Shown here: positions 1 to 64,000 of the stretch, piece by piece | How positions within the stretch are numbered: the first letter of the stretch is position 1 | How the letters are laid out: each line of letters begins with the position of its first letter | Source: Ctena decussata | Lineage: Eukaryota > Mollusca > Bivalvia > Lucinida > Lucinidae | Length of the DNA stretch: 64,000 nucleotides | Assembly (NCBI GenBank): GCA_963989385.1 | Contig: OZ022502.1 | Span: 9,129,001-9,193,000, forward strand | Reading direction: 5' to 3' | Program-made: the position numbers and the translations under genes | Notes under the pieces: model-generated | Databases searched by the model: none | What the model was told of the DNA's origin: nothing | Seen by the model: the letters and a program-made list of their open reading frames with translations, nothing else

Positions 1-251
1 TTAAAAGATTACCCAATTCCTGAATACACTTACAACTAACAGAAAACTTATTGATTTCATACACGTTTATTGATTCGTCTGTGTCTATTGAAGTTATAAC
101 TTAACATACATGTACAGTACATTGTTGTAGATTGATTGTTTTTCTTTCTTGTTGTTGTTGTAATAAATGATATGAAAATGCATTGAATACATTCCTAATT
201 TATTGCGATATTTTCCCCCTTTAGGTTTATATGGTATGTCACACTCCCTGA
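1..251. other. No gene recognised at window start
   Basis: AT-rich sequence with no convincing open frame, splice-site pair or repeat that I recognise. Confidence 0.5.
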
Positions 252-456
252 ATCCTCCATACAACCGAATTCCCGACTTCGGAGATCAGAGGCAACAATA
301 CACGTCGCGTGAAATGATGGCGACAGGAAAGAGGACGATTTTTTTCATTTTGTTACTACATGTATTTAGAAAAGAACCGTGAGCTGAAAGTCATTTCACG
401 CGACGTGTATTGTTGCCTCTGATCTCCGAAGTCGGGAATTCGGTAGTATGGAGGAT
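252..456. repeat. Foldback (palindromic) repeat
   Basis: Two nearly perfect inverted arms of about 65 bp (252-319 and 391-456) surround a 70-bp spacer. The arms run from ATCCTCCATAC at the left to its complement GTATGGAGGAT at the right. A long hairpin of this sort is typical of non-autonomous foldback or MITE insertions; no coding capacity is seen. Confidence 0.75.
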
Positions 457-500
457 ACAATGGGTGTGTCATCAATGCTTTTGCAGAAGGAAAGATAATT

Positions 501-736
501 GAGCCGCGACGTGACAAAACCAACAATGTGGTTATGCGACCAGCGCAGACTCAGATCAGCCTGGGCATCCGCCCAGTCTGATCAGAGTCTTCGCTGTCCG
601 CATGAAGGTAGCTTAGACCCTTAGCTACCCTTTGAACTCTTTACGAAGAATCTTGCCAGACTGGGCGGGTGCCCAGGCTGATCTGAGTCTGCACTGGGCG
701 CACGACCACATTGTTGGTTTTCTCGCGTTGCGGCTC
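501..736. mobile_element. MITE family A, copy 1
   Basis: First copy of the dominant repeat of the window, about 236 bp. It starts GAGCCGCGAC and ends with the complement (here GTTGCGGCTC). The two halves are imperfect inverted repeats centred on a short AGCTACC region, so the whole unit is hairpin-like. It has no open frame of its own. The family recurs about 17 times in the host part of the window, which is what identifies it as mobile. Confidence 0.85.
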
Positions 737-1226
737 ATTTAGAAAAACAATCCTAATAAACGTGCAATTCCATTCCTACTACAATTAGCCAAATTATCTA
801 CAATGTAATTATAAGCGTCATAAATGTAAACCATATGTACGCAGAATTTTTACTTTAAAGTTAAACTACTGGTTGGCGGACTTATCACAAGACTACAGAA
901 CGTGGAAAGTCCGTAATTTCAATTTGGTTACTTTCAGGAGTTTCTTTTTCTCGTCCCGAATTTTCATTACTTTGTTCTCTCAGGAGGCTCTAGAGAACAC
1001 ATCTATAACATGCAAATCCTGGCAGTGAGTCTTTCATGATTTTTTTTTTCTCCAATTCTCAAGGGCGTAACTGCCTGTACCGCGCAAATAAGCAGGTGCG
1101 TATTGAAATTGTGTCAAGTTGACAAAATTTCAACACGAACCAGCGTATAATGCATTCTTGAATGTTGTAAATCGGGCATGATTTCAATACATGTACCAGA
1201 GGCCGACTGGCAAGGCAATATGAAAT

Positions 1227-1462
1227 GAGCCGCGTCATGAGAAAACCAACAAAGTGGTTGTGCGCCAAGCGCAGACTCAGATCAGCCTGGGCATTAGCCC
1301 AGGCTGATCAGAGTCTTCGCTGTCCGCATGGAGGTAGCTGAGACCCTTATCTTCCATGTAAGCCCTTAGCAAAAAGTCTGAACGGACCAGGCGGATGCCC
1401 AGGCTGATCTGAGTCTGCACTTGGCGCACAACCACATTGTTGGTTTTCTCGTGTTGCGGCTC
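1227..1462. mobile_element. MITE family A, copy 2
   Basis: Full-length copy with slightly diverged ends (GAGCCGCGTC at left, GTTGCGGCTC at right). Confidence 0.8.
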
Positions 1463-1657
1463 AAATAGACTTGGGGCTAAAACCGCTAAATTTTCCTGTC
1501 AAGGAATATATAACCTGGCTGTGCGTATCATGTAATTGCCTCTAGCTACGCCCCTGAAATTTCTCATAACGATGTTCCCCAGGAGGCTCTAGGAAACGAG
1601 TCCATGACTCACGCCTACTGTCACCTAGTATGTCAGTACCCTGTTCAATTTGAAGAG

Positions 1658-1878
1658 TAGGGTAGAATATAGGGTAACTTCGGACAGCAGGTAAATTCGG
1701 ACAGTGACATTGTTACATTTATACGTCATTTGTTTGGAATTAAAACAAAAATAATTGGGCAAACAGTCAAAATCCTGATGAGACGGCTCATCATGAGCCG
1801 TCTCATCTGGATTTTCACTGTTTGCAATGGTATGTCCGAATTTACCCGCTGTCCGAAAGTAACCAGACTCTACCCTAG
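1658..1878. mobile_element. MITE family B, copy 1
   Basis: About 220 bp with inverted ends (TAGGGTAGA at left, TCTACCCTA at right). The subterminal stretches read TTCGGACAGC and GCTGTCCGAA. A central palindrome (GAGACGGCTCATCATGAGCC, continuing) is flanked by AAAATCCTGATGAG-type arms. Further copies lie near 20985 and 38508. No coding capacity. Confidence 0.75.
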
Positions 1879-2271
1879 AGCTGACAGACCTTCACCAGTT
1901 TTTCTATTACCAAGCTGAATCTTTTGTACCATAATAATTTTATATACTTATATGGTTATATTTTGATAATCTCTTTACAAAAGCTTATTTTTGGAGATGG
2001 GAATTGAATTGCACGTCTACATCGTGTGTATATGACACTGTAATGTATGCTCATCACTCAAATTATCTTTTAGATAAACATTTCTGACCATTAAAATTTA
2101 GGGTTACAAGAAATAGATCAGAGATATGCTAAAACACATACACGGTGAAAGGACTTAGTTAATAATGTAAGCCCCGGAAACGAATATAATTGAATTTGCA
2201 AACAACGTAGGCTCATAAAAAGAGAGACAAATATGATAACGACAGAGTTGTTCCACCTGAAAGTAATCGAA

Positions 2272-2400
2272 AGTGTACAGATGGTTAGACTCTATATTTG
2301 CCGCAAATATAGAGTCTAGCCATCTGTACACTTTCCCGCAAATATAGAGTCTAGCCATCTGTACACTTTCGATCACTTTCGATTCTTTCTCTTGTAATGA
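2272..2400. repeat. Palindrome followed by direct repeat
   Basis: An inverted repeat built on GTGTACAGATGGTTAGACTC and its complement forms a hairpin at about 2272-2332. Its right arm is then repeated directly (to about 2370) after a few bases. It looks like a foldback element with a partial tandem copy. Confidence 0.6.
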
Positions 2401-2417
2401 GTAGTGTCAGAATATTT

Positions 2418-2648
2418 GAGCCACGACGCGAGAAAACCAACAAAGTGGCATGAGCGCCCAGCGAAGACTCAGATCAGCCTGGGCATTCGCCCAGTCTGAT
2501 TAGAGTTTTCGCTGTCTGGCTGTCTGCATGGAGGTAGCTTAGACCCTTAGCTACCCTTTAAGCGCTTAGCGAAGACTCTGATCACTCTGGGCGGATGCCC
2601 AGGCTGTTCTTAGTGTGCGCTGGGCGCATAACCACTTTGTCGCGGCTC
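2418..2648. mobile_element. MITE family A, copy 3
   Basis: Diverged copy. The right end lacks the usual GTTGGTTTTCTC block, running from ACCACTTTG straight into TCGCGGCTC. Confidence 0.75.
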
Positions 2649-3187
2649 AAAATTTTATGTATTATGCATTTATAATATATCTTTTGTTTTTAAAACCAGT
2701 TATTCCGCATTAAAACGAACCGTATGCCTATTTGCGTTCAGTGAAGTGTAGATCACATATAGGATCTATTGAGCTTGCGGAATATTTTAAGGAGAGCGAA
2801 GCCTTATTTCTATGCTTTGATGCTTAGGCTGCTCTGAGCCCTCGCTTTGTACAAAGCATGTCAAATATTACTTGCCACTAATTATATACTTCCGCAATGA
2901 AAAGTTTGTTAAATTAGGTCAGTCAATAATGACGAGTCGAGTCACGCAAATCAAATTATGTTCATTTTTCCTGATAGCATTTCTGCATGTGTTGAGTGAA
3001 TGTGTATTGAATGAGTGTCTTGCAATGATCTAGTGAGTATAATTTTATTTAAACTCTGCTTTCAGTACTTTTGGCATTTAGTCCTTATTATAAATTTCTA
3101 ACGTTAATAGTATCACGGGAGCAATACTAATTTCTGCCTTTGCTGTCAATCGAGTGTCAGTCAGTTACCTTACATGCAACTCTAATT

Positions 3188-5771
3188 AGGGCCCCGCCAG
3201 ACGAAGTCTGCGAAGGCCCTAAAGTAATCACAATGTCCGTCCGTCTGTCTGTCCGTCCGTCTGTCCGTCCGTCCGTCATCATTTCGTGTCCGCTCAATAA
3301 CTCTAAAACCGTTAGAGATATTTTCACGAGACTTGATACAAATATAAAGCATCATCAGACGATGTGCAGAATACAAGAACCATAACTCTGCCTACAATTT
3401 TTACTGAATTATGCCCCTTTGAAATTTTGAGTACAGAAATCGTGTCCGCTCAATAACTCTGAAACTGTTAAAGATATTTTCACGAGACTTGGTACAAATG
3501 TAAAGCATTATCAGACAATGTGCATTGAACAAGAACCTTAACTCTGCATACTAATTTTACTGAATTATGCCCCTTTGAAATTTTGAGTACAGAAATCGTG
3601 TCCGCTCCATAACCCTGAAACCGTTAAAAGATATTTTCATCAGACTTGATACAAATGTAAAGCATCATCAGACGATGTGCAGAGAACAAGAACCATAACT
3701 CTGCCTACAATTTTTACTGAATTATGCCCCTTTGAAATTTTGAGTACAGAAATCGTGTCCGCTCAATAACTCTGAAACTGTTAAAGATATTTTCACGAGA
3801 CTTGGTACAAATGTAAAGCATTATCAGACAATGTGCATAGAACAAGAACCTTAACTCTGCATACTAATTTTACTGAATTATGCCCCTTTGAAATTTTGAG
3901 TACAGAAATCGTGTCCGCTCCATTACTCTAAAACCGTTAAAGATATTTTCACGAGACTTGGTACAAATGTAGAGCATGATCAGATGATGTTCAGAGAACA
4001 AAAACCATACCTCTGCTTACAGTATTTACTGAATTATGCTCCTTTGAAATTGTGAGTGCAGAAATCGTGTCCGCTTCATAACTCTGTAATCTTTGAAGAT
4101 ATTTTCACGAGACTTCGTACAAATGTAAAGCATTATCAGTCTATATGCAGAGAATAAGAACCATAACTCTGCCTTCACTATTTACTGAATTATGCCCCTT
4201 TGAAATTCTGAGTACAGAAATCGTGTCTGCTCCATAACTCTGAAGTCATGAAAGATATTTTCACGAGACTTGGTACAAATGTAGAGCATGATCAGATGGT
4301 GTGCAGAGAACAAAAACCATACCTCTGCCTACAGTATTTACTGAATTATGCCCCTTTGAAATTGTGAGTGCAGAAATCGTGTCCGCTTCATAACTCTGTA
4401 ACCTTTAAAGATATTTTCACGAGACTTCGTACAAATGTAAAGCATCATCAGTCTATATGCAGAGAACAAGAACCATAACTCTGCCGCCTTCACTATTTAC
4501 TGAATTATGCCCCTTTGAAATTCTGAGTACAGAAATCGTGTCTGCTCCATAACTCTGAAGTCATGAAAGATATTTTCACGAGACTTGGTACAAATGTAGT
4601 GCATGATCAGATGATGTGCAGAGAACAAAAACCATACCTCTGCCTACAGTATTTACTTAATTATGTCCCTTTGAAATTGTGATTGCAGAAATCGTGTCCG
4701 CTTCATAACTCTGTAACCTTAAAAGATATTTTCACGAGACTTCGTACAAATGTAAAGCATCATCAGTCAATATGCAGAGAACAAGAACCATAACTTTGCC
4801 TTCACTATTTACTGAATTATGCCCCTTTGTATTTTTGAGTACAGAAATCGTGTCCAGTTCATAACTCAGAAACTGTTAGAGATATATTCACGAGACTTGA
4901 TACATATGTAAAGCATCATCAGACGATGTGCAGAGAACAAGAACCATAACACTGCCTACAGTATTTACTGAATTATGCCCATTTGTAATTTTGAGTACAG
5001 AAATCTTGTCCGCTCTTTAACTCTGAAACGGTTAGAGATATTTTCACAAGACTTGGTACAAATGTAAAGCATCATCAGGTAATGAGCAGAGAACAAGAAT
5101 CCTAACTCTGTCAACATTGTTTACTGAATTATGCCCCTTTGTAATTTTAAATATAGAAATCAGGTCCGCTCTATAGCTTTAAACCACCAATGATATTTTC
5201 ATAAAACTTGTACATAATATAAAGCATCATCAGACAATATGCAGAGAATAAGAACTGTAACTCCATCTTCATTTTTTACAGAATGTTTCCTCTTGCTAGT
5301 TTACAGTCTAGAAAAAGTGTTTGCTCTCTAACTTTAAAACTGTTTAAGATATTTGCACAAAACTTGGTACAAATATAAACATCATCAGACAATGTTCAGA
5401 GAAAAAGAACCATAACTACAACTTCCCTTTGTTATTTTAGGTATGGAAATCTTGTCTGCTGTATAACTTTAAAGCCTTTGAAGATGTTTTTATAAAACTT
5501 GGTACAAATATAAAGCATCATTAGATGATCTGAAGGTATGCAGAATGCAAGAATGGTAACATCAATTTCCTGCCTCACAGAGTTGTTGCACATGCTTTAA
5601 TCAATCATAATTGGGTATTTTGCCCATATCTTAATGACACTGCCAGCGGCTTAATTTCAAACAACATATTTAATATGAAGGAACAGCATGATAATAGAAG
5701 GCTGGTATTGTTATTTCTGGTCGGGCACATATGACTTAAATGTCATCAATAGTTTTATAAAGGCGGGGCCG
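3188..5771. mobile_element. 2.6-kb element made of about fourteen 156-bp tandem units
   Basis: The left edge reads GGCCCCGCC, followed by a (CCGTCTGT)n tract at 3236-3280. The body is a tandem array whose marker GAAATCGTGTCC recurs near 3436, 3592, 3749, 3905, 4061, 4216, 4373, 4532, 4688, 4844 and 5000, with more diverged units onward; the period is 155-159 bp. The right edge reads GGCGGGGCC, the complement of the left edge. This suggests a non-autonomous DNA element whose interior is a minisatellite. Two related smaller elements occur at 18541 and 32405. No protein is encoded; the short open frames here are incidental. Confidence 0.7.
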
Positions 5772-6589
5772 TTTGAGTTACCATGTTTCTAGTTGTCGGC
5801 TGAGACAGTGACCTATAGGTCACTGGCTGAGACAATTGACAGCAGTATTAGCTCGGTCGACAGCCATACAATAGTATCATTCTACCGTTATTGATATTGC
5901 TATCGACCTAATTCTACGTAGAAAGACACTTTGCGGTCGACAGCACAGGTAAGCCAATCGGTATTTTACCAGTTTCGCACACCCAAAAAAGCAAACTTTA
6001 AGTTTCTGAGTCTATCAGTGCCGAAAAACTAAGGTCTGGGGTAAGTTTAAATATTAATTAACCTATCGATATGCGTTTTTCACCAACATGTCTCACTTGA
6101 GATTGTTAATGTCATATGTTTTTGGACTCTGGGTAACTGTATGGAATATCATTGTGAAACTTCAAAGAAAAGATCGAGCTGACTAAAGTTTGATTGGAGC
6201 CAAAATTTCATATTGAGCCTTTACAAAACGTGTGTATTTCAATTTTCGTATTTGCTTTATCCAAATATCTAGTACATTTCCTTGAGTCCTGTGCATATTG
6301 AACTCGGTCTGCGCATGGTGCAAGTGGTTTGGGCAGTTCGTTTTCAACGACATGAGAAACGGTGCCTTATGTCATGTATAGAGAAAACACAGATCGTCTA
6401 GAACCTACGCGCAGCCTGGTTACAGTCTTTCATGATCGCATCAACAAGAAGTATAGATTGATCTAAGTCCTGGGACCGTATTCATAAAGCCACTTAAGTC
6501 GTTGCTATGCTGTTGCTAAGGCTAAATTTCTTTGAAGGAGATTCCCTACAACTATGAAATTTGCTCTAGAGGAACAGTCTTACAAAGTA
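5772..6589. other. No gene recognised
   Basis: Apparently single-copy AT-rich DNA between two repeat elements. A short inverted motif (GTGACCTATAGGTCAC) lies near 5810-5825. No open frame or splice-site pair is supported. Confidence 0.4.
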
Positions 6590-8430
6590 AGTGCCTGGAG
6601 TGCCTGGACTAGTGTTCGCCTTTCATGCAGAAGTCGTGGGCTCGACTCCCATTGGGACACATGTCCGATTATGGTTTTCAATGTAATAACTCCCTACTAA
6701 ATCAAACATTACTAGACAAAGCACCCATTCGTACATCTTCCTGTAGCTTACATGCGTATGTTTACGTATAAAAAATTCTGCGATGAGAAGAAATCACCTC
6801 ATTTTCGTTCCTTAAATTAGTAATTATTGATTATTATAAAAATATGGTTGCTAAATTTGCATATTGATTTTTTTTGGAATACTTCACGTTTATTACCTCC
6901 ATTGAAGTACCTACACATTTCTTATGCGATTAATTCCGTAGAATGTGTCTGTTACATTCCGTTCCGGTCCGCAAAATACCAATAACCATACCAAGTTCGC
7001 TAATAGCCAATTTCCCGGTGGGGGAAAAACTACTATGGGGGAAAAGTGGCTCTATGAGGTCCGGACATTCCACTATATAGCCGTCCTTCCTATAGCCATT
7101 TTTCCGGGGGGAAAGGGGGAAAAACCACTCTCTGACAGCAACCAACTGCCAGTCCATTTATCGTTATTTTTACGGGCGCCCGTAAACAGTTGCAGGAATC
7201 ATGAGACAGAGTAAGTTGAATACTTCAACACTATGAAGGTATTTTCGAGTGCAGTCGAATATAGCCCTACCATATTGTGATTGCCACTAATGTTCTACAG
7301 GCAGACGCCAGTAAAATAACGGCAAATGAACTGGCATTAAGATGCAGTGCAAAAGCTTCTGACATTTTTTTCAACATAAGATATTGGCGTACTTGAGATG
7401 TCAACAGTTGAAATTTTAATGAAACGTTAACTAATGATGGCGTTAGTTTCGAACAACCGGGCTCAATTGTTGTTACGTTCAACGGCGGTGTTAAAAATTT
7501 GCTATGTCAAGTTTCATTTTCTTTTCTTTTTTCTCTTCTTTTGCGAAATCTAAGGTCCGTAGCAATATACATGTACTAGCGCACTTGGCCTTTGTAATCA
7601 CTGGTTTCTGATTTTGTTTGATTTCCAACCTAACCACCAAAGAAAAGTAATATTTTCTATGATTTAGTCTATAATGCACACTTTTGTGTAAAACAGTAAC
7701 ATAGGGTGATTATACGTTTCTTCCATTTTACTAGCCTGGTCTAGTTCATCCCATACTCTTGCGAGATTGTTACGATCTATCTTCACTTAATTCTGTTTTT
7801 AGCCTATCTTGCTGCACTCATAAAGTCCTTCCCGTCGGATATTCTGTAGTATCTGTCAGAGGGTGGTTTCCCCCTTTCCCCCCAGAAAAATGGCTATAGG
7901 AAGAACGACTATATAGTGGATTGTCCGGACCTCATAAAGCCACTCCCCCCCTCCCCCCCCCCCCCAACTCCAATAGAACTGTTTCCCCCACCGGGAAATT
8001 GGCTATTAGTGAAATTGATATCTCTATTGTTGTTTTGCGGAACGGAACGAAACGGAACGGAATGGCACAGAGACATTTTACGGAATTAATCGCATAAGAA
8101 ATGTATCAGTACTTCAAGGGAGGTATTAAACGTGATTAATTCCAAAAAATCAATATGCAAATTTAGCAACCATATTTTTTATAATAATCAATAGTTACTA
8201 ATTAAAGGAACGAGGAGTGTGTGATTTCTTCCCATTGCAGATATTTATATACGTACACATACGCATGTAAGTTTACAGGAAGATGTACCAACGGGTGCTT
8301 TGTTCAGTCATGTTTGATTTATTAGGGAGTTTATTACGTTGAAAATCATGATCGGACGTGTGTCCCAATTGGAGTCGAGCCCACGACTCCTGCATGAAAG
8401 GCGAACGCTAGTCCAGGCACTCCGCTGCGC
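6590..8430. repeat. Long inverted repeat with tRNA-like arms
   Basis: Arms of about 550 bp (roughly 6590-7140 and 7860-8430, imperfect) are inverted copies. Recognisable paired blocks are a tRNA-like stretch (6605-6660 versus 8350-8420), a CAATATGCAAATTTAGC block, a TTATGCGATTAATTCCGTA block and GGAACGGAACG-type tracts. The outer tRNA-like stretch has a GGGCTCGACTCCC B-box-like motif, so each arm may begin with a SINE. The 700-bp spacer shows no supported gene. A fragment of the same family recurs near 40480-40545. Confidence 0.65.
7947..7966 (+). repeat. Poly-C tract
   Basis: C-rich run interrupted by a few T; low-complexity sequence inside the long inverted repeat. Confidence 0.8.
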
Positions 8431-9146
8431 GCACGCACAGATGAACGCTTGTACAAACACAAAAATATACAAATTTATGCACACAACCACGTACACTCAT
8501 ATGCGTTGTTTGGCTAAATGCCTACCTGTTTTCCCAAAAACAAAAATAAGACTGATGGACACATGCATGCGATTCTAGCATCTGTTACTCATCGGTATTT
8601 TACGGACAGATACTCGTATTTCTGTTTCAGTTATGAACCTCACTATTATAATTGGAGAAGGAGCAAATTCCACTATGTAGCGTATTTTCCTGCAATAATA
8701 TTACCAGGGGGGAAATCCACTATAGAGGGGAAAACGGCTATGCAAAAACACGTATAGTCAAGAGCCTATGTTTGATGTGCTACTTGGTATAGTAGATTTT
8801 CCCCGGGGAAAATTGTCTATATAGTCATATTTCCGGGGGGGGGGGGGGAATTCTACTATATAGCCATTTTTCCGGTGGGTAATTCTACTATGGAAAAATC
8901 ATAGTCATTTTTCCGGGGGAAAACTACTAGGGGTAAAACGTTACACTCTAACAGTATCCACCTATTGTAATGTAACGTAGCGTCTATTACGTTACGTTTC
9001 CTTACTTAGTAACAGTTTATGTCTTGCCACTGAAGAATACAGACTTACATACAGACAAGAGTTAGGTGTTAATTACACAGTACAGAAGGGCTTCGGCCAG
9101 TTCTGTTGGACATTACATCTTCCATGTTCAGTCGGTATCTACTTCA
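8431..9146. other. Low-complexity G-rich region, no gene
   Basis: Contains repeated GGGGGAAA(A)-CTACTATAG-type motifs (8690-8940) and a poly-G run near 8837-8848. These resemble the motifs flanking the arms of the preceding inverted repeat. Nothing coding is supported. Confidence 0.5.
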
Positions 9147-9613
9147 GCCGCGACAAGACAAAACAACTAATTGAGCCGCGACACGAGAAAACCAACAATG
9201 TGGTCGTGCGCCCAGCGCAGACTCAGATCAACCTGGGCATCCGCCTAGTTCGCTCAGGCTCCTCGCTAAGCCCTTAAATGGTAGCTAGGAGTCTAAGCTA
9301 CCCCCATGCGGACAGCGAAGACTCTGATCAGACTGGGCGGATGCCCAGGCTGATCTGAGTCTGTGCTGGGCGCACAACCACATTGTTGGTTTTGTCGTGT
9401 CGCGGCTCATATAGTTACATGTGCACTCACATCAGGCCGGGCATCCGCCCAATCTGATCAGACTCTTCAATTGCACTTAAAGGGTAGCTTAAGGTCTAAG
9501 CTAGCTCCATGTGGACAGCGAAGACTCTGATCTGACTGGGAGGATGCCCACTTTAATCTGAGTCTTCGCTGTGCACACGTGCCTTTTTGTTTGGTTTGTC
9601 GTGTCGCGGCTTA
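9147..9613. mobile_element. MITE family A copy split by a nested copy
   Basis: The outer copy starts at 9147 (AGCCGCGACAAGAC) and resumes after about 9410, ending GTGTCGCGGCT at 9613. A second full copy (9173-9408) sits inside it. This is a clear nested insertion of one family member into another. Confidence 0.7.
9173..9408. mobile_element. MITE family A, copy 4 (nested)
   Basis: Full-length copy with good ends (GAGCCGCGACACGAG...GTGTCGCGGCTC), inserted in an older copy of the same family. Confidence 0.8.
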
Positions 9614-10078
9614 GCTTGCACAACTGAGCTGCATTCTCACTATTTTTAACATTTACCAAATGAAATACTGACTGGAAGCAAATGTATCTAGTATTGTTTT
9701 ACCAAAGAGACTTTGAAAAATAAATAGAGAACATTGAAATAAACTTAGGCACAGCAAAAAGAACTCTACTTTCGATTTTGAGGCGAAGACCATAGAACTC
9801 ACTAGTGAATACAAATATTATGGACAATACAAACTCTTTCCTGCAAATCAAAAGTATAGAGATCATGTTGATGGATTCAAAATTTAAAACACATTTTGCG
9901 TTTAAGGCCGCTACCGCCATAGAAGCGCATACTCTGCATTTTTCGGGACAGTCTGTCAAAAATTCAGTCAGTTTACTATTGCAATGCAAAAAGACATCCA
10001 CTATCTGTTTTTACATGACGTAGTTTGTACTTTCATCTATTTTATGGTAGTGCATACTACAAAAGCAACAAGACATAT

Positions 10079-10314
10079 GAGCCGCGACACGAGAAAACCA
10101 ACAATGTGGTTGTGCGCCCAGCGAAGACTCAGATCAGCCTGGGCATCCGCCTAGTCTGAGCAGAGTCTTCCCTAAGCGCTTAACGGGTAGCTAAGGGTCG
10201 TAGCTACCTTCATGCGGACGGCGAAGACTCTGATCAGACTGGGCGGATGCCCAGGCTGATCTGAGTCTGCGCTGGGCGCACAACCACATTGTTGGTTTTC
10301 TCGTGTCGCGGCTC
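10079..10314. mobile_element. MITE family A, copy 5
   Basis: Well preserved full-length copy lying 80 bp upstream of the start codon of the NB-ARC gene. The flanks ACATAT and ATATGT extend the inverted symmetry. Its position makes it a candidate influence on that gene's promoter or 5' leader. Confidence 0.85.
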
Positions 10315-10394
10315 ATATGTCATAACGTATCCATGTTGTTTTATAGATGGTCAAATGTAAACCAATAATAATTTAAAAGAAGACTGCTTTTACC

Positions 10395-10478
10395 ATGGAA
10401 ATGGAATGCTTTGGAAGCCCGTGGGAGGAGCTTAAGTGTAGGCTGTTTGAGGAACTGACCCCCGATGAACTGAAAATT
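10395..10478 (+). CDS. NB-ARC gene exon 1
   Basis: The start codon lies in ACCATGG context and the exon ends at a GTAAGT donor in phase 0. It encodes 28 residues (PWEELKCRLFEEL and onward) that form the first helix of the death-fold domain. Confidence 0.7.
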
Positions 10479-13400
10479 GTAAGTTGATGCGATATGTATT
10501 AACCCATACAACGCCAATAATGAAATACTTGAATTTATAAACACGTAGACTTCGATCAGATGGTAAATAATGAGCCCCATCATCTGGCTCTACACTGTTT
10601 CCTTCTATAATTTTAATTCTCAATATGTGATAGTTTTGACAAAAAGTTTCTAAGTTTACAGACGTAAATTTTGTCGTCACTCTCCTTGTTTTGGCAATTT
10701 AAGGGGTAGATTTAGATTACATCTAATCTTGTTATATTCTTGGTAACATGCAAGAGAACATCCCCAGAAAATTTTACTCATCATCGCGCGAGCCTCGCAA
10801 GGGTTTAGGTTTCGAGATGGACAAGTACTTGTTACCTACGGTATCGCACAAGTTTATAATGTCAGGACTAACTAAATCAGTGTATGGCAGGAAAAAGCAT
10901 TTTTATCATTTTTTTTATCAAGATTGTGTCGACAGTTAAAAAGTTTTATGAGAGACACCATGACCTTGTTGATCCCTACAATGTGGCCGTTTCTAAACTA
11001 TTCTCCAATTTGATGGCCTCAGCCGAAGCTTATTTAAGCTTTCAAATACCGGACTTTCATTTTCACTGAATTTTTCCATAGAAACATAGATATGGCGGGT
11101 GTATTATAATAGGCAGGCGATGCTTACTACCCCGTGGGCACCTGATCACACCTCTGTTTTGGGGTCCATGTCTGTGTATCTAAAATATTCCGGAATTGTC
11201 TATGTTTAACTGACCTACGAGTTCGGACTTATGATTTGGGTACTTTGACCACTATCATTGAATACAGTGGTTTGAAAATTTCTCAAAAGAACACTTTTAG
11301 AAATTCGATGAAGGGTAGATAATGTGACAGTATGCCTCATATGTCGCATATATAATTGAGCCGCGACACGAGAAATCCAACAAAGTGGTTATGCGCCCAG
11401 CGCAGACTCAGATCAGCCTGGGCGTCCGCCCAGTCTGATCAGAGTCTTCGCTGTCCGCATTGAGGTAGCTTAGCCCCTTAGCTACCTTTTAAGCGCTTAG
11501 TGTAGAGCCTGGTCAGACTGGACAGAAGCCCAGTTCTATCTGAGTCTGCGCTGGGCGCACAACCACTTTGTTGGTTTTCTCGTGTCGCGGCTCATATAAA
11601 CTGCACTTAGCGTCAGCTGTAGCGACAGTAAATAAGTTCTACTAAATTAATTGGCTACACTCCACTCACACTCCTTGAAATAATTGTATTGTGGACACAG
11701 GCCGAATGATGTTCGAATGAGACTCGAGAAAGGTGAGGTTGAGATGGTTTCGTGAAAACTAAAGCTGAACTCGACTCACACTCTTGGTTTTGTCAATACG
11801 AAAGCTGATCTCCACTCACACTCTCCAGCCACACTTGTGTGATACTCGCTTGTGTTTGAGTCAAAGATACGTGTGAATTTTGCTCTTGAATATAGCCGTA
11901 ACACACTACGGCTATAGGAGTCACACAGTTTTACAGCATTTTGATAACAAATTATACATGTATCTTTCAAAAACTAGTGTGGAAGGTAAAAGAGTCATGC
12001 TGCTTTATGTATATAATTAAGACTATTTCACCATTTGTCCAGCGGCAACATAAGATCGAGGCAACGTCTCATCTCATCAACGTCTGTGCAACGTCAAAAG
12101 ATGCATTCGCGATGATGCGACGTTACATAAATGGCATGTGCTTGCTGGGATAAGTCCTGCTCTTTGATCATCTATCATGCCTTTGTCCGGGATAACTCTT
12201 CCCAGCACAAGATACATGGAGCTTTTATTTTGGCTGCAGTTGTATTTCTTCTTGTCGTAAAACAAGCCATGAGTTGTTTTGATAGCAGTTTAGTTATAAC
12301 TCTAGTTGTAAAACAAGAGCTGTTCATAGACACAAGAAGAAGTAATCTCATTATGTCTTCGACGTAAAAGAACGTATTATACCCGATTTAATCATTTAAA
12401 ATATAGCTGAACACCTTCTTAATGTAGTCAGTGTCGCCCTAAAATAAGTTTTCAGATACACATTTTTTTTTCTGTTCTTTTCTTTTTTACGCCTCCTATC
12501 TCAAAGTTTGTTTTTGCACATCGATGCATTTTTTTCATTATTGTCATTGTTGAACATTGCAGGTTCTGTTTTTAATGGCAGAAAAACTAGGATCTCATTA
12601 TGAAATGTTGAGATCCAGCGATGACCCCATGGATCTGTTCGCAGTCTTGGAGAACAATTTCACAGAACCTGATGCCATGGTGATTCTGAAGCACGTGCTG
12701 GCAGCGTTTGGCTACCATCCACAGTTCAGTAATCACAGCTTTGAAGATATGATAGAGGTGTACGAGCGGAAAACCAGAGAAGTGGAGGAAAGTTTTAAAA
12801 TCTACAGAGATGCTAATTTTATCGGGAGACGAAGGGAAATGGTCGACATCCAGAAAAGTCTTAGTTCAGATAAGAAAGGTATAATTATTGTAGTAAAGGC
12901 TTGTATTATCTGCATTGTTTTGACCCAATGATATTTCGTGGCTGTGCCCAGATTTCCGGGTCACATCCTGGGGTGATCGATCGTTTCCTCGAGGTTTTAG
13001 GACAGAATCCCTGCGTTTTATTTGATGTTGACTTTGTAAACTGTTGATCATTCGGGCGGCCTTGTGTTTTTCTAGGGTGTTGGCGTTACAAGTGGGGTTA
13101 GTTTATGATTCGTAATGATTTATGGGTGAAAAAACTTCTTTGCTGCTATGAGGAAAATGAAACCGTTTACCGTGTCGGTAAATAGTTTTGTAATTATCCG
13201 AGTTTCGGTTGATTAAAATGATAATAATGATAATATTAACACACGATATTTACATTTATGTTGCAAAATTTAGTTACTTTTTGTTTTATCAGATAAAGAA
13301 ACCACGCAACATCATACAGGGAACCTACATTATGCAAAAAGCCATGGAAAATTTTCTCGGGGGAGATCCCCTGAAGAAGGGTTTATATCTCTCTCGTGCT

Positions 13401-16400
13401 CTCCCCTTCGTGCCCTGGATCCTCTGGGAACGTTTTCTGTGTCCCAGTTGCCGGGACACTTTGAAAAAGCCGACGACGCTTCTGCGTGCTACATTTTTTA
13501 CACTTGTTCAGTATATACTGTATCGTTTTTCGCTTATCTAATGGATATACGTAAACCAATTGGTGAAAAGCCTTTTATGTCTTTAAAGTTTCGAGACAAT
13601 AAGTTATCTTTACACTTTAGCCTGTCTTAAAGGCCCCATCTGTTAGCAAATCCTCTTTAAAACCAAAAATCTCTTATCCCGAATCAGCATTTTCAGTATT
13701 AACCCGTATCAAGCAAGCACCTGTCTTAAGCAAGCGGGGCCTGCGTTTCCCTCCGGTGATTTTTCAAGACATGCTTAACTGTATTTAATCATATCAAATT
13801 TTAGGGATATGGATTTGTGGTCAAGGTGGTATGGGTAAAACAACACTAGCCAATGAAGTATGTTACAGATATTTTATCAACAGAAATGTCAAGACCGTGA
13901 ACGTCAATCTCAAGTAAGACTGGCCACAACAGATTTAACAGTGCTCCAGATAAGGGGAAACAAGGAGTCTGAGACAGATGTCTAAAAACATATGCTGTTA
14001 CCTCTCATTAGAACCACCGTCTTGCCTTGACGGTTCTACTGAGCGGTTACAGCATATACATGTATTATTATTGCGAAATAAGAAAAAATATTAGCCGCGA
14101 CACGACAAAACCAACAGTGTGGCTGTGCGCCCCGCGCAGACTCAGATCAGCCTGGGCATCCGCCCAGTCTGACCAGAGTCTTCGCTGTCCGCATGGAGGA
14201 AGCTTAGACCATTAGCTACCCTTTAAGCGCTTAGCGAAGAGTCTGATCAGACTGGGCAAATGCCCAGGCTGATCTGAGTCTGCGCGGGGCGCACGACCAC
14301 ATTGTTGGTGTTGTCGTGTCGTGGCTCATATCTTAGAACGATCCTAAAAATCCCAACTCACCTGGAGCGCTGCTATAGATGGTTCAGATAACGTCATCTA
14401 AACGTACGTGCTGTAATAGCTTCTTGAATGAAGGATGTCAAATAAAACCATGGCTTTACAGATTTTGGTATTCTTACACAATAAACTTCGTTTACCAGAG
14501 AATTGCTCATGCAGAAGTGTATGTCGCTATGCTTCTGCAAATTGTTCTTTTTATCGAGTAGTACAGCAAAGAACTGGCCTATTTGTCAAATTTGATAAAA
14601 GAAAGAAAAAAAAACATGCCGGCTCTTTCATCATGGAACATTTAACATTAACATCTGTGAATATACATAATATATATGAACGACAAAGATGGAACGAAAA
14701 ACAAATAATTTCTAAGAAAATAAATACATCAGTTGAAATAGTGGATTGACAATAACATAGATGCTTATTTTCAGTGTTTAACGTTTGTTGCAGCCCTAGG
14801 TCGATGTTAACGATCTCCGCCTCGCGTTGGTCATTAGAGACACACTTTTCAGCCTAGGGGGGAGTATATGAGACGCGTGGCCCCTCATTATCACCTCCAG
14901 TTAACATACCTTTCTTCAGTTACTTACATCCACCAATACGTTGGGAGAAGTTTCTCTTTAGTTTGTTGGTTTGGGTCTGATGGCTTTTTGAGACACTTTT
15001 CCACTCTGTATCGAGCCGTGTCCCAGAGAGATGGATACAGAAAAGAGATGTGATAGGGGAGATAAAAATGTCCAAACAACTCCCACCCGCACCTACTGCA
15101 AGCGCAGCAGGACGTTGCCCCTTGCTATTATCCAAAGGTTTCTCTTTGGGACCACCGTGCTGATTCCTCATCTCAAACATGCTCATTACACATAATCGGC
15201 CATTAGGGTGTTATGTAATCTAAACTGTGCCTTTAAAATCAACCTCGGAACAAGCGCTAAAGACATAATTCTTGTTTATTGGGGGTCCTAATCCTATTAT
15301 GCAACAGTCCAGTGGCACTGCTAGTTTATCAAAGGAAATACCCCATCTCACACAGATGATGACATTACAGGGCCATTAACAAGAAACATCTTTAAAAAAG
15401 ATGATTGTCGAAGATGAAATTCGTTTTTAAAGAACAACTTTTTAGTCATGTCAGGACGGATCCACCGCTTCCTGGGTATTATCAGTACTTTTGTAAAGTA
15501 AATGTGTCTTGTTCAAGGACAAAACATGAATTCCCGAGTGAGGACTTATATCGTGATCAGCCTTGGTCGAGTTCGATTACAACTATTGTCTGGCGATAGT
15601 ATGTCATGGAAGAAGCGGGTCAACTCGGCCTGCCTTCTGTAAGCCTGGGGTCTTTACGGCTCCTGGGTCAACTTGGTTGCCATTCAACTCGTCCGGGTCA
15701 ATTCGGCCTGCTGTCATTTGCATCCTCGCCCCAACCTACGAAGATGGGCTGCGCCAGGAGTGAACGGAAACACAATAAACGAATAGAGTTTGTTGGGTTG
15801 TTGATTTAATAAGAAGTCCTTCAAAATGGTGGACAAAACATGAATTATCATAAAGGGCAACCCAATAATCCCTCAACGGATAATTGCAACTGCAGCTAGA
15901 CTATGGTAACGGGACGTTCCGGGCCTACAATAATACAATGGCGCTGGGATAGCCGGACCAAGGTGCAGGGCAATTATATTTTAATTGTTTCCATAGTGCC
16001 GGAGTTTTAAGATAGGGGTCCTTTACCCTGTGAGATTTTCTGTAGTATAGGGTCGAAATAAAAGCAAGGTTGTTACCATCAGCTAATCATCACAGGTCTC
16101 TGAAATGTAAAAATTCCGTTTCTGTATGTGGGGGTTGTGGATACAAATGACTGGCGCATAGATATATAACCATGCGGCACCATGGCCAAAACTGATGTTT
16201 TCCTTACTCATTTTTCATACAACTTCGATATCCTAGTTTATTTGCCACAAGTAAGATTTAATGGCATGACTGAACTGCAAAAATACCGATACCTCACCAA
16301 GAGCTAGCTGTAACCGGGGGAACACTTATTAAAAGTCTATTTCTTAGCTTTTTCTGCCTCATATTTTCATGATTTTCCCTGACTTCGTTTGGCCCAATTG

Positions 16401-19353
16401 CTAAGGGAGTGAATTCGTTAGTTTGTGAGTGAGTGAGCGTGTGTACAATTTAGCGAATGAGTATCAAGATAAGCCTGCATCGAAATAATTCCTTATCTAG
16501 AAAATTTTATCGCCGATGCAATGAATTGGTTTCAAGACTCAATGTCAGGTTAAAACCACTTTCACATGAAGGCCTATCGGAGCCAGAATTTTATGATGAC
16601 TTAGTATACAAATTCAAAAAGATAAGGGGTATGTCTGATTTTTTGTTCAGCTTCGAAAAAGTGGTTTTTTGTTCTCATTGTATTTTGTTCAGTGCTAGCA
16701 CTAACCATCAAAATCAGGAAGTCATATGACTTCCAAGGTTTGTCATTTGGAAGTCATGCTGAAGGATAGACTTGATTTCTTCCAGAATGTCCATATTTAT
16801 ATTGCTTTCTCCTTCATTAATGGGTGAAATGCCATTATTACAACAAATTCAACTCATTATTTAAGTCAATATTCACTTTATAAATGGTAGGTTATGATAA
16901 AAATTGGAAGTCACTGACTTCCTGACATTCAGTTTTAGAAGTCACAGACCCCCAGACTTCCACTAGTGGAAGCATTGTTTGTTTCTTTGTAATTTTAGTT
17001 AGAAATACATCAGTTGTTAAAGAAGACTGATTTCTGGCGTGGCAGATCGGAAGCGCGGTGCGGTTATGGCTTTCATACTAGACCTTTAAATACACGATTG
17101 GAAAACTCGAATGCGCCTGATCTACGGCTGCTCAAACGGGTCATAAAATTTGCAAATACACTTTTCGTCATTCGTTATTATTGAATAAAACACATCTATC
17201 CGCAAATAACGGCGATTAAATTAAAAAGGAAACGAAGCCAAAATAAAGTTTATATTCATAAAACGTCATTTTAAAACGGTTTCTTTTCACAAATGGTAGA
17301 TTGTGTTTATTATCCCCCATACAATAAAAACCCGGATGCAGGTCATGCATGCTCTGATATGTCTACGTCTACGACAAAAAAAATTATATCACTTTTTGGC
17401 TTACTTTACATATCCCTTTAAAGACAAATATTTTCCTTTACTTGGTGCCATAATCCTATTATTCAACAGCTCATGAAATGATATTTCATTAATGACATAA
17501 AAGGGCCATAAAACCGCCGGGAACGCATGATGTGTTCTATATATAAGAGAATAAACGTCTTTTAAAAGCCTTAAGCCCGTAATTATCCCACAACAATACA
17601 TGTATATAGAATTATATGAGACACTTGATACTTTTAGCGGAATCCCAGCGGGCACATGACGTCAAAATGACGTCGCATTGACGTCGATGCGACGTCATTA
17701 CGTCGTATCGACGTCAGTACGACGTCATTTCAACGTCATGTGCCTGCTGGGATTTCTTATTGTTTTAAAACAAATGCGCAAGGTAAAAAATCAATGCTAT
17801 GCAAATGTTTTGCTGTTGTTAACAAAGCTATAAAGGGCTTTGTTAGCTTAGGGAAGAAATTAATTTTGATATACAGAACACATTTTTAGGGAGTTCGGAC
17901 CGCTTTTACCACATAACCTTTGATTCCGACTGATATGTACTTTACTCTCTCCAGCAAATAGCTGTTAAACCCGAAAAGTACACATATCAGATGATCCGCT
18001 GCACGACTAAACCAACAAAGTGGCATGTCCACCCAGCGAAGACTCAGATCAGCTTTGGCATCCGCCCAGCTGTGCACTTACAGGGTGGATAAGGGTCTAA
18101 ACTAGCTCCATGTGGACAGATAAGCCTCTGATCAGACATGGCGGATGCCCACGCTTATCTGAGTCTTCAATTGGCGCACATGCCACTTGGTAGGTTTTGT
18201 CGTGTCGCGGCTCTAATACACATAATTTCTTCCATGAGTTTTAAGTAAATCTAGACTGTGAGAAAATATTTAATATCCCACAAAGGTTGCTCATTTTTTT
18301 CACAAATATGTTTCTATAGGGGGAAAGATGTGGCTGCAGACGTTGCGCGAGAAATGTTGATGGCTATGCAAGAATACTCCACGACCTCAGATCCAGAAAT
18401 GTTGTTTTCACAGGCGGTGACCTCAGCCCAACAATTTGCAGGATCAGGTATAAATGAAAACGCACCTTAGGCAACGTGTGTAAAGTAAAATTCTAATCAG
18501 CCTGCGCATCAGCTCAGATATCAGATTTTTTTTTGTTTTAATGCCCCCGCCATTTTTAATGGGGGGCATATAGTATCACCGCTGTCCGTACGTACTTCCT
18601 GTCCTGTCCTGTTCTGTCCTGTACATCCGACCCGTACGAAAATGCTTTTTGTTCGATATCTTTTGAAACCATTGGTGTATTGAATTCATAATTTATACAC
18701 AGGTATATAATTATAAAATACAGGTCTATTTCGATTAAGGGTAAAATATGTCTATTATTGTGGGAGTTATGGCCCGTTTTTGACTTCATTTTGTATGAAA
18801 AAATGGTAAAATGGTTTCCGTTCATTATCTTTTGGAAACATTGGTATATAGAATTCATATTTCATACACAGGTATATAATCATTAAATACAGGTAAAATT
18901 CGATTTAAGATAAAATCCGTCTATAATTGTGGGAGTTATGGCCCTTTTTCGACTTCATTTTGTATAAAAAAAATGGTTTCCGTTCATTATCTTTTGAAAT
19001 TGGATTCATATTTTACACACAGGTATATAATCACAAAATACAGGTCAAGTTCGATTTAGGGTATTTCCGTCAATTATTATGGGAGTTGTGGCCCTTTTTC
19101 GACTTTATTTTGTATAAAAATGGTTTCCGTTCGTATCTTTTGTAAACATTTATACATTGGATTCATATTTTATACACAGATATATAATTATAAAATACAG
19201 GTCAGGTTAAATTTAGGGTATAATCTGCCAATTACTTTTTTAGTTATCGCCCTTTTTCAACTTCATTTCATACAAAAATTGGCTTCCGTTTGTTAGTTTT
19301 TGAAAAGTTACTTGTTTCCGGGCTATTTCTTTTGGAAAGTTGCATGGCATCCA

Positions 19354-19406
<53 letters not shown>

Positions 19407-22400
19407 TCTCTTAATCCGAGAAACACAATACATCTGCCTAAGGAAATTAATAAAACATGTACCACACAAGTCTGCCTTTGTGAGCCTAGTTATCCTACAA
19501 GTGCCAGTACCTTACACAAGGCGCCATCTTACTTAGGGCACTAGGCGGAGGCATCCGTGTCCTATGGACACATAATGAGACTCCCCAGATTGTATATGTG
19601 GAAAGGGAAAACTTGCTCAAACTGAGTAAATCTGATGCAGATATTAGCTTTGCCTTTTCGTTTATGCAGTAAGGTACATTTTCACGAGACACTAATCAGA
19701 CTACTTTTAGAGAGCATGAAATTGATTGGAGTTATATATCACTGGCTAAATTTTCTCATAAAGGCAAATTCTATTTTATTACCAATGCAAGTCCTACCAG
19801 GAAACACGCAAAAATATACATAAACGTATTGTTTCCAAAGAACATCACTCGGAACTTGATGCCCAGAGCCCTAGATAAGAAGGAGTATTTAGTGATAATT
19901 AGGGATAATTTTTGCTAATTCTGGATAAAACCATATGTTGTGACCCCTCATCTGAACCGTCTCGACGAGAGGGTTCAGATGAGGGGTCACAACGTACGGT
20001 TTCAATAAGAAATAAAGAAAATTATCCTTCAATTATCATCGAATACCCCTTTTATCTAGGACTCTGATGCCTTCCTTGTTGTAGAGTAAAAGTGTTCGAG
20101 AACACTTTCAGGATAGACAACTCTTCCATTTTCATCCTTGCCTCCCTTCTCATCAGGGTCTATTCTTAAAGGAACGAATTAGTTCCAAAAATGGCTCCCT
20201 TTTAGAAAGTGTATGTTGTCCAGGGTACCAACAGTAAATCACACAAAAAAACGTTTCTCTTTGATAGAAAATGGCGAAAAAGCACGGATAATGGAAGGCA
20301 ATAATTTTTCAGATTCGAGTATTTGGCCTTTTCGGTGTCAACAATTTCTCTCTTTTTAATCAGTTCTATGTTGCCAACATCTATCTTCTTAAGAGCGAAA
20401 TATTTTCTTCAGTTAAAGGTTACTTTATGTGAAAAAGTATTTTTTTACCAAGGAATGGTATACTTTTCTTCTTACTTTGCCCCTATGTACAAATGGCGCT
20501 CAAGCGTGACGGTAGAGCCAAACACCTTGATTTAGACATTTGGATTTATTCCATGCCCTCCACACACATGCGAAATCTGACAGTTGAGCCGCGACGCGAG
20601 AAAAACAACAATGTGGTTGTCCGCCCAGCTCAGACTCAGATCAGCCTGGACATCTACCCAGCCTGATCAGACCCTTCGCTAAGCGCTTAAAGGACAGCTA
20701 AGGGTCTAAGCTACCTCCCTGCGGACTGATCAGACTGGGCGGATGCCCGGGCTGATCTGAGTCTGCGCTGGTCGCACAACCACATTGTTGGTTTTGTCGT
20801 GTCGCAGCTCAGTTTTATTGCAGTGGAAATCATGTCACTGAAATTAATAGACGTCTTTTTATTGTAGGCACAGAAACAATTATTCTTCTAGATAGTATTG
20901 AAGACTCCTTACAAAATGACAAAGAACGTACATGCGACTTATTGGTGAAACTGCTGCAAGGACTACCGCCAACTGTGAGTACTATGGTGAAGTCGGGTAA
21001 ATTCGGACAGCGGGTAAATCCGGACAGTAACATGTTTTAATTTATATATCAGTTGTTTAGAATTCAAACAAAATTAACTGGGCAAACACTGAATATCCTG
21101 ATGAGACGGCTGATTATAAGCCGTCTCATCTTGATTTTCACTGTTTGCAATGGTATGCCCGAATTTACCCGCTGTCCGAAGTTACCCGACTTGACCCTAC
21201 TTCCGTCGTGAAACATCATCAGTTCATCAAAATTATTCCCGTAAAACAAGTTAAATATGTTCTATAAAAGGGTTATCCTTTGGAAGCAAGGATCACACCA
21301 AAGAACTGAAAACTGTCGAGTGTACAAGTTTTCTGGGCCAGACTAGCTAGTTTCGGCCAATTAGGCCTCATCAGTGACCCTCAAATATTTTTAAAGTTCT
21401 ACAATGGAATCAATAATCCCAAAGGACTAGAAAATAAAATCTACACTATGATGAAGGGCAGGGAGACTTTTTACGGTGACAACACAGTCCCAATCACCAG
21501 CTGTAGTGAAGTTCAATATGTTCTATAAAAGGGTTATCCTTTGGAAGCAAGGATCACACCAAAGAACTGAAAACCCTGCTAACCGTTCCAAAGCGTATTT
21601 TTATACTTCTGGTGTGGTTCGTTTTTTCCATATTAACAGTTTCGACCATCTATTAAAGGTATACTCCCTCGTATTTCATTACGAAATAATCACAAAATTA
21701 TGAAGCTGGTTAGTTGTATGCAACATAATTAAGATTTGTTAAAAAAATCTTCAGCTAAAATATACTTAACAATAGCATTAACCTCTAATCTGTGCACGTG
21801 AGTTGTTTTAAGCCAATAACTGTCTAAAGTTGAGTAAAGAAAGGGCTTAAAATTATTCATGATATAACTTTAACCTGATTAACTATGATTGCTGGGCGTA
21901 TCCAGTCGTAAGTTTTGGCGGGAATGGCGACCCGCTATTGCCGCTCTTTTTGTGTATTTCCTTAAATTCTCCTATTTTCAGTGACCATCACATATCATAC
22001 ACTTGGCAGATAAATGTACTTTTAATAGCAATCATTATCATGCCCAGAATATAATGTTTTGTGAGAAATTTAAAATTTAATAGAAATATTGTGGGTGTAA
22101 ATCTTTAAGTGAGCGGCGTATTTTTCACTAAATTAAGGTAGCTGAATGACCGGTTTGGTCACATCTTAAGGGTTTTTGGCTTAGCAAAGACAATAATTCT
22201 AAAGGGCACAGTGAAACGGGAAAGAGAAGAAGAGGTAGACTGAAGAGGATGTGTGAAGACAATATGAGCCGCGAGACGACAAAACCAACAATGTGGTTGT
22301 GCGCCCAGCACAGACTTAGATCAGCCTGGGCAGCCGCCCAGTTTGATCAGACTCTTCGCTAAGTGCTTAAAGGGTAGCTAAGTGTCTAAGCTACCTCCAT

Positions 22401-23338
22401 GCGAACAGTGAAGACTCTGATCAGACTGGGCGGATGCCCAGGCTGATCTGAGTCTGCGCTTGGCGCACAACCACTTTGTTGGTTTTGTCGTGTCGCGGCT
22501 CATATGAAGGAATGGACAGGGATGGACTTTGCTAGCACAACTAGGGCAGCTGAAGACAGGACTATGTGGAAGAGGATTATTGTAAAGTCATCTGTGGTGC
22601 CCCAACGACCTTTCAATGTTACGGGACAGGCTAGACTAGACTGTTGGAAAGTACGTAAAACTGCAAGTCATAGACCCTAGCGGTCACCGTTTTTTTTTAA
22701 ATGCTCGTTGAGGTGCGTCAAAATAATTATTATTTCTATGTCTTATTTAAGGTAAAGCTGCTGGTGACGTCAAGAACGGAGATTCAGAAGTTTCCCATTC
22801 TACAAGTAATGCCTCTTGATAAGCTGGACTTACAGCCTTTCCCGTACGAAGATGCTGTCGAATTATTGCGCAAGACCGCGAGGCCTGTAAGTAAATACTC
22901 TAGTTACAAACTGTAATCTTGTCGGCGGAAACATTTGAGCCGCGACACGAGAAAACCAACAAAGTGGTTGTGCGCCCGGTGCAGACTCAGATCAGCCTGG
23001 GCATCCACCCAGTCCAATCAGACTCTTCGCTAAGCGCTGAAAAGATAGATAAGGGTCTTAGCTACCTCCTTGCGGACAGCGAAGACTCTGATCAGACTGG
23101 TCGGATGCCCAGGCTGATCTGAGTCTGCGCTGGGCGCACAACCGCATTGTTGGTTTTGTCGTGTCGCGGCTCATTTCGTTTAAAAAAAAGAGAAAAAAAA
23201 AGAAATTAAAGCCAATTATAGAGATAGTCTGAAAATCAGTTGTTGTTTTTTTTTATAAAACTTGATTTGTTATAATTTTTTTTTTTTACTTTCGTTTAAT
23301 TATCTCTGACTGACCTTTATAACTGTGTTAATATCATG

Positions 23339-23373
<35 letters not shown>

Positions 23374-26300
23374 GCCAGGTGTCTTTAATTTTCCTCTGTA
23401 TTTGTTTAGCTATGCTTCCTTTTGTTTTGGACCATTTTATACTGAACCCCGGAATGGACATAAGTATATTTTTAAGTGGTGGCCAGTTATATTCTGACTT
23501 TCACCCACTTTTTTTACAGACTCATTCTTTGCATATACAGTCGCTTAGGTCTTCAAGACATCTTAAAGGTGTATATATGTAAATATGACTGTTAAATTTG
23601 TGTTTATGTTTTATGAGGACCATATGTGAGTATGGTTTGCTAATTATGTCATCCTCTTGAAATAAAGACTTTATTTAACTTCGAAGTATGGCCAATGTTC
23701 CTTCTTTCGAATGTGTTCTCTGCTCTTGAAGGAGTATTTTTTTTTAGATTTTGATTTGCAATACCCACCGTGTCTTGGCTGAAGTATTTTTTTCTAGTGC
23801 CCCCGTGTTAGTTTCTTTGTCGTCCCCTGAAGATAAATGTACATAAAATATATACTTTAAAATTCTTAATTTCAGGGTCCTAACCTTTGCGGAGATAAAA
23901 CAAAAACATTCTTTATTCCAGGTTCAGCTGTCGGAGAATGAATGTACATTTGTTCTAAGCTTTAGTGGAAACAGTCCGCTTGCGATTCGTGTTATATCAA
24001 AGACAATACAGGGATACTGTCAACAACATACCAGTCTGACCATCGAACAAATACTGAATATTGCACAAAAAAGCGGGGCCATGGCAGCTGTTTTGGACGT
24101 GATAAAGTATTCCTACGATTCGCTAGATGAAAAGCACAAAACTTATCTTCTTACACTGTCAGTGTTTGAAAATTCAGTTTTTGAAACTGATGAAGTCGCA
24201 TTCATGATACAACAATCATTTAAAGATACAATTATGTCGCTACTGTTTCTTAAATATAAAAATCTTGTAGAAATCGAGCAAGACATACTACAGAAGGGTG
24301 GGATACGCTTCCTGTATTGCCTACATCCTTTGGTTCTCACATTTCTTAATCAACTAGAGAAGCCAGCTAATATTAAACATATGTATCTTGAACTGATGTT
24401 AAAGAAGATAGGGAATGTTGAAAATACCCACAATGAACGTTTTGTTGAGGCTTTTTCGGTGTTCAGGGACCGAACGGCAAGCATCAAAACATTATTTCTC
24501 TACCTGCAACAAGAACCCATGACGTTTTCAATAATGAGATGTTCGTATTTGTACAAATTATCAGTATTCTTCGGATCCCCTGCTAGTAGGGAAGGCTTGT
24601 TGGAACGTCTAGCCAAAGAACATGAGTCAAAGGGTCAGAAAACCTGTGCTTTGTACTGGATGGTGGTGACGGCCACCTCTTGTATTGATGATAAGAGATT
24701 CGACCAGGCGGAGCAATACTTAGAGACAATAAGCAAGGAAATCGAAACGATCGAAACGTCTGATCCTAATCTGCTATATGTACAGGGCGAATATTTTCTC
24801 ACTAAAGGTAGGGTTTACAACAACAAGGATAAATACAGCGAAGCTGAGGAGGCTTTACGCAAAGCACAAGGCTGTTTTGAGCAATCTGAAGACAGTGAGA
24901 GCCGGTTTCCTGAAGTTGCAAGGACGTTCAACGCACTAGGAAACATCTACTACAAACTGAAGAACTTTGGACAGTCTTTGAAATATCATCAAAAAGCTAG
25001 CGACATAATGCAGCAACATCTTGTCGATCCTAACAACCAAGAGTTGTCTGTTTATGTTTTCAATCTGGGAACAGTGAAAGCCCAGCAAGCTAAGCACATG
25101 AGAGACAGTAATAGAGAGTTAGCTAATCAGTTATATCAAGGGGCTCTCGATGATTTTAATACCAGCATGGAAATAGATGTTCGACTGAATCTACAACGTA
25201 TTCCAAGCTATCCTATGAAGCTTCTCCAGAGGTTAGATCCCCCTCTCTCTCTCTGTCTTTTCTGACTCAATCTATCATCTCTCTCTGTCTCTGTATTTTT
25301 AAATGGGCTCCTTCTCCCCTAAATCGGTTCCGTTTTTTTTTTCTTTGTTTTTCTTTATTTGTTTTATCATTATTTTGTTTTCCTGTCCTCTTTTTTATTT
25401 TTTTTTTTTGAACAAACAATTCCAAAATAACAAAATGACAAAATAGGATAACTGAACCGAAATATCAGCACCTAAATGTTAACAATCAAATGGCGCCAAT
25501 ATAATGACGCGCCAACGTCGTTACGCTGTTAATGTTATGTACATCGACGGTAAGCGTCACCCATAACAGGCGACGTGTGCCTCCCGGGAGTTTCCCTGAA
25601 TTTGTTTTAGGGGTCTCTTTACTGGAAAAGCTTACAGAACACTCACGATTTTCTGAAAAAGACAACATATAAAACTAACGAATAGCATAAAGTTAACTGC
25701 AATTTGGCTAAATGACCTAGACACACCAGCTCCGTTGCCAGGTGTGCCTTGACGATGGGATGGAGCCTAAACGGAGTTATTTTATTATTATCATTATTCT
25801 TTTTTAATTAAATAGAATTCAATAACCATTTAATGTCTATACGATGTAAGGGTTTCTAACGGCCCAAAAAGGACTTTAGAAATGACAAAATGAGGTCCGT
25901 TTTAGGCCGTTAAAAACCCTTATTGGAAGGACACTCGGCGCCAGGTGTGTACAACTATGGTTATGTTCCTCTGAGCCACTTGGCCGTCCGTCCGATAAGG
26001 ATTTCTAACGTTCCAAAAAGGACTTCAAAAATGACCAAATGGGGTGTTGAATGGTAATTACGTGCTTTCTATGGCCATGTGATATCATTTCTATTTATAT
26101 TTTTAGGAAGTTTTGCATTCTGTTTTTTAAGAATAAGATGCTATTTAAAAGTTAGTTTTGTTGCTAAAAGTTAAAGAATAATTAGGCATTACTACTGCTC
26201 ATACTGCTTAGACTTCAAAAAAATCACAGCAATATTTGCATATATAAGTCTTTGCTACTCCGTTTTCTTTCATAAACTTTTTTTTAAAAGATTAAAGTGT

Positions 26301-29300
26301 GGTTGCAATTGTATCTAAGTTCAGTAAGTGACTGTAAGCAGAAGATGGATTTTTTCTGCATTTTAAGTATACTTTTGCGAATGTAATATAATTGTTTACG
26401 TCAGGTCAGATCTTCATCACCGAATGGGTAAATATGACGAAGCAATAGCTGATGCGAAAGAAGCTGTCAAATTGACAGAAGGCATCTATGGGGAGAATCA
26501 CTCATTGGTTACCGACGCCTATTACAGTGTGGCAAGTTTGCTGTATAAAAGATTTTCGAATAAAAAGGAAGGAACACCAGGTACATATACATGTAGGGTA
26601 ACCCACCCTTAAGTTTAATTTGCCCTGAAGTCGAAATTGCCCTGTAGTCAAACAAACTGTCAATAATAATATTTCGTCTCGGTGGATCATCACGTTATTA
26701 GACAAGACGTTACCTTAACCTATAAAAATATGAACAAAAGAGTCTATAGGTATTTTACAACTGGCTGGCGTCGCAACTCATCTCTCTCGAGCTATTACTG
26801 AATTTAGAATTTGGATATGCATAAATTTTGTAAAATGCTTAGAGTTTCGGTCAGCAAAATTCAAATCTTTGTTAAACCCATCTGTGGCTTCTCGATGCTC
26901 GAAAAGATAACTTTGTATTGGTCAAAATAATCAAAATCTAGACGAGCTTACTCATTTAATACAAACTATACTTCGCCATTGAGACGAACAAAGATACGCC
27001 TTGAAGACGGACAGAGACATGTTGTTTCGGAGACAGAATAGTCGCTGTATCACCGGCAAATACATCCAGTCACAAACTACATGTAAATGCGCAAATTATG
27101 TTTGTTTATTGTTAAATGCGTGCAAAAGTGGCTTAGGATTATAATAATTGTAAATGAATGTTTTACAATACCAGGAACCACATTGTGGACAGACCTTCAT
27201 TAATGTACCTTGCCGTTTGTCTCCTATTTCCCTAATAAGTGTTTAATTTGATATCAAACAAACATGATTGAAAAATATATCATATTAAAATGCGGTTTCT
27301 CTGAGTATCACAGAACCTATATGAGCTTGTCCCACAATGCCTGGATAAGGATAACATAGTACAGTGGGAGTCAGGAGTGTAGAGACTTACTGTTACTTAA
27401 GTGGATGTGGGATTTGATTGTATTAATTCCTGATCATTGCCTATCTTTTTACTTTACGAATTATGTCAATCCTAACATATGTTAGACTTTTAAAAGCCCC
27501 AAAACACGCATGGCTATATCGTTTGGAGTCTTTTTAAAAGCTGGTTAGATTTTGGTGACCATGGCCATGTTTTCAAAGGTCGCAGGAAGGATTATAATCT
27601 TATATATCATTACAAGATGATGCTGTGGGGAATGCTGTTGTGGGATTTATCTGTTATTGTCTGAAAAAGTACATTTGAGCCGCGACACTAGAAAACCAAC
27701 AATGTGGTTGTGCGCCTAGCGCAGACTCAGATCAGCCTGGGCATCCGCCTGGTCCGCTCAGAATTTTTGCTAAGCGCTTAAAGGATAGCTAAGGGTCTAA
27801 GCTACCTCCATGCGGACAGCGAAGACTCTGATCAGACTGGGCGGATGCCCAGCTGATCTGAGTCTGCGCTGGGCGCACAACCACATTGTTGGTTTTGTCG
27901 TGTCGCGGCTCATTTCTAGCTGATTATGTGTCCAAATATATACTCGATAAATGCGATTATAAAACTGAAATTGATCCAACTTAGCTTTGATTCTATTGTT
28001 TGTCACTTCTTTCGCTTTCGAATCATTATGTTTGACACGAGATACATGGAGCCTTTTCTGAAGATTGAAATTACGGTTAGGTATATACTCCTCGCCAAAT
28101 GTTTAGCATTATTAATGGTGAACTATGTAGCAGATATAACTGATACACAGGACTTCTAATATATCAAAAAGTTTGTCATCATTGTTCATATCCGATGCCA
28201 TAAAGTTAACAGAAGATGCCGAGATATTGGAATTTTGAAATTCAACGGTTGTTTGGATACACAGTGGCAAAAGCTGATACCACTGTATTTCAATGAAAAT
28301 TTTCATAAATTGTGTCAAAACATCACAAAATTTTAACTTTATCTTCACCAAACTAGCACAGTCTATAGATAAAATGTTAATTATGTGCTACATTGATAGT
28401 GGCTATGTCATTTCCAATTCAGACATAAGAGGCAAACTTGTAAAAACTGGTTTCCAAAATGACCGATGGTGCAATTTTCTTATTAATTCTTATCATTACG
28501 GAAGATTGGAAGTCTTTGATACTGGAACTTCAAGCTTTTTATAAAACTCATCAGTTACATGGTCTCTTATCTGACGTACGAATTTTTACATGCGCGACGT
28601 TTTGTAGGCAGAAACAGAGAATTTGAAAATAGAGTTCAACTAGCAAAATACTTTAAAATTACACACGCCCAAATTCTGAAAACTGGTATGGTTGGACTAA
28701 AATGGCAACAGGCAAGTCAATAAATTCTATCGTTGGTTAATATTTTGCAATTATTCTGCAGGAGGTGTAACAGAACCACCGTGAAACTGAAATATGTTTT
28801 ATTGAGGTTTATTTAGTCAATACAATCTGGAAAGATGAATCCTTCTGAAGCGAGGTTCACGTCAAAGAAACGTAAACAACAGAGCCGGTATCATGATTTA
28901 TCATAATGACGTCGCATCTGAGAGTGTAATAAAGCCATGCATTAAAAACGATAATCCACTAGTGGATTAAATATGCAAATTACGTCGTAACGTTATACGT
29001 TGACGTCCATAAAAACGTCGCGTTTTCTAATGGCGAAATCGTGACGTTTTAGTGCAAATTTTGCTAATAAAATGCGATTTTAGTGTCATATGATAAATAG
29101 AATCTTACATTCGTGCTCCTGTATTATTGAATTTATTAAACTCGTTGGGGAAAATCGATAAGATGCTCGGCAAAGCCTCGCATCTTATCTTTTTCCCCAA
29201 CTCGTTTAATAAATTGAATAATACAGGAGCACGAATGTAAGATCCTCTATTTAAACAATAAATACTGCCCAGACATTCAAGCTCCGGCTGTATCATATTT

Positions 29301-32300
29301 CTTTCTTCAACTTTTATTCTTCTTGTTTTTTGTTTTTTTTGTTTTGTTTTTTTCAGAATCCCGAAAAGACAGTTTGAAGCAGGCGTACGCCGTTTGCATA
29401 GAAATTGAAAAACAAATTCGAGACGGGAGTAAACAGAATGAAGACTGTGAAGACATCCTTCAGCTGTACACGGAAATTGCTATCCAGCTGAAGAGACAAA
29501 AAATCAAAGCTGAAGTTGAGGAATTTTGCAGGGTAATAACCCATTTTTTCCTTCTTTAAAATTTGCAGTTCTCCTCTTTAGCTTGCCCATAAACATAAAC
29601 CACGGACTGCCTCATATACGGTCATTTAGCTATATTGATAAAATACAAATCATACAATCATAGTCATTCAATCATTCACAAACCCCAGAAGAATGAAAAA
29701 AATCAGAAAAATAAAAAAGCGTCACCACCAAACATAACAATACAGCAACACCACATAGCAGAACAACAGAACGAAACATTTGTGATGAAAAACGCACTTA
29801 GAATTTCTAAGAAACACTGCGATAAATATCTTTCTTGTAATGGCCATTAGTAAGACTGCTGTGTGCATGCATCCTGGACCTCACTTGATTTCTCACTTTT
29901 GTTCAGTATATGAGCCGCGACAAGAGAAAACCAACAAAGAGGTTGTGCCCACAGTGCAGACTCAGATCAACCTGGGCATCCGCCAAGTTTGATCAGACTC
30001 TCCCCTAAGCGCTTAAAGTGTAGCTGAGAGTCTAAGCTACCTCCATGCGGACAGTGAAGACTGATCAGTCTGGGCGGAGTCTGTGCTGGGCGCACAATCA
30101 CTTTGTTGGTTTTCTCGTGCTGCGGCTCGTATCAGCAAGCCTGACACTCCTCGGTCGTAAATCGCTAAGTCCTTCTTTCCCTAATGCGTGAATTTTTATC
30201 GCCTTATTATTGCCGCCATTTAATTGTCTGTTTACATATGCCAGAAATTTATGAGATTATGATCTTGGCATTCATGAAAATGCCGCTATAAACCAAATTT
30301 TTATTTATATCTAAAACTTTTATTTGAAATCGAAAGAGGCCGTTATGTCGCAATAAAAAACGCAATAGTGGCAATATTCAAAATGTTAAATGGGCGGACA
30401 AAAGAAGATCAAGGAGAACAACGGACACTGATAGTAAAACCAGGTGCTTTACAATGTCAAGCGTTTCGTACTTGGTAAAACGGTCTACTTAGGAGCTGAC
30501 CAAATTCGATTTTGTCTGTCATTGTGGCCTAAATGTTTTTCTTTCGAAGTAAATGACAAACTATTCAGTCTGTTTTTATAATTGGAATCAAACCCAAACA
30601 GTGTAGCAGACTCATTTTACTTTTTGATACCGTTCACGGACTTTTTATATAAGCCGCGACACGACAAAACCAACAATGTGGTCGTGCGCCCAGCGCAGAC
30701 TCAGATCAGCCTGGGCATCCGCCCAGTCTGATCAGAGTCTTCGCTGTCCGCATGAAGGTAGCTTAGACCCTTAACTACCCTTTAAGCGCCCCGTGAAGAG
30801 TCTGATCAGACTGGGTGGATTCCCAGACTGATCTCAGTCTACACTGGGCGCACAACCACCTTGTTGGTTTTCTCGTGTCGCGGCTCATATGTATACAAGT
30901 ACAGCTTTGCTGATATATTTCTTATTATAGAACGGATTGACATGGGGTGAAGTGCAGAGTTATGGACTTAACTTCTGCTGTTTGATCCTATTAGCACTGA
31001 AGACACATCTCGCTTGGTGAAGTATAAATGCTCAACCTAAACCCAGAAGACGGAAAAGAACAGTTTGGTCGAACATTTGTACCTAACTAAGCAAGATGTG
31101 CTTTTCTAGCTGACATGATCAAACAGCTGAGGTTAAGCCCAGTACTCTGTACTTTATCCCATGTCAGTCCGTTCTGAAAAAGTAAATTATCAGGATAAAT
31201 ACGAACCTCGCTCGAATTGATTACATACAAAATGTCTGTAAACGGTATAACAGTATCAGAAAGTCACGGGGGTTAGCTACACTGCCAAAGAGTCCGCAGT
31301 TTATATAGTCGTTTAGTATACGGATATTTATTCATTGACGGTATTTTAAGGTACTTCTATATGTCAATATGACTTGGTGGCTAGAATATACGGGTGCTTT
31401 ATATTTTGAGGTGTAAGAAGAACAATATGCACTCTTGTTCTGAAGTACAGAAATAATCATTAGACATGCATATTATAGTTTATATTTTTGTTGTTGAATG
31501 AAAAATACGCAATTATTAAATTAGTCATATACTACCTTGAATTTTAGAAAAATTTTGAAACGTGGAACGCATTTTTCCTTCGTCAGAAATATATTTTTGC
31601 ATTAATATATAGCATAATCCATGAAATAAAGCAGTCGGAATGTATTTTTTCACCAAAAATTCATTAAGATTAATGTTCATGGTTTACAGAACCCCTCCCA
31701 ACTTTATACAACACACAGTGACAGTCAGGTGTACATGATATGTTCCTATGTTAATTTGCCTGTAAAACTAATCCTCATGTGTATACTTGCCTGTTACTAT
31801 CAGATGAGTATTTGGTGCTGTTGGATAAGCAGAAATAGTGAGCCTGTAAAATAAATTCTGGAAATTTTACATTACGACTGCTTTAACTCACGGATAACAC
31901 TATATATTAGTGCAAAAAAATCTGTATTTCTGATGAAGGAATGGAGTTCTGCATTTCCAAAATTTGACCACGTTCAAGGTAATATTTGACACATTTAATA
32001 GATGTTTATTTTTAATCTAACGACAAAAATATATTTATTAAATAATAAATAATAATATTAATAATCTTTAATTATAGTCGCTTATTTTTATTAACAACTT
32101 ACATAAGCTCTGTGGAGCTTTTATTGCGACTTATTAAGACTATATACATATATACAAACTGAGCTGTGGATATGTGACTTGCTCAAGGTCACAACGCTAG
32201 GGCCCTGGTGAGGATCGAACTCGGGACCCTTTGATCATGAGTCGGGCACACTACCACTGCGCCACTGCGCTCAACTCTACTGCTTATTGCATGACATGCA

Positions 32301-34151
32301 TATTTTATGATTATTTCCATCATCAAAACAAAAGTGGATATTGTTCTTGATACACCTCAAAATCCATAGCACCCATATATATGAGCCATCAAGTCATTTT
32401 ATTTTGCCCCCGCATCATATGATGCCGGGGGCATATAGTGTTCCGGTTGTGCGTACGTGTGTACGTCCATACATCTGTACGTACGTCCGTACGTCCGTCC
32501 GTACGTACGTGATCCTGTTAGACTCAGGTTAACATTTTTGTAAGAGGTAGAGTTCAGGGTTCTTATTATTGTAGCAACCTGAAATTATGTATGGGGATAT
32601 ATATTAATAAGTACAACAAGAATACACAAGAATCAGGGTATGACGATCCATATGTCACGGTCCACTGACTTCGGACTAAGGCTAATTTTGCAAGGTTAAG
32701 AATTTTGTAAGAGCTATATTTCAGGGTTTCTATTATTGTAGCACCTTGAAATTTTGTATGCGGATTTATGTCTATAAGTACAACAAGAATGTGCAAGAAT
32801 TAGGGCAGAATAATCCATATGTCACAGTCCACTGACTTCGGACTTTAGCCAAATTTGCAAGATTAAGATTTTTGTAAGAGGTATATTTTAGAGTTCCTAT
32901 TATTGTACTTGAAATTTTGTATGAGGATTAATATCTATAAGTACAACAGGAATTTACAAGAATCAGGTACCAGTACCTTAATCAAGGCACCAATTAACTC
33001 AAAGCACTAGGCGGGGGCATCTGTGTACTATGGACACATTTCTAGTTACATGAAGAAATACCTTAATGTGTTTTCGACAAATTCACATCGGTTTTATCGA
33101 GCATATTACAACTAAATATTTACATTATCAGTGTAGAGCTCTCTGTTAACCCAATTAGGTGATGCGGGCGTCAATGTTGTTTAAAAGTCAATAATTACAT
33201 TGTATCACGCGCTTCAGAGTGACAGCTCATCTCACTAACTAGCACGTGAAATCTACAACATTCCATGTACTTGAATGGCTAGTAAACATTGAGTGACAGC
33301 TCGCTACGCCTACTTGCACGCAAAATCTACAGCAGGAGGTGGAATTTACTGGCAGGCAGTGACAATGCGGCTGTTCCAAACTATTGCTAAATTCGGCCGG
33401 TAATGTTTTTTAAACAATCTTTATATATGTATTTCTTAATTTTGTTTATCTTTTTATTGATCAAAAGCATCGTTTAATAATATAAATATAAGGAATGAAT
33501 GTTATTTTTTAAACGTTTACTGAAGTATAAACTACATCGGGTCACGAGCAAAGTTTAAACATTCATTCCTTAAATACATGTAATGCGTATGTTGTCTGAA
33601 TTTCTCTACTTCGGATTAAAAGTCTGAAAGTTTGTATTTAGTCGCTTGACTTAGTAATTCATTCATTCACGGACCGCGTAATATGAAACTTGGCTTTATC
33701 GAAGTTCAGATCTCCCGGTGCGAGCGTCCAGTGCGGTCATAAAGTAACCGGATATTGTAGAATCTAAAATATGCTGATTGATGATACCGATACTGGTCAC
33801 ATATGCTTTAGTACATGTTTTCTTTCAATGTCCACCCTAGTTTAATTCTTATTATTCTTACAGCAAGTTCGAGCGGGCTGTCTTTTTCAATCCGATTCTT
33901 CAGAAGAAGCTTCAAGCCCTAACTCGTCTTCCGATTCATCTGACTCGCTGGACGATAAGTACCAGTGCAGGCGTGATAGCGGGATGGCCGAAAGTTTGTC
34001 AGCGTCAGAAGATATGGATTTATCACTGAGTAACATGTCATTTCGACAGGCATCAACAGAAAGCGATGTCTTTCTTCCATGGTCTGAGCAGGATGATCAC
34101 GAAAAGAGACGGAAAGCACTCAAAAGACAGAGATCATCTGAATCAGATTAA
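10395..34151 (+). CDS. Death-fold / NB-ARC / TPR signalling protein (10 exons)
   Basis: I assembled ten exons: 10395-10478, 12563-12878, 13805-13913, 18320-18447, 20868-20974, 22752-22886, 23922-25231, 26405-26580, 29357-29532 and 33864-34151. All have AG/GT borders and phases that fit without a shift (2829 nt, 942 aa). Residues 1 to about 100 look like a death-effector-type fold. NB-ARC motifs follow in order: P-loop GQGGMGKTT (139-147), Walker B TIILLD (216-221), LVTSR (252-256) and GNSPLA (309-314). Then come a winged-helix-like segment and TPRs at about 480-790, ending in a Ser/Asp-rich tail. By family this is an Apaf-1/NLR-like oligomerising ATPase for apoptosis or immunity. The domain order is seen directly; the function is inferred. 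5' untranslated exons were not found. Confidence 0.85.
10479..12562. other. Intron 1 of the NB-ARC gene
   Basis: Holds a family A MITE at 11358-11593 and AT-rich sequence. Two short inverted or repeated CTCCACTCACACTC motifs occur at 11650-11825. No additional exon is supported. Confidence 0.6.
11358..11593. mobile_element. MITE family A, copy 6
   Basis: Full-length copy in intron 1, with GAGCCGCGACACGAG and GTGTCGCGGCTC ends. Confidence 0.85.
12563..12878 (+). CDS. NB-ARC gene exon 2 (rest of death-fold domain)
   Basis: The acceptor ATTGCAG follows a T-rich tract and the donor is AAAG|GTATAA, leaving phase 1. The pattern LRSSDDPMDLFAVLENN resembles the helix 2-3 region of death effector domains. 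The exon ends with IGRRREMVDIQKSL, the usual linker entering an NB-ARC domain. Confidence 0.8.
12879..13804. other. Intron 2 of the NB-ARC gene
   Basis: No repeat recognised with confidence. An open stretch at 13209-13541 is AT-rich, has no splice-compatible phase with its neighbours and is treated as noise. Confidence 0.5.
13805..13913 (+). CDS. NB-ARC gene exon 3 (P-loop)
   Basis: Acceptor TTTTAG, donor CAA|GTAAGA, phase 1 in and 2 out. Encodes IWICGQGGMGKTTLANEV, a textbook NB-ARC nucleotide-binding loop. Confidence 0.85.
13985..14055. repeat. Hairpin, MITE family C fragment
   Basis: Imperfect palindrome around ATTAGAACC...GGTTCT, related to the hairpins at 19927-20004 and 63700-63750. 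Sequence after the adjacent family A MITE (CCTAAAAATCCCAACTCACCTGGAGC) matches the family C end, so the family A element probably inserted into a family C copy. Confidence 0.5.
14093..14327. mobile_element. MITE family A, copy 7
   Basis: Near full-length copy; the first base of the left end is changed and the right end reads GTCGTGGCTC. Confidence 0.8.
16457..16640 (+). pseudogene. Retroelement protein fragment
   Basis: An open stretch encodes SRKFYRRCNELVSRLN followed by GLSEPEFYDDLVYKFKKIRG. I recognise this pattern (RKFYRR-x-E-L-V, GLSEPEFYGDLVYKF) as the C-terminal part of a reverse-transcriptase-type protein common in mollusc genomes. It is short, lacks the catalytic region and lies in an intron, so it is a decayed fragment rather than a gene. 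Confidence 0.45.
17643..17752. mobile_element. Short MITE built of GACGTC repeats
   Basis: About 110 bp with inverted ends TCCCAGCGGGCACATGACGT and ACGTCATGTGCCTGCTGGGA. The interior is about ten copies of the palindromic hexamer GACGTC or a one-base variant, spaced by 5-8 bp. Confidence 0.75.
17997..18213. mobile_element. MITE family A, copy 8 (diverged)
   Basis: Left end degraded (GCTGCACGAC), right end GTGTCGCGGCTC. The central AGCTCCATGTGGACAG block is shared with the outer copy at 9480-9520, suggesting a subfamily. Ends about 105 bp before exon 4. Confidence 0.7.
18320..18447 (+). CDS. NB-ARC gene exon 4
   Basis: Acceptor TTCTATAG, donor TCAG|GTATAA, phase 2 in and 1 out. Encodes a helical stretch (DVAADVAREMLMAMQEY) between the P-loop and Walker B. 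Confidence 0.75.
18541..19575. mobile_element. Tandem-repeat element with GCCCCCGCC ends
   Basis: The left edge TGCCCCCGCC and right edge GGCGGAGGCAT are complementary with one mismatch. The interior has four to five units of about 130-170 bp (GGGAGTTATGGCCC, ACTTCATTTTGTAT, ACACAGGTATATAAT), then a 39-nt poly-C and (CA)n tract. Same plan as the element at 32403-33040 and probably a relative of 3188-5771. Confidence 0.65.
19352..19405 (+). repeat. Poly-C followed by (CA)n
   Basis: An uninterrupted C run of about 39 bases followed by a CA dinucleotide repeat. Length is likely polymorphic and error-prone. Confidence 0.9.
19866..20065. mobile_element. Hairpin MITE, family C
   Basis: Inverted arms with a central perfect palindrome at 19927-20004 (TTGTGACCCCTCATCTGAAC and complement around TCTCGACGAGA). 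The outer arms carry CTAGATAA and TTATCTAG. The same AATAAAGAAAATTAT block recurs at 63773. Confidence 0.7.
20585..20810. mobile_element. MITE family A, copy 9
   Basis: Slightly shortened copy; right end GTGTCGCAGCTC. It ends 57 bp before exon 5. Confidence 0.8.
20868..20974 (+). CDS. NB-ARC gene exon 5 (Walker B)
   Basis: Acceptor TATTGTAG, donor ACT|GTGAGT, ending in phase 0. Encodes TETIILLDSIEDSL, the Walker B strand. A family B MITE begins about 10 bp after the donor. Confidence 0.8.
20985..21201. mobile_element. MITE family B, copy 2
   Basis: Starts GGTGAAGTCGGGTAAATTCGGACAGC-like and ends with its complement. The central palindrome is ACGGCTGATTATAAGCCGTC. Confidence 0.75.
21254..21573 (+). 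repeat. 59-bp direct repeat (two copies)
   Basis: The block starting AATATGTTCTATAAAAGGGT and ending AGAACTGAAAAC occurs at 21254-21312 and 21515-21573 with almost no change, 261 bp apart. It may be a local duplication. Confidence 0.7.
22138..22660 (+). pseudogene. LINE 3'-end remnant split by a MITE
   Basis: Two pieces (22190-22260 and 22505-22660) encode the C-terminal tail of the same non-LTR element seen in reverse at 35346-38020: a KGKRRRGR-type basic stretch, then WTGMDFAS and PQRPFNVTG. A family A MITE separates them, so the MITE landed in an already resident LINE fragment. Confidence 0.6.
22266..22501. mobile_element. MITE family A, copy 10
   Basis: Full-length copy inserted in a LINE remnant in intron 5. 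Confidence 0.85.
22752..22886 (+). CDS. NB-ARC gene exon 6 (sensor 1)
   Basis: Acceptor TATTTAAG, donor CCT|GTAAGT, phase 0 at both ends. Encodes VKLLVTSRTEIQKF, the NB-ARC LVTSR sensor strand, followed by the L-x-PL-x-ED-A-x-LL pattern of the ARC region. Confidence 0.85.
22937..23172. mobile_element. MITE family A, copy 11
   Basis: Full-length copy beginning 50 bp after the exon 6 donor. Confidence 0.85.
23338..23373 (+). repeat. (ATT)n microsatellite
   Basis: About twelve ATT units. Confidence 0.9.
23922..25231 (+). CDS. NB-ARC gene exon 7 (ARC, winged helix, TPRs)
   Basis: This 1310-nt exon runs from TTCCAG to CAGAG|GTTAGA. It starts with the GNSPLA motif and the ARC helices, continues through a winged-helix-like segment (KYSYDSLDEKHKTYLL) and a helical linker, and then has TPR-type repeats such as FNALGNIYYKLKNFGQSLKY. 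Confidence 0.9.
25232..26404. other. Intron 7 of the NB-ARC gene
   Basis: Begins with a CT-rich microsatellite (25243-25290) and a T-rich tract. Contains an inverted pair of TTTCTAACGG...CCGTTAAAAACC motifs (25850-25925). No exon seen. Confidence 0.5.
26405..26580 (+). CDS. NB-ARC gene exon 8 (TPR)
   Basis: Acceptor TTACGTCAG, donor CCAG|GTACAT, phase 2 in and 1 out. Encodes a kinesin-light-chain-like TPR: MGKYDEAIADAKEAVKL then IYGENHSLVTDAYYSVA. Confidence 0.85.
27677..27911. mobile_element. MITE family A, copy 12
   Basis: Full-length copy in intron 8. Confidence 0.85.
29101..29252. repeat. 150-bp nearly perfect hairpin
   Basis: Arms of about 70 bp starting GAATCTTACATTCGTGCTCC pair almost without mismatch around ATGCTCGGCAAAGCCTCGCAT. 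It is a foldback insertion lying 105 bp before exon 9. Confidence 0.75.
29357..29532 (+). CDS. NB-ARC gene exon 9 (helical)
   Basis: Acceptor TTTTTTTCAG, donor CAGG|GTAATA, phase 1 in and 0 out. Encodes two amphipathic helices (KQAYAVCIEIEKQIRDGSK and onward) consistent with the last TPR. Confidence 0.8.
29912..30128. mobile_element. MITE family A, copy 13 (internal deletion)
   Basis: Ends are intact (GAGCCGCGAC, GTGCTGCGGCTC). About 20 bp of the usual GGGCGGATGCCCAGGCTGAT block is missing. Confidence 0.8.
30652..30886. mobile_element. MITE family A, copy 14
   Basis: Near full-length copy in intron 9. Confidence 0.85.
30928..31180. mobile_element. 250-bp inverted-repeat element
   Basis: The left part (AGAACGGATTGACATGGG, GCTGTTTGATC) and right part (GATCAAACAGC, CCCATGTCAGTCCGTTCT) are complementary over about 100 bp with indels. 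It resembles a MITE with a single copy in the window. Confidence 0.6.
32190..32275 (-). repeat. tRNA-derived SINE-like segment
   Basis: On the minus strand there is an A-box-like TGGCGCAGTGG and a B-box-like GAGTTCGATCC about 40 bp apart, as in a tRNA-type RNA polymerase III promoter. The flanking arms do not close a clean acceptor stem, so a SINE head or tRNA relic is more likely than a working tRNA gene. Confidence 0.45.
32403..33040. mobile_element. Tandem-repeat element with GCCCCCGC ends
   Basis: The left edge TTGCCCCCGC has a small palindrome CATCATATGATG; the right edge is GGCGGGGGCAT. After a (GTACGTCC)n tract come three units of about 165-170 bp (marker TTTTGTAAGAG, CTTGAAATTTTGTATG). 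Both edges match the element at 18541-19575, including TATGGACACAT beyond the right end. Confidence 0.65.
33864..34151 (+). CDS. NB-ARC gene exon 10 (Ser/Asp-rich tail and stop)
   Basis: Acceptor TTCTTACAG, phase 0, TAA stop at 34149-34151. Encodes a 95-residue Ser/Asp/Glu-rich, probably disordered tail (SDSSEEASSPNSSSDSSDS) with a basic end (KRRKALKRQR) that could be a nuclear localisation signal. Confidence 0.75.
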   Translation, partial: QVRAGCLFQSDSSEEASSPNSSSDSSDSLDDKYQCRRDSGMAESLSASEDMDLSLSNMSFRQASTESDVFLPWSEQDDHEKRRKALKRQRSSESD

Positions 34152-35345
34152 AAAAGTAGCTGCATCGGATAAGTTATCTAGTACAGTGAAGCAGATTATG
34201 TGAATCCGGTTCACTATTTAGAATACTTCAGCCATTCGTCGAACCTGATTAGGTGTTGATCTGCTTAATCCTTACATTTTACATTGATTAACCTTCATTT
34301 CGAGTGGGGCCTTAATGTGTACAACTGTGAGGCCGGGATGCCCTTTCATATATTGAGTCAAGATGTTCTGGCTCGTTTGTATTTATGCTATTCGATGAGA
34401 CTGTGGTAGGGCTGTCAATTCTAAAATTGTTTTCATCAACTTTATCATTTGCGTTTTGCAGAGTATATGAAGGCTGAGCTGGTAATTTTTCAAGAGTTAT
34501 GTGAGAAGTGTTGTAGCAGTTTACAACACTACATTCGCTGAATATGTTTTGAAGGATGTCAAACATGCACTCTGTTGTTATGCTTTGAGCAACTATGTCC
34601 CTAGACTCGCTGTCCTAATTGACAAAAATTGGTCTGCGCGCACTACCGCTGTAGTTTTGATAAGAAAAGCGGTTCCAGGCTTTGTTCGGCTTGTGACTAT
34701 TACGAAATGTGTTTGAATTCCGAAATGTGTTCGAACCATGGTTTTGTTTGGGCGGGACTGTGCATTGAGTATTGATGTTGCGAACAAGCGTGCTTGTTCC
34801 GGAAAACTAAAGGGTTATTGGATCAGGATAAAAAATCAGTTTGAATTCACTAGACGCTGTGATAAAGGAATCATGATTTCTATGAAAATAATATCACAGC
34901 TCTGACAGATATTCCTGATAACAAACAGGTTGACTTTGTATGTCTCAGTATCTCGCGCAGGATTACCCTGTAAACCATTCTTTCGAAGTGTATTGATAAA
35001 GCTATATGAATGAATAATATAACTCATGCATTCTCCCAATACTCGATTGCGGCTGCCTCATATGGGGGCGTTGCACATATAGCTGCATTCTCAGATTATA
35101 AAAACTTTAGAAAAAGGCAGCGAGATTATGACTACATGCCGATATACTAACCTATTCAGAGTTAATGTTCAAAGAACTAATGTGGTTGACTTTCCCTAAA
35201 CTGATGCAATACCATACTTGTACTACGGTATATAAGGATTTAAATGGTCTCGATGCCCTTGAGTACTTTAGCGATATATTCACGAAGATTTCAATGGTCC
35301 ATAGTCGAAACTTACGTTCCGTAGATAATGATTTGTTAAGGATAC
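34152..35345. other. 3' flank of the NB-ARC gene
   Basis: Probable 3' untranslated region followed by intergenic DNA. No clear AATAAA close to the stop. Apart from the minus-strand frame listed separately, nothing is supported. Confidence 0.4.
34312..34618 (-). CDS. Possible last exon of a minus-strand gene
   Basis: An open frame on the minus strand of about 100 codons starts just after an acceptor-like TCAATTAG and ends in TAA at 34312. The encoded tail is Ser/Asn/Asp-rich (SNSINTNEPEHLDSIYER) with an earlier Cys-containing part (NIFSECSVVNCYNTSH). It lies 160 bp beyond the stop codon of the NB-ARC gene and would converge on it. No family recognised; it may be chance. Confidence 0.25.
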
Positions 35346-38020
35346 CAATTCTATCTATTCTATTCTATCCCATAACCTTACTAGGTCGTTGGGGCACCAC
35401 AGATGACTTCCAAACAATCCCTTTCCCCTTGTCCTGGCTTCAGCTGCTCTAGTTGAGCTGGCAAAACCCATTCCTGCCCACTCCTTGATATTGTCTTCCA
35501 ACCTCTTCTTCTGTCTACCTCTTCTTCTTTTTCCTTTCACTGTGCCCTGAAAAATTGTCTTTGCTAAACCAGAAGACCTTGAGACGTGGCAAAATCACCT
35601 TAGTTTCCGCTTCTTGACCAGCGTCAGGAGTTCACCATATTCTCCAATGGCTGCTTGGATCTTCCTGCGAACCTCCCCATTGGTTATATGGTCCTTGTAC
35701 GAAATTTTCAGTAACCTTCGGTAGCATCTCATCTCAAAGGCCTGCGTTCTTTTCTCTAACTCTGCTGTCAAGGTCCACGATTCACAGGCATACAGAAATA
35801 TGGAAATGACAAGGGAGCGCATAAATATCACATTTGATCCAAGAGATATGTTGTTATCTCTCCAAATTGGTTTCAACTTGGTAAGAGCTGAAGTGGCTTG
35901 TGCAATCTTTGAGAGAACCTCCTGTTTTGAGCCCTCATCTGAGACAACTGCTCCAAGGTATTTAAAGCTGCTTACAGTACCCAGCTTCTGCCCCTTTACC
36001 TTGATCTCCCTCTGGATGCCATCTGCGCTGTTTGTCATCAGTTTGGTCTTCTCAGCACAGATCTCCATCTTATATCTTGTGCAGGTTTGGTCGAGACTTT
36101 CAACTAGAGATTCTAGTTCCTGCTCTTCCTCAACTAGAGCGTCTATGTCATCGTTAAACCGCAGATTGGTAATGTTTCTGCCGCCTATGCTAACCTTTCC
36201 GTCATGTTCTTCCAGAGCATCATACATGATCCGATCGAGAAAAATGTTGAAGACGGTGGGTGACAGAAGACATCCGTGTCTTACTCCAACTGTTGTTCTG
36301 AACCATTCTCCTGTGCTGCCATTTATCAGCCTTGTCGTATAGCTGCTCAATGGTGCGAACTAGATTTGCACTGATATTGTACTTCCGCATGGTGGCCCAT
36401 AAGGCTGCATGCCATACCCTGCCAAAGGCTTTTTTGAAATCAATGAAGACATGGTACAGATTCTGCTGATGTTGGAGATACTTTTCACACAGGATTCTAA
36501 GGTTGAAGATCTGTTCTGTGGTACTCCTTCCTGCTCGGAACCCAGCCTGTTCCTCGGCGATTATCTCTTCGGCTTGTGGTTTAAGCCTATTCAAGATGAC
36601 TTTCAGCATGACTTTGCTTGAATGACTGATGAGGCTGTTGGTTCTGTAGTTCTGGCAGAGCTGTAGGTTGCCTTTTTAGGGAGCGTAATAATCAGCGACT
36701 GAGTCCATGGGGTAGGCCATTCTCCTGTTCTCCAGATCCTGTTACAGATATCTGTTAAAACATCAATCATGGTCTCCCCGCCAGCTTGAACAAGTTCTGC
36801 TGGTATATTTTCAACTCCGGAAGATTTCCCCTTCTTTAGTGCTGCTACTGCAATCTCAACTTCCTCACGAAGGATCGGTTGTTGATCTTCTTCTGGGGGC
36901 TGATTGCAGTCCAGAACTGCATTGACACCGTAAGTTTCATGATTGTATAGTTCTGAGCAATATTCTGTCCATCTGCTGAGAATTTCTTGTTCTCTGTAAG
37001 GCATTTCCCAGACTTTTCCTGGATAGTTGTGGATCTACCCTGTTCCTCTGAAGTTAGATCCTTCACCAGCCGGTATGCTTTCTTGCTGTTGTTTTGTTCA
37101 GGCAAGTTTCAATCTCCTCGCACTGACTAGCTATCCAGTCCTCCTTCGGTTTCTTCACTGCCTTTTGAATCCTCTTGTTTGCTTCCCTGTATTCTTCTGC
37201 TCCTCCTGCTTCATACCTCTTCTTCTTCAAATTTCTCCTCTCATCACAGAGTTCGAGAACATCTCTGTTGACCCAGGGCTTTTTCCTGCGACGTTCCTTC
37301 CCAAGTATCTCACTGGCTGCCTCAGCCACTACTGTATTGTAGGTGGTAATCATGGTATCTATGTCCATGCCATCATCCCTCAGACCAATGAGTGGTGCAA
37401 ATTTCCCGACTATTGTTGTTTGAAAAGTGCATGCCACATCTGGGTCCCTTAGCTTCTCAAGATCAAACTTTAGTCTTGGCTGGGTTGGCTTTCTAGCCTT
37501 TTTCAGACGAACTCGGAAGGTCATCATCACCAAGTCATGGTCACTTCCTATGTCTGCTCCAGGAAAACTCCTTGTTCTATGGATGTTGACTCCTGATCGG
37601 AAGCGCTTCCTCGCCAAGATGTAATCAATCTGATTGTGGTGTTTCCCATCTGGACTGTGCCATGTCTATCGTCTTGATGGTTTGTGAGGGCCAAGGGTGT
37701 TTGTCAATACTAGGCTGTTACAGGTTGCAAACTCTAGAAGTCTGAGGCCTCTCTCATTTGTCTCGACATTGCAGTAGGGTCCACAAACGTTTTCCCAGTC
37801 TGCCTGTGCATCCTTTCCAACTTTAGCAATTTCAATCCCCTTGTACAACCAGAATGTCCTTCTTGGGTGTTTGGTCTATGATTTCCTGGAGTTGCTGGTA
37901 GAAGTGTTCTACCTCATTGTCGCCATGCCCAGATGTTGGTGCATAAACCTGTATGATGGTGATGTTGAAAGGAGCTGCTCTCAGGCGAATTGAAATCAGT
38001 CTGCTGTAGACAGGATACCA
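35346..38020 (-). pseudogene. Decayed non-LTR retrotransposon (LINE)
   Basis: Several broken frames line up as one element on the minus strand. They are the APE-type endonuclease (about 38010-37063, with the GSDHDLV motif), a linker and the reverse transcriptase (37004-35595). The RT keeps FIDFKKAF (motif A), GVRHGCLLSP and, at the catalytic site, FNDD in place of FADD. A basic C-terminal tail KGKRRRGRQKKR lies near 35500. A short ATTCT-type repeat at 35346-35372 may be the 3' tail. Frameshifts and the altered FADD neighbour show it is inactive. The clade is probably RTE- or L1-like. Confidence 0.75.
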
Positions 38021-38026
38021 ATATCT

Positions 38027-38161
38027 AGAACCAAATGTTATGAAAATTCCTTTACTATCTCAGCAGCCAAACTTTTGAATGAAATTCTCCTAAATATTCG
38101 TGCCATCGAAGGACTGAACGGATTTGAAAGGACACTAAGATCCTACTTCTTACGTAACTAA
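38027..38161 (+). pseudogene. C-terminal fragment of a second LINE-type protein
   Basis: Open stretch ending in TAA with the pattern SFTISAAKLLNEILLNIRAI then LNGFERTLRSYFL. This matches the common end of reverse transcriptase ORFs (SF-x-V-A-x-x-x-WN-x-LP-x-x-IR then F-K-x-x-L-K). It abuts the previous element in the opposite direction. Decayed. Confidence 0.5.
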
Positions 38162-38507
38162 AACACTATTAACACTACATTCAGAAATTCTTGTATATAA
38201 AAATCTTCAGTGCGCCTATTAAGGTTAATAGTAAAACTGTTATATATTTTGTTTCGGAACTAGCGCCACGGAGTCCGCCAAACGGAGGCACGCCGTCTGG
38301 AAATTGGCTCCACCACATATCTCCCGGCTCTGGGCTCTAGGCATTACCATGAAACTTGTCTGGACATGGCTGACCAAGTCTGGACGTAATTCAAATATTT
38401 GTGCCAAATTAGGTGTTACTGTGATAACGATAAATATCGAGTCTCTGAGCATTTTTAAACGATGATTTTCCATCTTTTAGATAATATTTTTTTACCAAGA
38501 ACATTTA
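38162..38507. other. No gene recognised
   Basis: AT-rich DNA between a LINE remnant and a family B MITE. Confidence 0.4.
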
Positions 38508-38728
38508 GGGTAGAGTTGGGTGACTTCGTACAATGGGTACATTCGGACATACCATTGCAAACAGTGAAAATCCAGATGAGGCGGCTCATAATGAGCCGTC
38601 TGATCAGGATTTTCACTGTTTGCTCAGTTGTTTTTGTTTTAATGCCAAACAACAGACATATAAAGGAAAAAATGTCACTGTCCGAATTTACCTGCTGTCC
38701 GAAGTTACTCACCTTTACCCTAACTTTT
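38508..38728. mobile_element. MITE family B, copy 3
   Basis: Ends TAGGGTAGAGTTGGGTGACT and its complement; central palindrome GGCGGCTCATAATGAGCCGTC-like. Confidence 0.75.
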
Positions 38729-38887
38729 AAGTTACATTTACGGCCAAATGTTTCCTAGACTTTAAAGTTGTGTTACATGTTGTTTTCTGTACATACCAAT
38801 GTGGCTGTTTTTACTTTTTAAATTGTTGAGGACCATAGTTTAGCTAAGCTCTTGCTTAATATATAGTCCTCCGAAAATAAAGGCATT

Positions 38888-38967
38888 ATTAGTATACTTA
38901 ACGACAAAGGTTCTGCGCGGATGTTAATTTAACATCCGCGCAGAAATTTTGTCCTTAAGTATATTAT
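38888..38967. repeat. Hairpin, about 80 bp
   Basis: Inverted arms TATACTTAACGACAAA and TTTGTCCTTAAGTATA enclose a perfect core TCTGCGCGGATGTTAA and its complement. Confidence 0.65.
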
Positions 38968-39272
38968 CATTATTACTTTATTTATCAAAATGTTCTATTT
39001 GGCATTTAAGCATGACACATGCAGCAAAAGCCTGCCTTATTTAGATCATATTGCTTTTTTTTATTCTAAATCTGGCAAATCAGCCAATTCTTGCCTAATT
39101 TAGAACCTAAATATTAATTTTCATTAATTAATGCTTTATTTTAGACTTTTATGACTGTATAATAAAATCTTTGAAACTACCCTCTTACTGTTCTTATTTT
39201 ACTTTTATACAGCACAGTTTCAGTAGCCTAGTGGATCATGTCAGCCCATGTTTTAAATTTGAATACCGACTT

Positions 39273-39508
39273 GAGCCGCGACACGACAAAACCAACAATG
39301 TGGTCGTGCGCCCAGCGAAGACTCAGATCAGCCTGGGCAGCCGCCATGTTTGATCAGACTCTTTGTTAAGTGCTCAAAGGGTAGCTAAGTGTCTAAGCTA
39401 CGTCCATGCGGACAGCGAAGACTCTGATCAGACTGGGCGGATGCCCAGGCTGATCTGAGTCTGCGCTGGGCGCACAACCACTTTGTTGGTTTTGTCGTGT
39501 CGCGGCTC
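39273..39508. mobile_element. MITE family A, copy 15
   Basis: Full-length copy with intact ends. Confidence 0.85.
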
Positions 39509-39526
39509 AAATTTATTTTAGCTCAC

Positions 39527-39960
39527 CTGAGCCATAGCCTCAGTGTGAACTTTTGTGATAAGTCAATGTCTGTCGTGCGTCATCCGTCGTCCGTCGTCAG
39601 CAATTGGTTTCAAACGACAACTCCTTCTAAACCGCAGGTTGGATTTTGACCAATCTTGGCAGGAATGAACCTTATATTGCCTTCTTCGATATGTTTACAA
39701 CGGGTTTCAGTCCATTGCATAACTATGTAAAATTAGCTAGAAAAAGATTTTGGAATGAAAACTTTGAAAATCGTCTCGTCTAAAACCTCAAGGCCTAGAA
39801 CCTTGATACGTTGTGGCTAAAAATGGCATTGGGCTGGGGATCACATATCTCTAAATAGGCTTATATAGAGAAAACATTAAAAAAATCTTATCTAAATCGC
39901 TGGTCCTGGAGCCTTGATACGGCCGTTTGCCAGAAATCTCGATATGGTAGAGTTATGCTA
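39527..39960 (+). repeat. AGCTCACCTGAGC-type mollusc repeat
   Basis: Begins AGCTCACCTGAGCCATAGCC, followed by a CGTCATCCGTCGTCCGTCGT tract and the AACTCCTTCTAAACCGC block. I recognise this as a repeat abundant in bivalve genomes. The right border is uncertain. Confidence 0.55.
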
Positions 39961-40374
39961 ACTGACTGCACTCGAAAATACATTTATAGTGATGAAGGGC
40001 TATAAGACCAAAATAAAACCTTATAAAGTCTTATTCTACCCTACTCTGCGTGATGATTCCGCCAATGTTTACGGGCGCCCGTAAAAATAATGGGAAATGG
40101 ACTGGCAGCTACTTGCCAGGTATTCTACCGTAAAATCTACGGAACTTTTTTACAGTGCACTACAACATCGGAACTCGGAAATGCAACACCTTGTTGAGCT
40201 TATAGAGCGGCAACGCCACGTGGCAACACAGTCACATGGCAGTGAAGATTGTATGACGGTGTAGCCCTAGCCGGGGTCGTTTGAAGAGAGGAGGTCTGCG
40301 ATTATTGATGTTGTTTCTTATCAGCGGGACTATCGACAGACGCATGGAGCCCTGATCTATATATACGTTTAACA

Positions 40375-40468
40375 AGGGAGGTAATAAATGCGGTACGTAG
40401 GCTGTCCTACGTACCGCATTTATTACCTCCTGTCCTACGTACCGCATTTATTACCTCCTTTGTTAAAG
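40375..40468. repeat. Palindrome plus partial tandem copy
   Basis: The arm AGGTAATAAATGCGGTACGT and its complement form a hairpin at 40378-40436; the right arm is then repeated once more to 40460. Confidence 0.7.
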
Positions 40469-40479
40469 ATATACATTTC

Positions 40480-40545
40480 CAATGCGATTTATTCCGTAAA
40501 ACCTTTCTGTTCTATTCCGTTCAGTTCCGAAAAATACCAAAGGCC
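40480..40545. repeat. Fragment of the 6.6-8.4 kb inverted-repeat family
   Basis: ATGCGATTTATTCCGTAAAA followed by TTCCGTTCAGTTCCG parallels 6926-6980. A nearby TTTACGGGCGCCCGTAAA (40068-40085) parallels 7168-7186. Confidence 0.5.
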
Positions 40546-40602
40546 TTGTAAATTTATCGTAACAAGTTTTACAAAGTCTAATGAGTTGATTACACACCCG
40601 CC

Positions 40603-40604
40603 GC

Positions 40605-40635
<31 letters not shown>

Positions 40636-40640
40636 ACAAA
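40603..40640 (+). repeat. Poly-C followed by (CA)n
   Basis: C run of about 16 followed by CA repeats, the same order as at 19352. Confidence 0.9.
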
Positions 40641-41167
40641 CACATACTGTTCATGTATATTCACAGACAGCATGAACGTTTCAAGGGTTCTTCCGAAAGA
40701 AATCAAAGTTCTTGAAGTTTCTGTTTACATAATTTAGCCTATATAACACTGTCTGGTCTAAAACACTCCCTAAATTAAACTCTTGCTAATGTTACAGCTG
40801 GCAAGAATTCTAGGATACGCGAATAAGTCGGCCCCAAAATGCTATGGAAACATCCGGGTTTCATTCTTTTCTTAAACAATTTTGTGATTCACCAGACTAA
40901 CTCTCAAAAAACCAGTCATATAATACCGTATTTGAAAGTTGCACGTATCTGATTCAGTTAGTTCGTGTACATTACATAAAGAAAAGTCAACAAAGGTACG
41001 TGGTTCTGGCGTGGAAAAATAGCTTAAGGCATGTGCAAAATGCGTGAGCCCAGATCAGCATAATGATGATGATTTAAAAACTTAATGACGCATCAACCCA
41101 CTCGGTCATTTGCGTCAAAAAGGTTGTAAGAGGCTGCTATAAGATGGCTTTGTCCTCTTCCAAAACA

Positions 41168-41285
41168 CATGATTACAAAAATCTAGACCCATTTTAGACG
41201 GGTCTTATTTTTACCTGACTGTTTTGGGTGAGAAAACCAAAACCCAGTTTCGACTTGTAAGACAGACCTAGATTTTTGTGATTGG
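41168..41285. repeat. Imperfect inverted repeat
   Basis: Left TTACAAAAATCTAGACC and right AGACCTAGATTTTTGTGA pair, with an inner GGTTTTGGGT/ACCAAAACCC pairing; a degraded hairpin element. Confidence 0.5.
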
Positions 41286-41598
41286 TTAGGAACTAAAAAC
41301 TCCGTCTTATAAACGAATACGTATAGTCTATGTCCAGTCTTGTTAGGGCATACGCAGTAAGCGCTCGATTATGCCAAAGACAGGTTTTTGCTATTATATT
41401 TAGCAACGTTTTTCGTAGTTTTTCTTGAAAAGGTGTATTGATAAAATAAATTATAAATGCGAATCAATAAAGAAACTTTAGAAGATATTATCAGCAAAAC
41501 TAAAACGTATTTATATTACGAGTTATTTTATAAAAGATGTAATGAATCTTGTTTTATGATCTATTTTGTATTGTTTGTATAAATATGCAAATAAATAT

Positions 41599-41834
41599 GA
41601 GCCGCGACACGACAAAACCAACAATGTGGTTGTGCGCACTGCGCAGACTCAGATCAACCTGGGCAGCCGCCAAGTTTGATCAGACCCTTCGTTAAGTGCT
41701 CAAAGGGTAGCTAAGGGTCTAAACTACGTCCATGCGGACAGCGAAGACTCTGATCAGACTGGGCGGATGCCCAGGCTGATCTGAGTCTGCGCTGGGCGCA
41801 CAACCACATTGTTGGTTTTCTCATGTCGCGGCTC
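41599..41834. mobile_element. MITE family A, copy 16
   Basis: Full-length copy; the last one before the Polinton. None is seen inside the Polinton. Confidence 0.85.
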
Positions 41835-42614
41835 ATATTTCTCCCCGAAAAAAAACTCGTTTAAAAATATGACTCGTAATGTATATTCTTTCTTAATTTT
41901 ATCTGTATTAAATTTTGGAATGAAAAGGAACGAAAATTCATTAAAGTGGTTTTGCACTATAATGTTAAGTGATCGTATCGTATTCAAAGTTTAGGACAAA
42001 CTTTTCCAATTATGTATATTTGAATACTTTATTATTTTTATAGCTTGGCTAGAAATTAAGGAAGAAATGATCAAGTTTACAAATCCCATTTTTAATTGAT
42101 TGACCTGATGAAAATATATGTGAGCATTTTGACGATCTTCTCCGAGCCGGGTAAGTCTTCATTGTTTCGATTGTTTTTCTTTTATATGTCTGTCTGTCTC
42201 GCCCATTACAAGTTGGCCCAGTTGTTCAAAGCATCGTTAGCTAAGTCATCTAGTACATATAAAATCAAGTGTGTTATTATTATTAATATTTTTTTTGTTT
42301 TGCTTAAAAAAATAGGAGAAGCTTCTTGCAGTTTTTCAGCAAAAAAATACCTGTGTTTTTGCATACAATATGTTTAAAATTTTAAAGTCACGTGAAATAT
42401 CGACGTTGTTAGTTTTGAAGAAAATGTACATGTATACGCTTTTTAGCAGAAACAACTCTACCAATTTTTGCCGCCCTTTTCAACGGGGATCTGTCCTTAC
42501 GTCGAAAAATGCTTCTTTCCTTAAAGAGTTTAAGAGTAACTCCCCCCTTCCCCACCCCCGACCCACCCACCCATTGGGGAAGGTCTTCTTCGTCTTTGGA
42601 ATCAAAACAGGGTT

Positions 42615-42755
42615 CGAGGTTATAAAACTTGAGGATAATCTCAACCTCAAAATAAAGCACACTGATTAGCTGCTTCCGAGCACATGCTCGGAAGCGGCCA
42701 ATCAGTGTGCTCTATTTTGAGTTTGAGAATGTACTCAAGTTTTATAACCTCTGAG
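42615..42755. repeat. Hairpin, about 140 bp
   Basis: Arms starting GAGGTTATAAAACTTGAG pair with CTCAAGTTTTATAACCTC; the core GCTTCCGAGCACATGCTCGG is a near-perfect hairpin tip. Confidence 0.7.
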
Positions 42756-43003
42756 ACTGAAGTCAGAATAAGTCTTTCCCTTTTATAAAAAAATATGGCG
42801 AAATGACCCATTCACCATAATTAGTTCGAAGAAAATATACGCAAAAGATTTATTTCAATGCGATTCACAGAAACCAAGTTGTTCTCCTGCAGACACACAA
42901 CGTTAAATAAATGTTGATTTACGTTGATTTAGTGTCGATTCAACGTTGTGTGCACAATTAGTCTTGTCTCTGTGTGCCCAATTAGTCTTGTCTCTATGAC
43001 CAG

Positions 43004-43093
43004 AGGAAGGATTTGAAGAAGGGGATATTTGAAACCGAAACGGAGAAATATTACAAGGAAGTTAACGAGACGATCTCAAATGTTCTCAAAAAG
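43004..43093 (+). CDS. Candidate internal exon of an unidentified host gene
   Basis: Exactly 30 open codons between an acceptor-like TCTCTATGACCAG and a strong donor AAG|GTAAGG. The encoded RKDLKKGIFETETEKYYKEV and following residues is charged and helical, unlike chance AT-rich translation. No partner exon was found nearby and no family is recognised. If real, the Polinton lies about 1 kb into the following intron. Confidence 0.35.
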
Positions 43094-43261
43094 GTAAGGT
43101 GAACAAAAACCTGTGGATAAAAGAGAATATCAACGTGTGAAAAGCAAAACCTCAGAGACACAGTGTAGATTTATACTACCCTTACCAGAAAATACCAACT
43201 TTATACGAAATATTTCGCAATGAGAAAGGTCTACACTGGTAAGGGTGGTATAAAATAGTTA

Positions 43262-43440
43262 CACCATGATTTGTCCGCCTGTACGGAACATAATCCACTC
43301 CCTAAAGCTCGTGGATTATCTCTTCGTACAGGCGGACATACCATGGTATAACTGAGCTAGCGGATTATCTCCCGTACAGGCGGACAAGCTATGGTATAAC
43401 TAAGCGAGCGGATTATCTCCCGTACAGGCGGACAAACCAT
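43262..43440 (+). repeat. 48-bp tandem units with an inverted copy
   Basis: CGTACAGGCGGACA recurs at about 43325, 43373 and 43421, 48 bp apart. An inverted copy TTTGTCCGCCTGTACGG lies at 43264. The units include CGGATTATCTC and ATGGTATAACT. Confidence 0.7.
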
Positions 43441-43624
43441 GGTTCAACTATTACATATTTATCTACCAGGAGAAATACCTGACTGTTGGAAATATCTCAA
43501 AGAAATGCACGAGATTCTCAGCAGAAAACTTCTCAAAATTACATAATCGCGGACAGTTGGAGAAACAGTGCTGTTCTTTATTGAACCATAAGAGTTACGT
43601 CCGATCCTTCTACTTAATTGCAGT

Positions 43625-43900
43625 AGCAGCACTGAAAAGGGGGGAAGTTTGCAGGGGCTGATAATTCATCAGCCGACTTGCTCAAACAAAAAAGGAGATT
43701 TTAACAAGAGTTGGAGAAGAGGAAATAGATAGAAGAGGTCTATCCAGTGGACTTAGTTGCTGACTATTACACTCCCTAACAAGGAAAATCTCCAGCTCTG
43801 CCAGAACTACAGAACCATGAGCCTCATCTGCATTTGAGCAAATGCATGCTGAAAATAATCTTGAACAGGTTTAAAACACAAGCTGAAGAAATTACACTCG
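43625..43900 (+). pseudogene. LINE fragment next to the Polinton
   Basis: The nucleotide sequence parallels the minus strand of 36580-36850 (CAGCTCTGCCAGAACTACAG, then ATGCTGAAA...CTTGAA). It is therefore a fragment of the same LINE family between endonuclease and reverse transcriptase, with many stops. Confidence 0.6.
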
Positions 43901-44085
43901 GCCCCATTTTTCGATTTCCAAAAATCGATTTATGGACACACCAAAAGATAATTTAGGAAATCAATAGTTATTATTGTTATGTAATAACCGAAAATAAATG
44001 ATGGACATCCAAACATAGGCAATATACAGAAAAAAAGGGAGCCCAATTTCACCTCACTTTACACGTAATTTGTATCATCGAGTAG

Positions 44086-44091
44086 CGCATC
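44086..44091 (+). repeat. Target-site duplication, left (CGCATC)
   Basis: CGCATC immediately precedes the left terminal repeat and is repeated exactly after the right one. Six bases is the known duplication length for Polintons. Confidence 0.9.
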
Positions 44092-44360
44092 AGTAGTAAA
44101 GGGTGACACTCTGGGGACTCCCGGCCGGAGACTAAGTCCACAGCCTGGGGCAGTCTCGGGCCGGGAGTCCCCATAGATGACACCGCTTTAGTAAACTTGA
44201 AAAGGCTAGTTTGAAATAACTTAGTCTTTTTTCAGGGTAAAAGTCTATGTTAAATGGCATAGGAGATGTCTTAAGAGGCTATACAGTAATATGCGTCTGC
44301 TATGAGTCTCTTGGCCCTGTATCTCAAGACCTCACTATACCAGAGGCATAACTCTATAGC
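44092..44360. repeat. Polinton terminal inverted repeat, left (269 bp)
   Basis: Matches the complement of the right end almost exactly out to ACTCTATAGC. Contains an inner palindrome (GGGGACTCCCGGCC...GGCCGGGAGTCCCC) at 44112-44176, so the extreme terminus can itself fold. Confidence 0.95.
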
Positions 44361-44424
44361 GTCAGTTGATGGTATGAGTTGCTGTGGCATACTCTTGTTC
44401 ATTCTGTTCAATTTCTGAGGCTTT

Positions 44425-44506
44425 ACAGTAATATGCGTCTGCTATCAGTCTCTTGGTCCTGTATCTCAGGGCCTCACTATACCAGAGGCATAACTCTATA
44501 GCGTCA
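44425..44506 (+). repeat. Second partial copy of the inner left TIR
   Basis: ACAGTAATATGCGTCTGC through ACTCTATAGCGTCAG repeats 44283-44364, offset by 142 bp with a few substitutions. It is an older internal duplication of the TIR edge. Confidence 0.8.
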
Positions 44507-44717
44507 GTACTTGTTCCTTGGGGATTATAAAATCTTGTATCTCAAGATTTTAATGTTCTGGACTGAAATTATTTCTTACTAGTCTTCTAAAGTTTACCTG
44601 AAAAAATAACAACGACTGTATTTTTTCAATAACAGAACTTTAATTACCCCGCTAACGAACTAACTGACGATTGACAAAGGATTAGGGTCGTCCCTCTGCC
44701 ATCGTTTACAAACATAT

Positions 44718-45308
44718 TTACAACATCGTATACATTGGATATTTCTTTGATAAACAATTGGTATATCTTAAGCATTTACAACTTTGAATCCTATGTTCAA
44801 AGAACTGGTCTGGTGGCGTTATTGTCTTTTTCACTGATAAGTATAGTCTTCCATAATTCAAACTGAACCACATTTCAATGTCTCTGTCATTTTGGTATGG
44901 ATCTTCTCCTGTTCCCATCAGGTTCTCGTGAATGGCCGTCTTCAGATCTAGTCCTCTGCTTAGCTGATGTAATATGTAGATACAATACATTCCACACACT
45001 TTACTCCATGGACTCTGAAGCATCTCTGTATTTTCTATCCACGTCTTGGTATTTCTTTGTATGAATGGTAGAATGTAGTCTTCTAATGGTGGTTGTCCAT
45101 ATGAATCGAAGTAAATCGCCTTGTCATCTTTGAAGTATAAGGCCACCCAATGTTCTCCTGGTTGGTCCGAGTCATCTGTATTAATGATGTATGCTTTCAC
45201 ATCCAATGGCTTCTTCTGTGGCAGGAGATCCTTCGAGACAACTTTGGCGTTCAAATGCATAAGTTGAGACGTCTTGGTCAGAAGGGCCGTCAATTCTAGC
45301 GTATTCAT
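44718..45308 (-). CDS. Adenain-type cysteine protease (maturation protease)
   Basis: 196 aa. The start matches the usual N-terminus of Polinton proteases (MNTLELT). Catalytic residues are visible in the adenovirus-protease order: His53 in GEHWVALYF, Asp68 in YFDSYG, Gln98 in QSPWSK and Cys105 in VCGMYC. By family it processes capsid and core precursors during virion maturation. It is the last gene of the minus-strand block and its first 128 nt overlap the end of the upstream 246-aa frame. All catalytic residues are present. Confidence 0.95.
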   Translation of the reverse strand: MNTLELTALLTKTSQLMHLNAKVVSKDLLPQKKPLDVKAYIINTDDSDQPGEHWVALYFKDDKAIYFDSYGQPPLEDYILPFIQRNTKTWIENTEMLQSPWSKVCGMYCIYILHQLSRGLDLKTAIHENLMGTGEDPYQNDRDIEMWFSLNYGRLYLSVKKTITPPDQFFEHRIQSCKCLRYTNCLSKKYPMYTML

Positions 45309-45921
45309 CTCTGTTGTAGGAGTCTAAGATTCTCAGTTCCCAGTATTTTTTCCAGTCTTCATTCAGTGGAGAGCAGTATTGGTTTTTCTTCAGAAACATC
45401 CAGTTTTTATAGGCTTCCACGGCTTCTTCCGGTGTGAGATGACTCATGCCTCTTGCATCTCCAGTGTCTTTTAAGCCAAATTTTAGGCACAGTTCATGGT
45501 TCCAGTCTTTGATGACATCGTAGATGTTGAGACATTCTAATGCCGGTTCGTGATAGTGTAAGTCTCTTATCCAATCATCTCCGGCTCCTAGACAGAGCAT
45601 GTGATTTTTCTGGCTGGGATGATCTATTCTGCAACCTTCACACTCGTGTTGAGCATATTCTCTGACAGCTATTCTCAGGTTCTTTAGCATTGCAAATATC
45701 AAAGCAGTCTTGTCTTTGCCAATAAATGTTTTTGGTGGTGACACATCAAATTGTTCTAGCAGTTTTCCATTTTTATCACACACAGATCTGATCTTTGGGT
45801 GTAACAGCTGTTCAAGTTCGTCCTCCAAGGAACCAATTTCGTCAGAGTAGGATCCATGTAGTTGTTCGTAGCATTCCACTCTAAACTTTAGTTCTTGTTC
45901 TACAAAGTATCCTTTGTTCAT
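45181..45921 (-). CDS. Conserved Polinton protein with Cys/His motif, unknown role
   Basis: 246 aa, starting 5 bp after the major capsid stop. The centre has a compact metal-binding-like motif CEGCRIDHPSQKNHMLC, with Cys and His spaced as C-x2-C-x3-H-x5-H-x2-C. This CxGCxxxHPSQ pattern is one I associate with mollusc and cnidarian Polintons, but I know of no assigned function. The N-terminal half is acidic and helical. The C-terminal 42 residues are read in a different frame from the protease start, over the same DNA. The position between capsid and protease suggests a structural or assembly role; that is inference. Confidence 0.75.
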   Translation of the reverse strand: MNKGYFVEQELKFRVECYEQLHGSYSDEIGSLEDELEQLLHPKIRSVCDKNGKLLEQFDVSPPKTFIGKDKTALIFAMLKNLRIAVREYAQHECEGCRIDHPSQKNHMLCLGAGDDWIRDLHYHEPALECLNIYDVIKDWNHELCLKFGLKDTGDARGMSHLTPEEAVEAYKNWMFLKKNQYCSPLNEDWKKYWELRILDSYNRDEYARIDGPSDQDVSTYAFERQSCLEGSPATEEAIGCESIHH

Positions 45922-45925
45922 GGTC

Positions 45926-47221
45926 TCAGTAGTCTGTGATGACTTCTCTCAAACCGTTGATTTCTATTAGGTTGTCAAACTCTGCATATACTATGACGTT
46001 GATGGTCTTGCCGAGTGCTCTAGCAAACTGAAGTTCCACTCGCAGGTTGCCGGTTTTTATAGGATGTAGATGGCTCTGATCGGCTCCTTGGTCTGGCGTG
46101 AAATCGTATCCCCAGAAGCAGTATCCACCTTTGTAGTCGTCGTAGTCGATGTTACAATTCTGAATCTGATTTTGACTGCCCAAAGCTTGATACAGAGACA
46201 TGTAAGATCTGAGATATTGATCCAAGTTAAATTTCGGTTCAAATGGTTTTCCATAAATGCTGTGACCGTCACAACTCACTTCAAGTTTGCTGAGACCGAA
46301 ATGTTTGAAGTTGAAAGGATTTGTGGCGAACGATCCATTGAATGTTGCATTATCTACCATGCCAATGAATAATCGTTTTGGAAGTTGTCCCTGAAACAAG
46401 TGGTCCTCGACTTTTGATCTAAGACCGGTGCCTATGGTAAATGTCTTAACTTCTACACGCCGTATGGGAAATTTTGCATTGTGATGTGCAATAGTTTGAT
46501 TGAGATCATTGGCTATGGCTGGCAAAAGTTGAACATTGCGAACTGATAAGACTGCTGCATCGATCTTAACCATAACAGGGTACTCATCCTTAGACATGAT
46601 ACAAAATTGAGGAGAAGCACGATTGAGACGAAGTCTTAATTCTATTCCATTAGGTAAATATTTTTCCTGCATGGCCAAATCTAGATGTAAACGCCCTTGA
46701 AGTTCCTTAGGGTTACTTAGTTCAAAGGGGGTTATACGGGCTGTTACATTGCCATGACCAAAATCTTCAAAGTAACCAGGTTCATCTTCGTACCAAAATT
46801 CTGCAGCTTTAAGTTGATTGTCTTTCACATCAGATCCAAAAGAAAATAAGTTTTCAATGTAAGCCCTGTAGGGATACGTATCCATATTACTGGTCACCAG
46901 TTTATTGTTAAGATATAGATCAATTCCACTAAACATACTGTGAAAGAAGTTGTTGATGGGAGCAACTTTTTTATCGTTCTCAAGATTGTCACCGTTTGCT
47001 CTCAAAATCCTGAATTTCAAGTACAAATAAGTTTGTGATAAATCAGTGTAATATTCCGTATGGCCTGGTACCACAAATTCGATGGGTGCATGATAACTGT
47101 CTAGAGAAGCTATGGGATGATAATCTATCCACTGAGAATCTTGCATGGTGGTCAGAGTTGGAGGAACAGTTTGCATGTCTATTTCAGACTTGCTACATTC
47201 ACAAGATCCACTTTGCATCAT
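45926..47221 (-). CDS. Major capsid protein, double jelly-roll
   Basis: 431 aa from the first ATG (47221), which follows the upstream stop by 4 bp. An upstream in-frame extension has no ATG. Family features seen are the opening SQWIDYHPIASLDSYHAPIE, a FHSMFSGIDLYLNNKLV stretch near residue 95-115 and a C-terminal half with FNLDQYLRSYMSLYQALG and YDFTPDQGADQ. These are typical of Polinton capsid (PY-type) proteins known to adopt a double jelly-roll fold. It forms the hexons of an icosahedral shell. The frame is intact. Confidence 0.92.
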   Translation of the reverse strand: MMQSGSCECSKSEIDMQTVPPTLTTMQDSQWIDYHPIASLDSYHAPIEFVVPGHTEYYTDLSQTYLYLKFRILRANGDNLENDKKVAPINNFFHSMFSGIDLYLNNKLVTSNMDTYPYRAYIENLFSFGSDVKDNQLKAAEFWYEDEPGYFEDFGHGNVTARITPFELSNPKELQGRLHLDLAMQEKYLPNGIELRLRLNRASPQFCIMSKDEYPVMVKIDAAVLSVRNVQLLPAIANDLNQTIAHHNAKFPIRRVEVKTFTIGTGLRSKVEDHLFQGQLPKRLFIGMVDNATFNGSFATNPFNFKHFGLSKLEVSCDGHSIYGKPFEPKFNLDQYLRSYMSLYQALGSQNQIQNCNIDYDDYKGGYCFWGYDFTPDQGADQSHLHPIKTGNLRVELQFARALGKTINVIVYAEFDNLIEINGLREVITDY

Positions 47222-47225
47222 TTTC

Positions 47226-47705
47226 TTAGTCAAAAATATCGCGGTCAAATTTTAGATTTGAATATTTTTTCCTAATGGCTCTGTTTACAGAATTCTTTCT
47301 GCCTCTACCCTTTTGCAGTTTGTTGTGAACAGTTCGACGATTTGTCTTAGACTGAGTTTTTCTACGTTTCTGACTTGATTTTATACCTCCCGAAGCCAAA
47401 TGATCCAAAGCAGATTTTCCCAAAGATTTTAAAGCTGATTTACCTCTACTTTTTAAAACTTGTTTGATATTTTGACCATCCAAGATGTCGCGAAGTGCAT
47501 GAATTCCTTGATCTTTGGCTACATGTTTGATACTTTGTAAACCTGCTTTTGCAACAGGTTTTAAGATTGGCATGACCGTTCTCAAGGCAGTTTTAAACAT
47601 GGACCCTAAACCATAACCGTACTGTCTCGATACACCTCTGTAAACTGGAAAGTTATTTCCACCCGACCCTTGTTGACACACTACACCACGAGTTTGGAAA
47701 TACAT
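47226..47705 (-). CDS. Basic virion protein with FPVYRG motif
   Basis: 159 aa, very Lys/Arg-rich in the second half (QKRRKTQSKTNRR). The N-terminal part has GGNNFPVYRGVSRQYGYGLG followed by an amphipathic helix (FKTALRTVMPILKPVAKAG). This combination resembles small Polinton and adenovirus-like internal virion proteins that bind DNA or membranes; the comparison with adenovirus pVI or pX is a suggestion only. It lies between penton (8 bp upstream) and major capsid (4 bp downstream), which supports a structural role. Confidence 0.75.
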   Translation of the reverse strand: MYFQTRGVVCQQGSGGNNFPVYRGVSRQYGYGLGSMFKTALRTVMPILKPVAKAGLQSIKHVAKDQGIHALRDILDGQNIKQVLKSRGKSALKSLGKSALDHLASGGIKSSQKRRKTQSKTNRRTVHNKLQKGRGRKNSVNRAIRKKYSNLKFDRDIFD

Positions 47706-47713
47706 TTTTTTGG

Positions 47714-48556
47714 CTAATTATCTTTGAGTCTGAAATGTAACTTGATCAAAGACTTTCCCGTGATAAATGGAATATCTATTCCCGTATCGCCTTTTATACT
47801 CACGTGAACTTGATCTATGAATGATTTTGCCACCGGAACGTAATGCAAGTTGACAAACTCTTGATGAGAATGATGAGAGCGTTTTGAAATCTCAAATGGA
47901 ACAACTCGCAAAATAGGAGCAGTTATGTCACCTACGTAAGTGTAACTGGCAATATCCGAGTAAACGTACAGTTGATTATTAGCCGTGTTTAAATCTACTT
48001 CGTATCTAAAAGCATGTCTTTCGTTTCCGATGGGTCTTTCTGACATTTTTGGATTTACCCCTAATTTCTCCCCAAGTAGTTTTGGGAATATCAGTCTGAC
48101 GACTTTTGGATTGTTGTAAAATATTTTGACACGTTTACTGTTATTGCCATAACTCATTTCTATCGAAGCATTAACACTTCTCAAAGCATTTCCGAAACGT
48201 GTATCGATGATGCCTTGTATTTCTTCCACCAAATGTTGTGGACTGCTGTAATTTCCTTTGGGAATTTTCAACTCGTATTCTGCGCAGGTGTTGTCTTCCG
48301 TACAATCCTCGCTCATATTTTCTACTCCGAATTCTTGAGCTAAGACTTTATCGTAAAATCTCAAGTAGAAAAAATTGGTTTCATCCGAAATATTCATGAT
48401 TTGAGTTGGTGTAATCATTTCTACCAAAGCAACTTCCCACTTTTCTTTTTCGATGTTGATGGGATGATCTAATCTGACAGTAAAAGAACTTTGTGTATTG
48501 TCAGGAAAAGTCGTCATTGAACTGTCACTTAACAATGTCAAATAAAACCCTGTCAT
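47714..48556 (-). CDS. Minor capsid (penton) protein
   Basis: 280 aa. The opening FYLTLLSDSSMTTFPDNTQS, FTVRLDHPI and WEVALVEM pattern is characteristic of the Polinton minor capsid protein, a single jelly-roll that occupies vertices. The C-terminal part (KSFIDQVHVSIKGDTG then FITGKSLIKLHF) also fits. Its ATG overlaps the preceding stop as ATGA. Confidence 0.9.
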   Translation of the reverse strand: MTGFYLTLLSDSSMTTFPDNTQSSFTVRLDHPINIEKEKWEVALVEMITPTQIMNISDETNFFYLRFYDKVLAQEFGVENMSEDCTEDNTCAEYELKIPKGNYSSPQHLVEEIQGIIDTRFGNALRSVNASIEMSYGNNSKRVKIFYNNPKVVRLIFPKLLGEKLGVNPKMSERPIGNERHAFRYEVDLNTANNQLYVYSDIASYTYVGDITAPILRVVPFEISKRSHHSHQEFVNLHYVPVAKSFIDQVHVSIKGDTGIDIPFITGKSLIKLHFRLKDN

Positions 48557-48831
48557 GGTGCTTGTTTGGAAGTTTCTTCAAAACCACTACGTTTCCTGAA
48601 TTTTAACCCTGGGGAAGGAAGAATATAACCGACAGAGCTGCTCAATAAAATCAACCACAATTCTTTATCTGGACTTTGAAGACTGATTTGAACTAGAGAA
48701 GTGATGATGATGGCATAAACGATAATGATTTGAGATAAAAATGTCAACCTATTTTTGGGTAACTTGGCTAAACTTTCAGAAGATTGCAAAGAATCCGTGT
48801 CCCTTCTTATGACTGAAGATTTAAAATTCAT
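48553..48831 (-). CDS. Small membrane protein
   Basis: 92 aa from the first real ATG at 48831, 10 bp after the integrase stop. One strong membrane helix (residues 31-51, FLSQIIIVYAIIITSLVQIS) is followed by a second hydrophobic stretch at 58-72 (LWLILLSSSVGYILPSP). Similar LSS-x-x-GYxLP proteins sit beside the penton gene in other Polintons. It may be a membrane-active virion component. Overlaps the penton start by 4 bp. Confidence 0.75.
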   Translation of the reverse strand: MNFKSSVIRRDTDSLQSSESLAKLPKNRLTFLSQIIIVYAIIITSLVQISLQSPDKELWLILLSSSVGYILPSPGLKFRKRSGFEETSKQAP

Positions 48832-48841
48832 GTTCGTGTTT

Positions 48842-49915
48842 TTATACAAGATCGGATTCCAAAATCCAACTGTCAAATTTGGATGGATAACCTTTCCAGT
48901 GAACTTTAATTTCTTTGACCCACTTTTTCCCAACTTTTCGTTTACGACGATCTAAGACAGATTCTATTTCGTAAATTTGATCTTTGTCCACACGTTGTAA
49001 TTCTTGCGAATAAAAAGTACCTTTTATGAGTTCCCCGTCTAGATCTTCTATTTTATAGGTAACGGGACTCTGACTTTGTATGACACCCCTAACCTTAAAC
49101 AATTCTTGCGTCCAGTTTGGTAAATAACCTTTTTCAAAAGTGCGTTTTGTTTTGTTGATGCGCACAAAATCACCCACTCTTAATTCTGGACTTGCAACTT
49201 TTTGCTTTTTGCCGTACAAAATTTGGGATACTTGAACTTCATTTTTGACATCGACAGATGCAGGCGTACGTTTAATGCTGCGATGATAAGCATGATTGTA
49301 CCCGTGAACTAATTTTGGAGGTTCATCGACATATTTCAGTGTACGATTATGAGTAAAATATTTCCACATGCGACTTTTCAGAGTTCTTTGAAACCTTTCT
49401 ACAATACTTGCTTTTGTTTCTGGATTTTCTGTCGTGAAAAAATGAATATTTTTAGATTTCAAGAACTTTTGAAACTCTTTATTTTTGAATTCCGTACCTT
49501 TATCAGTTTGCAAACTTTTTGGAATACGTCCATGTTTCAAAACAGATTTAAAAGCTTCCACCAAAGTTTTTCCAGATTTGTCTTTGATCGGTACAACCCA
49601 GGCGTATTTTGAAAATACGTCTATCAAACAGAGCAAGTAACGATATTTGTCGTTATATTTTGCCATACTAGATACGTCTGCCAAATCTCCCTGCCATTGA
49701 TAATCTATTCCTGCCACCACAGTTTTGCGACGCACAAATTTTCTACGTATGGGTTTGTGCAAAGTGTAAGTTTGTTGTTTTCTCAACCAAGTTTTCACAT
49801 CGTCAAGTTTGATTTTCTTTGAAATTTTCTTTGCTGCTTTATACAAAGCTTGCAACCCCGTATATCCCACTGGACTTTTAGGATCGTAATAAAGTTTTGG
49901 TAATAATTTATTCAT
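48842..49915 (-). CDS. Retroviral-type DDE integrase with chromodomain
   Basis: 357 aa. The rve core has Asp77 (QGDLADVS), Asp138 (LQTDKGTEF) and Glu173 (ASIVERF), giving the canonical D,D(35)E spacing. The C-terminal chromodomain (about residues 305-357) ends HWKGYPSKFDSWILESDL. It inserts the linear genome into the host chromosome; the 6-bp duplication around this element is the footprint expected. The start ATG overlaps the previous stop (ATGA). I do not see a full HHCC zinc motif at the N-terminus. All catalytic residues are present. Confidence 0.95.
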   Translation of the reverse strand: MNKLLPKLYYDPKSPVGYTGLQALYKAAKKISKKIKLDDVKTWLRKQQTYTLHKPIRRKFVRRKTVVAGIDYQWQGDLADVSSMAKYNDKYRYLLCLIDVFSKYAWVVPIKDKSGKTLVEAFKSVLKHGRIPKSLQTDKGTEFKNKEFQKFLKSKNIHFFTTENPETKASIVERFQRTLKSRMWKYFTHNRTLKYVDEPPKLVHGYNHAYHRSIKRTPASVDVKNEVQVSQILYGKKQKVASPELRVGDFVRINKTKRTFEKGYLPNWTQELFKVRGVIQSQSPVTYKIEDLDGELIKGTFYSQELQRVDKDQIYEIESVLDRRKRKVGKKWVKEIKVHWKGYPSKFDSWILESDLV

Positions 49916-50736
49916 TGTTCATCATAAGATAACCATTTTCTGGGTGATTCAAACAGTTCTTCTTTTATAGGTTTGATAGAACTGGGTGTAAACAGTTCGT
50001 CTCTGATATGTTTTCTAGTGGCAGACAAACTTTGAGATAAGTCTTTCTTGATGTGTTTTCTAACCGATTGTGTAACGGGACTTGTTCTTTTTTTAAGAGT
50101 AGGCATGCGTCGATGTTTGGTTTTAGGAGTGACATACTCTTCTTCATCTTCGTGCTGAAGAGGAGTACGATGCATCCATTCCCATCGTTTCTTATTTCCC
50201 ACAAAATCTTGAGGCACGTTCATGTCTCTGAGAGCCTCAGCAAAAGGTTCCCAACCCCTGGGCTCAGTGTCTTTTCTCTGTCTTAAAACATCATTGACTA
50301 AATCTATGATATTAGACCCTGCAACCGGTTTGCCATACATCTTAACCGTTCCGTCTTCGTCCCAAGATAAGTTAGGATTATTTTCTAACCAAGATATCAA
50401 TAATTTAGCTTTCTTTCGCATCGTGGTAGGAACACTATCAAAAATACGTTGATTAATTTTCGATTCAGGCTCTACTGGGAGAGAAAGTTTTGTTTCTGTC
50501 AGTGCTTTGCGATGTGCCGTTTTAAATTTATGTAAAGTTTGACCAAACAATTGAGATTTTTCTGCCTCTGACAAATCTTCGTTGGCCATGACCGAAGACA
50601 AGTCTCTTTGAAGACTGGCCGTCGCAGAAACATTTGGATCGGGTGGAAGTCTTGGTTTTTGAATTTGTTCTTCTTTCCAGCGTTTCATGTCTTCCCAAAG
50701 TTTAAATGGTACCACGGCCATTTTACGCCCTTCCAT
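49912..50736 (-). CDS. Conserved Polinton protein, unknown function
   Basis: 274 aa. The middle contains LISWLENNPNLSWDEDG then GKPVAGSNIIDLVNDVLRQR then GWEPFAEALRDMNVPQDFVGN. This block recurs in Polinton-type elements and has no enzyme motif that I recognise. The N-terminus begins MAVVPFKLWEDM after an alternative first Met. The C-terminal quarter is Lys/Ser-rich with repeated R-KHI-x-x-x-L segments. Location upstream of the integrase with an ATGA overlap implies co-expression. Structural or nucleoprotein roles are possible. Confidence 0.7.
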   Translation of the reverse strand: MEGRKMAVVPFKLWEDMKRWKEEQIQKPRLPPDPNVSATASLQRDLSSVMANEDLSEAEKSQLFGQTLHKFKTAHRKALTETKLSLPVEPESKINQRIFDSVPTTMRKKAKLLISWLENNPNLSWDEDGTVKMYGKPVAGSNIIDLVNDVLRQRKDTEPRGWEPFAEALRDMNVPQDFVGNKKRWEWMHRTPLQHEDEEEYVTPKTKHRRMPTLKKRTSPVTQSVRKHIKKDLSQSLSATRKHIRDELFTPSSIKPIKEELFESPRKWLSYDEQ

Positions 50737-50747
50737 TGCAATTTTTT

Positions 50748-51119
50748 TTACTGACCAAGAATAGATCCTAAGACTGAACCAAGCAAAGGTTTTAAAAGTA
50801 AACCCAGGAGTGCACCACCTTTCTGATTGAGAATTTTTTTCTTGTTTGCTAGTGCAACACGTTTTGTAGACAATAATCGAATATCATTCTTCCTAGAACG
50901 TAATTGTTCTTTCTGAGCTTTTGTGAGTTTGACATTGCCTTTTATAAGATTTAAACAACATTCCCCTACACAGTCTAATATCTCTTTTGGACAATCATTG
51001 ACAATTTTTTGACGAAACCGATATGGAATGTTACATGGTCCTTCCAGAAAAGGACCATACTTTTTAATCAGTGAACCTCTTTTCTTTTTGATTTGTGTTC
51101 TTTTCTTACGTGCAGCCAT
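50748..51119 (-). CDS. Small basic protein with C-terminal hydrophobic GG segment
   Basis: 123 aa from the ATG at 51119 (upstream codons lack ATG). Lys/Arg-rich throughout; the end reads KKKILNQKGGALLGLLLKPL then a short hydrophobic Gly-rich tail. The RLL...L-x-x-K+K-x-LxQxGG-hydrophobic arrangement recurs in Polintons and resembles short core or membrane-lytic virion peptides. Its own TATA box (51166-51175) lies over the stop codon of the preceding gene. Confidence 0.7.
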   Translation of the reverse strand: MAARKKRTQIKKKRGSLIKKYGPFLEGPCNIPYRFRQKIVNDCPKEILDCVGECCLNLIKGNVKLTKAQKEQLRSRKNDIRLLSTKRVALANKKKILNQKGGALLGLLLKPLLGSVLGSILGQ

Positions 51120-51165
51120 GATAGCAGTCAAGAATTAAACTAGTAAAATATCATGTTAACCAAGT

Positions 51166-51175
51166 CCTTTTATAG
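51166..51175 (-). promoter_or_regulatory. TATA box overlapping the core-protein stop codon
   Basis: CTATAAAAGG on the minus strand includes the TAA stop of the core-protein gene and precedes the 123-aa basic gene by about 47 bp. Confidence 0.6.
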
Positions 51176-52096
51176 TGAAAGTTTACGTTTAGCCAACATC
51201 TGTTTCATGGCAGCTTCAAATCCATGTTTTCTGGCAGTACGAAGATATTCGTTTGCAGGAGAAGAACTCCTTCGAGGAGAAGCCCTTAGAGGAGAAAATC
51301 TAGAAATTTCTAGAGCAGGTGATTTTGCAGCAGTGCGTCTTTCACCAATTTTTCTGAGACTAGAGTTTGGAGTAGAAAACTGAGTAGAAAATGGAGAAGG
51401 TGTTTTTGCAGGAGTGAATCTTTCACCTATTTTTCTGATACTTGAACTTGGAGTAGAAAATCGAGTAGAAAATGGACTTGGAGTTCTTAGACTAGAGTTT
51501 GGAGTAGAAGGAGTAAATGGACTTGGAGTTCTTGCAGTTGACGGTCCTGCAACAGGAGATGGAGGTTTTCTAGGTTTCTTAATTCTTACAGTGACAAACT
51601 TATCGTTCACTTTTATTTTTCTCCTTGATTTAGTCTTAGGGGATTTTTTCCTCTGAGTTTTTTTCTTTGGAGATTTTTTCTTGCCAGTTTTTTTCTTAGA
51701 CTTTTTAGGACCTTTTCTACCCACTTTCTTTTTCTGAGAAAACCGTCTAAGTATTTTATTACCGTCCCAACGAATGAGAGATCTGATTATCACCCCACCA
51801 AAAAACCCACCGCCACCAGGTTTTAGAATGATTTCTCGTTTTGTATCTGCATTTACCAAAGGACTTGCTAGTTTTCTAACATCGTCTTTGCGTTTGTCCA
51901 TGAATTTTTGAGTTTGTTTTGGTAATTTCATTTTATTTTCAGCTATTTTTCTAGCTGCTAAAGAAAACCATTTGATCATTTCCATCAACCCGGCATTAAG
52001 CAAAGTTTTTCTTTTGTTCGAATCATGCTCTCTACTCAAATTGTAGAGAGCCCTGATCAAGTTTGCCGATGCTTTTTGAGCCATGTCTGGTTTCAT
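51170..52096 (-). CDS. Basic Ser/Pro-repeat core protein
   Basis: 308 aa from the ATG at 52096. Three parts are visible: a helical N-terminus; ILKPGGGGFFGGVIIRSLIR at about residue 95-115; and a long Lys/Ser/Pro region with K-K-S-P-K-x-K repeats, resembling linker-histone tails. It ends in about four repeats of TPSPFS-x-x-FSTP-x-SS-x-RKIGER. Strongly positive, so probably a DNA-condensing core protein, acting as histone or adenovirus pVII analogues do. This is inferred from composition. Confidence 0.75.
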   Translation of the reverse strand: MKPDMAQKASANLIRALYNLSREHDSNKRKTLLNAGLMEMIKWFSLAARKIAENKMKLPKQTQKFMDKRKDDVRKLASPLVNADTKREIILKPGGGGFFGGVIIRSLIRWDGNKILRRFSQKKKVGRKGPKKSKKKTGKKKSPKKKTQRKKSPKTKSRRKIKVNDKFVTVRIKKPRKPPSPVAGPSTARTPSPFTPSTPNSSLRTPSPFSTRFSTPSSSIRKIGERFTPAKTPSPFSTQFSTPNSSLRKIGERRTAAKSPALEISRFSPLRASPRRSSSPANEYLRTARKHGFEAAMKQMLAKRKLSL

Positions 52097-52124
52097 TCTG
52101 ATCCATGTAAGACCAAACACACCA

Positions 52125-52131
52125 TTTTATA
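52125..52131 (-). promoter_or_regulatory. TATA box overlapping the ATPase stop codon
   Basis: TATAAAA on the minus strand contains the TAA stop of the ATPase (52127-52129). A TCAGA initiator-like site about 32 bp downstream abuts the ATG of the core-protein gene. Confidence 0.5.
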
Positions 52132-52810
52132 CTGGAAAATACACAACTGGACCTTGTTGATCCGATTTTGTATACCAGTTTGTAAAAATATCTGTTCTAA
52201 ACCTCAAATGATTTGGTGTGTCTGGTTTTAAATCAATCAGTAAATAACCGTGTGGCTTAGAAGTGGCATCGTTGAAGGCAGACATCAAGTGTGGAGCTTG
52301 AAGTTGTTGTGCCAAAACTTTAATTTGCATTTTGTCTCTTGGACTTTGAAACAAAATCAAGTAATGGGCATTCAAACTGATGGTACGTGTCGATTTACTC
52401 TGCTGAAACAAGTTTTGTGTGATGTACACAACACTTGCATTTCTGTGATGACCTTTCCTCGTGAACCAAAGTTTAATTTTTTCTTCGTCTTTATCGCCCA
52501 ACATATCGTCAAAGACAATCAAGTGAGTTTCACTCGTGTCTGTGACAATATCGTCGTCGTCATTTGGAATTCCTAAAATAAATCTGATGTTTAAATCTTT
52601 GCGTTCTTGCAAGATATTGTACACAGGTTGCCATTCTTTGTAACACCACACGATACGTTGTGGTAAAATATCAAACAAGTCTTCTTTGTACTGAATCAGT
52701 TTTTTAACAAATTCAGTTTTTCCCGATCCACTTGGACCCGATATAAAAATATTAGCAGGATGTTTAAAAAACAAACTACCAATATTTTCGTCTTGAACTG
52801 TTACCGACAT
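52127..52810 (-). CDS. Genome-packaging ATPase (FtsK/HerA, A32-like)
   Basis: 227 aa starting at the ATG at 52810; the upstream in-frame extension is low-complexity promoter sequence. Walker A GPSGSGKT lies at 25-32 and Walker B HLIVFDD at 96-102, with a likely sensor YITQNLF at about 127-133. By family it pumps genomic DNA into the preformed capsid. A TATA-like TATATATA (52852-52859) and a TCATTT initiator about 33 bp downstream fit its start. Confidence 0.93.
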   Translation of the reverse strand: MSVTVQDENIGSLFFKHPANIFISGPSGSGKTEFVKKLIQYKEDLFDILPQRIVWCYKEWQPVYNILQERKDLNIRFILGIPNDDDDIVTDTSETHLIVFDDMLGDKDEEKIKLWFTRKGHHRNASVVYITQNLFQQSKSTRTISLNAHYLILFQSPRDKMQIKVLAQQLQAPHLMSAFNDATSKPHGYLLIDLKPDTPNHLRFRTDIFTNWYTKSDQQGPVVYFPV

Positions 52811-52851
52811 GATTGAAAGATAAAATGAGAAAGAATAATGAAAGACATATG

Positions 52852-52859
52852 TATATATA
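52852..52859 (-). promoter_or_regulatory. TATA box of the ATPase gene
   Basis: TATATATA on the minus strand, 33 bp before a TCATTT initiator; predicted leader about 16 nt. Confidence 0.5.
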
Positions 52860-52867
52860 ACATATTT

Positions 52868-52873
52868 TTTATT
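52868..52873 (-). terminator. Polyadenylation signal for polymerase
   Basis: AATAAA on the minus strand about 62 nt after the stop of the polymerase tail frame and upstream of the ATPase promoter. Confidence 0.5.
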
Positions 52874-52934
52874 TTTTACAAACAACATATTTTACTAACT
52901 GTTTCACAACAGTCTCTGATCTGATTTTCTTTGT

Positions 52935-55900
52935 TTACAGTACATATCCATACGGAACAGTTTCTCCACTTTTTAAAATCACACGTTTGTCATAAGTAAA
53001 TCTATATGTCTTAGATTGTCTCTCAGTAGTAATTTTTCTGTCTTTATGTTTTCTTATACGGTGCTGATATTCCACAGATTCTTGAAAGTCCCTCTTCTCA
53101 CTATGGGCCCATTCCATCATGTTGTAGAATGGATTACTTGTGAAGTATTGTAATCCAGGGTCAGTCCTTTGACTTTACAGGTAGACTTGCGTTTCCCAGT
53201 ATCGTGCTCCACATACTCGTAGCCATAATTCTTCGGTCCCATACCCACAAACTTGGTGATTTTCGCAGTAGGTAGTTCGTCTGTCCATTCGCCGAGTCTG
53301 TTGTTGATGATCTCTGGATTCCATAATTCTGGTTTGTGAATGTAGATGACAGAATCCGTATCGAAGTACAACACACGTTTGTCAAGTTGATGCAGGACAC
53401 TGTATAACTTCAGTCTGGCTTGTGCTGTCACAAAGGATCCTACCACCACGTTGCTGCAAGCATGAGGTTCTACAATCGATTCCAGATCTTCCCAGTTGAC
53501 TAACAAAAACTCTTCTCCAAATACTTCGACGTTCTTCACTTTCTTCAATGGATTAGTCACCAGTTCAAAGTAGTCAGAAGGATCTGACACATATTCTGTT
53601 TTGGTCATGTTGTCTCTCTGTGCTAATTTTCCCCACAAACTGTTTAAACTGATCTTGCTGATTCCACGTCGACCTTTGTTCTTTTCCACCTTCTCTAGTC
53701 TGATACCTTCTGCTTCGAAATAATCCTGTTTGAATTTGATCTTGTCTAATTCCGTCTTGCACCAGTCGGGATAGCCACTTGACTCTTGTTTAATCTTCAG
53801 GAAAGTATCGATATATCCAGCAAAGATTCCACCTTGTCCAGTTGACTTGTCGTACTGTGAAGATTGGGGAAAATGCCATATTTCGTACACATCTTTCAGC
53901 TGGTAACCCAGTTTCATCGCCTCAAACAATTCGATGCTCACCCAAGTTCCCACTAATTCCCTGTCTTCTTCTCTGTCGTGAGTACATAATTTCGAATTGT
54001 CAGATGTCTCTGCACAACTTCTACAGAGTGGAAACAGTAATTTGTTGTTGCACTTGTACGGCAATACCGGATGATACAAGTTTCTGGGTGGTAACACTTT
54101 ACATTTAATCAGTCCAAAATATTGATGTATATTATCTCTGTCGATGTCTTCTTGTGAATAGATTTCTGGATGTCCAATAGGGAAGATTCCGTACTTGCAG
54201 ATGTAAGGATAGAGTGAACACACATCGATATACTTAATTTCCTCGTCTCCTTCAATTTCGTAGAACAGTCTTGTAGAATTCGTACGTCCTCCAAAAAGCG
54301 CATCTCTGGCTTTGAGTGGATCCAAATTGGTAAATTCTGCATCCACCATCTCCCTAAAATCTTTGTCGTCTTGATAATATTGGTCGTAATCGCATTCCCA
54401 CATTTCTATCACTTGATACCCAGCTCTTTTCAATTTCTCGGTCTTCTCCACAGTCTGTTTGTATAGCTGGTACATCGTCTGGCAGTTGTAAGTATTGATC
54501 TTAGTTCTGTCGGGGAAATGCTTGGGACACCCATGCCAGTAACATCCATGGAACTCGTACACTGTTTCTTTTTCTGGATCGTACCCATCCACATAATGTC
54601 CAAAAACTTTCTGTTCACCACCATTCAAAGCGTGACGAATTTGGATGTGATTCTTTCTAGCCACGGCTTGAATCCAGCGTACAGCTTTGATAGAATACTT
54701 CTTTTGGTTGGGATAGCCTTCTGGTGGAATGATGGCCACAGAGTTTTCAGGCATGTGATTCTTTCTCCATACTTGGGAACAAGCTTGAGCGATCGTGCAT
54801 GCATTAGCAAAAGGATCCAACTCGCTGATATCCATCGATTGTTTTCTAAAACATGCACAACCTCTCCTCAGGATATCCACATCGCTGCGACAGTATTCTT
54901 CCATTTCACGTCTGAAGTCAAAGATGGCATTGGATTCCACTTTCTGCTTGTGCCATTCCAGGAAAGCTTCTCTGTCTTTGACCGACATCTGTCCAGGATT
55001 ATACATCTCCACGGGAAAGTAAGGTCCCACGTAATTCTGGTTGGCATCAACATTTGCCAAATGTGGGAAATAGCCTTTCTTCATCTCTGTCAATCCAAAG
55101 GTATCTGGAAAATTGGCTAATCTCATATGCAGAAAATGATACGAGTCCAAGAACTTGACTTTGGCAGCAGTCATCGTCACGATAGTATTTCCATTCATGA
55201 TCACATCGGGCTTAAAAGTACCATTTTCTAGTATGTAGCGTAAAATAAATTGTCCATCATATCCTCCAAAATTATGTGCAATGACAGTCACTCCTTCATT
55301 TTCTTTTCTAAATAACCAGGAACAGAAATCTGATAACGTATTTTCACCTTCAAAGATCATTTCTCTTCCAAACTGACTACAAATGTCACAATACTGGTCT
55401 ACAGGCAAATTAACGCAATGGTCACACGCTTTGTTTGTGAACTTATTACAAATTTTACATGGCTGTTCAATTGGTAAATCCATACACTGATCACAAGCTC
55501 TATGTGCAATACAAAAGTTGACAATATGTTCGCCAGAGTCTTGCTTGGATTCAAAGTCAAAAAATATGAATTGAGGTTGAATAACGGTACCTTTCTCTTC
55601 ATCGATGATATCGTCCTCCTCGGCATCTTCTTGCAACACTTCGGTCTTGGGTTTGCACACGTAAGGTTGAATATAACATTGATGTTCGGCTCCAACAATC
55701 AGTTTACAAAACTTACATTTTTTCTGTCCTGGACACACGTGATTTCTTTTATTATTTACAATCCTATTTCCACACTTCTCACAATTATGCACAAGTTGAC
55801 AAATAGATTTTTTCTGTCCTGGTTTGACTAATGTATGATTAGCAAAACAAGATGAACTATGAAAAGTTCTCTTACATTTTGTACAGTACTGATTGTGTTC

Positions 55901-57031
55901 GTGAAGACATGCCATTGCACTGTAACAACTAGTACATCCATTCGAACAAGCATGATCCTCTCTGTTGCTAAATCCCTTGTCACAAAACTCACAATAATAA
56001 CGGCATCCTTGAAATCCTTTGACATTGGTAATGGTGTCATAGTGATCTGTGCCATTGAAATAAATATGAATCACTTTTGTTTTGTCACCAGGTTTAAATC
56101 CAAGTGGAAACAATAATCCGTCTTTGGGATGCTGTGAATGTACTTTGATCAAATAATCAGGAGCTAACACAGTTTGAATTTTCTTGTATTCTTCAAATCC
56201 ACAAGGTTGATTGTGAGGAATCTTAGCACGATCTAATAATTTCATGGCTTCTCTAGTTTGTAGTGATTTGTTTGATTTTCGAATATGTTCCCAAGTCTTC
56301 TTCCATGAGTCAGATGTGTCCCTGTCGGCATGATGTTTTCCTACCACAACAGCTCTGGCCATACACATGACATCTTTGGTGTTGTTGATTTGAACGATAC
56401 TAGTTTTCATCTTTCTCATATTGCGTGATTCAAAATAAAGTCCATGGTGTAATGCCTTTCTTCCACTTCCAGTTGGTAACTTGGTGTGTGTCACTTCCAA
56501 ACTCATCTGTCCATCGTTGATTTTGAAATCTTCATTGGATTGTAACACTTTCTCAATTTCTTGAGTCAAAGATTCCCCAGTCAGACTCGTTACATCTGTG
56601 AAAGGTACAAAGATTCCTAATTTCAGTCCGGGATGGTAAATGCTCATTCGAATCCTGTCATTGCCTTGAGCTTGAGAATGGGTCTTGATGTCATCCACCA
56701 GCTGTTGAAACATCCGAGGTACAAATTCCAACGGTGATACATCTTCTGGAAATTTATTGACATCCACATTGTACACATTGGCTCTTGTTCTGAAACGTCT
56801 CGACTCACGTTCTCTGACAGGCTTGATCACATAGTACTGTTGGTAATCGTCTTCTTCATCGTCCGAATAAATCACCATAGGCCTTTTTCTTGGTGGTGAC
56901 ACCTCATCTTCAGATTCTTCGCTGTCGGAATAATCCACAAGTTTCACCTTCTTTGGCGATGGTAACTCGTCCTCCTCAGAGTCTGATGAAGTGGGTGGGG
57001 TACGTATTCTCTTCCAATGTCTCTTTGGCAT
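52935..57031 (-). CDS. Protein-primed family B DNA polymerase, frame-broken near C-terminus
   Basis: The main frame (53117-57031) is 1304 aa. It starts with a Ser/Asp/Glu-rich tail with basic PKKVK-type clusters, then has a Cys/His zinc region (about 340-450), ExoI FFDFES (about 490), ExoII AHNFGGYDGQF (about 585) and ExoIII YCRSDVDIL (about 715). An EFHGCYWHGCP insert (about 830) follows, then motif A SLYPY (about 938), motif B NSLWG (about 1130) and motif C YFDTDSV (about 1224). It replicates the linear element. After 53117 the expected tail, ending YDKRV...PYGY, continues in the -1 frame from about 53140 to 52935. A one-base-type indel has therefore cut off about 65 residues, unless it is a sequencing error or a frameshift site. 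Confidence 0.93.
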
Positions 57032-57083
57032 GTTGTCTTGTCACTGTTCAAACTCAGAATGCAAGGAGATCTGAATATTTGAC

Positions 57084-57091
57084 TTATATAC
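57084..57091 (-). promoter_or_regulatory. TATA box of the polymerase gene
   Basis: TATATAAG on the minus strand. An initiator-like GCATTC lies about 31 bp downstream and the ATG 60 bp downstream. Confidence 0.6.
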
Positions 57092-57104
57092 CTAATTTAT
57101 ACAA

Positions 57105-57490
57105 GATTAGGCAGGCGAGATACATAGTATTTGACTTAACAGGCGAGACAACAGGAATTTTCGTGGTACAGGCGAGACATGGGCTTTACGGAATTCTTAT
57201 TAACTATCAGGGTGGACTACATGCTTTATGGAAATCTTGTGATACAGGCAAGATACATAGTATTTGCTTTAACAGGCGAGACATGGGCTTTACGGAATTT
57301 TTGTGGTACAGGCGAGACATGGGCTTTACGGAATTTTTGTAGTAAGGCGAGACAACAGTCTTAAGGAATTTTTCATTAACTAACAGGCATGACTACATGC
57401 TATATGGAATTCTTATCACCAGGCGAGACACATACAATTCTTGTGCTACAGGCGAGACACTGAGCTTTACGGAATTTTTGTTATTTTTAA
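57105..57490. repeat. CAGGCGAGAC imperfect tandem array
   Basis: About eleven units of 28-40 bp. Most begin CAGGCGAGAC or a close variant and many continue ATGGGCTTTACGGAATTTTT. The array starts 14 bp upstream of the polymerase TATA box, so an enhancer or replication-related role is plausible. Short open frames across it are by-products of the repeat. Confidence 0.85.
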
Positions 57491-58212
57491 AAGAAGTGCA
57501 AGAAGAGTGTGCTGTTCAGCACCTTGTTCTTCCCCGGTCGGTTACCCTGTGCCTGGGAAGCCCTGGCGATTTGAAGCCATATCTACATGATCACAAGTCC
57601 TGAATGTCACTGTGGACCAGAGACCTGCCAGCGGAGGTTCAGTTTACTGGGATAGTGTCCCGACCCCTTAAGCCATAAGGCTTCTACTGTTTCACATGTA
57701 ATCGATAGACTTCGCATCTGCGGGCCCAGGCGGTATAACCGTTGTGCACACCAGTTCCAGTCCAGTGGTGACCGGCAAACCAGCAATATTAATATGCGAG
57801 TTCCCAATATATATACTTAAACATAAACCAGTTTACTTGAGACAAGATTGGACATTTGCATATCATATATCTTATTTCAATAAAGGTCATGTTACTATTT
57901 ATAGTAACACATTTCAAAATATAAAAATTAATTAGAGAATAATAAAATCTACATTTTGGTGTTTATTTTATCAAAATCGGCCGAAAAATAACAAAGTTAT
58001 TCAATTTTTCATATTATGGTGTTATTACAAGGGAGGTAAATCTGGATTGACTTTGTTAATTCTATAAATAGACAAAACAAGTAATAGCTTTCAGAAAAAA
58101 TGATACAAATGAAAAGTGAATATGTGTATGGTATAAGAACTTCTGTTATGAGTATATTTTGTATGACTTTGTAACTCTTAAATACAAAAATATAAGTTTG
58201 TCGGGGCATGTG

Positions 58213-58640
58213 CACTGCGCATGCGCGGAATATGGAGGGTAAGAAAACTGTAATAACTCCAGATTGCCTTGATGGATTTTCATAATTCTTTTTTTATTGG
58301 AAAGAACTGGTCAACGCCTACCAAACGAAATTAAAATAAATTGTTACACTGCGCATGCGCGGAATATGGAGGGTAAGAAAACTGTAATAACTCCAGATTG
58401 CCTCGATGGATTTTCATAATTCTTTTTTCATTTGAAAGAACTGGTCAACGCCTACCAAAAAATATTTCAAAATAAATTGTTACACTGCGCATGCGCGGAA
58501 TATGGAGAGTAAGAAATCTATAATAACTCCAGATTGCCTCGATGGATTTTCATAATTCTTTTTTCATTTGAAAGAACTGGTCAAGGCCTACCAAAAAATA
58601 TTTCAAAATAATTAACCACAATGTGCATGCAGAGAATCAA
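58213..58640 (+). repeat. Three 135-bp tandem repeats plus partial fourth
   Basis: Units begin CACTGCGCATGCGCGGAATA at 58213, 58347 and 58483 (134 and 136 bp apart); a degraded fourth start lies near 58617. Units share AACTCCAGATTGCCT and GGTCAACGCCTACC. Located directly upstream of the first plus-strand gene. Confidence 0.9.
58216..58496. promoter_or_regulatory. Three palindromic NRF1-type sites
   Basis: TGCGCATGCGC occurs at 58216-58226, 58350-58360 and 58486-58496. It matches the NRF1 consensus YGCGCAYGCGCR. A TATA-like ATATATAA follows at about 58643. Binding is not shown; the match is to a known vertebrate and insect motif. Confidence 0.6.
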
Positions 58641-58689
58641 GAGATATATAATGTGTACATTTCATTTTTGCAGCTCATAAAGTTTCAAG

Positions 58690-59349
58690 ATGTCTGAAGA
58701 ACTAGTCGATCTGGGTGTGTTACCAACTGAAATTAGAAGTATAATCTACTCAAGGCTCGTCAATATTTCGAGGAAAAGTAAAAAGTTTAGAGACGAACTT
58801 CAACTGACGTGGTTTAACATGTGTTTTCAAAGAGCTCTGTCTTGCAACAATTTTTACCAGAGCCTAGCACAGCTATTATATGACATCGATGGAATATCGA
58901 ATCTTGACCAGAACATGAGATTATACTTTCACAAACGCATGATGGAAGTGTTGAAGGATACTCATTCTAGACATGACCGATGGATCTTTACGATTTACAA
59001 TTTCAACAAGGAAACATGTGAACAGTTTTTTGAAAACTTGTTTCCTTTCCATTATGACATTTACGTACATGGAAAAATCGTGAATGGACATCTGACTGGG
59101 CTTCTAGTATTCTTTCAGAGTTTAGCATTTTTTTACTACTTACCATTTCTTTACCAGTTAAATTTTCCTGCACCTATGAACGATTTGTTATTATCAACCT
59201 GGGAAGAGCATATAAACAGTTTGCATTGTTGTGATGTGTCATTTGGAAACAGAGACGCATATGAACAAGTTATCGAGAGTGAAGAGAGATTATTACCACT
59301 AAGTTTTCCAACAGTCTATTCAGACTTTCTACTTGGAATAAAACAATGA
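58690..59349 (+). CDS. Accessory protein, possible Bcl-2-like
   Basis: 219 aa, helical, no signal peptide. I do not recognise it with certainty. Three features resemble a Bcl-2 fold: LAQLLYDIDG (about 60) as a weak BH3-like stretch; FFENLF followed by HGKIVNGHLTGLLVFFQSLA (about 118-150) in the place of BH1 and helix 5; and STWEEHINSL (about 178) in the place of BH2. The invariant NWGR is not present as such. If correct, it would act on apoptosis in the infected cell. Start chosen at the first ATG after a TATA-like element. Overlaps the next gene by ATGA. Confidence 0.6.
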   Translation: MSEELVDLGVLPTEIRSIIYSRLVNISRKSKKFRDELQLTWFNMCFQRALSCNNFYQSLAQLLYDIDGISNLDQNMRLYFHKRMMEVLKDTHSRHDRWIFTIYNFNKETCEQFFENLFPFHYDIYVHGKIVNGHLTGLLVFFQSLAFFYYLPFLYQLNFPAPMNDLLLSTWEEHINSLHCCDVSFGNRDAYEQVIESEERLLPLSFPTVYSDFLLGIKQ

Positions 59350-59804
59350 ACGTGATCAAGAAATCTCCTCCAGTATCGTTAGGTCGAATTTTACAGTTTG
59401 ACATTTATCGAGGATCACTTGAACACACGCTATCCTTACAACCTACAAGTTCAGAATTTCTGAAGTCAAAAGATGGACTCAGAACGTGGTTGGGACGATA
59501 TGAAACATTCATGACCTTTCGACAAGCCATGTGTGAAACAGCTTTGATAATGAACACTATATTAGACGCATCGCCTGTGAAGTATAAGCAATGGCTACTT
59601 CATGTGGCAAACAACGAGGACGTGGTTACTTACCTTTGCAACGTACTCAAAGCTGTTGAAGAGGCTTCGAGAGAACAATCTATGGATATCGACTCAACAA
59701 CAACAACAACAGAAAATATGGAAATTGAACAGGCATCACAGGAAGAACCAATGGATATTGATATGGATGAATTGACTGCAAAATTTGAAGCTTTGACACT
59801 ATAA
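59346..59804 (+). CDS. Small accessory protein with LHVANN motif (paralogue 1)
   Basis: 152 aa. The N-terminal part has LGRILQFDIYRGSL and the centre KQWLLHVANNEDVVTYL. The tail is acidic with two MDID repeats (EQSMDID, EEPMDID) around a Thr run. The first part is related to the next gene. No known family. Start codon overlaps the preceding stop. Confidence 0.65.
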   Translation: MNVIKKSPPVSLGRILQFDIYRGSLEHTLSLQPTSSEFLKSKDGLRTWLGRYETFMTFRQAMCETALIMNTILDASPVKYKQWLLHVANNEDVVTYLCNVLKAVEEASREQSMDIDSTTTTTENMEIEQASQEEPMDIDMDELTAKFEALTL

Positions 59805-59850
59805 AGTGGAACTGTTTGTCTCTTGCAAAATCATTTATCTTACGGCAAGC

Positions 59851-60144
59851 ATGGAGACAAAGTGGTTTGAAATTCCTCTGACACAAATTCTGAGATTTAG
59901 ACCTTACAGAAAATTACTAGTTTGTGTTTACATACTACATTCACATGAGAACATTACTTTAGATGAAATTCAGATGAAATTAAACACAGAAGAATATTTC
60001 AAAGATTTTAAAAGACTCTGGTGTTCGTGTGCGAAACAGGAATTATCAGAGGAGACGGTCTTTACATTTGACAACTGGAAACTTCATGTGGCCAACAATT
60101 CAAAAGTGATTGACTATCTACAGTCGAAGACAAGGCGTATATAA
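59851..60144 (+). CDS. Small accessory protein with LHVANN motif (paralogue 2)
   Basis: 97 aa from the ATG at 59851 (good context, A at -3 and G at +4). The longer open frame upstream has only GTG. It shares TQILRFRPYRKLL and NWKLHVANNSKVIDYL with the preceding gene, but lacks its acidic tail. It has two Cys in the middle (WCSCAK). Function unknown. Its stop codon lies inside the TATA box of the next gene. Confidence 0.6.
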   Translation: METKWFEIPLTQILRFRPYRKLLVCVYILHSHENITLDEIQMKLNTEEYFKDFKRLWCSCAKQELSEETVFTFDNWKLHVANNSKVIDYLQSKTRRI

Positions 60145-60145
60145 G
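60138..60145 (+). promoter_or_regulatory. TATA box overlapping the stop of the LHVANN gene
   Basis: TATATAAG contains the TAA stop codon (60142-60144). A TCATTT initiator at 60167-60172 is 31 bp downstream (first T to A+1) and the zinc-knuckle ATG is at 60198. Confidence 0.65.
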
Positions 60146-60197
60146 GACTACAACTAGATCTGCGAGTCATTTCAGCTCTGACTTTCAAACTGTCAAG

Positions 60198-60830
60198 ATG
60201 GAAAGTAAACCTGTGGATCCAAGACTTAATAAATACAGTGATGCCAACAGTATTTATTATCACTGCACAGCTTTGAAGAAACTTTTGAAAGAGAATGACA
60301 GAAAATTAATTCAGCCATTGGAAATTTCACTAAAAGAACAAGGCCTGTTGAAACCACCCTATGGTTATTGCTACAATTGTGGGTCGGTGGATCATTGGAC
60401 TGCCTCGTGTACCGAGGAGAAGAAGAAAACTACTACAAATAAACCACCCAATGGGAATTGTTACAACTGTGGTTCACCTGATCATTGGACTGCCTCATGT
60501 ACCGAGGAGAAGAAGAAAACTACAAAGAAGCCACCCTATGGGACTTGTTACAACTGTGGCTCGCCTGATCACTGGCTACCCTCATGTCCTCATACCGACT
60601 TACAAGATGAAAGCTCGGGATCACCACAACCGGCCGAGAAGTCAGAAACTACGAGGAAAAGACGCCATACTGATGATGACTCTGATGTACCCAGTAAAAA
60701 GAAGTCAAGAACCGCTTCACCAGAACCGACAAAACCTACTGCTAGACAACATAAGAAGAAGAAATACTGCGTTGTGTGCAAAGAAGACACTCATATGATG
60801 AAAAACTGTCCTGAAATAGTGAAAAACTAG
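60198..60830 (+). CDS. Four-zinc-knuckle (CCHC) protein
   Basis: 210 aa. Four canonical C-x2-C-x4-H-x4-C knuckles at 58-71, 88-101, 117-130 and 191-204. The first three are near-identical (CYNCGSPDHWTASC) and separated by TEEKKKTT linkers; the DNA shows recent tandem copying with a unit of about 90 bp. A Ser/Lys-rich linker with RKRRH and KKKSR clusters precedes the fourth knuckle and may be nuclear-targeting. Such knuckles bind single-stranded nucleic acid, as in retroviral nucleocapsid or CNBP. The role in the element is unknown. Confidence 0.85.
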   Translation: MESKPVDPRLNKYSDANSIYYHCTALKKLLKENDRKLIQPLEISLKEQGLLKPPYGYCYNCGSVDHWTASCTEEKKKTTTNKPPNGNCYNCGSPDHWTASCTEEKKKTTKKPPYGTCYNCGSPDHWLPSCPHTDLQDESSGSPQPAEKSETTRKRRHTDDDSDVPSKKKSRTASPEPTKPTARQHKKKKYCVVCKEDTHMMKNCPEIVKN

Positions 60831-60951
60831 TGACTAGATAAGAGACCTAGTGGATAGACAATATCTAAACGATATTGTGTGTCTACTGGACAGTGACTAC
60901 TAATGTGTTCATAATGGATTAGTTTTCATAGTTACATGTAAGTTTGTATTC

Positions 60952-60957
60952 AATAAA
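60952..60957 (+). terminator. Polyadenylation signal of the plus-strand block
   Basis: AATAAA about 120 nt after the zinc-knuckle stop. This block thus appears to use ordinary polyadenylation, unlike the three genes to its right. Confidence 0.65.
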
Positions 60958-61021
60958 ATTGTTTTTAAAGTATTGGTCTTTGTTATTTCATAAGGTTACT
61001 CTTTAAACGAAAGAGTTGGGT

Positions 61022-61037
61022 AGCCCTGAAAAGGGCT
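61022..61037 (-). terminator. Histone-type 3' stem-loop of the 64-aa gene
   Basis: On the minus strand AGCCCTTTTCAGGGCT forms a 6-bp stem with a TTTC loop, preceded by CCCAAAC and followed by ACCCA. These flanks are as in metazoan replication-dependent histone mRNAs. It lies 24 nt after the TAA. A possible downstream element is TTTAAAGAG. Confidence 0.8.
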
Positions 61038-61060
61038 GTTTGGGTGTTCTAAGTCTTCAC

Positions 61061-61255
61061 TTACTGTGAAGACTTAGACACAGGTTTTACAATCCCCACA
61101 ACAGGATTCGTCTTGGATAAGTTAATCCCTCTCCTCCTCATAAATACTTCAAACCCCATCTTATTTTGCTGCCTTTCAACTTCTTTCCAATCTTTCTTCT
61201 TAAAAGCTTTACACAGTCGGCTGAGATTAAAAGGGATATACTTTGACAAACCCAT
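61061..61255 (-). CDS. Small basic protein with histone-like transcription unit
   Basis: 64 aa, about one quarter Lys/Arg, with a helical centre (LCKAFKKKDWKEVERQQNKM). No family recognised; not a histone by sequence. What supports it as a gene is the transcription unit: TATATATA and a perfect TCATTC initiator 30 bp apart, predicted leader about 10 nt, ATG at 61255, TAA at 61061 and a histone stem-loop 24 nt later. The predicted mRNA is only about 250 nt. Separate promoter elements (CCAAT, octamer-like) lie upstream. Confidence 0.6.
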   Translation of the reverse strand: MGLSKYIPFNLSRLCKAFKKKDWKEVERQQNKMGFEVFMRRRGINLSKTNPVVGIVKPVSKSSQ

Positions 61256-61360
61256 ATTTGAGAATGAAGTTGTTAAAGGCAGTTAAATATATATATTGAC
61301 TCATGGCGGACGTGAAAGAGAGCATAGTCTCTTGACCAATCAAAACTATGCAAAGTAGTT
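61256..61360 (-). promoter_or_regulatory. Histone-like promoter of the 64-aa gene
   Basis: On the minus strand, from far to near: octamer-like CTTTGCAT (61348-61355), ATTGG inverted CCAAT (61336-61340), TATATATA from 61295 and TCATTC at 61262-61267 with predicted +1 at 61265. Octamer plus CCAAT plus TATA is the arrangement of many histone H2B promoters. Confidence 0.5.
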
Positions 61361-61412
61361 ATGGGGTTTTATGCAACAATCAACAAAGTATTTCTTTCTG
61401 ATAAGTTGTGGT

Positions 61413-61428
61413 GGCCCTGAAAAGGGCC
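61413..61428 (-). terminator. Histone-type 3' stem-loop of the 109-aa gene
   Basis: On the minus strand GGCCCTTTTCAGGGCC, a perfect match to the GGYYY-TTTTCA-RRRCC consensus, is followed by ACCAC. Fifteen bases after the stem a purine-rich ATCAGAAAGAAATA resembles the U7 snRNA-binding downstream element. It lies 25 nt after the stop at 61453. Confidence 0.88.
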
Positions 61429-61452
61429 GTTTTGAGGTTTTAATAAACCTTT

Positions 61453-61782
61453 CTATGAGCAGGGACACCGCGAGGGCCTGCCACCACAAGCTGGACAGCG
61501 TACTGACCACCTCGTGTACGTCACCGTCCTCCCTGTTGGCAAGTAGAATGGTGGCTGGTCCGCCTCCCTCTCCCAATCTTCACCGGATGGCCGTTCTTCA
61601 GGCTCTTGCTTCACTTCTTCGGGCTCTTGCTTCACCACAGCCATCTGTCTGTCGACCGTCACCATCCTTCTTACGATGCCTATCAGCTCTACGAGCCTCT
61701 CTGCACTCTCCATCACAGACCTAGTCTGTGCCTCCAAAGCATCGAGATATTCGTCGCTCAACATCTTCTCTGTGTATAGCAT
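61453..61782 (-). CDS. Coiled-coil/Cys protein with histone-type mRNA end
   Basis: 109 aa. The N-terminal half is a predicted amphipathic coil (ALEAQTRSVMESAERLVELI). The centre repeats VKQEPEE twice, each a match to the SUMO acceptor pattern psi-K-x-E. The C-terminus has a Cys cluster CPACGGRPSRCPC that could bind metal. No family recognised. It is transcribed away from the 135-aa gene from a shared 136-bp region. GC content is visibly higher than in neighbouring genes. Confidence 0.6.
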   Translation of the reverse strand: MLYTEKMLSDEYLDALEAQTRSVMESAERLVELIGIVRRMVTVDRQMAVVKQEPEEVKQEPEERPSGEDWEREADQPPFYLPTGRTVTYTRWSVRCPACGGRPSRCPCS

Positions 61783-61918
61783 AAAGACAATGTGACGAAG
61801 TGGGTCAGTGTTCCAGTATTTATTCTCTCAGCACCGACCTGAAAGAAAGCACTTTTCGAAGTAGGTCAATCCGGTCTTGGGAGTATAAAACGGCACTGAC
61901 CTACTTACAACTTCAGTC
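61783..61918. promoter_or_regulatory. Bidirectional promoter with inverted AGGTCA-type sites
   Basis: It separates two divergent start codons. AAGTGGGTCAGTG (61798-61810) and CACTGACCTACTT (61894-61906) are inverted copies with one mismatch. Two more half-sites lie at 61835-61840 (CGACCT) and 61863-61868 (AGGTCA). The rightward TATAAAA is at 61884-61890 and the TCAGTC initiator at 61913-61918 abuts the ATG. The leftward TATA is weak (TAAATA near 61817-61822). AGGTCA is the nuclear-receptor half-site; binding is not shown. Confidence 0.65.
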
Positions 61919-62326
61919 ATGGAGCCACTACTGACCTTAGACGATCTTATGAAAGAACCAGACTTTCTATCGACGGCAATTAATACAATTGCTACTGATG
62001 GATCGTTAACTCAACAACAACAACCGAACGTGCAGACCTATTACTACCACCCACAGCAATCACAACTGCAACAAACACAGCCACAGGTGTCACAGCCAAA
62101 GACGGGAGCTGTAGAAGTCTTGCTCAAAGAACTCAATGATCTCAAGAAAAGAGTACAGCAGTTAGAGGACCAAAAGCAACAACGTCCCATGGACTTAAAT
62201 CCGATCAGAATACCATTAACTATAGAAGTAATGACACCAGAATCGTCTGTGACAGTACCAACTCAAAATGGACTTGGGTCGCATAGCAAGAACATAGATA
62301 ATTCAAAAAGAAAGAAGAAACAATAG
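61919..62326 (+). CDS. Gln-rich coiled-coil protein with histone-type mRNA end
   Basis: 135 aa. An acidic opening (LLTLDDLMKEPDFL), a Gln-rich stretch (about 34-58), a leucine-heptad coil (VEVLLKELNDLKKRVQQLE, about 66-88) and a basic end (KRKKKQ) resembling a nuclear localisation signal. This composition suggests a transcription-associated or nuclear regulatory protein; no family recognised. The predicted leader is only about 4 nt unless Met11 is used. A histone stem-loop follows 29 nt after the stop. Confidence 0.65.
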   Translation: MEPLLTLDDLMKEPDFLSTAINTIATDGSLTQQQQPNVQTYYYHPQQSQLQQTQPQVSQPKTGAVEVLLKELNDLKKRVQQLEDQKQQRPMDLNPIRIPLTIEVMTPESSVTVPTQNGLGSHSKNIDNSKRKKKQ

Positions 62327-62355
62327 ATTCTTCTTAGCTATAACCACAAAAAAAC

Positions 62356-62371
62356 AGTCCTTTTCAGGACT
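62356..62371 (+). terminator. Histone-type 3' stem-loop of the 135-aa gene
   Basis: AGTCCTTTTCAGGACT (6-bp stem, TTTC loop) followed by ACCA and, 12 bases later, ATCAGAAAGAATA, almost the same downstream element as after the 61413 stem-loop. Confidence 0.87.
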
Positions 62372-62421
62372 ACCAATTACATCAGAAAGAATACCCTACT
62401 GATTGCCCTAATACTAAGGAA

Positions 62422-62854
62422 GCTATAGAGTTATGCCTCTGGTATAGTGAGGTCTTGAGATACAGGGCCAAGAGACTCATAGCAGACGCATATTACTGTA
62501 TAGCCTCTTAAGACATCTCCTATGCCATTTAACATAGACTTTTACCCTGAAAAAAGACTAAGTTATTTCAAACTAGCCTTTTCAAGTTTACTAAAGCGGT
62601 GTCATCTATGGGGACTCCCGGCCCGAGACTGCCCCAGGCTGTGGACTTTTAGCATATTACTGTATAGCCTCTTAAGACATCTCCTATGCCATTTAACATA
62701 GACTTTTACCCTGAAAAAAGACTAAGTTATTTCAAACTAGCCTTTTCAAGTTTACTAAAGCGGTGTCATCTATGGGGACTCCCGGCCCGAGACTGCCCCA
62801 GGCTGTGGACTTAGTCTCCGGCCGGGAGTCCCCAGAGTGTCACCCTTTACTACT
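62422..62854. repeat. Polinton terminal inverted repeat, right (433 bp)
   Basis: Complement of the left terminal repeat, lengthened by one extra 164-bp internal tandem copy (269 + 164 = 433). Confidence 0.95.
62489..62816 (+). repeat. 164-bp tandem duplication inside the right TIR
   Basis: CATATTACTGTATAGCCTC begins at 62489 and again at 62653. The two units are essentially identical until each leaves the repeat at GTGGACTT. The left TIR has only one. Confidence 0.92.
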
Positions 62855-62860
62855 CGCATC
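62855..62860 (+). repeat. Target-site duplication, right (CGCATC)
   Basis: Exact copy of 44086-44091 immediately outside the right end. Confidence 0.9.
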
Positions 62861-64000
62861 AGTGCCAAATTTAAAGGAATAGCCTATGTCGCGTGATTCA
62901 GTGCAAAGTCTTTTTTTTTCGGTGTCCCATTTTAAATTCTCATGCCGCAGCTGTATGATTTGAAAGATGGTATGTGTTTTAGAGCCATTCAACAGCATTT
63001 TAGTCATTTTGAGCCTTTGGATAATGTAAATGAGTCCTCGCGACCTGACCACGGTTAAAGATCTCTGGGTTATCACTTTTCAGTCCCCAGCCCAACTGAC
63101 GGACTTTTTGAAATTGTGAAAATATTCGTCATTCTCTTACAGTCGAATGTTGGCAATCGAGAAAACAGAAATACAATGTATTGATTACGTGTCGTTAATG
63201 TACGATATAGCATGTCCTCTCACGGTGATTTTCAAGTTCCATTATTTGTTTAACTGCAGGTTTTTAAAAAATCCATTTCGTATTATCTGATCTCTATTAT
63301 CTGGTCATTTATAAAGATTTTAAGCGGGGAAGAGTGTCAACGAAATCGCGAGTTATTATCTCAGAGAAACGATATCTGGATTAAAACTTTAAGGCAACCG
63401 AGGACACTGTTGAAGATAAGATTAAGAGATTAAAAGGGCCACCGTGTGAGGCATCTTTCTTAATAACACACATTTGCACTTGCCCATGCATATGCAGTCT
63501 GGTCAAGGAATGAACACTCGGATTTTAAAATATGAGCCGTCCGATTGTGAGTTTTGTTTTGTTTTGTTTGTGCTGCTGTAAGCACGCGCAGTTTGCAAAT
63601 CTGGTATAACACCTCGTGTGCCGAACATGATTTAAGAAGGGGTAACAGGGACACTTTAGGGCTTATTTTCCTTATGTTTCCATTAAAACATATTTTGCGA
63701 CTCAATTAGAACCGTCTCACTGAGACGGTTCTAATTAGGGGTCACAACATATGTTGTTGTTTTTTTCGTTGAGAAATAAAGAAAATTATCTCTGAATTAT
63801 CCTAAAAACTCCACCTTATCTGGAGCTCTGCATGAAGCTTTATTTTGTAACATATCTTCTTGTTTATTCAAGAATAAGTTATATATAGGGGCATAGAATT
63901 AAAATTGCTGAAAATACGCAGGATGGACAGCATTAAGAAAGGCAGGTACGTTTTTGTTCAGTTTCTATAGGAATAAACACCCCGACGTTAAAATATTTTC
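62861..64000. other. Right host flank, no supported gene
   Basis: AT-rich host DNA continuing from the left flank at 44085. A family C hairpin lies at 63700-63760; nothing else is identified. Confidence 0.5.
63695..63840. mobile_element. Hairpin MITE, family C, second copy
   Basis: Palindrome AATTAGAACCGTCTCACTGA and complement, followed by GGGGTCACAACATATGTTG and AATAAAGAAAATTAT, as in the copy at 19927-20065. Confidence 0.65.

Follow-up and report, generated by a model that had tools for sequence, protein, structure and literature searches.

Histone-type 3′ stem-loops and promoter elements at a three-gene module of a Polinton lineage, probably from a bivalve

How Polintons become active is, to our knowledge, still an open question. 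The Polinton at the right end of the window described here (the window being the whole stretch of DNA that was analysed, 64 kb, G000:C5:9129001-9193000, from a source genome of 1.66 Gb) has three genes that end in a histone-type stem-loop. In histone mRNA metabolism, 3′ ends formed by SLBP and U7 lead to non-polyadenylated mRNA, which is made and kept in S phase. Would a mobile element make use of that system? The answer to which the sequence points, with a probability of roughly 0.7, is that this Polinton lineage would run a module of three genes, p64, p109, and p135, on the replication-dependent histone programme of its host.

The element and its three-gene module

The Polinton extends over 44092..62854 (no strand assigned). 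It is bounded by inverted terminal repeats and a 6-bp target duplication, CGCATC, and matches in Pfam identify the core genes PolB, rve integrase with chromodomain, A32-type (packaging) ATPase, and adenovirus-type protease, the last of these matches being short and weak (23.5 bits versus a cut-off of 21.3). A candidate double jelly-roll major capsid protein at 45926-47221 was picked by position and by eye and is without Pfam match. The host is probably a bivalve: several of the nearest named animal relatives of the PolB are oyster proteins, and for a further gene, with 120 of its 135 matches listed, all organism-named homologs belong to Mya or Mizuhopecten.

The module comprises the coding sequences of p64 (64 amino acids, 61061..61255, minus strand), p109 (109 amino acids, 61453..61782, minus strand), and p135 (135 amino acids, 61919..62326, plus strand). 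None of them belongs to a Pfam family, and a Pfam match to histones was obtained for none of the three proteins. Four homologs of p64 are found among public proteins, at 75-80% identity; its predicted structure is of low confidence, with a mean pLDDT of 57.4. By eye, p135 is acidic at its start and basic in its tail, with leucine heptads, and p109 contains the motif VKQEPEE twice and is Cys-rich at its end. As a guess, these features would fit nuclear regulators.

Stem-loops behind non-histone genes and their conservation

Behind p64, the stem-loop AGCCCTTTTCAGGGCT is located at 61022..61037 on the minus strand (29.6 bits, E 2.2e-5 with the Rfam model RF00032, Histone3), behind p109, GGCCCTTTTCAGGGCC at 61413..61428 on the minus strand (39.0 bits, E 6.8e-9), and behind p135, AGTCCTTTTCAGGACT at 62356..62371 on the plus strand (27.4 bits, E 1.5e-4). 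All three are 16 nt long, with a 6-bp stem, a TTTC loop, G:C as the second and T:A as the top pair, and an ACC flank, and in each case the whole length of RF00032 is covered. The preliminary description had given the same positions, strands, and structural features, which are confirmed by both the sequence and RF00032. Its spacings of 24, 25, and 29 nt after the stop codons stand for p64 and p109; for p135, the distance from the stop codon to the first stem base is 30 nt, the earlier figures having mixed two ways of counting. The near-identical element that it had noted after two of the three stem-loops was found again as the purine element ATCAGAAAGAA, at 61392..61402 (minus strand) after that of p109 and at 62381..62391 (plus strand) after that of p135. 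In the window, no AGAAAGA follows the p64 stem-loop.

The yardstick for these 3′ ends is provided by the histone genes of the host, which form a tandem array of more than 100 units of 5865 bp on contig 14 (150 of 530 candidates scored). One unit, L089, encodes H3, H4, H2B, H2A, and H1, and an RF00032 match is present for each of them; three of these five stem-loops are above the RF00032 gathering score of 34 bits, and those of H4 (32.7) and H1 (32.3) are below it. That only p109 passes this score among the Polinton stem-loops is consequently no objection to the other two, since two host histone genes miss it as well. The host stem starts 29-34 nt past the stop codon in the four genes of this unit measured by ORF scan, and the H1 stem-loop has the TTTC loop of the Polinton and a stem that is one pair away from that of p135. 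Downstream elements vary greatly within the unit, GAAAGAA occurring in that of H4 only, so that the lack of AGAAAGA at p64 is not decisive, most of the host elements being without it. Comparison with the host's own histone genes, which the preliminary description had envisaged, thus reveals the same type of 3′ end, matched by RF00032, in the Polinton and in its host.

Hairpins of this kind might arise by chance, for which it could be argued that two of the three remain under the gathering score. With the strict stem-loop pattern plus AC flank, however, three were observed in 64 kb, all of them at the Polinton module, versus 0.067 expected on both strands, a value derived from 60 simulated first-order Markov sequences with four hits in total. 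A binomial across the 19 Polinton ORFs gives about 1e-12 for three stem-loops, of which only the order of magnitude counts because the rate rests on those four simulated hits. Without the flank rule, four matches are found in the window (one of them elsewhere, at 27484) versus 0.84 expected. A cruder pattern search of the window, with three mismatches, picked up none of the three stem-loops and yielded two matches elsewhere, which is no more than chance. In an alignment of nine stem-loops, namely the three of the Polinton, five of host histone genes, and a further one, two of the six pairs change on both sides, and 98.1% of the cells pair, with at most 61.1% in slid versions; the stems of p64, p109, p135, and the host histones differ by paired, compensated changes. 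By the null model and by the conservation in the genomic copies, chance is refuted as an explanation, and its probability is negligible.

As to these copies, at least 150 matches to p135 are present in the same genome (150 of 172 candidates were scored). For p64, there are 144 (149 of 149 candidates scored), and five of these rows contain an internal stop. The sample studied consists of 70 of the 150 p135 loci, namely 30 close copies (A), 19 copies of a subfamily B with 48-54% amino acid identity, and 21 others (C). Where the coding 3′ end was found, a stem-loop is present behind p135 in 67 of 70, behind p109 in 62 of 65, and behind p64 in 60 of 62 sampled copies, as counted by a rule of at least five of six pairs, which is slightly loose in that it does not require G:C as the second pair. 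The preliminary description had named the absence of the stem-loops from otherwise conserved orthologous genes of related elements as evidence against it; they are kept there. AGAAAGA is found no more than 29 nt from the stem-loop in 60/70 copies of p135, 52/65 of p109, and 0/62 of p64. One gene without p64 stem-loop (L082) is situated at the very edge of the retrieved piece.

When the window is compared with the B copies, p64 has a median dS of 0.91 and a dN of 0.027; dS is near saturation for p135, where it was not computable in 8 of 19 pairs, and for p109, where this applies to 7 of 17. In the p135 3′ UTR, the window and B agree in the stem-loop, the ACC, and the AGAAAGA block, while most of the first 19 bases as well as the dozen bases behind the downstream element are unmatched. 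At p109 and p64, the flanks around the stem-loop are conserved too, the stem-loop not being distinct from its surroundings, and the footprint argument therefore rests on p135. These data bear on the view that the signals are unused relics of host histone DNA, captured when the element inserted into the histone array or recombined with it, with which the close match to the histone promoters and stem-loops of the host would agree. Relics would decay, however, and the signals of the three genes persist at high dS, those in the p135 UTR between unrelated flanks; furthermore, compensated changes set the stems of the three genes apart and the coding sequences are non-histone, which makes this origin highly improbable. 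Extremely improbable, in turn, is a function of the stem-loops as decoys for the host SLBP, by which the histone supply of the host would be upset, and not as signals for the Polinton mRNAs. Three stem-loops per element, in copies well over a hundred, could be adduced in its favour, but hundreds of them are present in the host array by itself. Each Polinton stem-loop is, moreover, placed at histone spacing behind a conserved coding sequence, two of them with a purine element, and histone-type promoters would be unexpected for a decoy.

Outside this lineage, two other Polinton types of the same genome, represented by one element each and covered for about 9 kb to the left and right of PolB, contained no stem-loop, promoter motif, or RF00032 match; their PolB proteins are about 65% and 55% identical to Mya PolB (39 matches; 34 of 2065 candidates scored). 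Judged from this small sample, the trait is that of a single Polinton lineage and not of Polintons at large. In viral contigs, no relative was obtained from the PolB search or from the p64 alignment, the PolB alignment search giving two weak loci in these contigs and eight loci in bacterial assemblies; judged by their look, the latter eight are mostly contaminants. RF00032 had no match in eight of these ten outside PolB loci (L010-L017, with L009 and L018 left out), which is a weak test on short contigs. The stem-loop pattern has two matches in viral contigs.

Promoter elements

The promoter elements had not been noted in the preliminary description. The p109 and p135 genes are divergent and share an upstream sequence of 136 bp. 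In the direction of p135, it contains the element AAGTAGGTCAATCC (61859..61872, plus strand), which is identical to that of host H2A and of which 11 of 14 nt are contiguous with H2B, followed by a TATA box at 61884..61890 (plus strand) in the arrangement AAGTAGGTCAATCC-N11-TATAAAA. In the host H2A promoter, the same 14 bases are followed by N10 and TATATAA, and in the H2B promoter, TAGGTCAATCC is followed by N13 and TATATAG; the p135 promoter of subfamily B has kept the 14 bases, with 10 nt to TATATAA. In the direction of p109, AGGTCGG (61834..61840, minus strand) is the counterpart of AGGTCCG in host H4 and is accompanied by the TATA-like AATAAATA (61817..61824, minus strand). For p64, an inverted CCAAT box, TTTTGATTGG, is found at 61336..61345 (minus strand), in the context GTTTTGATTGG that it also has in host H2A, together with a TATA box at 61288..61295 (minus strand), TATATA preceding the ATG by 38 and 40 nt.

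Upstream of p135, all 30 A copies have TAGGTCAATCC, as do 18/19 B copies and 17/21 C copies; it is followed by TATA at a distance of 8-14 nt in 30 A, 18 B, and 15 C copies. Across the genome, TAGGTCAATCC-N8-16-TATAWA occurs at 382 places, versus one for the reversed control. Among the 100 rows listed of these 382, which all lie before contig 14 with its histone array, 99 (98 distinct sites) have the Polinton-type spacer and one is other (C6:11515528); by arithmetic from the histone unit, in which H2A and H2B both match, and from the copy number, most of the other 282 places would be H2A and H2B. The 14-nt TTCTATCAGGTCCG, exactly as in host H4, stands just upstream of the TATA-like box in the p109 promoter of 18/19 B copies; the exact form is found in 0/30 A and 0/21 C copies, of which 23 and 12, respectively, have a loose form, and the window copy is without this 14-nt match, which is a property of subfamily B. 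GATTGG is present in the p64 promoter of 61/61 copies.

The length of an exact match alone is weak evidence, because 15 of 1276 window tiles share at least 14 nt with some host histone promoter, four of the 15 coming from the p135 promoter. The promoter argument is carried by position, spacing, conservation, and the genome-wide count. A second 14-mer shared by the p135 promoter and H4, TGACCTACTTACAA, was rejected as it is not conserved in subfamily B, and an octamer-like TTTGCAT upstream of p64 (28/29 A, 6/16 B, and 10/16 C copies) was set aside. By their motifs, the Polinton promoters resemble host histone promoters, that of p135 apparently being of the H2A/H2B type, that of p109 of the H4 type, and that of p64 having CCAAT; a host-type promoter is recognized for p135 by motif and spacing and, more weakly, for p109 and p64. 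The elements, their conservation, and their match to the host histone genes are observed features of this lineage. With host-histone-like promoter elements present, a coupling to the histone programme is more likely than it would be from the 3′ ends alone.

Proposed mechanism and comparison with known systems

According to the proposed scheme, p64, p109, and p135, which are single open reading frames with histone-like TATA promoters, would be transcribed by the host RNA polymerase II together with histone-gene activators. The stem-loop would be bound by SLBP, and cleavage immediately behind it would fall to the U7 snRNP and its nuclease. The products would be short non-polyadenylated mRNAs, which are translated and destroyed like histone mRNAs, and because of this handling the module would be expressed mainly in S phase. 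Further expression would occur wherever the host stores histone mRNA, e.g., in eggs. The three proteins may be regulators that act before or during replication of the element. It is rather probable that the mobile element has taken over the whole histone expression programme, with H2A/H2B- and H4-type promoters as well as SLBP/U7 3′ ends, for a set of non-histone genes of its own, by which the integrated provirus would be turned on in each S phase. In Hydractinia, S-phase expression goes with the stem-loop and a purine element (PMC5011920), and in a Lucina clam all histone mRNAs studied are reported to have the stem-loop and only some to have purine elements nearby (PMC6210712).

Histone-type 3′ processing might also serve a benefit other than timing, such as storage and translation in the oocyte and early embryo for passage through the germ line, the export of mRNA that has no introns, compact 3′ ends where genes are crowded, or evasion of poly(A)-dependent surveillance. 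The module is compact indeed, the p64 stem-loop (61022) lying about 70 nt from the AATAAA of a convergent zinc-knuckle gene, and maternal storage of histone mRNA is established (2026 preprint, PMC12803260). For 3′-end advantages alone, however, histone-type promoters would be superfluous, and they point to the timing programme, while expression in oocytes and in S phase would be mutually compatible; a benefit of this other kind is therefore considered possible but doubtful.

The distribution of poly(A) signals also bears on the S-phase reading. In the window, no AATAAA or ATTAAA is found within 300 nt after p64 and p135; p109 has ATTAAA 9 nt after the stop codon, ahead of the stem-loop, and the zinc-knuckle gene has AATAAA 122 nt after its stop codon. 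Among the copies, AATAAA or ATTAAA occurs 60-260 nt after the coding sequence in 36/62 for p64, 18/70 for p135 (16 of these within the 19 B copies), and 9/65 for p109, so that poly(A) ends would be possible as a fall-back. PolB lacks a stem-loop, and its AATAAA lies 244 nt past the stop codon, for which reason the argument of the preliminary description that the DNA polymerase would find nucleotides in host S phase is an indirect one. A search for U7 snRNA with RF00066 gave no match among the candidates scored (65 of 429586), nor in any control genome. By a sequence pattern with an Sm site, 120 places were found, versus 179 in the reversed control, and none of 20 that were folded is U7-like.

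The preliminary description knew of no report of such stem-loops in Polintons, which needs correcting, as six histone 3′UTR stem-loops were already counted in a scan of 8300 Polinton-like virus and virophage genomes with Rfam (PMC12220804). In the accessible part of that paper, none of the six is in its cryptophyte elements, and neither location nor gene link nor discussion is given. Wording on histone stem-loops appears, within the accessible part of PMC5799277, in the references only; an adintovirus-related preprint (PMC11071296) has no mention of stem-loop, hairpin, polyadenylation, or S phase, and its two mentions of histones concern proteins. No description was found in the open-access literature of the position of such stem-loops after conserved genes that are not histones, of their conservation, or of the matching promoters of histone type. 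If the S-phase reading is true, this would be the first analysed case in which the structure of histone genes is mimicked by a virus or transposon and a natural case of non-histone genes under the SLBP/U7 system. A replication-coupled cassette would be a direct, testable answer to the question of Polinton activation for one lineage. The relevant transcripts would be expected in dividing cells, within the poly(A)-minus fraction that is discarded by ordinary poly(A)-selected RNA-seq. The same signals are worth seeking in other elements, with the six matches counted in the accessible text of PMC12220804 as first candidates.

In comparison with known systems, the element shares with Polintons, Mavericks, and adintoviruses the terminal inverted repeats, the 6-bp target duplication, PolB, rve integrase plus chromodomain, packaging-type ATPase, and adenovirus-type protease, and it differs from them in the histone-type signals of its right-end module. 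Rfam matches to the histone stem-loop are common to it and the Polinton-like viruses of PMC12220804, where, in the portion available, they are counted and not tied to genes. With the Histone3 model itself, the likeness lies in the full-length match of all three stem-loops and the difference in the gathering score, which is exceeded by p109 only, host H4 and H1 being likewise below it. Metazoan replication-dependent histone genes, as represented by host unit L089, have in common with the module short intronless genes, the same stem-loop with ACC- or ACA-type flank, and a AGGTCAATCC-type promoter box with TATA at matching spacing. The stem-loop distance is 29-34 nt in the host (four genes) versus 24-30 nt in the Polinton, and, unlike histone genes, those of the Polinton encode non-histone proteins and are scattered in a mobile element; a further difference is that p64 is without AGAAAGA, although most host downstream elements lack it too.

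Composition of the stem-loop module

Two sampled genomic copies of the module, L084 and L088, combine a p135 gene of subfamily A (96% identity) with a p109 gene of subfamily B (51-52%), as if the two subfamilies recombined inside the module. Should transcription of p135 begin about 30 nt downstream of its TATA box, the window coordinates would leave this gene a 5' leader of only a few nucleotides (61915-61919).

Further features of the Polinton and of other Polinton types

A further gene of the Polinton (window 60198-60830) encodes three CCHC zinc knuckles, which lie within internal repeats of about 87-90 nt. The right terminal repeat contains a perfect tandem duplication of 161 nt (62488-62812), both copies of which fall inside stretches complementary to the left terminal repeat. 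Long hairpins are found inside the terminal repeat (62756-62849) and outside the Polinton (63685-63755); their matches to microRNA families are weak and far under the cut-off. In each of two other Polinton types, of which one element each was examined, a tRNA match is located less than 9 kb from the PolB gene (L113, 5688-5760; L114, 6378-6450); these matches may be SINEs.

A tandem array with histone-type stem-loops

The genome scan with RF00032, in which the best 75 of 321393 candidates were scored, gave matches on contig C4 in a tandem array of units of about 1.95 kb (C4:9057373-9220948, loci L002-L008), with one match of 32.2 bits per unit, and at a further locus grouped with it (C4:238952, L001). 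The stem-loop alignment reveals a single C.A mismatch in the stem of the array's stem-loop. In L001 and L002, the two loci whose ORFs were read, the match is preceded by the gene of a 106-amino acid non-histone protein, for which neither a Pfam family above the cut-off nor a relative in the PDB was found. It has 135 homologs and, among the matches listed, all those with an organism name are from bivalves. This is possibly a second non-histone family with histone-type 3' ends, in this case host-encoded.
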